64,000 bases of DNA from Ulva prolifera (Eukaryota; Chlorophyta; Ulvophyceae; Ulvales; Ulvaceae): NCBI GenBank assembly GCA_023078555.1, contig JALAAN010000010.1, positions 1,893,756 through 1,957,755 on the forward strand, read 5' to 3'. A model generated the notes under the pieces. It was given only the letters and a program-made list of their open reading frames with translations, ran no database searches and was not told the origin of the DNA. Shown piece after piece: positions 1 to 64,000 of the stretch. The stretch's first letter is position 1. Every line of letters starts with the position of its first letter. Position numbers and translations under genes: made by a program.

Positions 1-576
1 CTGTGTGGCTCTTCATACCCGTCTAGGGCGGGATAGTTGCAGAAAGTTGGCGGAGGCACCTCGACTCCCGAGATGCCCACGCCTACGGAGCTCCCAAAAT
101 GGTTCACACCATTCAGGATGCTGTGCATATTCACGTGCATGTCAACCATGGTCTTCCTTGATCGAGGTTAGGGCCCTGACCTGCCTGCTGCAGCTGCGCC
201 TGACGCGAGCTCTTTGCTCCTTGTGGTGCTAGATCGTGGAATCGACAACCACGGCATCCCCAGAACTTTCAACTGTACTTGAAGCAAATCAAGCGGAGTT
301 GGATGGATCAGGGATTGTTGTTCGTCGCAAGCTAGGCGAGCGCTGTGCCAGCATGTCACCAGTTCTTGCGTGCAGGTATGATTGCAAGCACTCCTGTGAA
401 CGGTCGCAGAGCAACAGCTGACCACGAAGGCGAAGGTATACAGGTATGTCTACACTGCGCCTCCTCTGCTTCCGTCCAGGCTGCAGTCCGCCATCGGTCC
501 TTCCTGACAGGCAGGCCTGCACAACTGCTCCTACCACCCTGCTGCTAGTGCGAGGCCAGAAGTTCCATTCATGCAG

Positions 577-3500
577 GGATCATTCGATCTATCAAACTTC
601 CAGGATGGCTGCCTGCCTGCGGCCTTCATGGCAGGCCTGCTCGTGTCCGCACCCATCTTCGTGCACTACAGTGCCACCATCGAGCCCTTCAAGCTGGTTG
701 GGATTGGCCTGATGATGTGGTTCGCCTCAGTTTTCGCCTGCGGCCTCTCCTGGGACTTCTGGAGCCTGCTGATCTGCAGGACACTGGTCGGCGTGGGCGA
801 GGCGTCGTTCATCATCCTTGCAGCCCCGTTCATCAGTACGCCTCCGGTCCTCATGCTCACGCACTGCAGCAGCCAGGCTCGTACAGCCAGGCCACAGCTT
901 TCCCGGAAGCCTTCCTGATTGTATGCCATGCACTCTGCTCTGGGTCCCACACCGCGGACACCCCAGACCCAGCTGCCGACCTGAGTCCGTGCAAGCTGCC
1001 TTCTCCGTTTCAGTGTTCTCTTATCAGCGTCCCTGCGTGGCGATGGAACCCCAGCCGCGCGGTAGGTGGAGGGTTCGAGCTGCCCACACGACACCGTGTG
1101 CTGGATGGGGCGCTGACATTGCACCGGCTGTAGTAAAGTAGGTTACATCTGGATTCACTTACCCGTGGCCACTTGGGACGGTGACAACTCCGGTCACCGG
1201 GACCGCACATGCCGTAACGAGTGCTCATGATGCCCTTGAGATGCATCGGCTTCCCAGGGTGAGTCGGCACCGGCATGCGCTGTAGCAGGCAGCCAGGACT
1301 GCTTTGTCCTGCCTCGACCTGACACAGAATTTCATGGAGCACCCTGAAGTCCTGTGATGTGATGATGGCCTGCATGCCACAAACGGCAATGCAGCGGCCC
1401 GGCCTACCCCCCCCCCCCCCCCCCCCCCCCCCCAACATCCGCATGTTCGGTGTGCAGACCACTATGCCCCCGTGCACCTCCGGTCCCGCTGGCTCTCCAT
1501 CTTCCTCATGGCCAACCCTGTCGGCTACGCAGTCGGCTACATCTACGGCGCCATCGTCGGCACGATGTTCGGCTGGCGGGGGGCCTTCATGTCCGCCGCC
1601 TGCCTCATGCTCCCCTTCGCCGCCTTTGCCTTCCAGACGAAGCCCATCCCCCTCGGCAAGGACGCGATCGCGAACCGCAACATCCCCCAGGGCCCCCCCG
1701 GCTCCCCCTCCGAGTCCACCCTGTACTCCGACTCGCTGGACGATGCGGCGGCGCTCGCGGCGGCCGTGCCGCCGTCGCCGCCGTCCCTCCCGGACAAGAG
1801 CAAGCCGCAGCTGCACCTCGCGGCGTTCATGGAGCGCCAGGGCGCGGCGTTCACGCAGCGGGACGACCGCAAGCCGGAGCCGTGGGAGCTCGGGGGCTCG
1901 GGGGGGTACTCCGACGGGTACACGTCGGACCTGGACGATGGGATGCTCGAGGACGATGTGCCGGGGGAGGACGCAGGGATGAGGCGGCAAACGCTGTGGT
2001 TGCTTCGGTGCGCTCTCCTCGCCCCGCGGCGGTGCGCCGCCTGTGTGCATGCGTGGCCTCGCGAGAGCTGGGCGTATGTATGCGGCGATGGAGCGGCGTC
2101 GCCGCATGCATGAGTACGATGCATGTGCCGCGTGGTGCGGCCGGTGGCTGTGCAGGCGCACGCCGTCCTTGGGAATGTGTCTGCGTTCAGCTGCGTGTGC
2201 AGCCCTTGGCGCTGAGCAAGGTGTGTGCATGCCGGGCACAGCCCCTGCCCGCGCATTTGATACCTGCCGCTTCTGCATCGTGTGCGGTATCCATGGCGTC
2301 CATGGTTGACATGGGGCTTTGAAGCGTGACGTGCCACAGTGCGCGCGCTGCGGTGCATGCTCTGGCTAGCCGGTCGTGAATGTTGCGGTGTAGTCTGGCA
2401 AACACCGCTCCCCCCGATATGCCACCCAACAGCCCCGCGCTCTCGCTGCAGGCGCCCCATCTTCACGCTCGCCGTCCTCGGCTTCACGCTCCACACCGCC
2501 CTCTTCGGCGTGCTCGCGTACTGGGGCCCCAAGGCCATCACGTTCATGTTCCGCATGCAAGACGGCTCCGCGGACGTCATCTTCGGCGGCATCACCGTCG
2601 CGACCGGCATCTTCGGCACGCTCGTGGGCGGGAGCCTGCTGGACGCGACGGGGGGCGCGGGGCCGCGGCCGCGGTTCGCCGCGGCGCGCGTGTGCTTGCT
2701 GTCGGTGGCCATCGGCGCCGTCTTCCTCCAGGCCGCGTTCGTGTTTGGCCACTCGATGGTCGTCTTTGCGGTGTTCTTTGCTCTCGGGGAGCTGGTGCTC
2801 TTTCTGCTCCAGGTGCGCCTTCCCGTGCCTCTGCCTGCGTGCCTGGGTTTGCATCACTCCGTCAGGCTGTGTGGTAGCAGAGCTTGTGTGGCACTGGGGC
2901 AAATTGCTGTTCTACTTTTGCTTCCAGTCCAAAGCGGGGTCCCCTACTGGCTGGAGCCTGGGCCTGCAGGCCAGGGTGAGGCACACAGCGCTGCTATACC
3001 AGTGCCTGGTATGTATGCATGAGTACACAGCCGGATCTAGCTGGACATTGACAACCCCGAAATCCGGACCGGACTGATGTATGTCGGATAGTGTGCGGAG
3101 TGGTCAGTCTCGATTGGTCGAGCCGCCTGCGGCGGGGCTGTGTGCTTGCCACGGCACGGCCCAGTGTGAACGCCAGTGGAATTGTTCTATGTGGTCTAGG
3201 TCTCCACCACATAGAACAATTCCAAACATTTAGGCATAATTTCTGGATGCCAGATACATCGTCAATGAATACTGCAAGCCGTCCAACACCGGTGCGCGGC
3301 ATCATGTCACTACACTACATCAAGCAGTTGGGCTGCGCGGCGTGCAGGCCCCGGTGACGGTGATGATTCTCCTGGAGTCGCCGCCGCACCTGCAGCCACT
3401 CGCGTTCAGCCTGCAGACGATCTCGATCCACGTCCTCGGCGACGTGCCCTCCCCGCCGATTGCCGGCCTCGTGCATGACTACATCTTCCAGCGCGACGAC

Positions 3501-4492
3501 TACGTATGCCCCCCCCGGCCCCCTTCCGCCTCGTCTCTGTTGTAGCGGCGGCCTGTCACCCACCTCCCACAGAGTGCATGCATGCCTCTGTTGCCTGCTT
3601 GTAGGTGCGTGGGTAGTGCTGTGCTGACAGTTGCGCCTGCCAGATGATGGCATGCATGGTTGGACTGCTGTGAGACCCGCCGAGATGTGGCCTGCATGCA
3701 TGCCATCGTCCTAGACACACATCTGGGGCCCCCCTGGTTGTTGCCCGCGGTGCTACCTGCCTCGCTCGATTTGTCAAAGTCACACATCTGGGGCCCTGTC
3801 GCACTGCGCAACACCGGCTGCAATTTGGTGACCTCCACGACAGGCCTGTCACTGCCGCCCCGCCTGCGTGCTTACCGCCCATTTCCCGGCCGCTGGGAGC
3901 CCGCAGCCCCGCGGCGCTCTGTATGCTCCCATGCATTCACGGCATGCATGCATGCAGGCGCACCCCGACTCCTGGCGGTACACCTGCATCGTCGTCAACT
4001 GCGTGCTCGTCGGCGCCGTCGGCCTCTTCCTCGCCGCCGCGCTGCTCACACGCAAGGACGGCTCCCCGGACGGCCCCGGCATCGAATCTGCATCGTCGTA
4101 CGTCTCCTCCTACGCACCCATTCCCGTGCGGCGGCGGGGGGGCCGTCACGGTGCCGATCCTCGCGCTGCCGCCGCCGCTGCCGTCGCCGCGGCGCCGCCG
4201 CGGCGCCGCCGCCGCGTCGCCCGGGGACCCGACGTTGTTTGAGCTCGACGAGGACGGCGCGCTGTCGGCGCGGGGGGGGCGGCCGATCGACCCGGCGGTG
4301 TTCTTCGTCGGCGGGCTAGGCGCGGCCGGCCCGGACCCGGCGACGATGTTCTTCCTGGACCGCGACGACCGCATGTCGGCGATGGAGGAGGGCGGGAGCT
4401 CGGCGGCGTCGAGCGCGAGCCCAACGTACCGCACCGCAAGCTCGATGGGCAGCCACCTAGTGCCGTCCGACACAAGCACCGTGGAGGGGTGA
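577..4492 (+). CDS. Spinster-like major facilitator (sphingolipid/lysophospholipid-type transporter), 5' end unresolved
   Basis: Exons I can phase are 577-835, 1458-2007, 2452-2812, 3348-3503 and 3958 onward, with donors GTACGC, GTGCGC, GTGCGC and GTATGC and acceptors ending TGCAG. The joined protein shows Spinster-family hallmarks: a first-helix region with LPAAFMAGLL, then CRTLVGVGEASF, then NPVGYAVGYIYG and GWRGAF, an acidic cytoplasmic loop of about 100 residues, LAYWGPKA, and a late DVPSPPIAGLVHDY segment. Spinster proteins are multi-pass carriers of lysosomal or plasma membranes that export lysophospholipids or sphingosine-1-phosphate; the substrate here is an inference from family. The usual N-terminal NY-x-DR helix was not found; a candidate exon lies near 236-340. 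Near the 3' end the frame changes at a G7 run (4136-4142). Either one base is extra, or a further intron 4127-4231 (donor GTGCGG, acceptor TTTGAG) is removed; the tail then reads to the stop at 4490-4492. Confidence 0.85.
1407..1433. repeat. Poly-C tract, 27 bp
   Basis: Uninterrupted C27 inside the second resolved intron (836-1457) of the transporter, 24 bases before the acceptor, where a polypyrimidine tract would normally sit. Confidence 0.95.
3178..3223. repeat. Perfect 18-bp inverted repeat with 10-nt loop
   Basis: Left arm 3178-3195 and right arm 3206-3223 are exact reverse complements around a 10-base loop. It lies in the transporter intron 2813-3347. Sixteen bases of the left arm (GGAATTGTTCTATGTG) recur at 51271-51286 in an intron of another gene. 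Confidence 0.9.
3716..3796 (-). mobile_element. Short TTACAAGG-family element with 16-bp target duplication
   Basis: The insert 3732-3780 (49 bp) contains the family core (minus strand: GGCAGGTAGCACCGCGG). It lies between two identical copies of CACACATCTGGGGCCC at 3716-3731 and 3781-3796. It sits within the transporter intron 3504-3957. The TTACAAGG end of this copy is diverged. Confidence 0.65.
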
Positions 4493-6221
4493 ACACGTTG
4501 GGGGGGGGGGGGGGGGTTCATGTAGCGTGTAAAAGGGTTTCACAACATCAAGCAAGGTCGGGGCGCCACGACAGGCTGCCGTTGGTGGCTGTGTTCGGAG
4601 CATTTAGGCTGGTGATGACCAGTGCCCACATCGATGTGGGCTGGGCGCGGCGGCCGCGATGTGCGTAGCATAGCGACATCGAGTGTTATTGCCCCATTCA
4701 AGGTGGTGGGGTGGAGGGGGACTGGGGCAGACGCCGAAGCCTTGCGTGAGCTTCAACTCACCTGAGGCGGAGGAATGCCAGCATTTGTGGGACATCCGGG
4801 GTGCTTTGTCTTATCCACTACATAGCACCCGAGAATCGGAAACATTGAGGGGGGATTGTATCGGCTCGATGCAGTGTCATACTCGGGGGGACAAACCCCC
4901 CGAACGAGCGCAAGAAGTGACAGGATCCGTCACGACGCTGACGGTGCGGCCCGGCTGAAGCAATCGGCGCATCTCGTGTGTGTGCAGCCGCGGGTGGCAG
5001 GGGGCAGCTGCCACGCTTGAAGTTGTCCTGTAGGACAGCAAAGCTGGCTGCTGGCGGCGGAAGCTGTCACCATGGTGCCTCCCTTCTGCCCCCGCGCTAC
5101 TTCATGCGTGGCTGCTGTTTCCGGCTGTGTGGATTGCCCACAAGCAGCCTGCTCAGGAAGTTTGTGCCGGCCTTGCGTGAACAGCGGCGCGGTGTCCTGT
5201 GAATGTGCTACGTGGGTGGGTAGGCATGTTCGATGTGGCTGGGGCGTGCAGCGTGGACTGTGTGGCGTAGGTGCGTCTGGGCAGACATTGTGTAGGCGTA
5301 GCGTCTGTGTATGGCCGCCGTGCATTCATCCGCAAGAGACTCGGAGGACATGCATCGTGCGGCCCTTGGGCTTGGGTTAAAGAGTGTACGTAGCAGCTAC
5401 CAACGGGAGGCAATGTGCTGGCCTGCTGTGGTGGCTCTGTGAACTGTATGAGGAATTTGACTGTGGTCGAGACGTGTGTAAACGATGTGTATGTGACATT
5501 GCGTTTTGTTGAGTGTCGCTACGATGACCTTCGTGGACATGGCGGTAGGTCAGATCGCGTTCTTGGGATTCACTTGGTATGCGGGACGGACAGAAATGCA
5601 GCTGGACTCATGAAGGGACCTTGCTTGTGTCAACATTGTACTTGAAGTCTTGGACACCATAACACAACACAAATTCTTCTGAAAGCTGCACGAGGCAAAT
5701 ACAGGGCTATTGTGCACATTCGTGTCGTTCCGGTCGATCGGATGTCACCTGCGGTGAAGTATTCTGGCTTTTGCTCATGTTAAATGTGAGTGTGTGAATG
5801 GCAGCATTTCATGTTCATTTCCTGTGGGACACCCGGGCATGAAGATCTATTTACAGTAAAACTTTACAGCATACCATCATACGAGGCAAGCACTGAGAGT
5901 TCCGTTTCGGCAGGTGACGTCCGCAGTCATGTCCGTCTTCAGATGCTTTTGTTATCGCTGAGGCGTGGTCTGATCTCAGTGGACGACCAACTGCACTTCT
6001 GGCCATCGAATTCAAGCAAAGCTGTGCACAGGCATGGCACTCGTTTACGCTTTCACGAGCAAAGTTGGTTCACAAGCGCTCCAGGGCAGATGGTGCTTGA
6101 CGTACGAACGTTGACTCCGCGTGTGAACGTTTCAGGAGCTGATCGCATGTCTGCTTTCGACACCTCTGGTGTCGCCTAGGCCTGATGGAGCACAGTTCCT
6201 TAACAAACCGAACGGACAGCC
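4493..6221. other. Intergenic, no gene seen; G17 tract at 4500-4516
   Basis: The transporter stop is followed by a G17 run. An open frame at 5790-6179 ends 43 bases before the Nup88 start codon, but it resembles no family and has no coding-like composition. I treat this stretch as spacer plus the Nup88 promoter and 5' leader. Confidence 0.5.
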
Positions 6222-7603
6222 ATGGAAGCGTTCGTTAAACTAGCCCAGAATAATAATGGAACCAGTGATGATGTAATCCTTGATACGGCAGATAATGGGC
6301 TTGCTTTCCTGTTCAACCGGAAGGGTCATCTATGGAGGGCTGACGGCAGGTTGCTGCATCTAGATAAGAGCGCCTACTATGATGCCCACTGCTATGAGCT
6401 TCGATGTAAGCGAGAAAGGAAGTGGCAGTCTCTCCAGTGCGAGAGCTTGCATGCTCACGCTGATGGAGGTTTTGTCTTGGTCCACGCTACACAGGTACGT
6501 TGTTACGCAGTGCGTGCTAGGTACAATCGATCGGATCCTGTGGCCATGGCCATGATCCGTATTCTCAATGTTTCTGCTGCAGGAGATCGGGTATCGGCGT
6601 GAACACGTCGTGCTGCTGGTGGATACCAACACTGCCGTTCCAAGGGAGCAACCAAAGCCACAACGCATCCGCATCGGGGCAGATGAGAAGGAATATGTCA
6701 TGATCGTTCAAAAGCTGAACTGTCTAGCGCAGGAGGTTGACGAAGCTCGCATTGCAGCAAACGGTCTTGAAGTACTTCAGGTGGGTGGCTGTCTTCCTGT
6801 GTGGCCAAACGCAGTTGTTGAACCGCTGCCTGCGTCATGTAGATCATGAATTAAGCAATATTTGAATCCGCACACCTGCCAGGCACAGATTGGCCTGCAG
6901 CTTCACGATTGCTGATACAGAAGCCTCGACATGTCTGCATGATTCAGCCATGCGACGTCTGCAGATGTGTATAGCTGCCCATCAAGTAAATGATCTCGCT
7001 GATCAAGTGCACATGCTGCTTGTACGTGCAGGTGTCCTGGCATCCACACAGCCCAGCCCACTTTGCAGTGCTGACCTCGGACAATGCATTCTCCATCTTC
7101 AGAGTGCACCAGCCCTCCACGCCAGAGCAGCTATTCAAGATCAGCCCTCCACAGTCCATGCCTGCGCGGCTGTCCGTCCTCTCCTTAGAGGACAAGCCAT
7201 CAGATGCTCTTGTGTTTGCAGCTTTCACGTTCGGCTCGGTCCATGCATGGGACCCGCTGCTCGTGTACCTGCTGACCAGGTGTGGACTTCCACTCTGCAC
7301 CATGAGCCTGCACTCACTACACCAACCTCTTATCTTGTTGTCGAGTATGCAACCCCGTCCTTAGGCAGCATACTGGGCATGTTTTGCTGCATCTGCGTCT
7401 GCTTTGGCATCCCTGTTAAAACTGCAGCACGATGCAGACCTACCAGTGTCATCGCGAAGCCCAATAGACAATCGACACAACGTTTCACCATGACAATATC
7501 GCGAGGCACTTAGCTGCCTGGCTCCACCTCTGCGACACACACGCTACCAGCACCTAGCCCTGGCAATAGGTGACGAGGAGAGTCATCCCTGCCTCGTCAG
7601 CTG

Positions 7604-7689
<86 letters not shown>

Positions 7690-10600
7690 GGCCTATACTT
7701 TCGCTCAGATTGCGGCCTCGCCACGAGACACAGTTGATATGCTGAACAACTTCATAAAGGGATCTCGATGGCATATCTTCAAACATCTGCATGCAATCGT
7801 GCTCCCGTAGATCAAGCTGCAGGCTCATGGAGCTTTGTGTATCAGTGCAAAGCAACATCGTCAGTTTGACCAGCACCAACCTGATGGATCCCGGACCTAC
7901 GTCAACATGCCTGCTTTGTGCGGCCATGCTATCACATGTGCCACGTGCGGACGATCCCGCCTTCAAAGAGGACACCGCCTGAGTCTACCTAATCGCGCCC
8001 TTGCCCTCCCACCATTCGACACACCCCGATCATGACCCCACTCCGCCACGTGGCTGGAATGATCTCACAACGTTCTGTGTTTGGGGACATCGCCGGCATG
8101 TGTAGGCCGTGCCGTGGCACTGCACGATATCCGCGCTGCTACCTGCCTCTCCGACTTTGTCATTGTAACCCACAAACAGCCCCCCCCCCCCAACCCCCCC
8201 CCATTTCCCGCACCGTGTTGTGTTGTAGCCGCCGCAGCATCCTGGTGCCATCGTCAGACAGATCATGCTGACGGGCCATCTAGGTTCCTCCAGACACCGC
8301 GCCACAGTGCAGGTCCGGGGAGGTCTACGCGCTGGGGCCGGCGGCGCCGTTCGGCATGCCGCTGCGCGCTGCGGCCGTGCTGGCGCTCAAGGCCGCGTGC
8401 CGCGACGACCCCGCGGCGCTCACGTGGCTACAGGCGGCCACGCAGCACGCCGAGGTCGCGGCGCCGCGTGAGGCACTGCAGCAGAAGGAGTTCTGGCGCG
8501 TGCCGAGCTCGCTGCTGCGCGTCGCGCCTCACCACGTCCCGGGCCGGGTCGTCGCGCTGACGGTGCGGCGTCTCCAGCCCCCCTCGAAAGTTTTCCCCTT
8601 CCCCTCACCCGGCACAGCTGGGCTGCAGTTCTTGCATGCATGTGCGCCACAAAGCGGCCGTGTGCGGTGACAGCTGACGAGTTCACCGACACGGTGCTGA
8701 TGCATGACTAGCATCGTGGTCCCGATACCATCTGTAGAATGACAACTCGTCGTGAGCGTGGAATTGAGCCAGACAGAATGCAGCGGGTTGACCAGATCCA
8801 AAGCTGATCAACCCAGAGTATGAAACAATTGGTCAGACTGTGGCAGCTGCGCCACGCTCCCACGCCCATGGATCACATGCAGAAGCCTGTCAAATCTACA
8901 TCGTTGAGCTACCCTTGTGCATGGAGCAGGTGACGCCGAAACCCTCATGGCATACACACCCGCTCTCTTGTACTTTGCTATGCTGGGACGCCTGTGCTGC
9001 AGCGCGGCAAGCTCCTGCCTCACCGACTGCTGTCAATAGGAGTTAATAGACAGCAACCGAGCGCGAAAAATCCCAATTCGCAATGGAACGGTGACATCGA
9101 GGCGTGTGCAGGGGCCCCTGGTGGCTGCCCCAGAGCGCGGCGAAGCGTACACGGCCCTCACGCTGCTGTCCGACAGGCCGCACGGCTCCCCCGCCGACTC
9201 TCCCGCAGTGGTCAACGCATTTGTGGCCACAGGGGTGCCCGGGCGCATGCATGGGTATGTCGCGGTCAGCGTGCTGCCAGCGCTGCCGCTGCCGGACTGG
9301 GGCCTGGGCGACCCTGTGGCCGACACTGACGGTGCGGCACCCCCTCCTCGCATCCGCATGCATGCGGCCGTGAGTAAAGTAAATCTGAAGCCCCATCGGT
9401 ACATATGCGCAACACATGGCATGTGTTTGTGTCTGTAGAGGTAAGGGTGGAGTCGGTGCTTGTGCTGTGGATCTGTATGTGCCGGGCGCTGTGCTGGTGA
9501 CTGTTCGGGTTGATAAGGTTGTAGTTCACTGTTGTGAATGCTCGTCCGCCTTCACGCACACGGCACCGCACAGCCGCCACCCCTAGTTGACCAGGCGGTC
9601 TACCTTGAGATGGTCTCTATTGTGAGTCGAGTGAGTGGGATCAGGTGCATGTTCAGATAACTGCTTTTGGTTGCAAAGCCTGGTAGTCCGTTTTGGCGGT
9701 CTGCCATGCAATAGTCCGAGTCCATGTAAGTTGCCATAAAGGACCGCGCACACGCAGACCGCGGCGCCCTGACTCACGTGTGCCAGACCGTCACCCGCAT
9801 CGTCGCGGCCACGGCAGAGGAGCCGCCGCCACCCCTGGAGGACCTCCAGCTTGAACTCGACGTGGCCGAGCCCGCGGCGGCGGCCACCGGCGCGGGCGCC
9901 CGGCGGACGCTGCAGGAGCGGACGTGGGCGCGGGCGGTGCGCATGCATGCCGCGGCCTCCTCCTCCGGCACCGCGGCGCCGCTTGCGGCGCTCCAGCTCG
10001 GCGGCGCGGTGTGGAAGCTCCACGTGCGTGCGCTGCCGATCCTCTGCGGCCGTGAGCCCCCCGGCGGCGGCGCCGCCGCCGCCGCCGCTGGCGGGAGCTC
10101 CCTCGGGTCCATGGCCGGCTTCATCGGCAACGGCGCGGACAGCAGCACGCCGCCAGGGTCACCGCTGTCGCAGCCCGCGACAACCCCCCGTGCAGCCGCC
10201 GCCCCCAGCCTACCGCGGTCGGACCTGGAGCGAGTGGCCATCCCGGCCGTCGAGGCCGCGGGGCTGCGCTGCGTGCGCATGTTCTGGAACGTCCTCGTCG
10301 GCGACGTCGTCGTCGGGCTGCTCGGTGACGGGTCAGGGTTCTCGGCCGACGGCGGTGCGCTCGCGGCCGCCGTCCCCGGCCTCCTCGACTTCGCGGACGC
10401 GCCGGACGTGGGAGACCCGCTGGAGGCCTTGGAGCCCCCGAGTGTTTCCGGGGGCCTCGCTGCGGCGCAGAGCCCGCAGCTGCTGCGCAGCACGCAGCAC
10501 GCCGCCGACGAGGTTGACAGCACCGCGGTCGAGGTGGAGCGGGTGCTGCGGACGGCGTACAGGGTGCGCTGCCCCGAGATACCGAGGGTGGCTGAGGGGG

Positions 10601-12460
10601 TGCCGGAGGACGCGGCGGGCAACGTGGCGGCCAAGGCGCTGCATGAGGGGATGCGGGCGCTGCTGGACACCGGCGTCGCGCACTGCGAGCGGATGCATGT
10701 GCTGCTGCTGGAGCGGTTCAAGGTGGTGGCGGGGCGGCTGGACGAGGAGGAGCAGGAGGCGGACGTGGCAGGGCTGCAGGATCAGCTCAACACGATTGTG
10801 GAGCGCAACGCGTTGCTGCGGGGCCGCGTCGCCGCGGCGCTGAAGGTGCGGCAGCTGGCCACTCCACCGTGCTGTGCCAGGACGGAGGTGCTTGACGGCG
10901 GAAGGCCGCTCCCGTCATGATCTCCGCTGTCGGTGCTTGACGGCGGAAGGCCGCTCCCGTCATGATTTCCGCTGTCGGTGCTTGACGGCGGAAGGCCGCT
11001 CCCGTCATGATTTCCGCTGTCGGTGCTTGACGGCGGAAGGCCGCTCCCGTCATGATCTCCGCTGTCAGTGCTTGACGGCGGAAGGCCGCTCCCGTCATGA
11101 TCTCCGCTGTCGGTGCTTGACGGCGGAAGGCCGCTCCCGTCATGATTTCCGCTGTCGGTGCTTGACGGCGGAAGGCCGCTCCCGTCATGATCTCCGCTGT
11201 CAGTGCTTGACGGCGGAAGGCCGCTCCCGTCATGATCTCCGCTGTCGGTGCTTGACGGCGGAAGGCCGCTCCCGTCATGATCTCCGCTGTCGGTGCTTGA
11301 CGGCGGAAGGCCGCTCCCGTCATGATCTCCGCTGTCGGTGCTTGACGACGGGAGCGGCCTTCGGGCGAGCATTGCACCAGCGTGTGCATGCATGCATGGT
11401 GATTCCTCGGACGAGCCTCCCATTGGCGGCGCCCGTGATGGGTCGACGTGAGTTCGCGGCGGCTGGTCGCCTTGCCTAGCAGCGCCGCATGATTGCTTGA
11501 CTGGTCCCGTACTTCCGCAGGACCTCCGTTGTGTTTGGTACGTGCATTGCCGGTCGGGCTGGGGCAGCTCACAAAAGCATTCGTGTGTCTGCTGTATGCT
11601 TCCACCCATTCTCACCTCACGAGACTTGACGCAGCCCAACGAGCGGCAGCGCGCTACGCTGCGTGCTGTTTGATCTGCGCTTCGATTGAAAGCCTGCACC
11701 ATGCGGGGTGCTGGCGCCAGGGTACGGCGAGGCTTCATGCGGACACACACTCGCGTGGGGTGCGCTACAGGTGCAGGCGTCTCTGTCGGACCGCACTGAC
11801 GCGCTGTGCAACGCGACCCTGCTCAACGCCGAGTGGCGGCACTGCGCGCTCAATGCCGCGGAGGAGCGCGCCGCCGTCGACGTCACCCGCGCCGAGGAGA
11901 GGCTCGCGGCCACGCAGCGCAGCGCGCAGCGCGTCGCGGAGCGCGTGGAGGGCCTCGCCGCGCCGCGCGAGCCGTCCGCCGCTCTCGCGGGTGGAGGCAC
12001 CGCACTTGTTGCTAGAGGTGCACCGGTGGCGACAGGGGGGCCGCTGCCAGCCCCTGCCGCGGCGTCGTGGGGAGCGGGGAGGGGTGCGAGTGCTCTGCGG
12101 TACGGCCGCGGTGGGAGGGCGTTTGCAGGGGCGGGGGTGCCACGGGGGGGCGCGCTGGGGGCACCGGCACATTCCCGGGGGCTCTGGGGAGGGGCGGACC
12201 TGGGCAAACTGGCGCCTACGGCATCTGGTGGGAGTCCTCGGGCGGGTGTGTCCAGGGGGCGGGGACAGGGTTTGCACCTGGGGCGGGGGGGCCGTGCTGG
12301 TCGCACCGCGGAGGGGCCCGCGAAAGCGAAGCGCGATGGCCAGAGGTGGCAGGCGCTGACTCGGCAGGTGACAGCTGTGCAGGTGCAGTTGCAGGAGGTG
12401 CAGCAGCTGCAGCAGGAGGTGGGGCACCTCTTTGAGGATGCAGCCCGTGAGTACCAGTAG
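6222..12460 (+). CDS. NUP88: Nup88-like nucleoporin
   Basis: Seven exons: 6222-6494, 6583-6780, 7032-7279, 8313-8562, 9112-9369, 9787-10845 and 11777-12460. All phases agree and give 989 codons plus stop. The N-terminal part reads like the Nup88/MOS7 beta-propeller: a first blade around HLWRADGRLLHLD, then VSWHPHSPAHFAVLTSDNAF, VYLLTRSGEVYALGP, and a GPLVAAPERGEAYTALTLL segment. The last two exons form the coiled-coil tail found in this family, with heptad-like runs around LNTIVERNALLRGR and VQVQLQEVQQLQQEVG. Nup88 sits on the cytoplasmic face of the nuclear pore with Nup214/Nup62 and affects export and retention of nuclear proteins. This copy is longer than the plant or human protein (about 740-820 aa) because of Ala/Gly-rich inserts. 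The start was chosen because the first blade begins there and the upstream frame is closed. A diverged relative of another propeller nucleoporin is the alternative. Confidence 0.75.
7606..7687. repeat. (CA)41 microsatellite
   Basis: Eighty-two bases of pure CA dinucleotide in the Nup88 intron 7280-8312, probably length-variable in the population. Confidence 0.97.
8110..8172 (-). repeat. Diverged copy of the TTACAAGG element family
   Basis: The plus strand shows CGCGCTGCTACCTGCC followed by a diverged TTTGTCATTGTAAC, the reverse complement of the family core and head. It lies in the Nup88 intron 7280-8312. No flanking duplication was found. Confidence 0.4.
10888..11362. repeat. 45-bp minisatellite, ten copies, plus an inverted partial copy
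   Basis: Ten exact-length units fill 10888-11337, with only C/T and G/A variants at two sites in the unit. A partial unit follows at 11338-11346. Bases 11347-11362 (GACGGGAGCGGCCTTC) are the reverse complement of a piece of the unit. The array is inside the Nup88 intron 10846-11776. Because 45 is a multiple of three it leaves long open frames on both strands; these are not genes. Confidence 0.95.
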
Positions 12461-13839
12461 CGGCTGCGATGTGGCTACAGGGCACACGCGCATGGGGTGC
12501 AAGTGCCTCCCCCACCCTCAACGCGCCCCGGCGCATGTGCTGTGTTCGCGGACGACATGCACGCCTGTGTGCCACACGCGGTTCCGCTCGTTCATGCGTG
12601 CGGCACAGTGCATGCGTGTCTGTGCGGAGTCCCGTCCACCGAGCGGGGCGGAAACAGGCATTTGGCAGAAATCCACATGGACCATGTAACAATGAGGATG
12701 CCGGCAGCGGCGGGAGCGTGCTGCGCAGGGGGGCTGTGTAAAGGGGTAGCGGCGGCAGTGGGAAGGTGGGCAAGAGGCATCCGTTCAGAGGAGTCGGTCC
12801 GCACACCACGGCCGTCGAGGTCCTGGCCGTTGCCTGTCGCCGCAGCCTGTGTGAGCACACCGGCACCCGCGGAGCCTCGCCACACTTCGACCTTGTATTA
12901 CTTACATCTATACCACCTATGCATACTTCCTCGTGCATGCTTCCCGTGACACTCGTTCCAGTGTAGATCATGATTCAAAGGCCCGAAACACAAGTCTCAG
13001 AAGTCCAAGCCTTTGCGAACCCACGCCATTGTGAGACATTCGGTGTGAGTATGGCGGCTTCCGGTGGTCGACATGGCCACCGTGTGTGAAGGGTGACAGT
13101 TTGCACAAGCTCGGGGTGTTGCAAAGTGGAGCGCCCGAGCAGGGTGCAACGCATTGTAGTTGTCTGTGAAGATTTGCATTGATGGTAGGTCGCAGGCAAC
13201 AGCGTCTCCGTGATCCTACAGTTCGGCAATGGACAGAGTCGCAGAAGTTGGCATGCCAGACAAGCTAGACACAATCAGATGATCACGCACAGACCACTGG
13301 TGTATCTATAGTGGACAGGATTACACACTCCCGCAATTTCGACCTCATTGATGCCCACCTTTGCAATCTGGGGCCGTTTATGGCATACAAACATCAGATC
13401 AGTGGCTACCTCATTGAGGAACAAGTGCTTGCAGTCCTTGAGTGCGCCTCAGGCCGACGTATGCGCCCAATGTGGCTTGAACTGTTGTGCTTGCAGTGAG
13501 CTGGAAACGACTGCAGCCTCACTGTAACAACCAAGGTGGCTGTTCGCTACTGTACTGGTGTGCATTGTGCAAGCTTGCAGCCACAGACACGGCACATGCC
13601 ATCAGCTACACTCACACACCCTTTCGCCTCAGCGACGCAGGTGTCAGGCCCACCATCTCCATTCTCAGCAGCTACGCTTGTTCCTTTCTTGTTTTGGTGC
13701 CATGGTTTAACATGTTGAGCTCGTGCCAGCGCCCGTGCCTTCAACATTTACATGATCCTTGCGGTCACAACCTCAAGGCAGCCACACCTGGGAGAGGCCT
13801 CTCCACGCGCAGCCGGAGGCAGTTCGGTTGCGCAGTGAG

Positions 13840-13960
13840 TTCAGTGGCGCAAGCAGCAACTACAGGGTCCAATGGGTTGAGGACGGATTAAAAGCTACCC
13901 CCTCCGTTTCAGGAGGTCGTGGGTTCGATTCTGCGTGCGCTTTGGGGAATCGAAACGGCC
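13840..13960 (+). other. Weak tRNA-like fragment (B-box match)
   Basis: GTGGGTTCGATTCTGCG at about 13919 matches the internal RNA polymerase III B box (GGTTCGANTC), and an A-box-like TGAGTTCAGTGG lies near 13837. I could not fold a normal acceptor stem, so this may be a decayed tRNA, the head of a SINE, or chance. Confidence 0.2.
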
Positions 13961-14969
13961 GCACGTGACCACCTCGCTTAGCACAGGAGGAGGCCCTGTG
14001 AGTTGCGTACGGTCGTCTGAGGGGGGTTTCCAGGTGGTTTACCCCTTCGGCATATGTGGTCCCGTTAATTCGGAGTTGTCAATGTCCAATAGGATACGGC
14101 TCAGTAAATTTAGATTTACTTTACTTTACAGCATTGCAATACGCTACAACACTCCGTGAGTACGCGGTGCTTGTGCCACGATGCTGCTGACCTTGCTTGC
14201 ATAGGCACTGCATGTAGCAGCAGAAACATATGCAGCATGTGAGACATACCTCAGGCCGATCAGGCGGCAGCTCGATCATGGTGACTGTGATGCTGACATC
14301 TAGGCCAGCATGTGGACACAGAAGCTGCCCGGTGCCCATGCAGTGACGTGACCAGCTCAGCAGTGTTCACAAGAGCATGCTGAACGGGCATCTCCTTGGA
14401 CATCAGCCCTGAACCCTCCCTTGCGCAGAATTTCGAAGTTTGGGGACAGCTCGCTGGAGGTCTGCCGCGCCCAGCCATCCAATTGAATGGTGTGATCTGT
14501 GTGTGCATGTTGCATCACGGGTCCTGGTTGGCCACTGCGGCTACAGCATCGCCACAAATGGATCTCTCCTTTCAGTGATACGGGCGAATACTTACTGTCC
14601 CTGTGTGTGTGTGAGCAAAAACAAATCCAGGCAGCTGTAGGAGATCATTCTTCACCTACCAACAGGAGGCGTTTGTCCACACCGAATGGTCGATGCACCC
14701 AGATCTTGCTATTCGGCTTCGAGAGATGTATCTGCAAGGCTCTGCCCGGGCACTGCGATACGACTGCGCTCGGAGATGGCCAAGGCTGACTGCGGCCTGC
14801 CGTACATACAAGACAGAAAACCACATGTGAGAATACATGAGCAACATTACGGATGAGCCCTTGCTGAATGCTGCTGCATCTGTCCAGCGGCTGACGCACC
14901 TCCGCCACGAGTCTGCTCACAGCCATAGTGTTGTAGCGGTGCACTGCAACACAGTCCTAAGGCTGCTAC

Positions 14970-15086
14970 GTGTGTTTTACAAGGACAAAGCAAGCAAGGG
15001 AGGTAGCACCGCAAGCAACAACCACGGGAATCGCACACCACGCAACAAGCCACACGCAGCACACACCAACACACCCACGCAACATC
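14970..15086 (+). mobile_element. Long copy of the TTACAAGG element family
   Basis: From TACAAGGACAAAGCAAGC through GGTAGCACCGC to CCCACGCAAC this matches the reverse complement of 49346-49469 over roughly 115 bases with scattered substitutions. That defines the long form of the family. No clear flanking duplication was found here. Confidence 0.6.
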
Positions 15087-15998
15087 AGCACCTGCGCCGG
15101 CCACAGCCACACAGCCACACACACGACCACGCACACGCACGCACCCACAAGCTTCTCACCCAACACCCACGCCTGTAAGTGTGTAAGCACAATAGCATGT
15201 ATGGTATACTCGTCACAACCAGCAGACCACATCATGTGCTCTATATGCTTTGTTACATTGGATTTGAGCTGCTTTGTCGCTCCATGTCTGAGCTGTGCTA
15301 AGAGTGGAGGCTGGGCAGAGGTGCTTGGCACAATATGTCAGCACTAGTGTGGTTGAGAATGGGTAGTTACAGCCCGGTGGTAAGGGGCATTCGCCACCAT
15401 TGCGTCTGACCTAGTTCACAAAGCTACATGGTACTACTTAGGGAACAGCCGGCTCAAGAGCTGACCACGGCCACAATATGCCAATGATTCACAATCACGC
15501 TGAGGCGGGCGAGGATATCCAGACACAGCATCTGTATGGCTGATGGGCGCACCCTCCTATCACCAAACGCAGGTGCCTGTTCCGATCGGCATACAATTGA
15601 GACACCATACAGGTGGAGAACTCTCCATACATCTGCTTCAGCATAAATCACCTAATGATTGGAAGGAATGAGTACACACATTGATGATACTGATAAATGA
15701 ACCACTGCTCGTAACACACGCCACAGTGCACACCTGCAGACACACTGCGCCTGCAGAGGACTGTCAACGAGGATGTGTCTGCCCATGATTGAAGACCATG
15801 GCATGTGCAATCTGAGCTGACAAAGGCATGCTTGGTCAGCAGCACACGAGATACATAGAGCATCTGCTGCGTTCATGAGTGAGAAACTGGCTGCGATTGT
15901 ATGGCATCGCGCTGCTTTCAGCTCAAGGCACCACTGCCGCCCCATGGCAGCCTGATGAGGGCGTCGTGACCAGAACGGCATATAGTGTCGCAGGAAAT

Positions 15999-17076
15999 TC
16001 AGCCTTGGAGCATCTTGAAATTGGAGATCATGTATGTGAGCAGGCGAATGAACACAGCTTCCTCTTCCGGACCCAGAGGCTCTGGGTGTGGCCGGAGAGT
16101 GCCTGAGCCTTCTGAGGGCATCGGGGGTCCTTCCTTCCACAACAGGCACGGTGCAAGAGCTGTTGCAAGGGTCTTAGCATCTGTATCATTGATGGCAGCA
16201 TTTCCTGCACGAGCTGCAGTGTTCAGCACTGGAAAGGCTCACAACGCGGGTGCAGTGCGACATCAGCCATCACATGAGTTGCACAGCGGGTTGCATGCCA
16301 CTGATGTGAGCGCACCAGCAATCCTGTTGCATGTGTCCAATATCATGAAGAGAGCTATGCGATTTGGTGCTGGCAGCTCCGCGAGGATCACTCTCAGGCT
16401 TTCCCTAGGTGTTTCTGGGGACGTCAGAGCTGGGATCAGCTTGATCGTCAGCAGGGGCTCAGGGCGCAGGTCAAACAGCCAGAGCTTCAAAGCTTGTGAA
16501 ACGATCTGGGGTGTGACAGTGGCGGGCATCAAGCGCGCGTTATTGCAGCTTGCCATTTCCCTGTACAGCTCTGATGCAGTTTCAACGTCCTCTGTGGATG
16601 TGAACAGACCCTCAGTCACGAGTCCGCTTGCGCAAAGAGCCGTGCAGCACATTGCCACCATTCGCGGACAAGGTGCCTCCCTGCACGCCCAGCGAGCCGA
16701 TTTCAATGCAAATTCTGATGGATTCGTTATGCATTGTAAACGGTCCAGTACTGGTCATGTGGACGAGCTTGCGCATAACGTACCTGGCCTCTCGTGCGCA
16801 CTCCGCGGGAATACCAGCAGCTGCCAGTCGACCGACCACACCCTGAGCAGTTGTTTTGGTAACATTGAAGACGTAGGTGCTCCCCTCAGCAGCGCGAGTA
16901 CCAATCGAAGAAACCGTTTCGCCTGCTGACGCGCCAAACTTGGACTCTCGCAGGCTCTTCGTGCCTTCGTTCACGGCGTCTGCCGTTTTCACAGATGCAT
17001 CACGGATGTATGTCCCCGCTTTCATGCTCATAGATTTCAGCACTGCGACAACGGCCTTGAGTTTAGCGGTCTCCAT
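15999..17076 (-). CDS. RhoGAP-domain protein with missing arginine finger
   Basis: Three exons on the minus strand: 17076-16784, 16680-16316 and 16204-15999 (introns of 103 and 111 bp, donors GTACGT and GTGCGC, acceptors GTGCAG). They give 287 codons plus stop with consistent phases. Residues 1-90 are helical and rich in Ala, Thr and Lys with an amphipathic, lipid-binding look. From about residue 88 the chain follows the RhoGAP fold: PRMVAMCC, LVTEGLF, ALKLWLFDLRPEPLLT, AELPAPN, and RIAGNAAINDTDAKTLA then ALAPCLLW, which aligns without gaps to the standard helix pair. RhoGAPs speed GTP hydrolysis by Rho/Rac/Cdc42-type GTPases. The catalytic Arg that normally follows the G-[IL]-F motif is Thr125 here, whereas Lys163 and Asn204, two other conserved positions, are kept. 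It may therefore bind a GTPase without activating it. Confidence 0.8.
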
Positions 17077-19620
17077 GGCTTCGTTTGTGGGGCACAGGCG
17101 TCAAACTGGTTCTAATACCATAATCGTGACGTGTCTGTCGAATAGAGGCACAGGCTCGGGGAATATAAGAGAGACCGGACGTTTGTATGGCAATGGCCCG
17201 CGGGGTCATCCCGCAATCCCGAGCCAGAGGAGAAACTGCTGGAACGTGCTCGCTGGAGCACGCGATAGCAACATTGATTCTCAAATCAGTCACATGGAGC
17301 GTATATTAGATACATATGCAAATTGCAGCAGCATTAGGCACCACAGCGGAGCGTGGGTTGCTGGCATGCTGATATATGTGCGCAAGCAGAAACGCGACCT
17401 CGACCACCATCGATGAGACGGCAATAGATTCATCATACAATACAAACAGCTAGAGCTGTCAGCCTATCAAGGGGTTGTTTATGGCCGCGGTCAGAGAACC
17501 TGGACAGCGTGGAGAACGTACTCTCAAGAGTGCTGCCCTGATTATCTGACTTCGCTCCCATCTTGAACATGTAAACAATTCGATATCTGATATTCGGCCA
17601 ATATAGAACGCTGTGAGCAGAGTTAAGGCGCCAGCGCACGACGGTAGATGTGGTAAAGATGACCTAAATCAACAGGGAAAGAGGGGCCGAAACAGGATTC
17701 AAGATTCTTCCACCATGACTTGACTACTAAGTCACTGCAGATTAGTAGTGTGTACATCTTCACTCTGTGTAGACGTCAGTGTTGGGCCATCAGCGATCAT
17801 GCTGGCAAGAAGCCTGGTAGACACGCGTCCGGTGTAAGCGATATATATGTCGCCCAGTGCACCCGCCATGATCGTGCATCATCCATTGGCGTCATCTCAA
17901 AGACAAATCCCAAAGACAGTGAATTGCTACGTTCAGGATTTCACAATTGTACTGCTGATGTACGCGACGTCCATCGTTGCCAGGAAGCCCATGCAGTGAT
18001 CACTCGCCTTGCTCATGGAAACGGCCGTATGTCACAGAGGTTTATGACACATAGATCAGGAATCCTCATCTATACACAAGTCAATTTGCAGTGTATTGTG
18101 GACATATCTGATCCTGGACTGCGATAGCTGGCGGAAGCCCAGTCCACACACTTTGCCTGGTGGCACGGCGCGCACACGGCTACGTGTTGGTGCAGCACAT
18201 CCATGATTTCCATTCCACGTACATGATCTACTACTGGGTGCTTGACTCGTGAAGTGCGCGAGTCTGTGCTTGAGATGCGGCGTGAACTCTGATGGTCAGA
18301 TAAAGCTTGCCCTAATTCGGATGTTTGCAGTTCATCACTGCATTCCAGGGGAAACAGTGGGCCCTATGTAGCATAATCACAGGCATATCAAGAGTTGCCG
18401 GCGCGTCCCATCTTGAGCTGCGAGCCAGATGGATCACCACTGCCAGTGCTTGACCATGGCTTCACAACTGCTTGACGGACAAGGACGCACACGTGAAAAT
18501 TTCCATCATGGCACAACCTCAGACTCCTGTCGACAGTACGAGTTGCTTGAAGTGTAGGAAATTGCTGTAATCAGCTGTGTGGAGGTCCACCACGGCATTG
18601 TGTGCTTCTGGTTGATCAGCCACTAGCACATGATTTGTACACACCATCAACATAGAACATCGGCCTGCATCAGCCTTTCCGATCCGGTTGCCATGCCGTC
18701 CAGACCGATTCGCAGGCTGCCTGCGGCAGGCACATGCAATGATCACGACCTACCAGTCAAACAGGTTTTTTCTTCCACAGGTCCGTTTCATGCCTGCAGC
18801 TCGCAATGCCAGTGGCTCACTGAGGACAATCGTGCGGATGGTAATGGCGATGCCACTCGCACTGCCAGTAAGAGAACGGTCGTGCTGCCCATATCTGTGT
18901 GGAGGAAGCCTTGAAAGGCACACAGGTGCTCAACATCTTCTAGATATCCTGATAGTTGTCAAGAACTACACCTGTCAACGCCCTACCGACTGCCACTGTT
19001 CTGTGGTCACCGCATCATGCTCAAAGCTTCACACGCTCTCCTTGCTCACTCTTACAACGGCGTTGTTGTTTGCATCATGATGCTCGTGTCCGTGCATGAC
19101 CGAATCACACAGCCACACTCCACAACACTCGTGCAGCACGAGCTTGCAGCCCTCGGTGCCATGATCTGCTGGCTCCACAGATGCACCGGATTTGCCTGTT
19201 CCACAGGCAATTTGCAGCAACAGCTCTCTTCCACCTGCCAAAGTCCATCATGCTGACCCTCAGTCGAGTATACTTGCTACAAGCACGGGCTGCGCAAAGC
19301 AAAGCAGCCATGCGCACTGGCTGTGTGTTGGCATAGGATGAGCATCCACGGCCTCACAGACGGGGACACCTCTGGCGGGCAGCAGAAGCATATCCTCACC
19401 ATGTCACACATGGTCCATGAGCGATGTGTCATTGTAATTTGGCGTGGCCACAGTGTCGGCCGCTGCCTCCAAAAGGTGCCTCCAAAAGATCCTGATTGAA
19501 AGCACCACCGATCACAATCTTATACAGCATGGCCTGCTTCCTCGTCCACATGCTCACGCACGGATGTGCCTGCCAGCTTCGCCACCATGACACCACATCA
19601 CATGGAGCACGATTCCCGGT
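17077..19620. other. Gene-poor spacer
   Basis: No exon chain was recognised on either strand. Several short frames (for example 17720-18127 and 18688-19080) are open but show no domain, splice logic or codon bias. Confidence 0.45.
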
Positions 19621-20838
19621 TCAGCTGCGCCCATGCGCCCACGCACTGCCACTGGCCTGCTGCTGTGCGCCCACATCTGAGAAGCCGCCGGCCGCGCCCC
19701 AAGGCGCACCCCAGCCATTCTGAGTCCCCCACATTGTGACCCCAGGTGCGACTGACTGGGCTGACAGGTTCCCAGGGCCATGGTCTTGCATCATCCCACC
19801 AGCACGCATCGCCCCAGGCCCTGGCTGCAAGTCCCCGTACGCCGCACCTGGGGACGACCGGGTGGTCCTGGGTCTCCCGATGGGGCTCGTGTTCGGGGAT
19901 GCGGAGGGGGACGCGGCGTCGCGGGGGTGTGCACCAGGGGAACTGCCGGGGCGCATGCCCGGTGGGCACATGTCACTGCCGGCACTGTGCTGCACTTCTG
20001 CCTCTGCATTGGTCACCTGTGTTTGAACCAGTGCCTGGATGCGCTGCTGCCGCAGAGCCTCGTTGTACGCGATCAGCTCGCGCCGCTGCCTGCACAGCGT
20101 TTCACAGCGTGGCCGTGCGATACCCGCGCTGCTACCTTTCTCTTGAATCTGTCGTTGTGCCGCATGCTTTATGCCATGCCTGCATCATGAGCGGTGGCGG
20201 GTTGCAACCCTGGGGCTGCCGCAAATGCATGCATGCGTACTGGTGCTACCGGACGTGCGAGCTTCCTCCATGACAAATCACTATATCACAATGGCACAAC
20301 TGGATACATCATCATGTTGAGACTGACATCGCCACCTCGCTACGATTGCTTGGGCCCAGGATTACAAGGCACTCAGGTCTGATTGCAAAGTAGGAAACCT
20401 GAGAAAACATGTACTTCCAGGGCAACATCTCCTCTCTCTGGTTTGAACTGTGCTGATGGGGTGCATCATGGTCTTCGATTTAGATGAGTGTGGTCATCGG
20501 GCGAGGGAATGGGATCGCCGAGTTGCACAAATGCACTTGCACGCTAATCATTGGTAAGCTGGAGATTAGATCGGGGCCGCACTGTACTCCATCGTGGACG
20601 TACTGTCCCTGCTGCCGGCGTGAATCACTCCTGCGCTTGGCCCACCAGAGCGATAGGACTGCAATAGTTGCGGCAACGCATATGAAGATCGCTGAGCGGA
20701 TGGATGTGGTCGTCCGGTCGCCCTGAAATAGTTCATCGTCAGTCAATGGCGCCTGTACAGCAGGGCTAGTGGAAGCCAGACTTTCTGCCAACACATCTAG
20801 CCCGCGGCTTGCAATCGCGTCCGCTAGTCGTTCGCCAC
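19621..20838 (-). CDS. Single-pass membrane protein with Gln-rich coiled coil (3' part of gene)
   Basis: Two exons join in phase: 20838-20604 (ending at donor GTACGT) and 20089-19621 (acceptor GTGCAG). The first encodes an acidic stretch around LTDDELFQGDR, one strong membrane helix (SIRSAIFICVAATIAVLSLWW) and a basic AKRRSDSRR stop-transfer sequence. The second begins with a coiled coil (RRELIAYNEALRQQRIQALV) and ends in a Pro/Gly/Trp-rich tail with MWGTQNGWGAPW. Family unknown. Upstream exon(s) are missing from this model: the same frame is open above 20838 (around YTHQAKIALHAQAGHE) but is interrupted by a TAA just before the acceptor, so the true junction is unresolved. The orientation of the helix and the cell compartment are not known. 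Confidence 0.5.
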
Positions 20839-23786
20839 CTGCACATTAGCGAGTGTGGTACTTGATAGCCTGAAGGCAGGAGCCGGCTACGTCCATATGC
20901 GCCAAGGCCACTTCGTGTCCAGCCTGAGCATGCAATGCGATTTTGGCCTGATGAGTGTAAGCCATCCGATGACACTGCACGGCGATCATAACACATCTCT
21001 CAACCAAATTAATGCTCATGCTGATGTTGCACATTGTCGTTACACACTGTCGAAAACAATTCCAGACTGCGGGAATTTGCTGTTCGTGTCAGCAGCATGA
21101 ATGATTCAGACCCTCCGCTGCGTCACAGGTCCCCAGATATGTGTGGGTGATCTTTTCACTGAAAAATTTTCAGACAGCAGGTATGGCCTCACACGCGAGC
21201 CTGTGGCAGTTGGATATCGCACTCGCAAGCACGCCGAGAGACAGTGATAGCGAATATGGGATGGTTTCCATTGACAATCAATTCGCTGGCCCCTGTAAGT
21301 CGCCACAACGCATACGCGTGCCTTCGCAGTGTCCTGTCCTGGACGCTAGCAGCTTATGTCAAGACGAACCATGAACACTCGGTCAGCCTAGCAAGCTGCA
21401 TAGCGGATAATCAACAAAACACACCGACATCCCTCAGCAAGGTATGTCTCTTAATATGCACGAAAGTTTAGGAGATGAGAGCCAAAGCCACCCCGTACAG
21501 ATGTGTTTTCCAATACTCTCGTTGTTTCGTGCAACTAGAACACAGAAATACCAGTTTGCACATGTAGCGCGCAGGTCATCCGAAATCAGGTGCAGAACAA
21601 GACGAGCTGGGAACCACCGGTGGTAGGTTTAAGTCATGCTCATGTTTATGTGCACAGTTGCTGCTCGACTGTTATCGGCCCAGGTTCTTCAGTCGGATGT
21701 CCCTCAGCGATAGGAAGATTCGTCGACATCATGGTCACAAATTATAATTCAACATCTTGATTGTGGATTTGTAAATACAATACCCAGGTTGACATAGTCC
21801 TTGCATGCGGGCCTGTTTGAAACACTGCTTGCGTTATAGTTGCCGGCTATGTCGATCTGGCGCTGGCTGAACATGAAAACATGGAGTTGGTGACGGTGAC
21901 ACGATAATTCGGCATTGCTCTCGCTCGCAAGCGCGATTCACACGTAGAGCTGGCTCGGGATCCCAGTCAACAGCAGAAAGCCAGTGCCCACAGGTACTTC
22001 TTCTTCCATTGATGAGAATCTGGCTCGCCATTGTCATGATGCAAGGTCTATAAAGATGATCATTCCCAACACATGTCGGCTGGTGCTGTCCCTGCAGTAT
22101 GGTTGATCCTGACACGTTGCTGCAGCTGTAAAGGGTAAACTTCCTTTTCCTGAAGAAGCATTCGCTACAACGGAGTCCCCTCGCTTCAGGAACCTTAACA
22201 TTGTCAGGGATACTATGTAATGCCGATGCGACGCCAATTGCATGGACGGTGATCAACAAACTCACGACACCTACCTCCACGTTGATGGCCAGCTGTTACG
22301 ACCAGCCGTGCCTGAAGAAACGGAGATCACATGTACGCCTGTGCACGAAGCACCGACTGTTACTACTGCACAAGTATAGCCTCTCGTTGCCGCTGTCCTG
22401 GTGATGGCAGCAACGGTGGGTGACCTGTGCGGCTTGCAGGCATTAACGATGAATCAGTGCAGCAACGCTCAGTGTGTCCACAGCGATCAAGCTCATCTGA
22501 GCGAAGCATTCCCCATGATGTCCCCGTGGATGCGATCCCGGAAGTACCCCATGGTGAAGGTGTGTGATGCTGTCGGTCTGCAACCTGGCAGGTTGGGACC
22601 TGGGACCAGTGACAGTCAAGATCTGAGTGGCGTTGTGTGCAGACGCAGATGCCACGGTCCGAAACAGCAGCTGTGCCTTTGAGGAGCCATGTGACGTCAA
22701 AGCCGACAGTGTGTGCACAGATCCGGTGGCCAGATCTACCAATGTCAGTTTTTTGGGATTTCAGACTCAAGGCCCTGGAAGTTCAGCACGCATTCCACAT
22801 GCGCGAGACCAACTGCCAGCACTCACACCTCAATATTCGCAGCTATTGCTCCGCAGTGTGCCTCGCGCTTCAAGCAGAGTACAGCGTCACGGTGTACTCG
22901 ACTATGTCGGTAGCAACCGAGGAGACATGCTGCCGCGTGAATCATTCATTGACACCAATGTCGGATACATGTTACCCCCTGTGCCCGCACCATCGCAGTC
23001 TGATGACATGATTCCAGTGTTTAGCCAAGGCCGCAACCGTAGCAGGTTACTCAGCCGACATATGAGTTCAACCCGCCTCACAGCTGATTCAGACATGCGG
23101 CATCAGCAGGATGCAAGTGGCCAATGCTGCCTGGATAGCGGTCTCGACCAGAAGAGCAGCACCGCGTCTCTTCTAGCTGTGGCAACGGGCGTGCAGGTGT
23201 GGCCTGTGGAGGCAATGCCCACCGCGTTTGTTGCGCTCGCTGAAGGCGACATGGTCACGCTGCGCAGCTACCGACCACAATGCAAGTGCACGAATCACAA
23301 CCCCATGTCATTTCTGTCGCTTGGCTCCTTCGCAAGGTCTGTTGATGACACACCACGTTCCAGTCCACAAGCATTCCTGAACATCCACTGCTTGACATTG
23401 TGTAGCTCCATTCCTGCTTGGGGGATGCTGCTCCTTAGAACACGGCGTGAGTATGTGTTCTGTGCGCTGGGGGTGGCCTATGCAGCACCACCACCATCCT
23501 GGCGATCCCGCAGAGTTCTAATTTGCGTTTGTGGAGTCATGACAGAACAGCGCTGTGCACAGTGGTAGCCAGCAGCAGTAGAGCCACGGATTGCTGAGCA
23601 ACATGAGCGCGGCCAGGGCAGTCCACTCTGCGTTGCCTGTCCATATTCTGAATGGAAACGGGCCGCATGCATGCATGCTGTTTGGCTTTTCCGCCACGGA
23701 GAGCCCACTCATGCACTGGGTGTCATGGAGGCAGGTTCTGGGGTTGCTGATGAACAACATCGTCCGTACTACAGGTGCCGTTGGCG
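20839..23786. other. Mostly unexplained stretch between the membrane protein and the K+ channel
   Basis: It may hold upstream exons of the minus-strand membrane protein and 5' exons or the promoter of the channel. Apart from the open frame listed separately at 22627-23568 nothing is recognisable. Confidence 0.4.
22627..23568 (+). CDS. Unrecognised 313-codon open frame
   Basis: This is the longest intron-free open frame in the spacer upstream of the channel. It has no recognisable domain, no membrane segment and no clear compositional bias. Ser and Arg are abundant. It could be a coding exon, a 5' part of the channel locus, or chance. It is listed because its length is unusual for DNA of this GC content. 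Confidence 0.2.
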   Translation: MALCADADATVRNSSCAFEEPCDVKADSVCTDPVARSTNVSFLGFQTQGPGSSARIPHARDQLPALTPQYSQLLLRSVPRASSRVQRHGVLDYVGSNRGDMLPRESFIDTNVGYMLPPVPAPSQSDDMIPVFSQGRNRSRLLSRHMSSTRLTADSDMRHQQDASGQCCLDSGLDQKSSTASLLAVATGVQVWPVEAMPTAFVALAEGDMVTLRSYRPQCKCTNHNPMSFLSLGSFARSVDDTPRSSPQAFLNIHCLTLCSSIPAWGMLLLRTRREYVFCALGVAYAAPPPSWRSRRVLICVCGVMTEQRCAQW

Positions 23787-26700
23787 ATGGTCGCTGCCAC
23801 GCGGCACATGCATACGGCCGCCCGCCGCGACGTGCTGGAGACCATGCTCAGCCTCGGCCCAGACATCAACGGCTTCTCTTCGTACACCCCCGTCTTTGCG
23901 ATCATGCCGACGCACGAGCCGGTGCACCGCCTGTGCCGCACCGACCTCTCGCCCCGCGCCTTCGCGCAACGCATGGAACTCATCTCCGCCCGCGTCATCC
24001 GCACGCAGGCAGTGCCGCGAACGCTGCGGGGCGTCGTGTACGCGCTGCTGAGCGACCCTGGCTCATGCCGTGCTGCGCGCGCTGTGTCGGTCGTCATCCT
24101 GTCCGGCATCTGCGTGTCCACGGCGGCGTACTGCTACGAGACAATGCCGGGCGTGCCGTCGGGCCCGGCCGAGGCGGCGCGGCTGCACAGCGTGGAGGTT
24201 GCGATGGTGGTGCTGTTCACGGTGGAGTATGTGGCGCGCCTGCTATGCTGCCCGCACCTGCGGAGGTTCCTGATGAGCCCAATGAATGCGATCGATGTGC
24301 TCTCGGTGCTCCCGTACTACGTCTCGCTGCTGTCGGAGCGGCTGCTGGGAGGTGCGTGCCGACGGTGATCCTTCAGAGAGATTATCTCGAGAGATCTGGG
24401 AGGGTGAACCGCCTCTCGCGCCGCTGCAGGTCTGCCGTGCCGGGCCTGCAGGCTTGCTACAGGACCGGGCTTGCAGCCGTGAAACAGGCCTGTCTTGCCG
24501 GGCGTGCCGCCATGAGCGGGACTGGTTAGTATGTGTTGGGGGAAGTGCGTGCAAGTGATGGCGGCATCCCCGCATTGAGTTAAGGATCCCCCTCTGCTGT
24601 CGCTGTTGATGCTGCCATGCTGCAGACCACTCGCATTGATGCTCACACAAGGCAACCGCGCCTCATGCACTCAGCCGCATCCATTTCGGCACCCAGGGTT
24701 TGCCTGGTACGGCCTGTGTCATGCTCGCCCGCCCTTCACGCGCCATAGCTCTGGTCCGTCACTGGGCCTCAACCACCGTGGGTGGCGCTGCCGGCTGCAT
24801 GCATGGTGCCACGCAGGCTGGGCCAGGCGGGGCGTGACGCGCGTGCTGCGCGTGCTGCGGTTGGTGCGCATCTTCCGGGTCGTGAAGGTCGGCGCGCGGT
24901 ACCGGAAGATCCGCATCGTCGGTGACGTGTTGAAGGGCACGATGGAGATCTTGTGGATGCTGGTGCTCCTCGTCGGCCTCGCAGGTCCCCCCCCCCCCCC
25001 CCCCCCCCCTCTGGGATTGTCGGTGAGCCAGTGCTCCAGCCGGGAGCACGGGAAAGGCTCTGAGCCTCTGCCTATTCGCATCCTGCTGCGTGAGCATCTG
25101 TGTTTTGCTATTATTGTGGAATCGTGCAGCAACACATGCCCACGCGACCGTCTCTCCTGAGAGTGGCCATTCAGCACATATACACCAGGCTTAAGTGCAT
25201 CTCTCGCGGGCAGCAGACAGGGTCGAAGCACAGCTGCATGCATGATGTAAGCGGACAGGGCGAGGCCGCCGTCTTGTTGTGAAGGACTCTGCCGTGAAAC
25301 GCCATGCCACTCAGGGTACACGTGCACCGCCCGCCATCTTGGCAGCCATCATGCATTTAAAGCACACCAGTGGCCACTCCTCGGCGTGATTACAGCTGCG
25401 AGGATGTACCCCTCCTGCCCCTCAAGAGCAGCATCCCATGATGATCATATTGCTTGATTGAACTCGATCGCTGTTGATTGATTGCGTCAGTGACAGCACA
25501 GATTGTCTGAAACTCTTCGTCCAGAAACACCAGCAGCGATCCTCTTCAACCAGCAGGTGGGTTGCTGGCTGATCTTTGTTCCCACGCCGCAATGCCCACC
25601 CTGCCCTGCAGTACTGGTCTTCTCTACGCTCGTGTACTACGTCGAGCTGATGGAGCTGCAAGCCGAGCCGGACGACCCACGCGTCACCTTCCGCAGCATC
25701 CCGGGCACGTTCTGGTGGAGCGTCGTGACGCTCCTCACCGTCGGCTACGGGGACGTCGTGCCCGGCACGGTCGCCGGCAAGGTCGTCGCCGCGATGTCGA
25801 TGGTGGTCGCCGTGCTGCTCATGGCGCTGCCCGTGTCGGTCATCGGCACGACGTTCACGCAGCACTGGGTGCAGTTCCGGGCGCGGGAGCGGCGGGAGGC
25901 GCGGACGGAGAGCGCATATGAGACTCTTGGGGACCTCGTTCGCCACCTCGGCGCCCACATGCAGGTGTGCCGCACTCCGCCTCGCTCTCCCTCTCAGCGG
26001 GCTTGCTCCTGAGACGGCCGGCCGAAGGTCGTGGGATGCGATGTGAGAAACGAGATCGAGCGTTTGGGCGGTGATTTAGTTGTGGTGGTCTGACGTGGCA
26101 GCGGCAGTCATGTCACTGGCCCCGACTCCGTGCTTCAATCGTTGTGTGCACATTGAGTCGTTGAGCTGGGTGTGTTTGCAGTCTGTGTGCTGCATGGCCT
26201 GGCATCACCCCTGCAGGGCCTGTCAGAGGGTGGCTGGGTGTGCCGTGCCCGTGCTCACATGGTGGATGTGAGTGTCCAGTCCAAGTTGCCGCATGACAGC
26301 ACTCGATGGCATGGGCCAGCTGCTGTCAGCTCCACTGCAGGTGTTGCGAGGCTCAACGCTCCCGCCGGCAGCATTGCACGGATCGTTGCACTCAGCTGCT
26401 GCACAGTGCTGCAGGCGATGAGGGACATCTGCGCAGCGGTGGACAAGTGCTGCGTGCGGCTGCGGGTGTGCCTGCATGACATGTACCGGAACGAGGAGGC
26501 GATCCGCGGCATCTACATCGCTGGCATCTCCGGCGGCCTGCCGCCGGGGAAGGCTGCTGCGCAGCTGTCCAGCAAAGTCTGTAGGTGCGCTTGGCTGCCC
26601 GCCGCTGGTATCCAGTTGTTGAGCCTGATGAGCAACTGAGCACCTCCGGTGCGAATTTGCAAGCGTCCGTGATTTTGAGGCAGGCTGTGTTCCGCTTTCG

Positions 26701-27238
26701 TGCTCTTTGCCCGCAGCTCAGCAGGGCGTGACTGCAACAAGTCTTCAGCAGCAGCAGGTGGCGGCTGAACTTTTGTGTAGGAGGATCCAAATGTTCAATC
26801 AGCGCAGCAAGCATCCACGAGGGTCTTGCCTCACAATGCTCACGCACTTCCATGTGCCTGTTCTCACGTCACTCTTAGATGGTCCTGGCACTTGCTAGAC
26901 CGAGTCCCAACATTGGACTGGCCCATGTTGTCAATGGGTCAGTCCACCCAGACCGGTCCAAAATCTGGCTCTGGGGCAAGTGCAGGTTCAACAACGTGCT
27001 CACACACGCCCGGAGGACCTACCTGGAGCTGCAGAGTGTCCTTCAAGTGGCTGAGGGGATCATGGATCCGAGCCTGGTCGATCAGGCCCGTAGCATGGAT
27101 GAGGCGTACCTGCAACTGGGCTGGTGGTTCGCAGAGGGCCAGCGGGTGCTTGGGGGCTACTGCAAAATTATGGACGAGACAGACGCGCTGCAGGCGCTCC
27201 TCGAATCGCAGCCACCGCTTCGCCGCATCAATTTCTAG
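23787..27238 (+). CDS. Voltage-gated potassium channel (six-helix, Kv type)
   Basis: Six exons in phase: 23787-24351, 24817-24984, 25612-25964, 26415-26580, 26717-26757 and 26879-27238, giving 550 codons plus stop. S1 lies near residues 97-120, S2 near 137-158, S3 around NAIDVLSVLPYYVSLL, and S4 is RVLRVLRLVRIFRVVKVGAR with an Arg or Lys at every third position. S5 is split by the second intron. The pore has the selectivity filter TVGYGD at about 287-292, followed by S6 with the Kv-like gate ALPVSVIGTTF. Such channels open on depolarisation and pass K+ out across the plasma membrane. The cytoplasmic C-tail (about 210 residues) is unlike animal Kv tails and includes a Trp-rich WLWGKCRFN stretch. 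No T1 tetramerisation domain was found upstream; the start at 23787 has a good Kozak context, but extra 5' exons are possible. The small fifth exon is the least certain. Confidence 0.82.
24987..25009. repeat. Poly-C tract of 23 bp directly after a splice donor
   Basis: The channel's second intron begins GT at 24985 and runs at once into C23. Phase analysis independently requires the donor here (exon ends 24984). Confidence 0.9.
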
Positions 27239-28760
27239 CAATAGAATCACGCCGGCGTGCGAGCCCACGGCGGCGGTCGCCCGGTTGTGGCTCTGGAGAT
27301 GCATCTCGGCCTCGATGATGTGGATTTCGTGGCCTCGGTAGGTAAGCTGGGCAGCGGACTGCTTGGCTTTGCTGCAGTTCTGCCGCTTGTGCAGGCAGTC
27401 GGTTTGAGTTCTTCTGGTCGTGTCTCTGCTGTCGTCCACACACGGCGGGATGAAGGGCTGGGGCAGTGTGTGCCCACGTCGACTGGTGCTTGCAAGGAGA
27501 TGGTGCACATTCGATGGGGGCTTGGTTGCATACACCTCGGTCCGCAGGGGGGTTGCCCTGCCATGCTAACGACCGCAGGCTGTGTCGTTGCAGTGCTCAG
27601 ACACTGCCAGTTTGGGTTGGGGCTGTTGTGATCCAGGATTCAGACGCAATCCTGGACCCTGTAGAACCCGGGCCTCGGCTAAGCTTGTCTCGTGAAATGC
27701 AGCGTCGTCCATGTGGCTCGCAGGTTTCGACTGCATACGTGGCGTTGCAGCGATGGCAGCATGGACGTGACTGGTTGGCCCTCCCGGGATGGCTCTGGGA
27801 GGGGCCAGGCTGAAGAGCAACAGTGGCAATCTTGGACGGTGAACAGCGAGGCCCGCAATGCTGAGGATAGCTGTTGACTCGAGAGCTGTGACTCGACAGC
27901 TGTGAGCGAGCAGCTTGTGATGGAGTTGGAAGGACCGAAAGCATCGTTCCGTGACTGTGATACAGGAGCAGGCTACACACTGGAGGCGAAGCCCGCATGG
28001 ACACACCAGATGTCAGACCTCACGATACAGTCTGTCAAAACACATGTCGACATATGCTGTCGATGTGCATGCCAGACTGCGTATGCTTGATTGCAGAGGA
28101 TATCGTGGCCTGGCTACACACATGGTCTGCTTTCTTGCACAACAGTAGTTGTACTACAGCAGTTGAGGAGGCTGAGGAGTATGATGTTTTACTATCGGGG
28201 TTATGGATTATGCGGGTGAGGAGGTTTTGAAGACGGCGTGCTCTGATCAAGTTGAAAGAATAACGCTGCCATTCATGGGCGGCATACCTGCAAGGGCAAC
28301 TACATCGGCAACATTGTAATGAAGCATAGGGCCTTTCTATACTCCAAGGTAGACATGGCCATGAATGAGTGTGTCAGGATTTTTTGGAGGCAATGGGTCA
28401 CATACAGCCTGCCTGCATTAGGCAGCAGCACAGAATCTCCCAGATACAACACGTGCACCATTGCCAACATGCAATTTGGATCCCATGGCACAGTGGTACT
28501 TTGTGTCCATTGACGCCGGATCTGGACGGCACGGAAGCGACATCAAGGTCAAATGCAATCATTCACTGATGTACTACACAGCTTTTGGGCATCATGATGG
28601 GTGCTTGTAAGCTGGACTGGTCAACCCAGTTACAATAGGAATCTGCAAGTGATCATAGTAAAGGCTACACAATCCAAGCTACACAAACGCTAGACTCATT
28701 CCTGACAAGTGCTATGTGCCCGTTGTGGATGATGATCTCCGTTCCGCAGTCTTGTGGGGC
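27239..28760. other. Intergenic, no gene seen
   Basis: This is the 3' side of the K+ channel facing the 3' end of the glycosylase gene, so the two genes converge. No exon chain, repeat array or structural RNA was recognised. Confidence 0.5.
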
Positions 28761-29483
28761 TCACTCCTGCTCTTCTGCAGAGTGGGGGTCATTCAGTCCG
28801 AGACACTCTCGCCACTTCGCTGCTTTAACTTCGACTGCATTCTTCATGGCGTTTAGAGGGCTCGAGGATGGCAGGCAAACGAAGCGAACTTCACGAGGAA
28901 GCTCCCCAGCCTTCACAATGTGCTGCTTGAACAGCTTGAAAGATGCTTGGCCGTTCAGTCCAACGGTGTGTATCGCAGAGTGCTTTTGTAAAATCCCGCC
29001 GATATCATTTACCTGCTTACATCTCAGATTGCTGTCGGCACTTCCTGGTCGCACAAATTCTTTGCACATGTCCCAAACCACGACACCTGACACGCACAGC
29101 TGTTGCGCCCGCGCTGCGTACTCCTTCTGCAGAAACGCTTCGGCGCTGCAGCCGATGTTGAAAACGCGAGCAACTATAGGCCAGAAGTGGTTGTGTTTAT
29201 GAGCATAGTAGCGCTGCTGTGCCAGTGACTCGACAGATGGTGCGGATCCGAGTATTAAGAACTGAGCTTCAAGAGGAGAATCGCCATCGGGCTGTAGAGG
29301 AGGTAGGCAGCATTCACACTTACTGGTCTCTTGGGTGTTTGCGCGTTTCGATGGAGACTTGAATCGCGATTCTGGACCTGCCTCGAACCTGTACTGGCCC
29401 AGCGTCAATGTTGCTGCCGACGCTTCCACTTTGCTGTGATCAGGAGCATCACGGTCATGATTTTCGCTGACCGTGCGCTTCAT
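28761..29483 (-). CDS. Hypoxanthine-DNA glycosylase (UDG superfamily, family 6)
   Basis: A single exon of 240 codons with no intron. Residues 73-235 match the HDG family: LGSAPSVESL (79-87) as the first active-site loop, YYAHKHNHFW (92-101), VVVWDMC (135-140), RPGSADSNL (145-153), GLNGQAS (175-181) and LPSSSPLNA (204-212). Enzymes of this family excise hypoxanthine (deaminated adenine) and sometimes uracil from DNA, starting base excision repair in the nucleus or an organelle. Family 6 proteins keep Asn rather than the Asp of family 1 UDGs, which fits GLNG and SNL here. Residues 1-70 are a polar, Ser-rich extension absent from bacterial enzymes; it could carry a nuclear or organelle signal. 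The lack of introns among intron-rich neighbours and the mainly prokaryotic spread of the family suggest old horizontal transfer, which is an inference. Confidence 0.85.
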   Translation of the reverse strand: MKRTVSENHDRDAPDHSKVEASAATLTLGQYRFEAGPESRFKSPSKRANTQETSKCECCLPPLQPDGDSPLEAQFLILGSAPSVESLAQQRYYAHKHNHFWPIVARVFNIGCSAEAFLQKEYAARAQQLCVSGVVVWDMCKEFVRPGSADSNLRCKQVNDIGGILQKHSAIHTVGLNGQASFKLFKQHIVKAGELPREVRFVCLPSSSPLNAMKNAVEVKAAKWRECLGLNDPHSAEEQE

Positions 29484-31968
29484 GTGGTGCCGATGAAGTC
29501 ACAGAATCTCGACAGTAGATGCTAGGCTGGCCGGTGTGACGACAGTTCGCCAGCGGAAACAATACCAGTCCGCGGCAAGCGATGTATGCCTACCTATGCT
29601 GCTTTGAAGCGAAGTTGAAGCCATCTGTGAGATTACATCTTGCCAAATTCATGTCAGACTGAATGTCGCAACCAGTATCCCACGCATGAATTGGAATTCG
29701 GGGTGCGCTCAGCATGCAATCTTCACTGCACAAGAACTTGCAACCATCAAGCTCAGCTGTAGTTCATGCATTTGGAATGGTCAATCGAGGTTGCCAAGGT
29801 CCAGAAGTTGCCGGACAGTCTATTGGCAGCCATGGACGTGTTGCCAGTGTGCACACAACCAGAATACAACTGACAGCAGCTCTCGAAAATCTCAGAGCTC
29901 ACGAAATTTCTGAGAGCATCCGGGTCGATTCAAACCTTGTGTTCAGCACGGGCACCTGCTGAATGCTGTGGACGACCCTGGCTTGCCTACACTTGCGACA
30001 CGCACTGTGCTGCGTGGAAGATGCGTACACGGCAAGGAAGGAAGATGCGTACACGCATGCTTCGTGAGAGCACCACACACGGCCGTGCACTGGTAGATAG
30101 GACGGCCAACTCGAGCTGCACCATTGTGGCTGCAGGCTGTCTATGCTCAGGCATGTCTAGCTAGGTGACTGGTGGCTACACTGCTAGCTGGCTAGAACCC
30201 GCACAGTCACTGATGGCTTTTGTCCGCGGACCGCGCTCGCGGATCCCACAAGCAAGTACAAGAAATCATGCAACCGTGAATATCCCTACGAATATGCATT
30301 GCACATCTGGTGAGCCCAATCAGTGTGTCGGGCAGCCGTGCATCGTTGTCTTGTTTGGGCAAGCATGGTGTCCGGGGACTTCTCCTGCCTTTGCAGCTGA
30401 AGGTGTTGCACGTTGACAAGAAGATAGGCTGTCTATACTTTGAATTACAGTGGGATGTGTAGCGCTAAATATGGAACTACATGCTGCCACCCCACGTGCT
30501 GGGTGAGCCACTCCGCAGCTCGTTTGTTATTACACATGTATATCGGAGCCATACCGCCCCCCACAGCACTACAGGTGCAAATCTAGACACTTCGTCAAGC
30601 CACTTCATCATTGAAAACCCATCTCTCCTGGCGGGTGCCACCTGGACCACTAGCAGTGTTCCACCAGAACACACCGCGCCGGGTCACCTGGCATCATCAC
30701 CCGGGGAAATCTCAGTCCTCCTGGAGGCCTTGCCCTGGCAACGCCCCAACAAGTCTCTCAATTACAGGCTTCTCATCACTCTTGCACGACTCACCACTGA
30801 AGCAACTGAAGCACCGCGACAGTGTGCCCAACCATCATCACTGGAAGCACTTGTGCGAGGGCAGCTGAGCATGTGATAGCCAAAGCAGAGGCTACGACAC
30901 GCAGTATGCCAACCAGGCAAGCAGACTTCTCTTCACTTCTCGAAGAGGAATCCCGGTGCCAACTTTGCATTCATATGACTATGCGTATCTGCAGCAGATC
31001 TTGCATGGCCACAAACATGTACATCAGGCTCTGCTGCTGTCACCACTGATGTCATCCCAACCGTCATCAGTAGTGCCCACATACTGTGCAAGTATATAGT
31101 GTGCAAGTACAGCACAAGTGTACTTGCAGTCCCAGGCTGCAGGGGACTCATGACTCACCTCAAGTGAGTCACTTGTCATAGCTGACAGGCCATCGGGTCT
31201 GATGACACATCTCAAGCACATCTGACACATCAGCCAGACGGCATGGCCCATGACAGATGGGAACCAACTGCACATTGTGGTGTGCCAGTTTCTGCAACTG
31301 CTGACGGTGGCGCCATGGCGTTCCATGCCCCATTGGCCTCTGGCTCCAGCGGGCTACCGGGAGGACACGACCAGGGCTACACCAATGACATACAGCCAGG
31401 GGCACGAGATACAACAAGGGTCACAGCGCGGGGCAGCCCACAGCTATGACTCTGTCCTTGTGCAGCCAGCCACCTTGGTCACAAATAACAGACAGCGACA
31501 GCTCTGGCGCATCCATCTTGATGCCGTGCAGTCTCAGCTACAGAGGGCCCAGCTGTGGATTGAGACCAGCCTCTCCCGAGCAACTCAAGTGACCGCAGCC
31601 ATCGAAGAGGCGGCTGGAAGATGCTGCCGCGGCCGCAAGCCCACGCGCGACATGCTGCCACACTGCGGTCCTGACCTCCCAACCGCTTTCACCTCCCTCC
31701 ATCCCACCCCTGCCTCGCGCCGCTCTGTTCATAAAAAGGAAAAAACTTGATTACAGCGCCAAAGCGGCCATTTTATTTCGGCAACAACACAACGAGCAAC
31801 AACGCCTCCCATCTCGCCGGGACGCAACCAGCTGCAAAAAGGAACGCAATCCACAGTCCGCACAAGAAGCACAAGCTCCTTGAGGGCTCCACATCCTACA
31901 CTCCAGCCGAGGGGTTGTGCGGGCGGCCCGCGATGCGGCCCCCGCCGCGTGGCTGCGGCCGGGGGGCG
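29484..31968. other. Largely unexplained spacer
   Basis: It contains open frames at 30481-30876 and about 30880-31110 with some protein-like character but no family, and the possible terminal exon at 31466-31750. A small hairpin (TGACTCAC arms) lies at 31151-31171. Confidence 0.4.
31466..31750 (+). CDS. Possible terminal exon encoding a short coiled coil
   Basis: After an acceptor TTGTGCAG the frame reads PATLVTNNRQRQLWRIHLDA and continues as an amphipathic helix (around QSQLQRAQLWIETSLSR) before a basic tail and stop. No upstream exon could be joined with confidence and no family is recognised. Confidence 0.25.
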   Translation, partial: PATLVTNNRQRQLWRIHLDAVQSQLQRAQLWIETSLSRATQVTAAIEEAAGRCCRGRKPTRDMLPHCGPDLPTAFTSLHPTPASRRSVHKKEKT

Positions 31969-32917
31969 TCACCGCCGGCCGCCGGCGCTTGCGCCGGCGG
32001 CAGCGCTCTGCCGCTCAAAGTGCAGCGCGCCGGTGACCGGGTGGCGGCGGCACTCGTACACGTGGCCGTGCTCGCGGCACTGCGCGACCGCGGCGTCGAC
32101 CTCCGGCGGCGAGGAGCACCTCGGGCACACCGGCATCTCCTCCATGCACCTGCACCCACGCGCGCGTGTCGCGTTCCGGACCTACATGGATTACAGTACG
32201 GCACAGCATATGTGCCCCCGGTCCTCCGGAGGTTTCCATGTCCCAAGCGCATACGGCTCAGTAAACCTTGACTTACTTTAGTTTACCGCGGCAATCGTAG
32301 GGTGCAGCATGTGGGGCTTGATGCGGCGCCGAGCTCTGCCCGTGGCACGCAGCATACGGCACGGGGTGCCGCAGCAGCACTATACATCAAGTGATCAGCA
32401 CGAAGCGTCACAGGGTGCAGCGGCGGGCTCCGGGTGGAGCAGATGTGGCGCTCTAGCTAGGGTCCAGCGTGCCCCTCTGGGTCACTTAGACCCTGCTTAG
32501 AACTGAACAGAACTGCTGCGAACAGCTCATGCATCAAACGCACAGCCAGGCAGCCCGCGTGTCCTCCGGGGCCGACCGCCAGATCATCGACCCCGCAGCA
32601 GGTGCGCCGTATGTCCAGTACATGACGTGGTGCATGCATGTGTGTTTGAGGCCGCACCGTCGTGTGTGGCACAACTCCGTGAGCTTGCGGCCGCCTATGC
32701 CGATGGAGCCGTGTAGCCCGGCTGCCCCGGCTGAGCTGTGGCTGTGGTGCTCCCAGCCGTGGTCGGACGCGCGGAGGTACCGGCCAGCCCCCGCCACGTC
32801 AGCCGCGGCCGCCACGCCGTGCACAGGCCCTCCGGAGCTCACAGCGAAGTCGCCATGGTGAAGTGTGAAGAGCAGCGCGAGGCAAACGCCGAGGAGGCCG
32901 CCCCTTGGCCACATCAT
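31969..32917 (-). CDS. Secreted CPRC-motif protein, paralogue 1
   Basis: Two exons on the minus strand: 32917-32658 and 32149-31969 (intron 32150-32657, donor GTGCGG, acceptor GTGCAG, phase 2), 146 codons plus stop. The N-terminus MMWPRGGLLGVCLALLF is a clear signal peptide. Exon 1 then runs through a His/Gly/Ala-rich linker to LTELCHTR. Exon 2 carries CMEEMPVCPRC, a 12-residue spacer, QC, and CREHGHVYEC, then a short Ala/Gly tail. The cysteine pattern and the intron position and phase match two other genes in this window. The second exon is too short to stand out as an open frame. The four to six cysteines could bind zinc or form disulfides; function unknown. Confidence 0.65.
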
Positions 32918-35900
32918 GCTTCTGTACGTAATTCGTGAACGGAGGCAGGATGGCTTGGGAGGGGTGAAACGTGGTCGGTTGTAAGTACTAGCCTGCAGGC
33001 AGATCAATCTCAAACTAGTCCTTATCAAGTGCAAGTAGGTGATGTGAGTGAGGGGGTTGCCCCGGACAATGAGGCCCATGGCTGGTGGCGGTGGTGGCTG
33101 GCTCAGCAGATGCAAGTAGATCTCGATGTTGGATTTATCCTCAAGCCAGGTCCGAGAACGCTGAAACTCTGGAGGGAAGGTATGGCATTGACCCAGCGTG
33201 ACAGCGTGCTGTGTCACAAAGCACGAATGCTGCATCCGCTGTGTCACAGCAGCGTATCACCGCTGTGACGCCCGGTGCGGGCCCCCATGCCACTTGTACC
33301 GTCGGGATCACAGCACCGCATATACGCAGGTGAGGGGCGCCGTTCCCTTGGGAAACGCCGGGGCCTTTAAAATTCAATTAAACTTCCACTTTTGATTTAA
33401 AAAAGTGTAGTATACTTGGCACACGGGACGCTGCAACAGTCGTTCACCAGGCTGGCCACAGGTGGCAACTCCGTGGGGTCCCAGCAGCCGTCGGCGCTTT
33501 GCAGCCAGCGTTGAGGACTCCGAGAACATGTATCATGCATACATGTGCACGACATGCAGATGGATAGACCAACGTTGCGAGGTCGGGCCGAGGATTCAGG
33601 GGATGCCGAGGCTCCGTGTCCACAGACGACACCCGGCCGCTGCAGCCTTCGAGAGAAAATGCGCGCAACGGCTGTGCGTTACAAGAACAAGGCCGGGAGG
33701 CCAGGCAGCAGAGGTAGGTAGCAGTTGTATCCGTGCACTGTTCCTCGTCTTCCAGCGTACGTGGTTGCTGCGGCGCAAGGACAGACAGCAGCTGCGTGTG
33801 GCCTGCCACCAGCTGATTCCTGACCCGTGCAGCTAATGTATTCTATGAAGCAGCTAGCCACATGCGATGATGACATCAAGCACAGTGTGGTGTTCGTGGT
33901 GTCGCGCGCTCTGCATGCTGTGCTGTGTGCTGTGATGCGGTCGCGGCTGTGGTGACACTTTGGTATGCATGGCGCTGGCGGTTTGTATCGGGCTGCAAGA
34001 CATGGCCAGTCGGGCCTGTGCACACCCCATTGTTTTGTTCTATCTCTCTCCCTGTGGTTCTGCAAAGCACTTTGCAATGTTGCACTTGTGACCGGAGATG
34101 TGGCAGACGCTGCATCAATTGCAACTGAACAGGGGACACTGAAGCTAATTCCGGTCTTCTGCCTCATGTGTATACATGAACGTGTGTGGTCAAGGTTGTT
34201 CATTCTGCACAGATTCATGAAGACCAATGCCGCTAGATGCCGAAACAGACATTGAAAGCAGCTCTGCAAAAAATTGTGGTGGTCCACATGTTCACTGCAG
34301 CTGCTGCAGCTGCTGGCTTTCAGGCCCTGGCTTACAGACACTTATGTGTGGGGATCTGTGCGATCCCATTCTCACAACGTTCTCACAACGTGTTGAACGA
34401 GCTCAACTCTCATCCCCATGCACATTCATGTTTGCGAGTCTCCATCGTTTGTCCTCGTCTTCGTCCTCGTTTGTTGGAGGTTGACAACTATGCACGTACA
34501 ACAGCGAAAGGATACAAGATAAGCATTCAAGATTTGCTATCTGACACCGCCTGATATCACTGTGTATGGGCAATATTGCCAATCGCGGTGTGTTGACACA
34601 TCATGGCACCCCCACGAAATGACACAGGTTTGCAACTGAACATGCTTTGATGTAGTCAAAATAGGCAGACACAACAGGCAGGTGTGCTGAGGTCCGGCGT
34701 GGTTCTGCAGTGCCGTGTCTCGAAGGCCGCTGATTAATATGTGCGGTCGCGTCCGTGGGGCTGCACTTGACGCGTGACCGACGTGACTGCGAAGCTGAAT
34801 CACGACCGTTCAAAATCCCGGGCGTGCTGCCCCGAGGCTCAGGATCCGCCATCGCGGCCTCTGAGACGTAGAAACAATCATTATCTCTCTTAAATTTCAA
34901 GGATGGGCTGCCAAAGCGATGACCGTGAACATTGTGCTTCCTAGCTGCATGCCGGTGTTCGTCGCATTGGCTTCGCACTGTGGCAGCCCTCACGACAGCG
35001 GAAACAGGCACATGCCCTTACTCTAATATGCTGCATACTGGCTCAACGGATCATGCTGAAACGCTCGTGTCCACGCTCGAGGTGATATCCGGAGCCTGCA
35101 TTGCTGCGAAGGTGCCTCGACCAAATCACAACTCAAGACAGAATGCCACACCTGCCTCACAGGAGACTGCTCATCACTCTGGAATATCTCGGCTATTCTC
35201 TCTTACCATCGATCGCGCGATGTGTGGATGCTTGTATACCAATGTGTGAGTCTGGCTGTCGGTCAGAGGTTCGGTCAGCAACCTCGCAATTCGAATGAGT
35301 CCTATGCCTGAATGAAGCTTTCAAACTACGAAGCCACGCAGACAGGTTAACAGAGCACTGCTGCACGCGGAAGCAATGCCTGCGGCTGCTGCTCAGCCTT
35401 TGAACGATACAGATGGGGCGCTAGTACGGTCCGATTGCCGTGCACGGAAGGCGGACGCAGTTCGCAGTGGCGAGGTACCACCTCCCACATGACTCCGCAC
35501 GAACAGGCGACGAGTGCATGTGCATGACATCATCCACACGAGTCCTTAGAGGCCTAGCCGCGGAGGGAACGTAAGCGACGCTCGCGTGGACATATATGAC
35601 GAGCGGCCGTGACGGTCATCCATAAAGTGCAGCATCGTGTCTGCAGAAGTTCTTCGACACTTCCACGACGAGACCTGCACGCCTCAATTTTCATCAACAG
35701 CCGCTGCGGTACAACGTCAGCGTGCTTACGGAGTCAGGTGAGAGTTGCCAGCGTACACGCCGAAGCTCGCGCGCACCGCCAAAATGAAAAACCGCACAAG
35801 CACCTGTGCGACCGGTCTGTTGACCCATTCGGAGATCAGTCAATGACAGTCATGCGATGTGGTGCGCACGCGGCCTGGTAGACTCGACCTCTGGAGCTGG

Positions 35901-38227
35901 CGCATTTATCACTATAGTGGTGTATCAGCTGGATAACGCGCACAGCGATGTGGACGCAGCCGCGGGCGCCCACGCGTGGCCACTGCGTGTACACAGCTGT
36001 AGCAGGTGGCATGCAAGCACGCGGATGCGCTATGCAGGTGCCGGCAACCTCCCCCCCCCCCCCCCCCCCCCCCCTAAAGCGCGGCGGATGCCTGGCAGGA
36101 TGTTGACAGCGGCATACCGGTGTGGGCCCAGGCACACCATGCATGGTTGCATTCCCTCTGTTCCCCCCACAGCAACAAGTCCACACCGCCTCGTTTGAGT
36201 CTGCAGGCTCATGCATGCGGGTGGCGCCGCTCACCAGCCGCGGCATACCTGCGGGCCCTGGACTCACACCATATCATATGTACATGCATGTACATGCGCA
36301 TAAATCACAGGTCACCTGCGTCGAACGCATCACACGAGGCAGGTGAGTCTGCCATCAGGCAATCCATCAGATTCAAAGTTGCCGTCGGCATCCATGGCAT
36401 CCATTCCACGGCAGCGCCCGTCACGCATGCTACGAGTGTGTGCACGATTGCATGCATGCATGGCTCATCGGCCGCCCTCTGCCCCTTTCGCCTCATCGGG
36501 CGGCCTCTGCATCCTTCGCCTCCCTCCCCTGCCAGCCCCTCACTTGAGTGAGGGCGATATTGGCCGTCCTCTGTGCCCGCTTCGCAGGCTTCAGGTCGCC
36601 TCGTGTGTACTCCATTGCTGCCGCATCCTGGAGCTGCAAGGGTTGCGATAGGGGGTGTTGTCAAGCGGAGTCGCATGATCGCTCCGCCACTTCTGGGATT
36701 GAATGGCCACATGCATGTGCCTGCCCGAGATACGTGTTGACAACGTCACTGGCCATGGCAGCGCTGATCACTGAGGAGACTGCTGGTTTGGCGGTCCAAT
36801 TCTCGGCCTGGAATCCTACAGCTGTGCAAATCGAGGCATTACACAAACAGACATTCGAAGGGCTGAGCGGGACCAGTGTTGGTCTGGGTGGGGAGTGTGG
36901 TGCCGTCGCTACTGTCCAACAGAGGGTCTGCGTGCCGGACAGCTTGCAGGCCCGGTCGTCCGGAGTTTGTTTTGTCCTCTTCAGGAGACAGCGAATTGAA
37001 TTCACATGCCGCTCTGCTTAACTCTTGCTTGAGAAACAGGTTGCCGTTTCAGTGCTACAGCTCATGCACTTGTCACCGGCATCCACCGACACAGGCCGGC
37101 TCTGATTATATAATTATCACTCGTTTAGACGTACGTAAGCTTCCGCTGGTCTGGTGCCTGCGCCTGCGTCTGCTCCTGCGTTGGCAAGGACGGTAATGTG
37201 GATGCTCCCGAGTGCCAATGCCGTCGGCTGAGTGCGCAGGGCTCATGCTGTGCTGTGCTGTGCGCACGTCCTGAGTTGCTACCTGCTTTGCCGCCTTTGC
37301 CGGTGTGGCACATTGAAGCTCCGTTTCCGCACAGGTTCCTCTTGCAGTCGGTCCGGGTGAATTGCAGTCGTAGCACTTGAAAGGTGGTTGAAACACTGCT
37401 TGCTGACATGTCTGGAGACTCTGGACACGTGCCCGCCAGCTCCCGCCAGCTCTGCAGGTGAGCATGCTCACCTGACGATCCCCCCTGGCGCCGGGTCCCC
37501 TAGCCACTGGGGCAGCCATTGCGTGCCATGCAGGCATCTCAGTGCTCAGCATCTGATACCATGCCATGTATGTAGTTACAAAGGACAGAGGCCGGGCAGC
37601 GAGCCGTTGCCAGGAATGCACACGCAAATCCACTCACGCAGTCATGGCACTAGGCCGGGTACGAGCCACAGCTTGGCCATGCATGTATGCATGATTACAA
37701 AGCCATGTCGTGTTGGAAGAAGTTCAGCTGTGATGTGTTACAACGCCGGCGAGGCGGGCAGCACCGCGATATAACAGCGCGTATCGCAACACCTCCACCA
37801 ACAACCCTGCCCAGTGCACCCTGCTGTGGCACCGATGTGATGCGCCAGGGTCCTGAGACAACTGTTTGCCACAGCAGGCAGCACAGCATGACCATGCAAG
37901 CAGCACAGCATGACCCGGCCGTCAGCACAGCACGACCATGCATGCAGCTGGTGCATCTCATGCAACCTCCTACACCCCTGACAGACTGTGGACCTGTGCA
38001 TGCGCAGTCCTGTCCCCATACTGTGCATCTGGCATGGCATGAGGTACGCTCCGACCGTCTGACCGGGCAGCAGCCCTCACAGCTACAACAGGCCGCCCAT
38101 GCGGTGAGGCAGTACAAGCCTCACCCTCCCCCTGTAGCCACCTGGTTCGTCGTGCAGGCTCGGTTGCGGCCTCTGCCCCCCCCACCAATACCTTTACCTC
38201 GCCAGCATCATGATACCTTTCGGCACC
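32918..38227. other. Gene-poor spacer with C24 tract
   Basis: No exon chain was recognised over 5.3 kb. It holds a C24 run at 36051-36074 and weak TTACAAGG-family fragments near 33678, 37268, 37573 and 37735. A 21-bp unit built on CAGCACAGCATGACC repeats about three times at 37874-37945. Confidence 0.45.
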
Positions 38228-39419
38228 CTAGGTGCCGCCCTCATTGCCCTCATCCCCTTCGTCGCCCTCGTCTCCCTCGTCCCCCTCATTCCCCTCGTTG
38301 TTCATGCTGCCGTCGCCGCCCCCGGCAGCTGTGCAGAAGAGGAGCTGCCCGCGATTCCGACAGTGGCCGGTGCCGCCGCTGATGATGCCGCAGCGCGGAC
38401 AGATGGGGAACTGTCTCCTGCACGCAGGCCTGCACCCCACACCACATCTCATGCTGCCGGCTGTGCAGACACACTGACCGTGACGGCAGATGTGAACTAG
38501 CAACGGGCTACAAACAGGGAGGGGGGGGGGGATGCATGGCGCGCTGCTTGAGTATATGCATGTGCTCGTACGTGCATGTGAGCTCAGCCTAGGGCCGCAG
38601 CCATGCATGGCCCCTGGGGTGCTAGCATCATCAGACGTTCCTCACAACATGCACATGCTGCAAAAGGGGCACGACACAGGCAGGCCACGCCATCATCACA
38701 GCGTGTAGCGTGCACGCCATTCTGCAGCACGCACTCTGCTGAGTGGGAGCTCACACAGTCATAGGCGCATGTGCACCCCCACACCACATCATGCCGCCAA
38801 GGTGCCCATGCTGGCATGCTGCGGAGAATCTCCGGCAGCAGAGTCAGTTCTGTAGATCGAATGCAGCCTCGATGGAGGTCATGGGGGTTCAGATGTAGGG
38901 ATGTCCACAGGGTACCACCGTGCTTAGCTCACAACAGCACTCGCTTCCGAACACCGAGACTCACACACGCCCAGGGCACAAATTAACAGCCCCGCCAGGC
39001 GCGCCAAATGCACACTTGCAGGAGGTGCGTCAAGCTGTTGAGGCGGACCCCAGGCTGGTGCAGCCATGCATGAGCCGCCGCAAGTGGCCGGCGGTCAACT
39101 CCGCTGTCGCCCGCTCCTCCGCCGCCCCCGCAATCACCACTCCAGGCACCACGACTCCCTCTGAGCCAAACGCCTCTTCATCAGCTTCTAAGGACCCCAC
39201 CCCGTCGCCTTCGAGGCTGCTGAGCGTATTGCCGGTCCCATGCACAAGGTCGCCGGCACGCATCATGCGGCTGCCGTAGACAGGGTGTGCCGCCGCAACG
39301 CCGCGGGCCAGTGCGGCGGCTGCAGTGAGGGCCACATGCATGAGGAACCGCAGCTGGGCGGCCGCCGATCTGCGTCTGCGGGCAGACGCGGGGGGTGTGC
39401 CTATCGCCTGGGCCGCCAT
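38228..39419 (-). CDS. Secreted CPRC-motif protein, paralogue 2, with short acidic repeat
   Basis: Two exons on the minus strand: 39419-39049 and 38417-38228 (donor GTCCGC, acceptor GTGCAG, phase 2), 186 codons plus stop. The start MAAQAIG is followed by a basic patch and a hydrophobic core (FLMHVALTAAAALARGVAAA) typical of a signal peptide. Exon 1 ends GHLRRLMHGCTSL. Exon 2 reads RQFPICPRC, a nine-residue spacer, HC, and CRNRGQLLFC, then a Gly-rich turn and about seven [DN]-E-G triplets before the stop. The cysteine spacing after CPRC (C-x8-C) equals that of paralogues 1 and 3, and the intron sits at the same place and phase. The donor GTCCGC is weak. It lies about 6 kb from paralogue 1 in the same orientation. 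Confidence 0.6.
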
Positions 39420-42400
39420 GTGGCTAGAGGTGCGCTCGAACCCTGCTCCAGCCGTGCTCATCAAGGGGCGCGTCTCCAGAGCTTGCTGCGGTGGCTATGG
39501 TGTGTCGGCTGTCAGGATGGGGAGCACCGTGAGGGGATCTCGACCGGGTGTACTCGATGTCAACAAACTGTTTCGACAGGCGGACACTTGTGTGGCGTTT
39601 GACAAGTTTGAACTCGTTGAGCGCGTTGAGGGGTGTGCCGGGGCGCAGGGGCACGCTTGGGAGATGTGCACGAGAGGAGCGCGGGCAGAGCCGGGCCGGT
39701 GGCCAGTGAACAAGGCTGCCGTGAACAATTGCTTAAGTGAATTGCTTAATTGCTGAAGTGAACAAGCCTGCCGGTGTCCAGTGAACAAGGCTGCCGTTCA
39801 CCACTGCTGGCCGGGGGGTGCGGAACGTAGTGCTTGTCTCAACGCCCGGGTGGCGTCGCTGAGAGCTTGGTCTTGGTCCGAGAACACCGAGGGTCTGCAC
39901 AGATGGGAGAGGTTGCTCTCTGTATCTCAGGTTTGATGTCAGGTGGCCATGGGCGGGGAGGAGGGGGGGGGGGGGTTGTGTGCGGCATGTGGCGTTGCAC
40001 GGATCGTGCACCTCTCGCTCTCGCTAGATCGCATGATCCTATACCTAACCTGTGGATGTACACGGTCAGCATGTTGTGCCACTGCCAAATACTTATGCTA
40101 CGGTGCATATGATACGGTGCATATGCTACGGTGCATATGCTAAGGTGCTGTGAATGTGTGACTGCATGTGTGGAGGAACAGCCCGAGTGCCCCACATGTG
40201 CACAGCAGGCAGTTCCAATGACCAATGACTCATTGGCAATGAGTGTTGTCGCATGTTGGCTGTGCACAGAAGTGGTCTCTCACACCGAAGCGACCGGCGC
40301 GCAATCGCTTGAGCAGTGCCCCGGGCCCTCTCATTCGACCGCTTCGTAGACAATCTGTGTTGTGTGTGGCCATATGCGGCATAGCGGACAAGTGAGTGGC
40401 GGCATCAAAGCGTGAGACTGCGAAGAGGTCCACCCGGCAATCCTGAATCGGGAGGTCTGCACATATGCATACACATGTGGGAGGTTGTCGCAATCCAGTG
40501 ACAGCCTTCCAGGGGTGGCCTGCTCACTACTGGACTGCCACAGATGTTGCAGGCGCAACCTGGTGCTGCATGGGGGGGAGGGCATGGCGGCATGCATGTG
40601 GCAGCAAGCAGCAGGAATGCGGCATTGTTGGGTGGAGCGTTCTGCGTGCTGACTGAAGCCGATGAATACATGCAACGACCTCAGTACTGAGAAAGACAGG
40701 TGTTGAGGTGACGATGACAGCATACAGCAGGTACACGCGGCTCATATGGCACAGACGGCACATATGACATAACCCATGGTTGTGCAGTGATGGCTGTGCA
40801 CATGGAGACTGCTGTCTCGTTTGCCATGGCCATGGCATTGTAGAATACCTGGTAGGCAGAAGTCTAGAGACTACAGAGACTATAGATCTAGATGTCTAGC
40901 TACAGCTATCGTGGTGCACAGCCATGGTGCTGCTACCCTGCAACCGCCAATGCTTGCCCGAGGCAAGCGCAAAAGATTACATTCAGGAGTTGTACCGCTG
41001 TTTGCGTGCCTGAGAGGGCATGCTCTGTCATCACTGCTGCACCGGAGCCGCGACAAGGTCAAGTTGTGGTGTGCTTCCGAATGTCGTTGCTTGTATTGAC
41101 GTGCGCAGTGAGATGACTGAGCGACCATCCTGACATGTACGGCAATATCTGATGCGTTTTGCTGCATGCCTGCTGTATTGATTGTGTGCTAGTGGCATGA
41201 GGCTGCAGCGTCCTGGCAACACCGGAACTATGGCCTCAACGGTCCACAAATCACCACGCAGCAAGATGCAGTACAGGCTACAGCTCCAGAGTGCGCACAC
41301 CTGTTGTCGGACTTGACGGTGAGTTGTGTGGGACTGGCTGCCTGATGCGGCGAGCTCGTGCCGTGTCAGGGAACGTGGCTGGGTGCGATATCCGATCAGC
41401 TGCAGGCCCCGCTCCGGAAAGAAAGTCTACGACGAAAGCAGGCCTGGGAGGTTGTTGTGTGCGTCAGGAGTGTCGCGGCTAGCTATGTGGATGCGTGTAC
41501 GTCTGGCTGATGTCACGGCGCTGTTGCCGATGGCTGACCGTATCTGAGCGTTCTGACGGAAGCGCTATAGCTCGACGAACTAGCTCATGCAACTGCTTCT
41601 AGCGCTTATAAAGATTTCGTGGTTTCAAAATGCTCCGATGTGCACCTGCGTTCAACGAGGAATGCTCGTCAGTAGCGAGAGGCCGTTCCGATGCATCCTG
41701 CTATCTCGTGTGGAGACTTCCCACGTCCTCCTTCAGTATTCTGCTTAGCAGACAGGTGATCCATGGGCTGTCTCGACGTCAGCTTGGGGGTTTCGAGCGC
41801 TGCCATGCTCCAGTGCTGTAATGCAGCTTGACTTACGAGTGCACTGGCGCACCACGGGCGCTCGAATGGAGCCAGTCTCCGCAGCTGCAATTTCTCAGCA
41901 CAGACATTATCAACATTGTCATTCGACCACCCTGCCCCTGCGTTTCTGCCTGACCTTCACGGCAGACCTGGCAAGCCGTGTCCGTGCGCCTCTGAACACT
42001 CCACGAGAAGCGTTCACGCGGTAACGCACGCTAGATGCACAACAAGCTCCGAATCACGGCTGTCACCATGTAAAAGCAGATTCCCATGCGTCGTGTGAAA
42101 CTTGCAACAGCCCCCGGCCGGAGTTGAGCATCGTATACGGCAACGCTGACCTGGTTCGATTTCCGAGATCAGCGTCGCCCTCCAGAGGCCTCTCGGACGT
42201 GGCTGCCGGAACCGATTACGATCAATTGCGAGCGATCACCAACGTCCTGAGCCAGCCGGGGCCTCTAGGAGCTTCATGCTACCACATTCAACAGACCAAG
42301 CAGGTACCCATTCTCACGCCACCAACAGCATTACATGAGTAAAACTTCATAGGAAAGCAGATGTGGATCGCAACACGAGATGCACCTCACACTTGTCTCA

Positions 42401-42794
42401 ACAGGCCACAGAATCTTGCAACTACGTCTAGCAAACCAAACGCCTAGCGCCGCCAGCCCAACATGCGCATTGAATGTCCGCACCATGGCGCCAGTGCACA
42501 TGTAGCCATTCGCACGCCTGCACAAGCAGAAGCCGCTGCTGCTGCGACGACGGGCCGCCCAGTTTGCGGCCCAGTCAAGCAGGGGTGACCTCTGTATCCG
42601 GCAGACGGGTTCGGCTCGGGTGTGTGAAGTGGGTGAGGGGCGCCCGCTCTACTCGGGGTGCCCGCTTGCAGTCTGCAGGCGCAGTGCATGCGGTGCAGTC
42701 TGCAGGCGCAGTGTAGAAGCCCTCCCCTTGCTGTCCATGCACGCCTGGATCGTACGCGCCTGAGTGTCTTGGGAAGTGTGCAGGTGGGCGCGAG

Positions 42795-43013
42795 AGCGTG
42801 CGCATGATGCGGGCCGGGCCACCAGGGGATGCGGGCCGGGCCGCCAGGGGATGCGGATGCGGGCCGGGCCACCAGGGGATGTGGGCGGGGCCGCCAGGGG
42901 ATGCGGATGCGGGCCGGGCCGCCAGGGGATGTGGGCCGGGCCGCCAGGGGATGCGGATGCGGGCCGGGCCACCAGGGGAGGCAGGCCGGGCCGCCAGGGG
43001 ATGCGGGGGCTCA
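42795..43013. repeat. GC-rich tandem repeat with higher-order 50-bp period
   Basis: A 22-bp unit (GATGCGGGCCGGGCCRCCAG plus GG) occurs in pairs separated by an extra GATGCG hexamer, giving a 22+22+6 pattern repeated about four times. Confidence 0.9.
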
Positions 43014-43318
43014 TGTGAGGCTGGCGTGCCGTCGATCTAGATTGTTCCCACTCGAAGATGCACACCCAGACGGCGGTGCCACCAGCCCCTCCGACTCTGC
43101 TCTTGTAACAAACAGACACGGCGATGAGCGGGGTGGCTGTCAGTGTGGGAGTGTGCATGCATGCCTGCGCCTGCTTTCACTTCCGGCAGTGGCGTAGGTG
43201 TTTTGGTTCCCGGACGTTGTCCCGGCAGCGCCACGGGCGCACCGGCTTGTCTTGTCTCGGTACCTCACGCGTCTGTTGGCCGCGGCCGTGTGGGCTGTGT
43301 CAGGCGTCTGCCGTCGGT

Positions 43319-43427
43319 TGGGCCCACTCAGGGTTTCCTCCAGTCAGGCCCACTCAGGGCTCCTCGGTCAGTCAGGCCCGCTCAGGGCTCCTCGGTCAGT
43401 CAGGCCCACTCAGGGCTCCTCCTGTGC
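43319..43427. repeat. 28-bp tandem repeat, about four copies
   Basis: The unit begins CAGGCCCACTCAGGGCTCCT; the copies differ at single bases. It lies about 300 bases after the 50-bp array. Confidence 0.9.
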
Positions 43428-44063
43428 GCGTGGTGATCAGCTGATAAGATCTAGCTGATCAGAACTGCAGGACATGCATGTGCTCATGCATATGCTCATG
43501 CAGTTGTGATGCAGCTCAGGGTTGGTCCATGCTGCTGTCGGCGTGAATTACATGAATTACTATACTACACCGAGACACCTGAATCCTCCCACTGTATTGT
43601 TACACATGTTAAGCCAGCCAGACCAGCATTACTAGCGAATGCCCGTCGCACAGGGGTTTCCAGGTGGATCACCCCTTTGGCATGGGCATGTGGACCCCCA
43701 GGATATACCTTACACCAGAATCGTTATGTCACCAGATCACAGGAGAACGAATGCCTTCATGGCAGTCACTGTGGGCACTTCACAATTGCGGCACTGCCTG
43801 TCTGGGCTGTCTATGTCAGCACCCGCTGTTCCACGTGATGCTAGCATGCCTGATGCTAGCATGCCTGATACTAGCAAAGCTCAGGCGCAGCCTCGCTACG
43901 TGGCCAGCTGCCGCTCATCCATGCTTCATTCACCTCACCAGGCGGTGCAGACAGACAGACGCTTACAGTTCATCTGACAGGACAGCACTTATCTCACCGA
44001 CACGACACCCATTTCCCAATGCTCATGATATGTACAATAAAGCACATGTTATGTACACACACA

Positions 44064-44150
44064 CGACTGTCTTTATCATGCATGCCATGGTTGTTGCCCG
44101 CGGTGCTACCTGCCTTGCTTGCTTTGTCCTTGTAACACACTCGACTATCT
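44064..44150 (-). mobile_element. TTACAAGG-family element with imperfect 9-bp duplication
   Basis: The core 44086-44140 is the reverse complement of TTACAAGGACAAAGCAAGC followed by GGCAGGTAGCACCGCGG. It is flanked by CGACTGTCT (44064-44072) and CGACTATCT (44142-44150). Confidence 0.55.
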
Positions 44151-44420
44151 CCGCCTCCCCAAGGCTGCTCCGTAGCGCGTGTTCGTGTTCTGTCTGTTGA
44201 TGTCTGCCTGCCTGTGGGAGGGTGCTGACAGGGGGCAATGGGAGGGGGTTCAAACCATTCGATGCGGTTGCGTGCCGTTGGTGGCCTAATAATGTTCATG
44301 GGGGTTTTCAATTCCCAGCAGACTTCTGACATGCTCAGGATGAATGTGCCTACCCAGCACTGTGAAGAAGGGTGGGAGCTACAGCGTGTGTTTCACACCT
44401 GGCGATGCTGTTGCATGGTG

Positions 44421-44504
44421 GCATGTGTGTTACAAGGGCAAAGTCAGAGCAGCAGGCAGCGCCTGAAGCTCTGCACCACAACCCATTGCACCATGCATGT
44501 GTGT
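44421..44504 (+). mobile_element. TTACAAGG-family element with 10-bp duplication
   Basis: The insert 44431-44494 begins TACAAGGGCAAAG and lies between two identical GCATGTGTGT copies at 44421-44430 and 44495-44504. Confidence 0.55.
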
Positions 44505-45834
44505 CTTCAGCAGGTTTTGCAGCAGGTTGCGATCCAGATGTATGCTTCTGGCACCCGCACTCGGCCTGATGCCCTGCATGGTAGATAATTGAAATTCCTG
44601 CTTGCGGCACCGAGCGATGACCGACTTCTGCTTGTGTTCGTCCAGGGACATGCTTGGTTGGCCTGCAAGTATGAGGGCATGTTGTCAGGCGCGAGCAGAG
44701 ATCAGGACTAGCTCCAAACTCGCGGGAGAAAGTCTTCAATCTTGATCATGATGGCAGTGAGCAGCGTGTGACTGGGACTGGAGCAGGCGGATTGCGGGCC
44801 TCTGCAGGACTGCAGACATCTGAAGCTTGGTGGGCCGTCCAAACACATAGATTACGTCTGACTCAAGCGCCCAGAGGCACCACTAAGCACTATGATGACT
44901 ACACCGGACGCTACGCAAGACATCTGGCGAGTAAGCTGTGGCGAGACACCGTCCTGAAGAAAGTGTACTACAACAGAGCCATGCAGCTGAAACAGCCCGG
45001 CGCTGGCATGAGACGAGACAATCTTGCTGCTGATCGCTAATCGAAGTCATGGGCATGGGAATCAGAGCTCTCGATAGTTCCAGAAGTCGGCTGGGTCACG
45101 ACCCGATATCGAAGGGCTTGATCAGCGGTGCGGTCCGCGCGTTGTCGTCCTGACCGTGGTATAGGCAGTGTTAGCACGATGAGGATGCACCAGAATCTGA
45201 TTGTATATAATGGCTGCCTTCATCGGTTAGAAGGTCGGCTGTGCTGCCCTGTTGCTCATCACCCGTTCTGCCGGGCACGGACCAGACGACTGCGCTTGCA
45301 CTGACTCGCAACTGGTGCGCCACAGAAAGCTATCACTTGCACGATGTTCAGGAATCAACATTCGCTGGCGTGATCCTGTCGCAAATATTCGTTATCAGCT
45401 GGAACTGGTTAGCTTTGGGGCCTGTGCACGCGGGCAACGCTCTGCTGTCGATCGGCGTTGCGGTGAGCTGGCAGCCGCTCGGTGAACGCACTGTGTACGA
45501 GATTCTGATAGAGCATGTGTACAGTGCATCGCTGCCCGGAATTATGTGATGCGCCGCTCTTCGTCGACGCAACCATGGCTCTCTATCTCTCTGCCGCTGT
45601 GGAATCGTCCGCAGATCGAACGACAGCCGCGAAGAAGTCGCACAAAGAAGCGAATCTGTGCCATGGTGCCATTGTGCTGACCCGGTTGCTTGCAGCACAT
45701 GCGTGGTCAAGTATAATACTGCGACAGTCAACGGGCCAGCGATCGTTGATCAATGCTTGATCAAGTGGTGCCGGGGGTCCACTACGCTGACGTCTCGAGA
45801 CGATGCTTCCGGCATTGCATGGTGTTTGCATGGT

Positions 45835-45924
45835 CTCATGGTGTATGTTACAAGGACAAAGGCAGCAAGGCGGGCAGCACCGCGAAAGCAGCAAGCAGAC
45901 GCAGCAAACACTCGTGGAGTATCT
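45835..45924 (+). mobile_element. TTACAAGG-family element with imperfect 14-bp duplication
   Basis: The core starts TTACAAGGACAAAGGCAGC and includes GGCAGCACCGCG. The flanks CTCATGGTGTATGT (45835-45848) and CTCGTGGAGTATCT (45911-45924) agree at 11 of 14 bases. Confidence 0.5.
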
Positions 45925-46524
45925 GTCCGGCTGGAATCACAAACTGCAGTGTCGCGCTCGCTTTGTGATTTGCGAGTCATGCAACAGCGGGGCCTGCGGC
46001 AGGAGACAGTTTGCAATGGAGGCCGCAGTTCCCGGCTGGCCAGCCAGTAGATAGTTGTGTGTGGTCCAGCCTTGCCGAGGAGTGCGCCTGTGTCGTGACA
46101 ATGCAGCAATGTTGGACTGTATTGTATCACTGTTGACTGGTCGTAGCACCATGCATCAGTCACAGTATCAGTCACAGAATCAAGTGTACATGTGCACGTA
46201 GTAATTGAGATACTAACTGAGACGATCACATGGTTATAATTGAGAGGTCTCCACATCCACAGGGGCCCGGTCTCCACGGAACTCAGTATACGGAGTGTAG
46301 TGTCCACACATCACAGTACGCAGAGCATGCTGAGCTCAGCGCACAGCAGGCACTCCTGCTTGCCAAGTGCACTTCACTGTTTGCTTTCCAGCCTAGGTTG
46401 AAAAGCCTGGTGGCTGCTTCAGAGATTGCAGCTCCCCGTGCCTCACCCGTGTGAGTTCTTGTCACATGATTCATATGCTACAGCAGCAGCCACAGCAGTG
46501 TTGCCACCCACGCCACCAATCACG

Positions 46525-46589
46525 CACACATACGCTGCCCCTCCGGCTTTGGCCCGTCCGGCTTTGGCCTTGTAACACACATACACTGC
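46525..46589 (-). mobile_element. Very short TTACAAGG-family element with 14-bp duplication
   Basis: The 37-bp insert 46539-46575 (minus strand TTACAAGGCCAAAGCCGG and on) lies between CACACATACGCTGC (46525-46538) and CACACATACACTGC (46576-46589), which match at 13 of 14 bases. Confidence 0.55.
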
Positions 46590-46712
46590 GCACAGCGATC
46601 CTTCTGCTGTGTTTTTCTGCACCCGTTCACCCTGCTGTAACCACTCGCTGCGCACAGCGATCCTTCTGCTGTGTTTTTCTGCACCCATTCACCCTGCTGT
46701 AACCACTCGCTG
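46589..46712. repeat. 62-bp tandem duplication
   Basis: Two nearly identical units starting CGCACAGCGATCCTTCTGCT lie at 46589-46650 and 46651-46712. It abuts the previous element and ends about 130 bases before the next gene, so it may sit in that promoter. A related fragment (TTCTCCCGTTCACTC) is at about 49650. Confidence 0.8.
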
Positions 46713-46838
46713 TGCACAGGCACCGCCGCCATCCCAACACCCTGCAGCTGACAGTGGAGCAAGCACTGCCGGCCCCCAGGCCCTCGCGCTGCTGCAAACC
46801 GCTGCGTACGTGCTCTCGAGTGCTGACTCGCCGGAGCG

Positions 46839-48302
46839 ATGGCTGATGAGCCAGCAGGCAGCGGCAGCCCCAGTGCCGCCTCCTCTGCTGGGGAGCCCCT
46901 GCTCCCACCAGACAACGGCACCAGCGACAGCCCCGCTGAGGACGTGGTGCCGCTGACGCCACTCCAACTCCCAGAGCATCAGTTCCACGCCCCGGGGCGC
47001 GATAGCGCCGCCGAGGACGACTTGGCAGAGGTCGGCGGCGCAGCCTACATCTCCTCGGGGGATCATGAGATCGAGCACGGTGGTGCACATGGTGGTGGCT
47101 GGGGAGGCGTCGCTGAGCACCGCGAGCCCGGCAGTCTCTCGGCAGCCGTTGGGGTGCATGATGGCTCTCCTGGGGTCTCGGCGGAGGCGGCTGGCGGCTG
47201 CGGCGGCAGCATGCATGACACCGCCGTCCACATGCCGCTCTACGGCAGCCTCCACTCCCCAGGGTCCACACACAGTGGGCCATACCAAAGCCGTGGGATC
47301 GATGCAGCGGCGGCGGGCGGACAGGGCGACATGCTGCAGAGGCATATGCATGGTGCACATGCATGCGGCCCGCGTGAGGGTGCCGCCGCGGCCGATGGTG
47401 GCGCTGAGTACGGGCCGGCCACTGCGTTGCTGGCACAGCGCGTGAGCTTCTACCGGCAAGCGTGGCGGTACTATGGGGAGCACCTCGGCATCAAAGAGCT
47501 GCATCCCTGGGCCACCCTCGTGGTGCTGCTGGCCGGGATGGCCGGGCTCGCGGGCCTCAGCAACACGTACGGCGGCCGCGGCGGCCGCGGGGCCGGGGCC
47601 CGCGTGCAGGTCGCCGCGTGCTGCTGCGCTGCGTGCTGCGTGCTGACCGCGCTGTACTTCAGGATGGCGAAGCTGCAGCTAGCGAACCGCGACTTTGCAG
47701 TACAGTGTGCGAACGCGAGCGTGGTGGCGCTGCAGCAGACCATGCATGAGATGCATCGGCTCGGAGCCGCCCGCCGCGCCGGCGGGCGTCTTGGGCCTGC
47801 CGATCTCGTCCGGGGGCAGTGGCGTGACAAGAATCCGCCTCGGTCGCAGTGCGGCAGCGCTGATGGGGATCACCCTCATGCTTGTACCGGTGAAGATGAG
47901 AAAGAGGCTCCATTGTCGTCACAGGGCGCCGACTCAGCCACGGCAGCGGCTGCGTATGGCCGCAGTGCTCCGCGCATGCATGGCTCGCATGCATACGTGC
48001 GAGGCGATGGCATTGCTGATGGCGGGCACATGCATGCGCACCACGATGCGATCTGGGCTGGGTTTGTGGGGAAGCTGCGGCGCAGCATGCGGGCCGGAGC
48101 GGCGGAGCACCCGGTCGCGCTGCAGGCGCTGTTCAACTGGCTGGGGGCGGTGGTGTGCGTCGGGGGCATCTTCGGTGCGGCGCTGCCTGTGGATGTCGGC
48201 GCCTTTGGCCATGACCTGCCAGTCGTGAGCTTTGCGGGGGCTGTGGTGGTTGTCGGTGCGGCGTGGGCGGCGGTGAACGGCGGGGGATGGCAATCAGGTT
48301 AG
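46839..48302 (+). CDS. Unrecognised multi-pass membrane protein, intronless
   Basis: A 487-codon open frame. Residues 1-205 are hydrophilic and rich in Gly, Ala, Ser and His (a likely cytosolic or lumenal domain, starting MADEPAGSGSPS). A YRQAWRYYGEHLG segment precedes membrane helices at about 223-243 (WATLVVLLAGMAGLAGL) and 258-277 (VAACCCAACCVLTALYF). A second hydrophilic loop follows with many His and acidic residues. A final hairpin of helices (FNWLGAVVCVGGIFGAALP and VVSFAGAVVVVGAAWAAV) ends near the C-terminus. Codon use is strongly GC-biased throughout, like the recognised exons, which argues that it is real. No family is recognised. A cluster of Cys lines the second helix. Whether an upstream exon exists is unknown. 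Confidence 0.6.
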   Translation: MADEPAGSGSPSAASSAGEPLLPPDNGTSDSPAEDVVPLTPLQLPEHQFHAPGRDSAAEDDLAEVGGAAYISSGDHEIEHGGAHGGGWGGVAEHREPGSLSAAVGVHDGSPGVSAEAAGGCGGSMHDTAVHMPLYGSLHSPGSTHSGPYQSRGIDAAAAGGQGDMLQRHMHGAHACGPREGAAAADGGAEYGPATALLAQRVSFYRQAWRYYGEHLGIKELHPWATLVVLLAGMAGLAGLSNTYGGRGGRGAGARVQVAACCCAACCVLTALYFRMAKLQLANRDFAVQCANASVVALQQTMHEMHRLGAARRAGGRLGPADLVRGQWRDKNPPRSQCGSADGDHPHACTGEDEKEAPLSSQGADSATAAAAYGRSAPRMHGSHAYVRGDGIADGGHMHAHHDAIWAGFVGKLRRSMRAGAAEHPVALQALFNWLGAVVCVGGIFGAALPVDVGAFGHDLPVVSFAGAVVVVGAAWAAVNGGGWQSG

Positions 48303-49331
48303 ACCCACATGTGTGTGCGTGTGTAGCCGCGGATTGTCTCACGAAGTGTTGAGAAGGGGAACAGGGAAGTAGCATTTCCATGTGTGCTGGGTATGTGTCC
48401 GGCCGGTGGTGCTGCAAGCATGCGTAAAACACAAGTTTACAATAGTGTACACAACAATATTTTGTTGGCATTGTTGCTATGAACATGCAGCTTGACGCTT
48501 GAGCCCACCACTAGTATGATCAGTTATGTTCTGCATGCGCTGTAGAGGAGGGCAGCCCGACTACTGACTACTTGTCGTGGGGCTCCCACATGTGGGGAGT
48601 GGGGAGAAAGAAGGGACGACACCAGATTGTCATCATATCTGGCTGTGATCAGTTAGGTTCCTCTATGTGCCTTTATGCCTAAGCCTGTGACAAAGGTTGC
48701 TGCAGCTATATGTATACCTTCTCGCCTGGGTGCCTGCTAGCAATCATCCCAGCAAATGAGCACCGTTTACGTTTGCCTCGCAAGCATTGTGGGAGGGGAA
48801 TGGGCCGCAAGTTCAGTACCAGCCATCATGAGCTTCGCAGCCGAACTGCCATCATGCCAGGACAACCGTAAAATCACCACTCCCCCGAGACGATGTGTAC
48901 CACATTCAAGCGTTGGCACACACTCTACCGGACACTGCCTGTGTGCCGAGCCCTTCAGGAGAGGCTTCAAAGGGCTGAGGAGCGCGGTACATCCCACTGG
49001 ATGCCCGAGTGCCGCAGTCTTGCACTCTCTTTCCCAGCATCAGGTCGTGGTACTGGTTCAAGTTTCAGCGTCGCTAGGTGTACCGTAGACTGCAGCTGCA
49101 GCCGGCCGTCCTACGCGGCACGCTCGACAGAGCCATCCCTGAAAGCTTTGCGTTATAGTGTTGGTAAGAGTGAGCTCTGTGAGTCGCCAAGCGGCTCTGC
49201 ATTTGCGCCTGCTGTCCAGAGCTCGTTTGCAAGCAGCCCTTCGCGCGGGTTTACCAATTGCAAGGTAACCCTTGAGGATCCGACAGCCATCTTTGCAGAG
49301 CTGCCAGGTGCGCAAGCCAATGGAATGTGCT

Positions 49332-49483
49332 ACACAGCACCCATGTGTCGTTGCGTGGTTGTGTTGATGTGTGCTGCGTGTGGCTTATTGTGTGGTGTGC
49401 GGTTCCCCTGGTTGCTCGCGCGAGCACCGCGCGGTGCTACCTGCCTTGCTTGCTTTGCCCTTGTAACACACACAGCACCCATG
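49332..49483 (-). mobile_element. Full-length TTACAAGG-family element with 14-bp target duplication
   Basis: The insert 49346-49469 (124 bp) is flanked by two identical copies of ACACAGCACCCATG (49332-49345 and 49470-49483). On the minus strand it starts GTTACAAGGGCAAAGCAAGC, passes through GGTAGCACCGCG, and ends CCACGCAACGACA. It matches 14970-15086 along almost its full length. There are no terminal inverted repeats and no coding capacity. Confidence 0.7.
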
Positions 49484-50283
49484 GCTGCCAAAAGTATCTT
49501 CGCATGCCACAAGTTACATATACGTCATGGCAATTCAGCAGCTCGAGCTCTGAGGACTGCATGCGCAGATATCTATGTATCGATACATCCCAGCCCAGTT
49601 GAGCGTATGTTGCTGTTGCTTCGGATGAGATTCGGTTTCAGTGTTTGTTTTCTCCCGTTCACTCTTTTGTAAAACTCCCAGCCCAGTCCCAGACCTGTAC
49701 ATGTTCCCATCGACTCGCTGCAGCTAGTGTCGTTCACAAACTTTCGGTTTGAACAACGCACGTTGCGCACAGTTCGACCTCTGCAGAACTCTGGAGCATC
49801 TCCAAGGCTTAATAATGCATCCACTCGGCCTCGTATCTCGAGATACCAGGCCGCTCGTCGTTGATGACGAGATCGAACCCGCGGCAGCCGCCGCGGAACG
49901 TGTCCAGTTCCGTGGCCAGACCTCGTGAATCTGGCCGCGACATATAATATTTACAATATACACCGCGACGCACGTGTGACGTCCGGCTCAGCAGCGCCGG
50001 TGGTATGCTATGGCCCGATACGGTGGCCTACCAGGCCGCTCAGCGAGGCTACAAGGGCCCCGGTGAAACGTAGGCCATGCATATGGTGGCAATAGTGTTC
50101 TGGTTGACAACCCTCCTGCTGCATGCATGGATGGCGCATGTGTATCTCCCAGTACATCAACAAGCCAGGCGCCTCGGATCCATGAGTCAGTGGACAAGTC
50201 TTGGAAAGACTGAACGCATGGTATCACTTCACCAGGCCATGGCCTTGAGGCCTGGTGATATGGTACTGCACAGAGTTGCATTG

Positions 50284-50686
50284 GTACGTTTCGTGATAAA
50301 GTACGTTAAGCAAAAATACCCGTATGGTACGTTGGCTCCAATCTTGAGGGGTTGAAAAGTACGCTGTATAGGCTACATCACTGGCTTGGCGCCTGAGGCG
50401 CCGAGCTGGTCATGGCCAGACTTGGTAGTGCCACGATCACTGTCATCTGTGCTTAGGCACCCTATTGCAGAGAACAGTACAATATACTAACAGTGAATTA
50501 GATGACCAGGTTACACAGGTTCATCATGCAATGCAAGGGATGTTAAAATCCTCCTTTGGCCTTGTGGCTAGAGGTGCACCACAGTGCAGAGCTCTAGGCT
50601 CTCTCAAAACGCGAAAGTCCGAAACGTACGCGCGTACTGTACGCTGATAAAGTACGTTAGAATAAAATACGCGTATCAAACGTACC
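50284..50686. repeat. Pair of diverged direct repeats rich in TACGCGTA/GTACGTTA
   Basis: Blocks 50284-50333 and 50640-50686 share GATAAAGTACGTTA, then AAAATAC, CGTAT and ACGTAC in the same order, about 355 bases apart. Confidence 0.6.
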
Positions 50687-50799
50687 GAAATCGAAAGATA
50701 CGCGTATTAATGCAACTCTGGTACTACATACATGCTCATATATGTATACGTGAAAGTCACGCAGAACCCGCCCTGTGCAGGAGTTCAACAGTGTAAGTC

Positions 50800-52377
50800 A
50801 TGGCAGCCCGCACCTCCAGAGTCCGCAGCTCCCGGCCATGCACAGCCACCGCAGCGGCATGCATGCGCGCCGCGATCGTCGCGCTGTGCACGCTGGCAGC
50901 CTACGTCGCGCGCAACGGGGTGGGCGTCCATGCAGCGGCAGCGGCTGCCATCACGGTACACCATGATGCACGGAAGCAGCAGCCAGGGCAGATGCAGGGT
51001 GTACGTGGCTCCGGCGTAGCTGTGGCGGCAAGGTGGGCGGCCGCGTCTCTAGATGTGGAGGATACCAATGCACCCGGAGGTGGAGGCTGGGAGTACGCAG
51101 AGGCTGATGTCATTGTCTCAGAGGAGAGCACATCTGCGTTGACGAGTGCTTCGCGCCGGCACCTCCTGCATGCATGCCACTTCGTACGGTACGGCCCGCT
51201 CCGGTGACCAGTGTTGGGTCGCTTTGCAGCTTTTCCAGGATTGCCACCCCAAAATTAGATCTGATTATTCGGAATTGTTCTATGTGATCGGGCCCGATGA
51301 CCCAACACTGCCGGTGACTGTGGCACTTGCGAGCATGATACGCAGGCCGGGGGGAGTCGGGGTGATGTCAGGGGGGTTACACTGGTCGATGTGACTGTGG
51401 GCCGAACCCTGTACATATGTGTCGGAATGTACACTCCCAAATTTAAACACCACTGCCATACCACGCGTCGCAGCCGCAACCGACACCCTCCCCATCAGCG
51501 TGCGTTCGTATGCATCATGGTGCAACCTTCGGATCCGGGAGACCCCTTCATGTGTACATGCATGCATGCCTGACATGCATGCAGGCCCGCCGCGTGGGCC
51601 TGAACTCTGTGCATGCGTAGGTGTGCGGGCAGGCTGCCGCCGTGCCCCCGCTGCAGGTTCCCATCGAGCAGCAAGTTCGGGCACTGCAAGGCGCGCCGGA
51701 AGGTGTTTTCATGCCGCCGCAGCATGAACATCGACGGCGGGGAGGGCAACGAAGGCAACGAGGGCGCTGAGGGCGCCTCCCCGCCTGACGGCGACCCAAA
51801 CAATGGCAACGAGGGTGACGAGGGGGATGAGGGCGACGAGGGTGATGAGGGCGATGAGGGCGATGAAGGGAACGAGGGCAACGAGGGGAATGAAGGGGAG
51901 GAAGGTAATGAGGGGGATGAGGGTGATGAGGGCGACGAGGGGGATGAGGGGAACGAGGGTACAGAGGGGGATGAAGGGAATGAGGGGGAGGAAGGGGATG
52001 AGGGGGATGAAGGCGATGAGGGTGATGAGGGGGAGGAGGGGGACGAAGGCGACGAAGGCGACGAGGGGTTTCTGCGGAGGCTGTTCCGTGGGAGGAATGA
52101 AGGGGACGAGGGGAACGAGGGGAATGAGGGAGATGAGGGGGATGAAGGCGACGAGGGCAATGAAGGGGCAGAGGGCGACGAGGGCAATGAGGGTGATGAG
52201 GGTGATGAGGGGGATGAGGGTGACGAGGGCGATGAAGGCAATGAGGGGAATGAGGGTGATGATGCGGACTACAATGGTAATTATTTTTTTGAGGCCGACG
52301 GGGCCGGGGTCATGGTTGAGTATGAGAGTGGCTTCCCCTATGCCAACGCAGGGGACTATGCAGGGGACTATGCGTAA
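50800..52377 (+). CDS. Secreted CPRC-motif protein, paralogue 3, with long acidic Gly-X-Glu repeat
   Basis: Two exons: 50800-51188 and 51633-52377 (donor GTACGG, acceptor GGGCAG, phase 2), 377 codons plus stop. MAARTSRVRSSR precedes a hydrophobic core (MRAAIVALCTLAAYVA), a likely signal peptide. Exon 1 ends SRRHLLHACHFVR. Exon 2 begins LPPCPRC, a ten-residue spacer, HC and CKARRKVFSC, then opens into about 170 residues of G-[DN]-E triplets (51740-52262), interrupted once by FLRRLFRGRNE, and ends in a Tyr/Phe-rich tail with DYAGDYA. Every third residue is Gly, but there is no proline, so this is not ordinary collagen. The extreme negative charge would bind Ca2+ or basic partners outside the cell, which is an inference. 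The same intron position, phase and cysteine order occur in the two minus-strand paralogues. Confidence 0.65.
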
Positions 52378-52842
52378 TTGATTGCTCGGCGATGGCCATC
52401 AGCATTGCTGTAGAGCTTGACACTACTAGCTTGATACTGTAGTAGTAGTACACATGCGGTGCTTCCCCAGTGGCCATGGGGCGCCCAACCACCAGCCCTC
52501 ATCGCGTCACGCCGTTGCCGGTGCCCCAATAAGTTATGGGCCATAACATATATACTGGTATATTCCAACACCAGGTAGAATTCTGAACTAGCCACCACCC
52601 ACGACAAGCACCGCGCAGAGCACACGCTCCAGATTACTTTTATCTTACCAAAGCCGGACATTAGGGACTGTGGCATTCCGTAATGTAACCGCTACACCAC
52701 AAGCCTGCACCACAAGCCGGGTCGGGTCCTCTGGAGGTGGAGGTTGGCCTGTATTCAGACCACTTCTGCTTTCTCTTCTGGTAATGCAGAGGTTCAGCGG
52801 TCACATCGTTCACTGCCACAGGGACCCACAGGAGGTGTGTCC

Positions 52843-52906
52843 TCTGGTGGGCAAAGCTCCATGCATGCCAGAAGCTCCGTGCATGCATGGGGCTTTGCCC
52901 ACCAGA
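52843..52906. repeat. 26-bp inverted repeat with 12-nt loop
   Basis: Arms 52843-52868 and 52881-52906 are reverse complements with one G-T wobble. The arms include ATGCATGC and GTGGGCAAAGC. Confidence 0.9.
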
Positions 52907-53375
52907 TCTCTAGAGAACACATGCCACATGGACAAAGGACAACTCGCTGCTCATGCCAGGTGGCGACACGACGTCGGAATGGAGCATGGATCCTGTCCAA
53001 TCCATCCTATCTGTATGTGGTGCCATCAGCAGCGCACAACTGGCTCCAGCGGCAAACCGCGCAACAGAGCAGGGTGGGAAGGGTGTGCAACATGGCGTTG
53101 AGGCGGCGCAGACGTCGCCGCCACGTCAGCAAGCCCGGCGAGGACTGCAGAGATGATGCCCCGGCCCCCCAGCCACCAAGTGCACCGCGTGCACGCCACG
53201 CAGATGCGAACGACGCTGCGGAGCCGCACTCTGCTGCAACCGCGCTTCTTGAAAGAGCACTGATGTCATGAGGAGGATGCCAGCGTTCGCACCCCAAGCA
53301 CATGAATAGGTAATGGAAGGAGTACATGCAGCACGTGCATGCATTGGGCCGTAAGTGTGCTTGCTCGTTGCCCAG

Positions 53376-53529
53376 GCGGTGCTACCAGATACTCCAGCTT
53401 AAAATTGGCCGCGCTGGAGGTGACCTGCAGCCGTTCTTCGATATGGAGCTGTTTCTGACAAAGTTCTTCCTCCCCGAGCCCAGTGCTCCCCCATATGAGA
53501 TGTCTCCGCACAACCACCGTTGCCTATAG
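53376..53529 (+). CDS. Possible terminal exon of an unidentified gene
   Basis: After an acceptor GCCCAG the frame (phase 2) reads RCYQILQLKIGRAGGDL, then QPFFDMELFLTKFFLPEP, to a stop after NHRCL. The composition is protein-like, but no upstream exon could be joined. An Arg/Pro-rich frame at 53091-53271 is a candidate partner. Confidence 0.25.
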
Positions 53530-54070
53530 ATCTGCCATGGCTGCTCCCTGACCCTGTTTGTGCATGGGCGGCCGCTGTGGAGAGTGTGCTTGGCATGATC
53601 ATGAGGCGCGGGTGTGCTGTGTGCTGTGCCGACACCAGCGCCTCCGCGTCGCCCAATAGTTGAGCTTGGGCATGATGTCTCCTGTACACGTGGTAGATGA
53701 CCGTAGTTTGTGGTACATGCGTGCTTTGCTGACTGCTGATTGACATTGTGTGTTGGTTTGGTACATTGTGAGAGTTTGGGTATCTGACATGCCGGTTGTG
53801 ATATCATGAGGCATCGTTTATGATTCCAATAGATGCACTTCTGTGACGAGATGCATTTGGCGGACGCTGTTCTGCATCCTGTTGGCGGTGGACAAGGCAT
53901 GCGTACCTGCTTGCTGTGACATGTTTGTGCGTGGTTTGCCTGATGTCACATCAGACGGCCCTGCGGTACATTACGGAGACTCCATCAAGTTGATGGCATG
54001 CGCATCAACTGATTCGAGCTGCTGATATCTGCCAATACGAACTCCGCTGGCAGCTTGGCAAAGATGCATC

Positions 54071-56216
54071 ATGAGGGTCCATTGCAAGTCCAGTGCATAT
54101 TGTATGTGCACTGCACTTGACCCAACATGCACACCGACATATGATGAACAACGCATGGACTACACCATCACAGATGATGAGGAGGCTGCGGCCCATCAGA
54201 ATCTGGAGGCTCAGCGGGTCCGCTCTGGGAGTAATTCGGCCGCGGCCTCAGCGTCTAACGCGGGAGCAGTTGCTCAGCCCTTGCGAGGAGCTGAGGCGCC
54301 GAGGCCCTTCTGGGAGGATGAGCCGGATGAGGTGGAGACCGGGTCCGAATTAGGGGGAGAGGTCCCGGCCCCCTCAGCCGCTGTTGGGGTTGATTTGCCT
54401 GACGAGGTGAGGGCCATTCCAGCCGCCTTGCCTCGCATAAAAATAAATCCTCTTGTACGCAGACGCCTTGTTCCACTGGCTGCAGATGTAGCAGCTGTAC
54501 ATATGCATGAGCCTGCGGGTTCTGACATTGCTAGTAGTGAGACAGTTGTAGCTGCTATTGATGTTTCAGCTTGCAATCAGGACACATCAGCCGCGGATGA
54601 CTGTGGAGTGTCCTGTGCAGGCCTGAAGCCTCAGCATGTGGAGTCTGGCGAGCAGCAGAATGCTCAGCGTCGTGGGTCGCGCAGAGCAGCTACCGTCAGG
54701 AAGCAGAAGGCCTCCGACCCTGATATGCCTTCTTTGTAGGAAGCACTTGCGAGTGCTGACAGGGATGCATGGCTGCGTGCCATGCAGGAGGAGGTGGATG
54801 CACTGGGTGAGCACGGAACTTTCGAGTTGTGCTATCTGCCTGCGGGCAAACAGGCTATCTCGGGCAAATGAGTGCTCAAGATCAAGCGTGGCCCTGCGGG
54901 AGAGATTCAGCGCTACAAGGCACGTTATGTTGCACGTGGTTTTTCTCAGGTAGAGGGCATTGACTTTTTTGGAGACCTGGTCCCCTGTCGGTAGTTACAC
55001 GACACTGCTTGTGTTGCTGTCAGTTGCTGCTCAGGAAGATTTAGAGATTAGGCACATAAACATCCAATGTGCTTTTCTGAATGGTGAGCTGGAGGAGGAA
55101 GTGTTCGTTGAACAGCCCCCGTTCTTCACTGACGGGACATCACATGTATGGAGATTGCACAAAACCTTGTATGGCCTGAAGCAAGCTGCTCGCGAGTGGC
55201 AAAAAGCTTTAATAAAGGTCTTAGCTGAGATGGGATTTGTGTGCGCACAAAGTGATTCCGGACTGTATGTTAGAACATCTGGTCGCTGGTTTATTTTCTT
55301 GTGGGTCGATGACTTGTTCATTCGCACTAGCTCTGCGGGGCTGCAGGAACTTGTCGATGTCATTCTCACGAAATTCGAAGGCAGAGACCTCGGTGAACTC
55401 GCATGGGCACTCGGCACAAAGACCATGCGTGATCGCAAGGCCAAAACAATCGCCATGACACAACGAAACAAGATCCAGAACTTACTTGAAAAGTACAGTA
55501 TGTCTGACTGTCGCAAGTCTCCCACTCCCTTAGTGCCGCGGCAACAACTAAGGAGTGCGAAAGAGCATCCTGACCTGGAGAAAGCCAGTGCTGCTGAGCA
55601 TTCCAGGTTCATGAGTGTTGTAGGAAGCATCAAGTATATTGCAGGAGTGACACGACCTTACCTGAGCTATGTGGCACATGCCCTGGCCCGGCACATGTCT
55701 AGTAGTCTAAAGGAACATTAGTCTGCCGTGCAACATGTTCTGAGATACCTGCAGTCCACAAAGGATCAAGGGATACAATTAATAGGCTCTGTGGGACACG
55801 GGTGTTTGTTGGAAGCTTTCTCAGATGCAGATTTTGCGAACTCTGCTGATCTGAAAAGTATATCTGGTATGGTTATTCGAGTGCATGGGAACTGTGTTCT
55901 CTGGCGTTCGAAAAAGCAGAGTATAGTGGCTAGGGATACAACACAGGCTGAGCTCATCGCGATGAGTGCAACAGCCAACGAGTTAATGTGGGTGAAGCAG
56001 CTGCTTCTCGATTTGAAACTCGTCCCACATAAGCCGACTCTATGGGGTGACAATAAGAGTGCCAACATTTTGGCTGTGAATGCTTTGTCCACTGACAGAT
56101 CCAAGCACATTCGTGTGAGGCACTTGCGAGTGCGGGAACATGTCCAGATGGATGAACTTAAGGTAGCGTGGGTGGGCACTGTTGATCAGTTGGCGAATTT
56201 TTTACTAAAGTGATGC
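54071..56216 (+). pseudogene. Copia-type retrotransposon polyprotein, 5'-truncated and inactivated
   Basis: The frame 54071-54739 is a low-complexity acidic linker typical of the region before reverse transcriptase. RT then reads RDAWLRAMQEEVDAL, RYKARYVARGFSQVEGIDF, ETWSPVGSYTTL, CAFLNGELEEEVFVEQP and the catalytic box FLWVDDLF. RNase H follows with FSDADFANS, TQAELIAMSA, WGDNKSAN and KHIRVRHLRVRE. Breaks are TAG at 54737-54739, TGA at 54869-54871, a one-base shift at the T6 run 54965-54970, and TAG at 55719-55721. The last two stops fall where Copia proteins keep a conserved Trp. Gag, protease and integrase were not found upstream, so the copy is truncated. The catalytic aspartates remain, but the protein could not be made intact. 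Confidence 0.9.
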
Positions 56217-56286
56217 CCGGACCTGCTTTGCTAGAAGTTCGTAATAGACTTCAGTTAGTGGAGACGTAGCAGGGTTTATGGGGGAG

Positions 56287-56590
56287 TGTCACAATGCATG
56301 AGCCTGCGGGCAGCAATGTGGTGACAGGTGCACCCATGCACGGACTATCCGCGGATCCAGTGTAGGGGTAAGCCGCCAGCCAGGATTGACTCGATGTAGT
56401 GAGGGAGATCCTGCGAGGGTTTTCCGGCGTAACCTTGAGTGTTCAGTGTGCATATAAGGATGTGCACACTGAGATCTGTAACCATTCTTCTTACTGTCTC
56501 ACGGTATTAGCATCTTCCCATCAGTGTTTCCTCGGTTCTACCTCTGTGCGCAGAAGGTATGGAACACTGGCCTCCTGACCTGACCTGATG
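56287..56590 (+). mobile_element. 3' LTR of the Copia element (right end approximate)
   Basis: A purine-rich tract (ATGGGGGAG, ending 56286) runs into TGTCACAATGCATGAGCC, the expected polypurine tract plus LTR start. A TATA-like GCATATAAGG lies at about 56450. The end is uncertain; a TGGAACA near 56572 is one candidate. No matching 5' LTR was seen in the window. Confidence 0.55.
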
Positions 56591-56770
56591 TAAGACTGCG
56601 CGTCTGACCTGAGCGAATGAAGCATTTCTGTCACCTCTTAGATAGAGCATCCAACACAATGGATTTATACTCATCTCAAGTGCACAGTTGCCAAAAGTCA
56701 CGGCACAGAGGAGACCACTTCTCACCTCACGATTGTTGTGGCAGGTCAGTGATGTCTGCATCTGCAAAAT

Positions 56771-56832
56771 CAGGGGTATAGACCCCTGAATTGCAATCCC
56801 TGAAATGCCTCAGCAATATTGCTGAGGTATTT
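56771..56832. repeat. Two adjacent hairpins
   Basis: CAGGGG and CCCCTG pair at 56771-56788. Then CCTCAGCAATATTGCTGAGG (56808-56827) is a perfect 20-bp palindrome, extended to 30 bp by AAAT/ATTT with one G-T pair. Confidence 0.85.
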
Positions 56833-58072
56833 GTGAGATCTGTTGCTGGAGGGACCTATGCTAAAGTACCAGCAACGCGGTGTGTCTTGAAAAGGAGGTG
56901 CATCTGCTTGTTTTACCGCCCTGCACGTTAAATATGCCGATAGACGTAGCCAAATTGCTTCGCGTGCGTTGATAGAGCGTAGGAGAGCTCGCCGCTGCTA
57001 TATGCAATGTTGAACGAGACCAGCGCAGTGGGAACAACTAGGCAACCGCACGGCCCCCAGGAACACATGTTTTGAGGACAGCATGTAGTAACTCCATGAT
57101 GAATTTACCATTAAGGAGGGGGCGTCTGCACCATCGTACGACGTCTTTTCTTGCTGAAGGCAAGGTCGCTACGCTCAAACGATGATCGCTGCGGTACTAC
57201 TGTGCGACGATAAGGCTATGTATTTTGCAACCGCATTAGAAAGTGGTCTGCATTGAAGTTTTTTGTTTGGCATTGATCGACCTGGTCGTGGCCAGACTCT
57301 TTGCGAGTTGAGAAGTTGCAGTTTTGATCGCATCGCGGGAGTAAATATACCAGCAGTCTATATACAGTTCCTGCATCGGACAAGGTTACAACATTCCACA
57401 TGTGAAATACATGTTTAGTTCCCTCGATTTGCTGCATCTTGAACGGAAGACGTAGACGCCACGCTTTCTCCTACGTGTGTCGACAAGGCCCCGCGGACCG
57501 AATAGCCATGTACTCTGATATGCCATAAGATATGCCGTCACTGCGCGCCACAGATCACGGACCTTGATGTATACGTATATGAGTGACTGCGGAATGCTGT
57601 GCAATCCAAGCCAACGCACGAGCGCCTGCACTGCTATAGGATGTTGGACACTTGTGACACTTCACGAATTCGTTCCAATTGCTGGCATTTGGTACAGGTG
57701 TACGAGTGTTCCCACACTGATGTTGACGATTTAGACGTTAACTGTAAGCTGTGTACGTACGGGTCAACCTCACACGACAAGCCGCCCGATGCACACAATC
57801 CAAGATGTCACCTTTTTAGACGGCTTGCATCAAGCAGGCCTCATGCACACGTCAGATAATCCACTCCTTGCCAGCTTCTCGAATCTGAGGTCAGGTTTCC
57901 ACGTGCGCCAGACCCGCGATCTGCCCTTTGTGAACACAATGGCAAAATGTGCCCTCCAAGTGAAGGCAAACGCTGAGAAGGACCAGATGCACTGTCCCTA
58001 GGCCTCACGAGTTTCCTGTAGTGCACTCACAACTCAGTCCGGCAGGATCGCGTCCTCCAGGCCCGCATGGTC

Positions 58073-58213
58073 CAGAGTGGCCATTCGGCGTATGGCCACT
58101 CTGACGGAGTAACGTCATCATGCTCCAGGTAAGGCGTGCGCTCATCCTCATTGGTTCCTGGATGTGCATGCATGCGTTGGTTCAGAGTGGCCATTCGGCA
58201 AATGGCCACTCTG
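58073..58213. repeat. Twin 31-base hairpins, 110 bp apart
   Basis: At 58073-58103 and 58183-58213 the sequence CAGAGTGGCCAT pairs perfectly with ATGGCCACTCTG around 7-base loops that differ in the last two bases. Flanking bases are also related, so the 110-bp unit is a diverged tandem duplication. Confidence 0.9.
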
Positions 58214-59258
58214 ATGGGGTGATCTCATCGTCCTCCACCCGAGCGAGCATCCGCCGTTGCCTTCGGGCCCTCGTGCTGCATGAAATGTACGAATGGAGGA
58301 TCGTGTGTCTGATACGGTTAATCTCCGGCGGTCGTAGCTTACCTGGCGTCGCATTTGAGTCTGTCGAAGGGACTTGGAAATCCGTTGCAGATCTGCGCAT
58401 CTCGTGACCAGTGCCCGCTTTCGGTAGTTGTATAGTGACATACGTATTATCGATGGATCCGCGCCTTGCTGCACTAGTCGCAGGTTTGCCAAGTACCCAT
58501 CATAGGCTGACTTCCGCGCGCAGCGGAGACCTACTTGTCGGTCGCATGCGCACTAGCAGAATCCCAGTAGTGGGTAGTTTGATTTCTAGTGACGGGCGTT
58601 TCACGGTCCGAGCCCGCGTCGGCAGCAATAGCGGTCCAGCAAGCGGGCCTGGGGTGGCTGTGTAGTGGGGCCTTGGGGAGGTCCTGCGAGACAACGTTGT
58701 GGCGAGCCGGGGGAGTGAGTTGGGTACGGCCAAGGAAGTGGCCGTTACTACCTTTCTCGTGCTCTCCAGGTGGCTCCACGAGCAGGATATGCTCGTGTCC
58801 TCGTGGGAGGGCAAAGGGAAGACCCCTGCTGGGTGCACGGTACCCCTGAGGTGGAGGCCTCTAATGGGAACGAAGGAGGTGTGTGCCTGCTGATGGGCTG
58901 GTGGTAGAACTGCTGACCCCGCTCTGCTGCAACTGCATGTTTACTGCGGAGGGGCCTAGCCTAACTGTGGAGTTGGTTCAGTAGTTAGTGCATCCAGCTG
59001 TGCAGCATGAGGTCACGGGCCACGTATCTGAATCAGGAGTCCGTAAGACTACAGTCACGGAGGAGCGAGATCAGGATCTTGCCGAGCGGTTCGATATCCC
59101 ACAGGCGAAGGTGGGGGAGTGTTCGAATGCAAGCGCGAGTGGAAGCGTCATACCATAAGTTTAGTTGGGCGAAATGTTAAGTATGTGTGCGGAGTACTTA
59201 GCACATGACGCCTGAGATCTGGGATCACACGTGCATGGTCAGTATCTGAGTCAGATAC

Positions 59259-62200
59259 TTGAGCCATGACCTTGTTCGACCTATACAGAGAGCTGGAATG
59301 TGTCTTCTCATTCGCGGGCTGGTGACTGCCACGTGTCACCCGGTGCGTGCATTCGCATGTGCACCTTGCCTTGTGCGCTACGAGGCACTTTCACAACAGG
59401 AGAAGCGCAAAGCCACAGACCCCCCGCCTCCTGACGGTGTGCTCACTCCCCGTCTGCTGCCCATTTTTTGGGAGTCATGCATTCCGTGTCCACCGCGGGC
59501 GTGCCAAAGGCCACCACGTCCGTGCATAAGGTCCACATGTGTTCTTGGGCATATCCCAGAGGTGATGGACGGGGCACGTTATGAGAGGTGTCGGTGCAGT
59601 TTATATTTGCCCAACCCCCCGGCACGTCGTGTGGGCATGGGCGTCTTTCATGTCTGGCCTCTCCCCTCATGGTGTCAAACTGTGGACTGCCGGAAAGCAG
59701 ACTCCCGCGGCGGCGGGGGCCGGGTCCTCCAGGAGCAGGGAGAGACCAACTTCCAACCTCCCTGATGATCTCAACCCACTGGTGGCGTGGGTACTGTATG
59801 AAAATGCACACTACGAACGTCTGGAGGGCATGAAGGAGAAGCGGCTCAAGCCATCTCAGTCAATAGCCCGGCACCTTGGGGACCGGTGTCACGCGCTGCT
59901 GGCCAACACAAATGGGGTCCCCTCCCAGCCGGTGTATCAGCTGACTTCGGGCGCCCCGGTGTTAGCGGACATGCACGTCTGGCACTCGGACCTCATCGAC
60001 GCGTTCGTGCGCTCCTGATATTTTCTATGATTCCGGTGTGGTCAGGTATGGCTGCCTGTATGCTTGTGCGTTGTCTTGCACTGCCAGGCATTCTTTCCAC
60101 TACGCATGCATGAGTGTAGCTAGGCGGCCTCTGATTCCGGTCACACCTCACGACTGCCCGGCCACAGGCCTGTGCTCGATTTGTGTGACAGGCCTAAAAT
60201 CGTGCAGGATATGAAGTTCCTCGGCGAGTTCGTCACGAACCTCTACAATCTAGCCCCCTGGGTGTTGGCGTATGCGAAGGAGCATCCGTTGATGGATTGG
60301 TCAGGGGTGCGAGGCGCCACTGTTCTGAACATTCCACCTTGAGCTGCGTGACACTGTGGTGCTTTGCTTGCCTGGCCTAACCCCCCATGTCGTGAACTCC
60401 TGGTTCTGGCCGTGCAGGGAGACAGGGTAGCCCGAGCCCTCCGTCCGGCGTGGCTTTCTGTCAAGTCGTTCTACTCGCACATCATGGAAGCATGTTCAGG
60501 GCTGCGGTCGTCCACAGAGGACCTAGCGTCTTTCGCCAGAAGCGGAGTCCACCTGTTCATGCATGCGTACGTGCGCCTCGTTGCTACAGCAATGACTGGC
60601 AACCCTGGGGCGCCTGACCTAGAAAGGCGGGGTGGAGAGGACATCCCAGCGATGGAGCCCAGTCTCCTTGATCCCGCCTTTGCCGCCATCCTGGTGTGCA
60701 CGATGAATCACAGCTGTGCGTCGCCAGCCTGTCATGTACACCTGTACATGGATCTGTAGTGACCTGCTGTATCCCCCCGGGTGGGTCAACACTATGCTTT
60801 GCAGTCAGTGTGAACGCCTGAACCCCGCGGTGCATGCAGGCTTGGTGAAATCGGGGTACGGTCAGCCCGTCAAGGTGTTGGCCGACTCGCTGATTCCATT
60901 GTGCCTGCCCCACACGCTCTGGCACTGGGCGCTCATGAGCTGGCGGCACTTGTGTGTGGCGCACAAAGTCCCCGCGGTGAGCAGTTCGGGCAATCCAGTC
61001 TCCACGACCGCACTTCGCCTGAGGCCAGTGACGTTCCCGGGTATCAAGGACTGGAATTATGGCGGCGCTGAAGAACTCGCCAAGCAGTCCATCGCCAAAG
61101 GGATGCAGAGTCCAACCTGCTACAGGTACATACCCCCTCGATGTCTGGCCCTACGGTTTTCGTTGTCGTCTGCATCAGATTCTGCTACACGGATGTAATG
61201 TCATTGGCGAACAATGCTGTGGCCAGCTCCTACTCTTGTATCAATTGCTCCATCTGACCTGCTGCAAGTTAGACTAGTGCAACATAGCATGCATGTGCCC
61301 TGTGACTCACGCCGTGCGCTGTGTGGTGTGGGCTTATCGGCTATGGTTCGCAGGGAGGAGCTCGTCAACATCCCCGATGGCATACTCGCCACCCTCCCCG
61401 TCGGCTGCCAACAGCCCCCTGCAGTTGCGGCCCAGGCCCCCCCTGGGACAGGGGGTGCTGATGATGCCCGTGCCCGCGGCCACCACCAGCGCCGAACAAG
61501 TGGTAAGAGCTCGGCGGCAAAATCACGCGATAAGGCGATGATTCTGCGAAAGTGCGGCATTCCAAATCCCCTGAACGCGGGCACTGCCGCCGCCGGTACC
61601 AAAACCGGCGACAGCGCCACACAGGAATCCGGTGGCGAGGCGAACCCCGCCCGCCGAGCGTCCAGCGGTGCGGTGGCGCTTCCGGTGACCGTCTCCGGCG
61701 CTGCGGCGGCGCTTCCGGTGACCGTCACAGGCGCAGCGGCCGGCGCTGGGCAAGGGGCACCCGCAACTCGGTAGGGGGGGGGGCCTGGGGGAATCAGCTG
61801 GGCCTCTGGGGGGTGGGCCTGCGCCGGGGGGGCTGAACCTGGGGGAATCAGCAGGGCCTGTGGGGGACGGGCCTGCGCCGGGGGGGCTGAACCAGGGGGA
61901 ATCAGCAGGGCCTGTGGGGGGTGGGCCTGCGCCGGGGGGGCTGAACCTGGGGGAATCAGCAGGGCCTGTGGGGGGTGGGCCTGCGTCGGGGGGGGCTGAA
62001 TCTGGGGGAATCAGCGGGGCCTGTGGGGGGTGGGCCTGCGTCGGGGGGGCTGACCCCCCACGAGGCAGTCACCGTGGGCCCACGTGGCACCTCTGCGCCC
62101 ACGCATGCAAGGGCACAGGACCCCTACCCACCACGCAGCCGTCTGCGGGTGGCGGTGATGGATTAGGGTTCGTTCTGGGCGGTGCCGAGGACTTCGCCCA

Positions 62201-62807
62201 GTTCGCCGAACCCCTGGCTGACGCCTTGCTCCTCGACTACGAAGATACGTTCGGCCCTCATATGTCTGATATCGATTCGGAGCCTGCGGATTCGGCGGAC
62301 GTTTCAGTAGAGGAGGACGACCTGGCGACAGAGGATCCAGATGTGAGGCCGTCCCAGTTGTACTACCTGCGGGACACTGCTGGCACGGTGCAGCTCACCG
62401 TGGCAGAGTCTCCCGCTGCACAACAGACCACCGTTCAACTGGCCGCCACCTTCGCCATGCCCGAAGGAGATGGTTTTGGGTGAGCTGCTCAATTGCGGTT
62501 CATTGTCGTTGCATGCGACTTAATGATGCTCAGCAACCCCCGCCTGCGTGAGGATGATAACGAGCGCCTGCAACTCGTCAAGGCGCTCATTTCGGCGTAC
62601 GGGCTGGAGCCTGACAAGGCCACAATAGCAGAGGTTGTGGCACTCATTCGGAAGGTATGCTCCGTACTGAGGTTGCCTCTCGTCCCGTGCTTGACTGTTG
62701 CACAGGCCCTCCCCGTCTACCTGTTGCCACTCTTGCGTCCTGCCCCCCTACTCCCATTTCATTATTCGAGGCTGCTCACCGTACAGGGACGCAACGTTGC
62801 CGAGTGA
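59259..62807 (+). CDS. Unrecognised gene of at least nine exons
   Basis: Exons that join without a phase conflict are: up to 59587 (open from 59259), 59733-60006, 60208-60306, 60418-60715, 60840-61125, 61354-61770, 62069-62479, 62534-62654 and 62787-62807, together at least 751 codons plus stop. Donors are GTGTCG, GTGCGC, GTGCGA, GTGCGT, GTACAT, GTAGGG, GTGAGC and GTATGC. Most acceptors end GCAG, TCAG or CCAG. The protein has helical segments (LVAWVLYENAHYERLEGM; FVTNLYNLAPWVLAYAKEH), a His/Trp-rich stretch (LPHTLWHWALMSWRHLC), a basic Ser/Lys patch (HHQRRTSGKSSAAKSRDK) and an acidic C-terminal part (DSADVSVEEDDLATEDPD). I recognise no family. The true start, the exact acceptor of exon 2 (59733 or 59739) and of the last exon (62706 also fits) are open. 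A transposon-derived gene is possible. Confidence 0.5.
61784..62055. repeat. 54-bp minisatellite, about five copies
   Basis: Units run from CTGAACCTGGGGGAATCAGC through GGTGGGCCTGCGCCGG and differ by single bases and G-run length. In the model above it fills almost all of the intron 61771-62068. It is also open in one frame (LNLGESAGPVGGGPAPGG), so it could instead be coded if the G10 run at 61774-61783 differs in length. Confidence 0.9.
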
Positions 62808-63500
62808 AGCTTAACGATGAAGGGGGGCTACTATGAGGAGTGGTGGAGTGAAGATTAGGGTGGGGTTGGGGAGGGGGGGGGGGGGGGCTTTCCGTAGAAT
62901 GTTGACTCTGAAAACTACCAATGCGAACGAGTAATGAGTAGCACGTACAACAACGAGCACCAGCAATGCATGGGCCATTCCAACTGTAGATGCAAACAGA
63001 CGGAAGGTTGTCACGCCTCAGTACACTTTGTGAACAAATTTGGCTCTGGCCTTTCATCGCAGCGGACACACGAATGGTATACAGCTACCCAACACTGCAT
63101 TACTACATCAACGCCGAGGGAGCCCTGTGGCCACAGTGACACTATCTCATGACTGCTATGGCGTGCCGTGCGAGTCCCGCCCACATAGCAGTCGCCCCCC
63201 ATTCCCTGGAAGCCCCCTCCTACATCAGTCTCCCCCCCTAACAACCCCCCCACCTGCCAGCTAGTACAGTGGGCAACCCTGTTGCGAATACCCGCCTACC
63301 CGGCGCTTAGCGGTCAGTGCATTGAAACCGCACGGCAAACGCCCTGTAGAAGTACTCAGCGCCGCGTCTTCAGGGGACGGCCACCAGCATGTTGTACTGT
63401 TGACTAAGGGTTCCCACGAGTGGCTGCACCTTCTGTATGAAGGCGTCGAACCCCGCCTGAAGGTACCATTCCCTGCATAGTACCGGAGTGGTGTACACTA

Positions 63501-63566
<66 letters not shown>

Positions 63567-64000
63567 CGAGACCAGCGCCTGTGCGATGACTAGATAAAGC
63601 CTGTAGGAGCGGGCGAATGACAGACTCGCCAGAGGAGTGGAGGTGGCGGGGCAATGGTAGAAATAACAAGGGGATTGTGTAGCGCACACCTCAGCTCATC
63701 TGCAGACATGTCTGTAAACGGCGGGGACTACAGGTGGCGGTCCCAGCGTGCATCGGCTAGGATGTTGGAGCCGTCTTCGGCGGATTGACCCACTAGCTGG
63801 TCCCCCGCCCTCCCGCCACGGTGCCATTCTTGCAAGAGGGCCCGTGTAAGCAGGATGCGGTACAGCACCGCATGCTGCACCTTGAGGCGGGATATGCGCT
63901 TCAGGACCCTACGAGTAGCCTCCACCCCGTGGTTGTCACTAGAAAACAGGTCCCCCTCCTCTTGTCGCATTTCGCGGACGACTTGGCATGCTGCATCGGG
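62808..64000. other. Intergenic; G15 and G65 homopolymers
   Basis: A G15 run lies at 62873-62887 and an exceptional G65 run at 63502-63566. A hairpin with 10-bp GACTGCTATG arms is at 63151-63193. The minus frame 63728-63970 runs toward the window edge and may be part of another gene, but is not recognisable. Confidence 0.5.
63502..63566. repeat. Poly-G tract, 65 bp
   Basis: Sixty-five consecutive G with no interruption, the longest of eight or more C/G homopolymers in the window. The exact length is likely unreliable in any sequencing method. Confidence 0.9.

Follow-up and report, generated by a model that had tools for sequence, protein, structure and literature searches.

The window, a 64,000-nucleotide stretch of Ulva prolifera DNA, contains three genes at 31969-32917 (-), 38228-39419 (-), and 50800-52377 (+), where the original prediction had placed them. 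As listed in Table 1, each gene has two exons, the first of which encodes a hydrophobic leader, and the introns of all three models are in phase 2, which bears out the shared two-exon plan that had been proposed. The splice models were derived from conservation, with a TGCAG acceptor chosen where several were possible. That of gene 2 appears to be the weakest; its donor departs from the GTG or GTAC start of the other 22 loci (first in-phase donor listed). In gene 3, the tail encoded by exon 2 is composed of (N/D/E)-E-G repeats with Tyr/Asp-rich residues at the end, and the 251 amino acids of this exon include 94 D+E versus 14 K+R.

Table 1. Exons and repeat of the three genes in the window
Feature	Position	Strand	Description
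Gene 1 (W1) exon 1	32658..32917	-	Leader, pro-region, RKLT-ELCH (RKLT 32678-32689); donor GTGCGG, phase 2
Gene 1 exon 2	31969..32149	-	C2-C6 block 32050-32148, short tail; HMM E 2.4e-8
Gene 2 (W2) exon 1	39049..39419	-	Leader, pro-region, RRLM-HGCT (RRLM 39069-39080); donor GTCCGC, unusual
Gene 2 exon 2	38228..38429	-	C2-C6 block 38333-38422, short N/D-E-G acidic tail; HMM E 5.6e-8
Gene 3 (W3) exon 1	50800..51188	+	Leader, pro-region, RHLL-HACH (RHLL 51157-51168); donor GTACGG, phase 2
Gene 3 exon 2	51621..52377	+	C2-C6 block 51622-51714, long acidic tail; HMM E 5.3e-15
9-bp tandem repeat, consensus GAGGGGGAT	51811..52262	+	50.2 copies, 72% matches; codes for acidic triplet repeats of gene 3

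Our data support the assignment of these genes to a large, secreted, cysteine-rich green-algal family. We counted 43 family loci in the 88.9-Mb genome, including the three in the window, and read 38 of them directly, so that the paralogy claimed for the trio holds and reaches far beyond three genes. A profile HMM of 28 family members from elsewhere in the genome ranked the three places at the top of 1,804 six-frame window segments, with the next-best segment at an E value of 0.15, and the full-module score of each gene exceeded those of all 300 cysteine-preserving shuffles. Likewise, the pattern C-x(4,12)-CP-x-C-x(6,16)-C-x(6,10)-C matched the six-frame window three times, exactly at genes 1 to 3, compared to a mean of 0.33 (maximum, 2) in 100 dinucleotide shuffles; the CPRC form averaged 0.04 (maximum, 1) in the same number of shuffles. 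The window genes were scattered in a family tree of largely low resolution and thus do not appear to be a local tandem set. Three intronless genes were found among the 33 members with both exons read. The description of the family as fast evolving needs qualifying: for L010/L020, point estimates of dN/dS were 0.31 (exon 2), 0.45 (block), and 0.51 (exon 1), and for the block of L001/L002, the estimate was 0.30; in these two close pairs, the values point to purifying selection.

The cysteine module and the end of exon 1

Within the window, the block that had been predicted lies only at the three places; however, the cysteine placed just before it is mostly read-through of the intronic TGCAG acceptor. 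From 34 tallied blocks, the corrected pattern is C2-x(3,6)-C-[PNAS]-x-C-x(7,15)-GH-C-x(8,12)-C, with P after the third cysteine in 28 and GH in 29; C2 is replaced in two, and at one locus, L025, only an intronic cysteine stands at the C2 place. While C2 to C6 lie in exon 2, exon 1 contributes a further conserved cysteine, C1. Among 30 spliced and 3 intronless members with both exons read, C1 and C2 are both present in 27 and both absent in 5. The five fall into two clades (support of 98/99 and 100/99); as support is low at the deeper forks, these may not represent two independent losses. Because C1 and C2 are lost together, C1 probably bonds with C2, and the cysteines of the module as a whole would form disulfides. 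L025, the remaining member, deviates from strict pairing, in that it lacks C2 and carries a cysteine two places beyond the C1 position. The four-cysteine core could alternatively bind zinc. An AlphaFold2 model of the block reached a pLDDT of 72.8 and a pTM of 0.39 and contained only a beta hairpin, and a three-sequence model of the intronless clade reached a pLDDT of 39.1.

Exon 1 had been described as ending in a cysteine-containing motif; the cysteine is indeed present, but the motif is R-x-L-L-H-G-C-H, of which the window copies RKLTELCH, RRLMHGCT, and RHLLHACH are among the more diverged versions. We searched the genome with LLHGCH and obtained 34 places, compared to 5 for the reversed control. 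Although this pattern did not require arginine, Arg occupied P4 at 21 of the 21 sites in the family loci examined, with x free; the other 13 places lie outside this tally. Over 31 exon-1 ends, entropy was 0 at R and L, 0.55 at the following L, and 3.0 at x, and it ranged from 2.7 to 3.7 upstream, where the pro-region is unconserved; as R and L had been required in picking the rows, independent information comes only from x and the flanks. Moreover, R-x-L-L-H is kept in all five members without C1 and C2 and is therefore not retained merely as part of a cysteine scaffold.

Site-1 protease (S1P/SKI-1) cuts at the consensus R-x-[hydrophobic]-[L/T/K/F], and R-x-L-L-H-G-C-H contains this form and is a probable cleavage site. 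With Arg at P4 and a hydrophobic P2, RHLL and RKLT fit and RRLM does so less well; genes 1 and 2 are weaker candidates than the family at large because their P1 residue is not Leu. Human sites given in the excerpted text of PMC8019017 are RKVF, RSLK, RRAS, and RRLL. The alga encodes the enzyme: an MBTPS1_3rd match of 155.9 bits was found, and the catalytic exon matched the solved site-1 protease 8uwc at an E value of 3e-110, versus 9e-26 or weaker for ordinary subtilisins. The exon encoding its prodomain matched no solved chain and no Pfam family. In our own splice model, the prodomain border reads RRQLL (R-Q-L-L) and lies 31 residues before the catalytic Asp, compared to 32 between RRLL186 and D218 in human S1P (excerpts of PMC8019017). 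The motif, the presence of the enzyme, and the site at the enzyme's own border together suggest cleavage by S1P.

An unlikely alternative is that the family is secreted and cysteine rich but uses R-x-L-L-H-G as a structural or sorting signal, with the pro-region retained. The His following R-x-L-L is as conserved as the Leu preceding it (28 of the 31 exon-1 ends each), and G, C, and H follow in 24, 25, and 22, as for an octamer with a single structural role; the missing P1 Leu of genes 1 and 2 also favors a role other than proteolysis. This reading is difficult to reconcile, however, with the freedom of x, the persistence of R-x-L-L-H after loss of C1 and C2, the R-Q-L-L at the border of the alga's own S1P, and a pro-region that is not conserved.

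Tails, secretion, and comparison with known families

Beyond the module, the family varies. By reading of 29 translations, 13 tails were N/D-E-G repeats, 12 were Tyr/Asp rich or of TAEELQ type, and 2 more were proline rich. In some members, a Tyr/Asp-rich linker is followed by a multi-exon domain, and in some, PPPPPSP stretches and N-glycosylation sequons (NxT/S) share the open frame of the block. A leader, defined as a hydrophobic 12-mer near the ATG with a mean Kyte-Doolittle value of ≥1.8, was found in one ATG-started frame with the motif in 17 of 32 sequences scanned, window genes included; in the other 15, the two were not together in one frame at this threshold. Secretion via a putative signal peptide is well indicated at the sequence level, and the leaders, proline-rich stretches, and sequons agree with the extracellular fate that was predicted; composition suggests a location in the cell wall or matrix.

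Inspected by eye, the downstream domain of the C2 cluster suggested a right-handed beta-helix to us. One hand-joined copy matched no Pfam family, pectin methylesterase included, and a PDB profile of four joins gave a best E value of 0.6 (a tyrosine phosphatase); neither search returned a pectin methylesterase or pectin-lyase-like beta-helix. The beta-helix look is unsupported, and we therefore refer only to a multi-exon domain.

No known family accounts for the module. In a Pfam scan of 31 members at E values of up to 10, no family matched more than two members, and no known secreted Pfam family was convincing; the best single match, seen for one member, was to a PaaD zinc-ribbon model (E = 0.0017; cut-off status not given). 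A PDB profile search of the block yielded nothing better than a RING domain (E = 0.061), and a fold search of the PDB with the 39-residue block model had a best E value of 4.4. In viral and prokaryote contigs, 14, 44, and 76 stretches carried the pattern, and tblastn confirmed none as a relative. Among the literature matches listed, which were partial texts, those to the motif strings were unrelated, and none on algal secreted or S1P-cut wall families was recognised as this family. Since no convincing Pfam-A or PDB match emerged, the family is apparently undescribed within these databases and the literature compared, as first suggested.

It is improbable that the short members, chiefly gene 1, represent RALF-like signalling or defence peptides to which the long tails are secondary. 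Expansion of peptide families is common, and gene 1 would release 66 amino acids with six cysteines downstream of its putative cut. The precursors share with land plant RALF a signal peptide, a variable pro-region, an S1P site, and a cysteine-rich mature part; according to excerpts of PMC9933782, S1P processes the RALF precursors of plants at a dibasic site, which is RRLL in moss PpRALF1, to yield a mature peptide with two disulfides. Nonetheless, the algal family differs in its six cysteines with CPxC and GHC (versus four in RALF), its phase-2 intron conserved just after the site, and its long tails, and a RALF domain was absent from the Pfam results for 31 blocks and 5 longer proteins. The tails counted in the 29 translations likewise weigh against this reading. 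The remaining candidate, an intracellular zinc-ribbon or RING-like family with leaders that are chance hydrophobic stretches, is very unlikely: the profile match to such a zinc finger that would have refuted the original prediction did not turn up, and its CPxC knuckle and scattered weak matches stand against a second half, C-x(8,12)-C, without a second CxxC knuckle, the lack of a zinc family common to members, leaders in frame with the motif, and HRGP-like and N-glycosylation features in the frames of some blocks.

Other known systems resemble the family in part. Volvocine pherophorins and other HRGPs combine proline-rich runs with cysteine domains, as some members do; however, DUF3707 (PF12499) matched neither the Pfam-scanned members nor the algal genome, where controls were silent too. 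Group-2 pectin methylesterase pro-proteins carry an R-x-L-L motif, and S1P removes their pro-region before an extracellular domain, whereas in the algal family a six-cysteine module lies between site and domain. We know of no CPRC/GHC module in the RXL silica proteins of diatoms, an unrelated lineage; the U. prolifera genome has a nuclear RbcS. SBT6.1 processing of pectin methylesterase is mentioned in excerpts of PMC7162652. Like the algal family, diatom silaffins and silicanin-1 (18 cysteines) have a signal peptide, a short stretch ending in RRL/RXL, which is removed in silaffins, and a compositionally biased protein, and the excerpted text calls the protease yet unknown (PMC5525289).

Proposed maturation and placement of the family

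The reading that we favor, and consider reasonably probable, is of a pre-pro-protein family that is cut by S1P and carries a six-cysteine module and varied tails to the wall or matrix. The signal peptide would direct the precursor into the endoplasmic reticulum, and the alga's S1P would cut after R-x-L-L, just before HGCH and probably in the Golgi, removing the pro-region, so that the mature protein would start with the module. Held by disulfides, with C1 bonded to C2 and C3 to C6 (CPxC...GHC...C) as the core, the module would be the constant part, and the tail (acidic repeats, a multi-exon domain behind a Tyr/Asp-rich linker, or an HRGP-like rod rich in proline) would be the variable one. The module may act in assembly or as an anchor by which tails of different kinds are brought into the wall or matrix; gene 1 and other short members might, alternatively, act as free peptides.

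More tentatively, the matrix may be built from approximately 43 shuffled precursors, in which S1P exposes a six-cysteine "plug" in the Golgi that links acidic, Tyr-rich, or Pro-rich tails into one coat. If so, S1P would be a master maturation step for the algal wall, apart from its roles in stress signalling and peptide hormones. If the favored reading is correct, a small cysteine module with a predicted C1-C2 disulfide would be defined, and R-x-L-L-H-G-C-H, the phase-2 intron, and CPxC-GHC-C would provide a search profile for tracing the family in other algae. Furthermore, the maturation of an entire secreted green-algal family would depend on one protease, and a processing step familiar from the peptide hormones and wall enzymes of plants would extend to the coat proteins of algae.

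Three window genes and the genome-wide family

Reading of the window sequence bore out the coordinates of three genes of one putatively secreted, cysteine-rich family (Table), together with their common plan: exon 1 encodes a hydrophobic leader followed by a variable pro-region, and after a phase-2 intron exon 2 starts with the cysteine block. The splice donor of gene 2 is atypical. A loose cysteine pattern gave three matches in the six-frame window, all at the three genes, versus a mean of 0.33 and a maximum of 2 in 100 dinucleotide shuffles of the window. As an independent test, a profile built on 28 non-window members was run over 1,804 window segments; the three gene places gave E values of 5.3e-15, 2.4e-8, and 5.6e-8, and the next-best segment gave 0.15. 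Moreover, for each gene, none of 300 shuffles with the cysteines fixed in place matched the real score. The window also holds a reverse transcriptase, some 2.6 kb beyond the end of gene 3, and two tandem arrays, whose units, being multiples of three, are possibly coding.

Table. Coordinates of the family genes (splice models) and neighboring features
Feature	Location	Coordinates	Strand	Remarks
Gene 1 exons	window	32917-32658 / 32149-31969	-	
Gene 2 exons	window	39419-39049 / 38429-38228	-	
Gene 3 exons	window	50800-51188 / 51621-52377	+	
Ty1/copia-type reverse transcriptase	window	54954-55721	+	Pfam RVT_2, E 2.7e-39
Tandem array	window	10887-11351		45-bp units, 10.3 copies, 97% matches
Tandem array	window	61784-62053		54-bp units, 5.0 copies, 93% matches
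Family cluster	contig C2	4820000-4985000		L031-L047, 11 family genes; exons 3-6 of traced L033 encode a domain

By single-protein searches, 43 distinct block loci were counted in the 88.9-Mb genome (contigs C1, 7; C2, 13; C3, 1; C4, 12; C5, 3; C9, 1; C10, the contig of the window, 6), 11 of the C2 loci lying between 4.82 and 4.98 Mb. Thirty-eight were read directly in sequence, among them L003, which has an in-frame stop; gene 1 (E 0.02), gene 2 (E 3.3), L055 (0.12), and L056 (0.2) were weak in the searches and counted only on direct reading. The other five are search matches only (C1:5954296, C1:5985963, C3:7910801, C4:8117504, and C4:2981887), each with E <= 0.01 in one of the searches, and C2:3547340 (E 0.07) and C10:1415930 (E 0.18) were left out. 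A tree of 37 rows and 39 columns resolved few groupings and did not place the window genes together. The genome is assigned to the green lineage by two RuBisCO small-subunit genes, which lie on large contigs and were both matched as two separate pieces. No pherophorin domain was found in the search of this genome, in which the controls were silent too.

Exon-1 end and six-cysteine module

The cysteine-containing motif originally noticed at the end of exon 1 was a glimpse of a fuller form, R-x-L-L-H-G-C-H, seen in other members, where an in-phase donor (GTGCG, GTGTG, GTACG, or GTGAG) comes a few codons later at most. Most acceptors are TGCAG, with G-TGC usually next; translated, TGCAG gives C-R, which puts a spurious extra cysteine ahead of the block in the open frame. 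Where several in-phase acceptors occurred, TGCAG was chosen if present, and L005 required a nearer CGCAG because its TGCAG frame has a stop. The LLHGCH DNA pattern has 34 genome sites versus 5 for its reverse. Arginine, which the pattern does not demand, stands two residues before LLHGCH in all 21 sites within directly read loci, the residue between being S, K, H, T, E, Q, R, or A, and the pro-region ahead is unconserved (31 rows, picked by a search requiring R and L). The 13 sites outside read loci (e.g., C1:5961525, C1:2096914, and C2:5079880) may mark further ends of exon 1, whether or not a cysteine block belongs to them; three lie just upstream of search-only block matches. No leader is obvious in the Met-containing stretch ahead of the R-x-L-L exon (..MHL-RRLLHGCH) in L023 and L042, two C2-cluster members, whose signal peptide is therefore probably on an earlier exon.

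Beyond the putative cut site, the constant part reads H-G-C1-H...C2-x(3,6)-C3-[PNAS]-x-C4-x(7,15)-GH-C5-x(8,12)-C6, with GH in 29 and P in 28 of the 34 blocks tallied. Among the 33 members with both exons readable (the other 10 of the 43 were left out), C1 and C2 are both present in 27 and both absent in 5; the remaining one, L025, is without C2 and has a cysteine two places beyond the C1 position. The five fall in two clades with good support. One, L011/L018/L054 (98/99), lacks the intron and carries site and block in a single open frame; the other, L055/L056 (100/99), keeps the intron. This joint loss suggests that C1 may pair with C2 by a disulfide, the independence of the two losses being limited by weak deep forks in the tree. 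All five retain R-x-L-L-H, which argues for a role separate from the cysteines. An AlphaFold2 block model of only moderate confidence (pLDDT 72.8, pTM 0.39) predicts a beta hairpin at residues 19-32 bearing C5 and C6, and a fold search with it gave no match near significance.

Site-1 protease as a candidate processing enzyme

R-x-L-L is one form that site-1 protease (S1P) cuts. The human self-processing sites given in PMC8019017 are RKVF, RSLK, RRAS, and RRLL; Arabidopsis S1P (SBT6.1) is described as an early-Golgi enzyme that acts on a precursor whose potential sites are RRLR and RRAL (PMC7162652); RALF precursors are reported as substrates, with RRLL in moss PpRALF1 (PMC9933782); and the enzyme, there called SBT7, is reported across Archaeplastida (PMC6713707). 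An S1P gene, L051, is present in this genome (PF23094 at 155.9 bits, region C1:7633881), and its catalytic exon gave E 3e-110 against 8uwc, a site-1 protease of solved structure. In our splice model its prodomain border is RRQLLGSG, 31 residues ahead of the catalytic Asp; human RRLL186 lies 32 residues before D218 (PMC8019017). The prodomain exon alone matched no Pfam family and no solved chain. Thus, the enzyme and its putative substrates share one signature within one genome. Judged from these motifs, S1P maturation of family members is likely, and L051 is a candidate for the enzyme that would process all of its members. Another R-x-L-L-type motif stands at the C-terminal end of the open frames of L009 (SRRLLA) and L011 (SRRRLLQGGANG) and is possibly a second cut site.

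Tails, coding constraint, and nature of the family

(N/D/E)-E-G repeat tails occur in gene 3, whose exon 2 has 94 acidic versus 14 basic among 251 residues and whose acidic repeats are encoded by a 9-bp tandem repeat, and in many C4 and C1 contig members. Among C2 contig members, the tail is a Tyr/Asp-rich linker or a TAEELQ-type end; L033, the one traced onward, has at least four more exons with matches in neighboring loci, and its downstream domain had no Pfam or PDB match. The first part of this domain (TAEELQEAL..GTNHILITAHLD) has many further matches on other contigs, at places without a listed block match. L011, L018, and L021 carry proline-rich runs resembling hydroxyproline-rich glycoproteins (HRGP) and N-glycosylation sequons. 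Both close pairs tested show coding constraint: dN/dS was 0.31 for exon 2, 0.51 for exon 1, and 0.45 for the block alone in L010/L020, and 0.30 for the block in L001/L002, where exon 1 is saturated at silent sites.

Altogether, secretion of the family is strongly indicated by sequence, and the processing signal at the exon-1 end is unexpectedly clear. Counted against this verdict are the non-Leu P1 at the putative S1P site in two of the three window copies, the odd gene 2 donor, and L025, which departs from the cysteine pairing. The databases searched had no convincing match, in agreement with the original prediction of an apparently undescribed family. Its kind is ordinary, secreted and cysteine-rich with probable proteolytic maturation, and a role in the wall or matrix is our reasoned guess.
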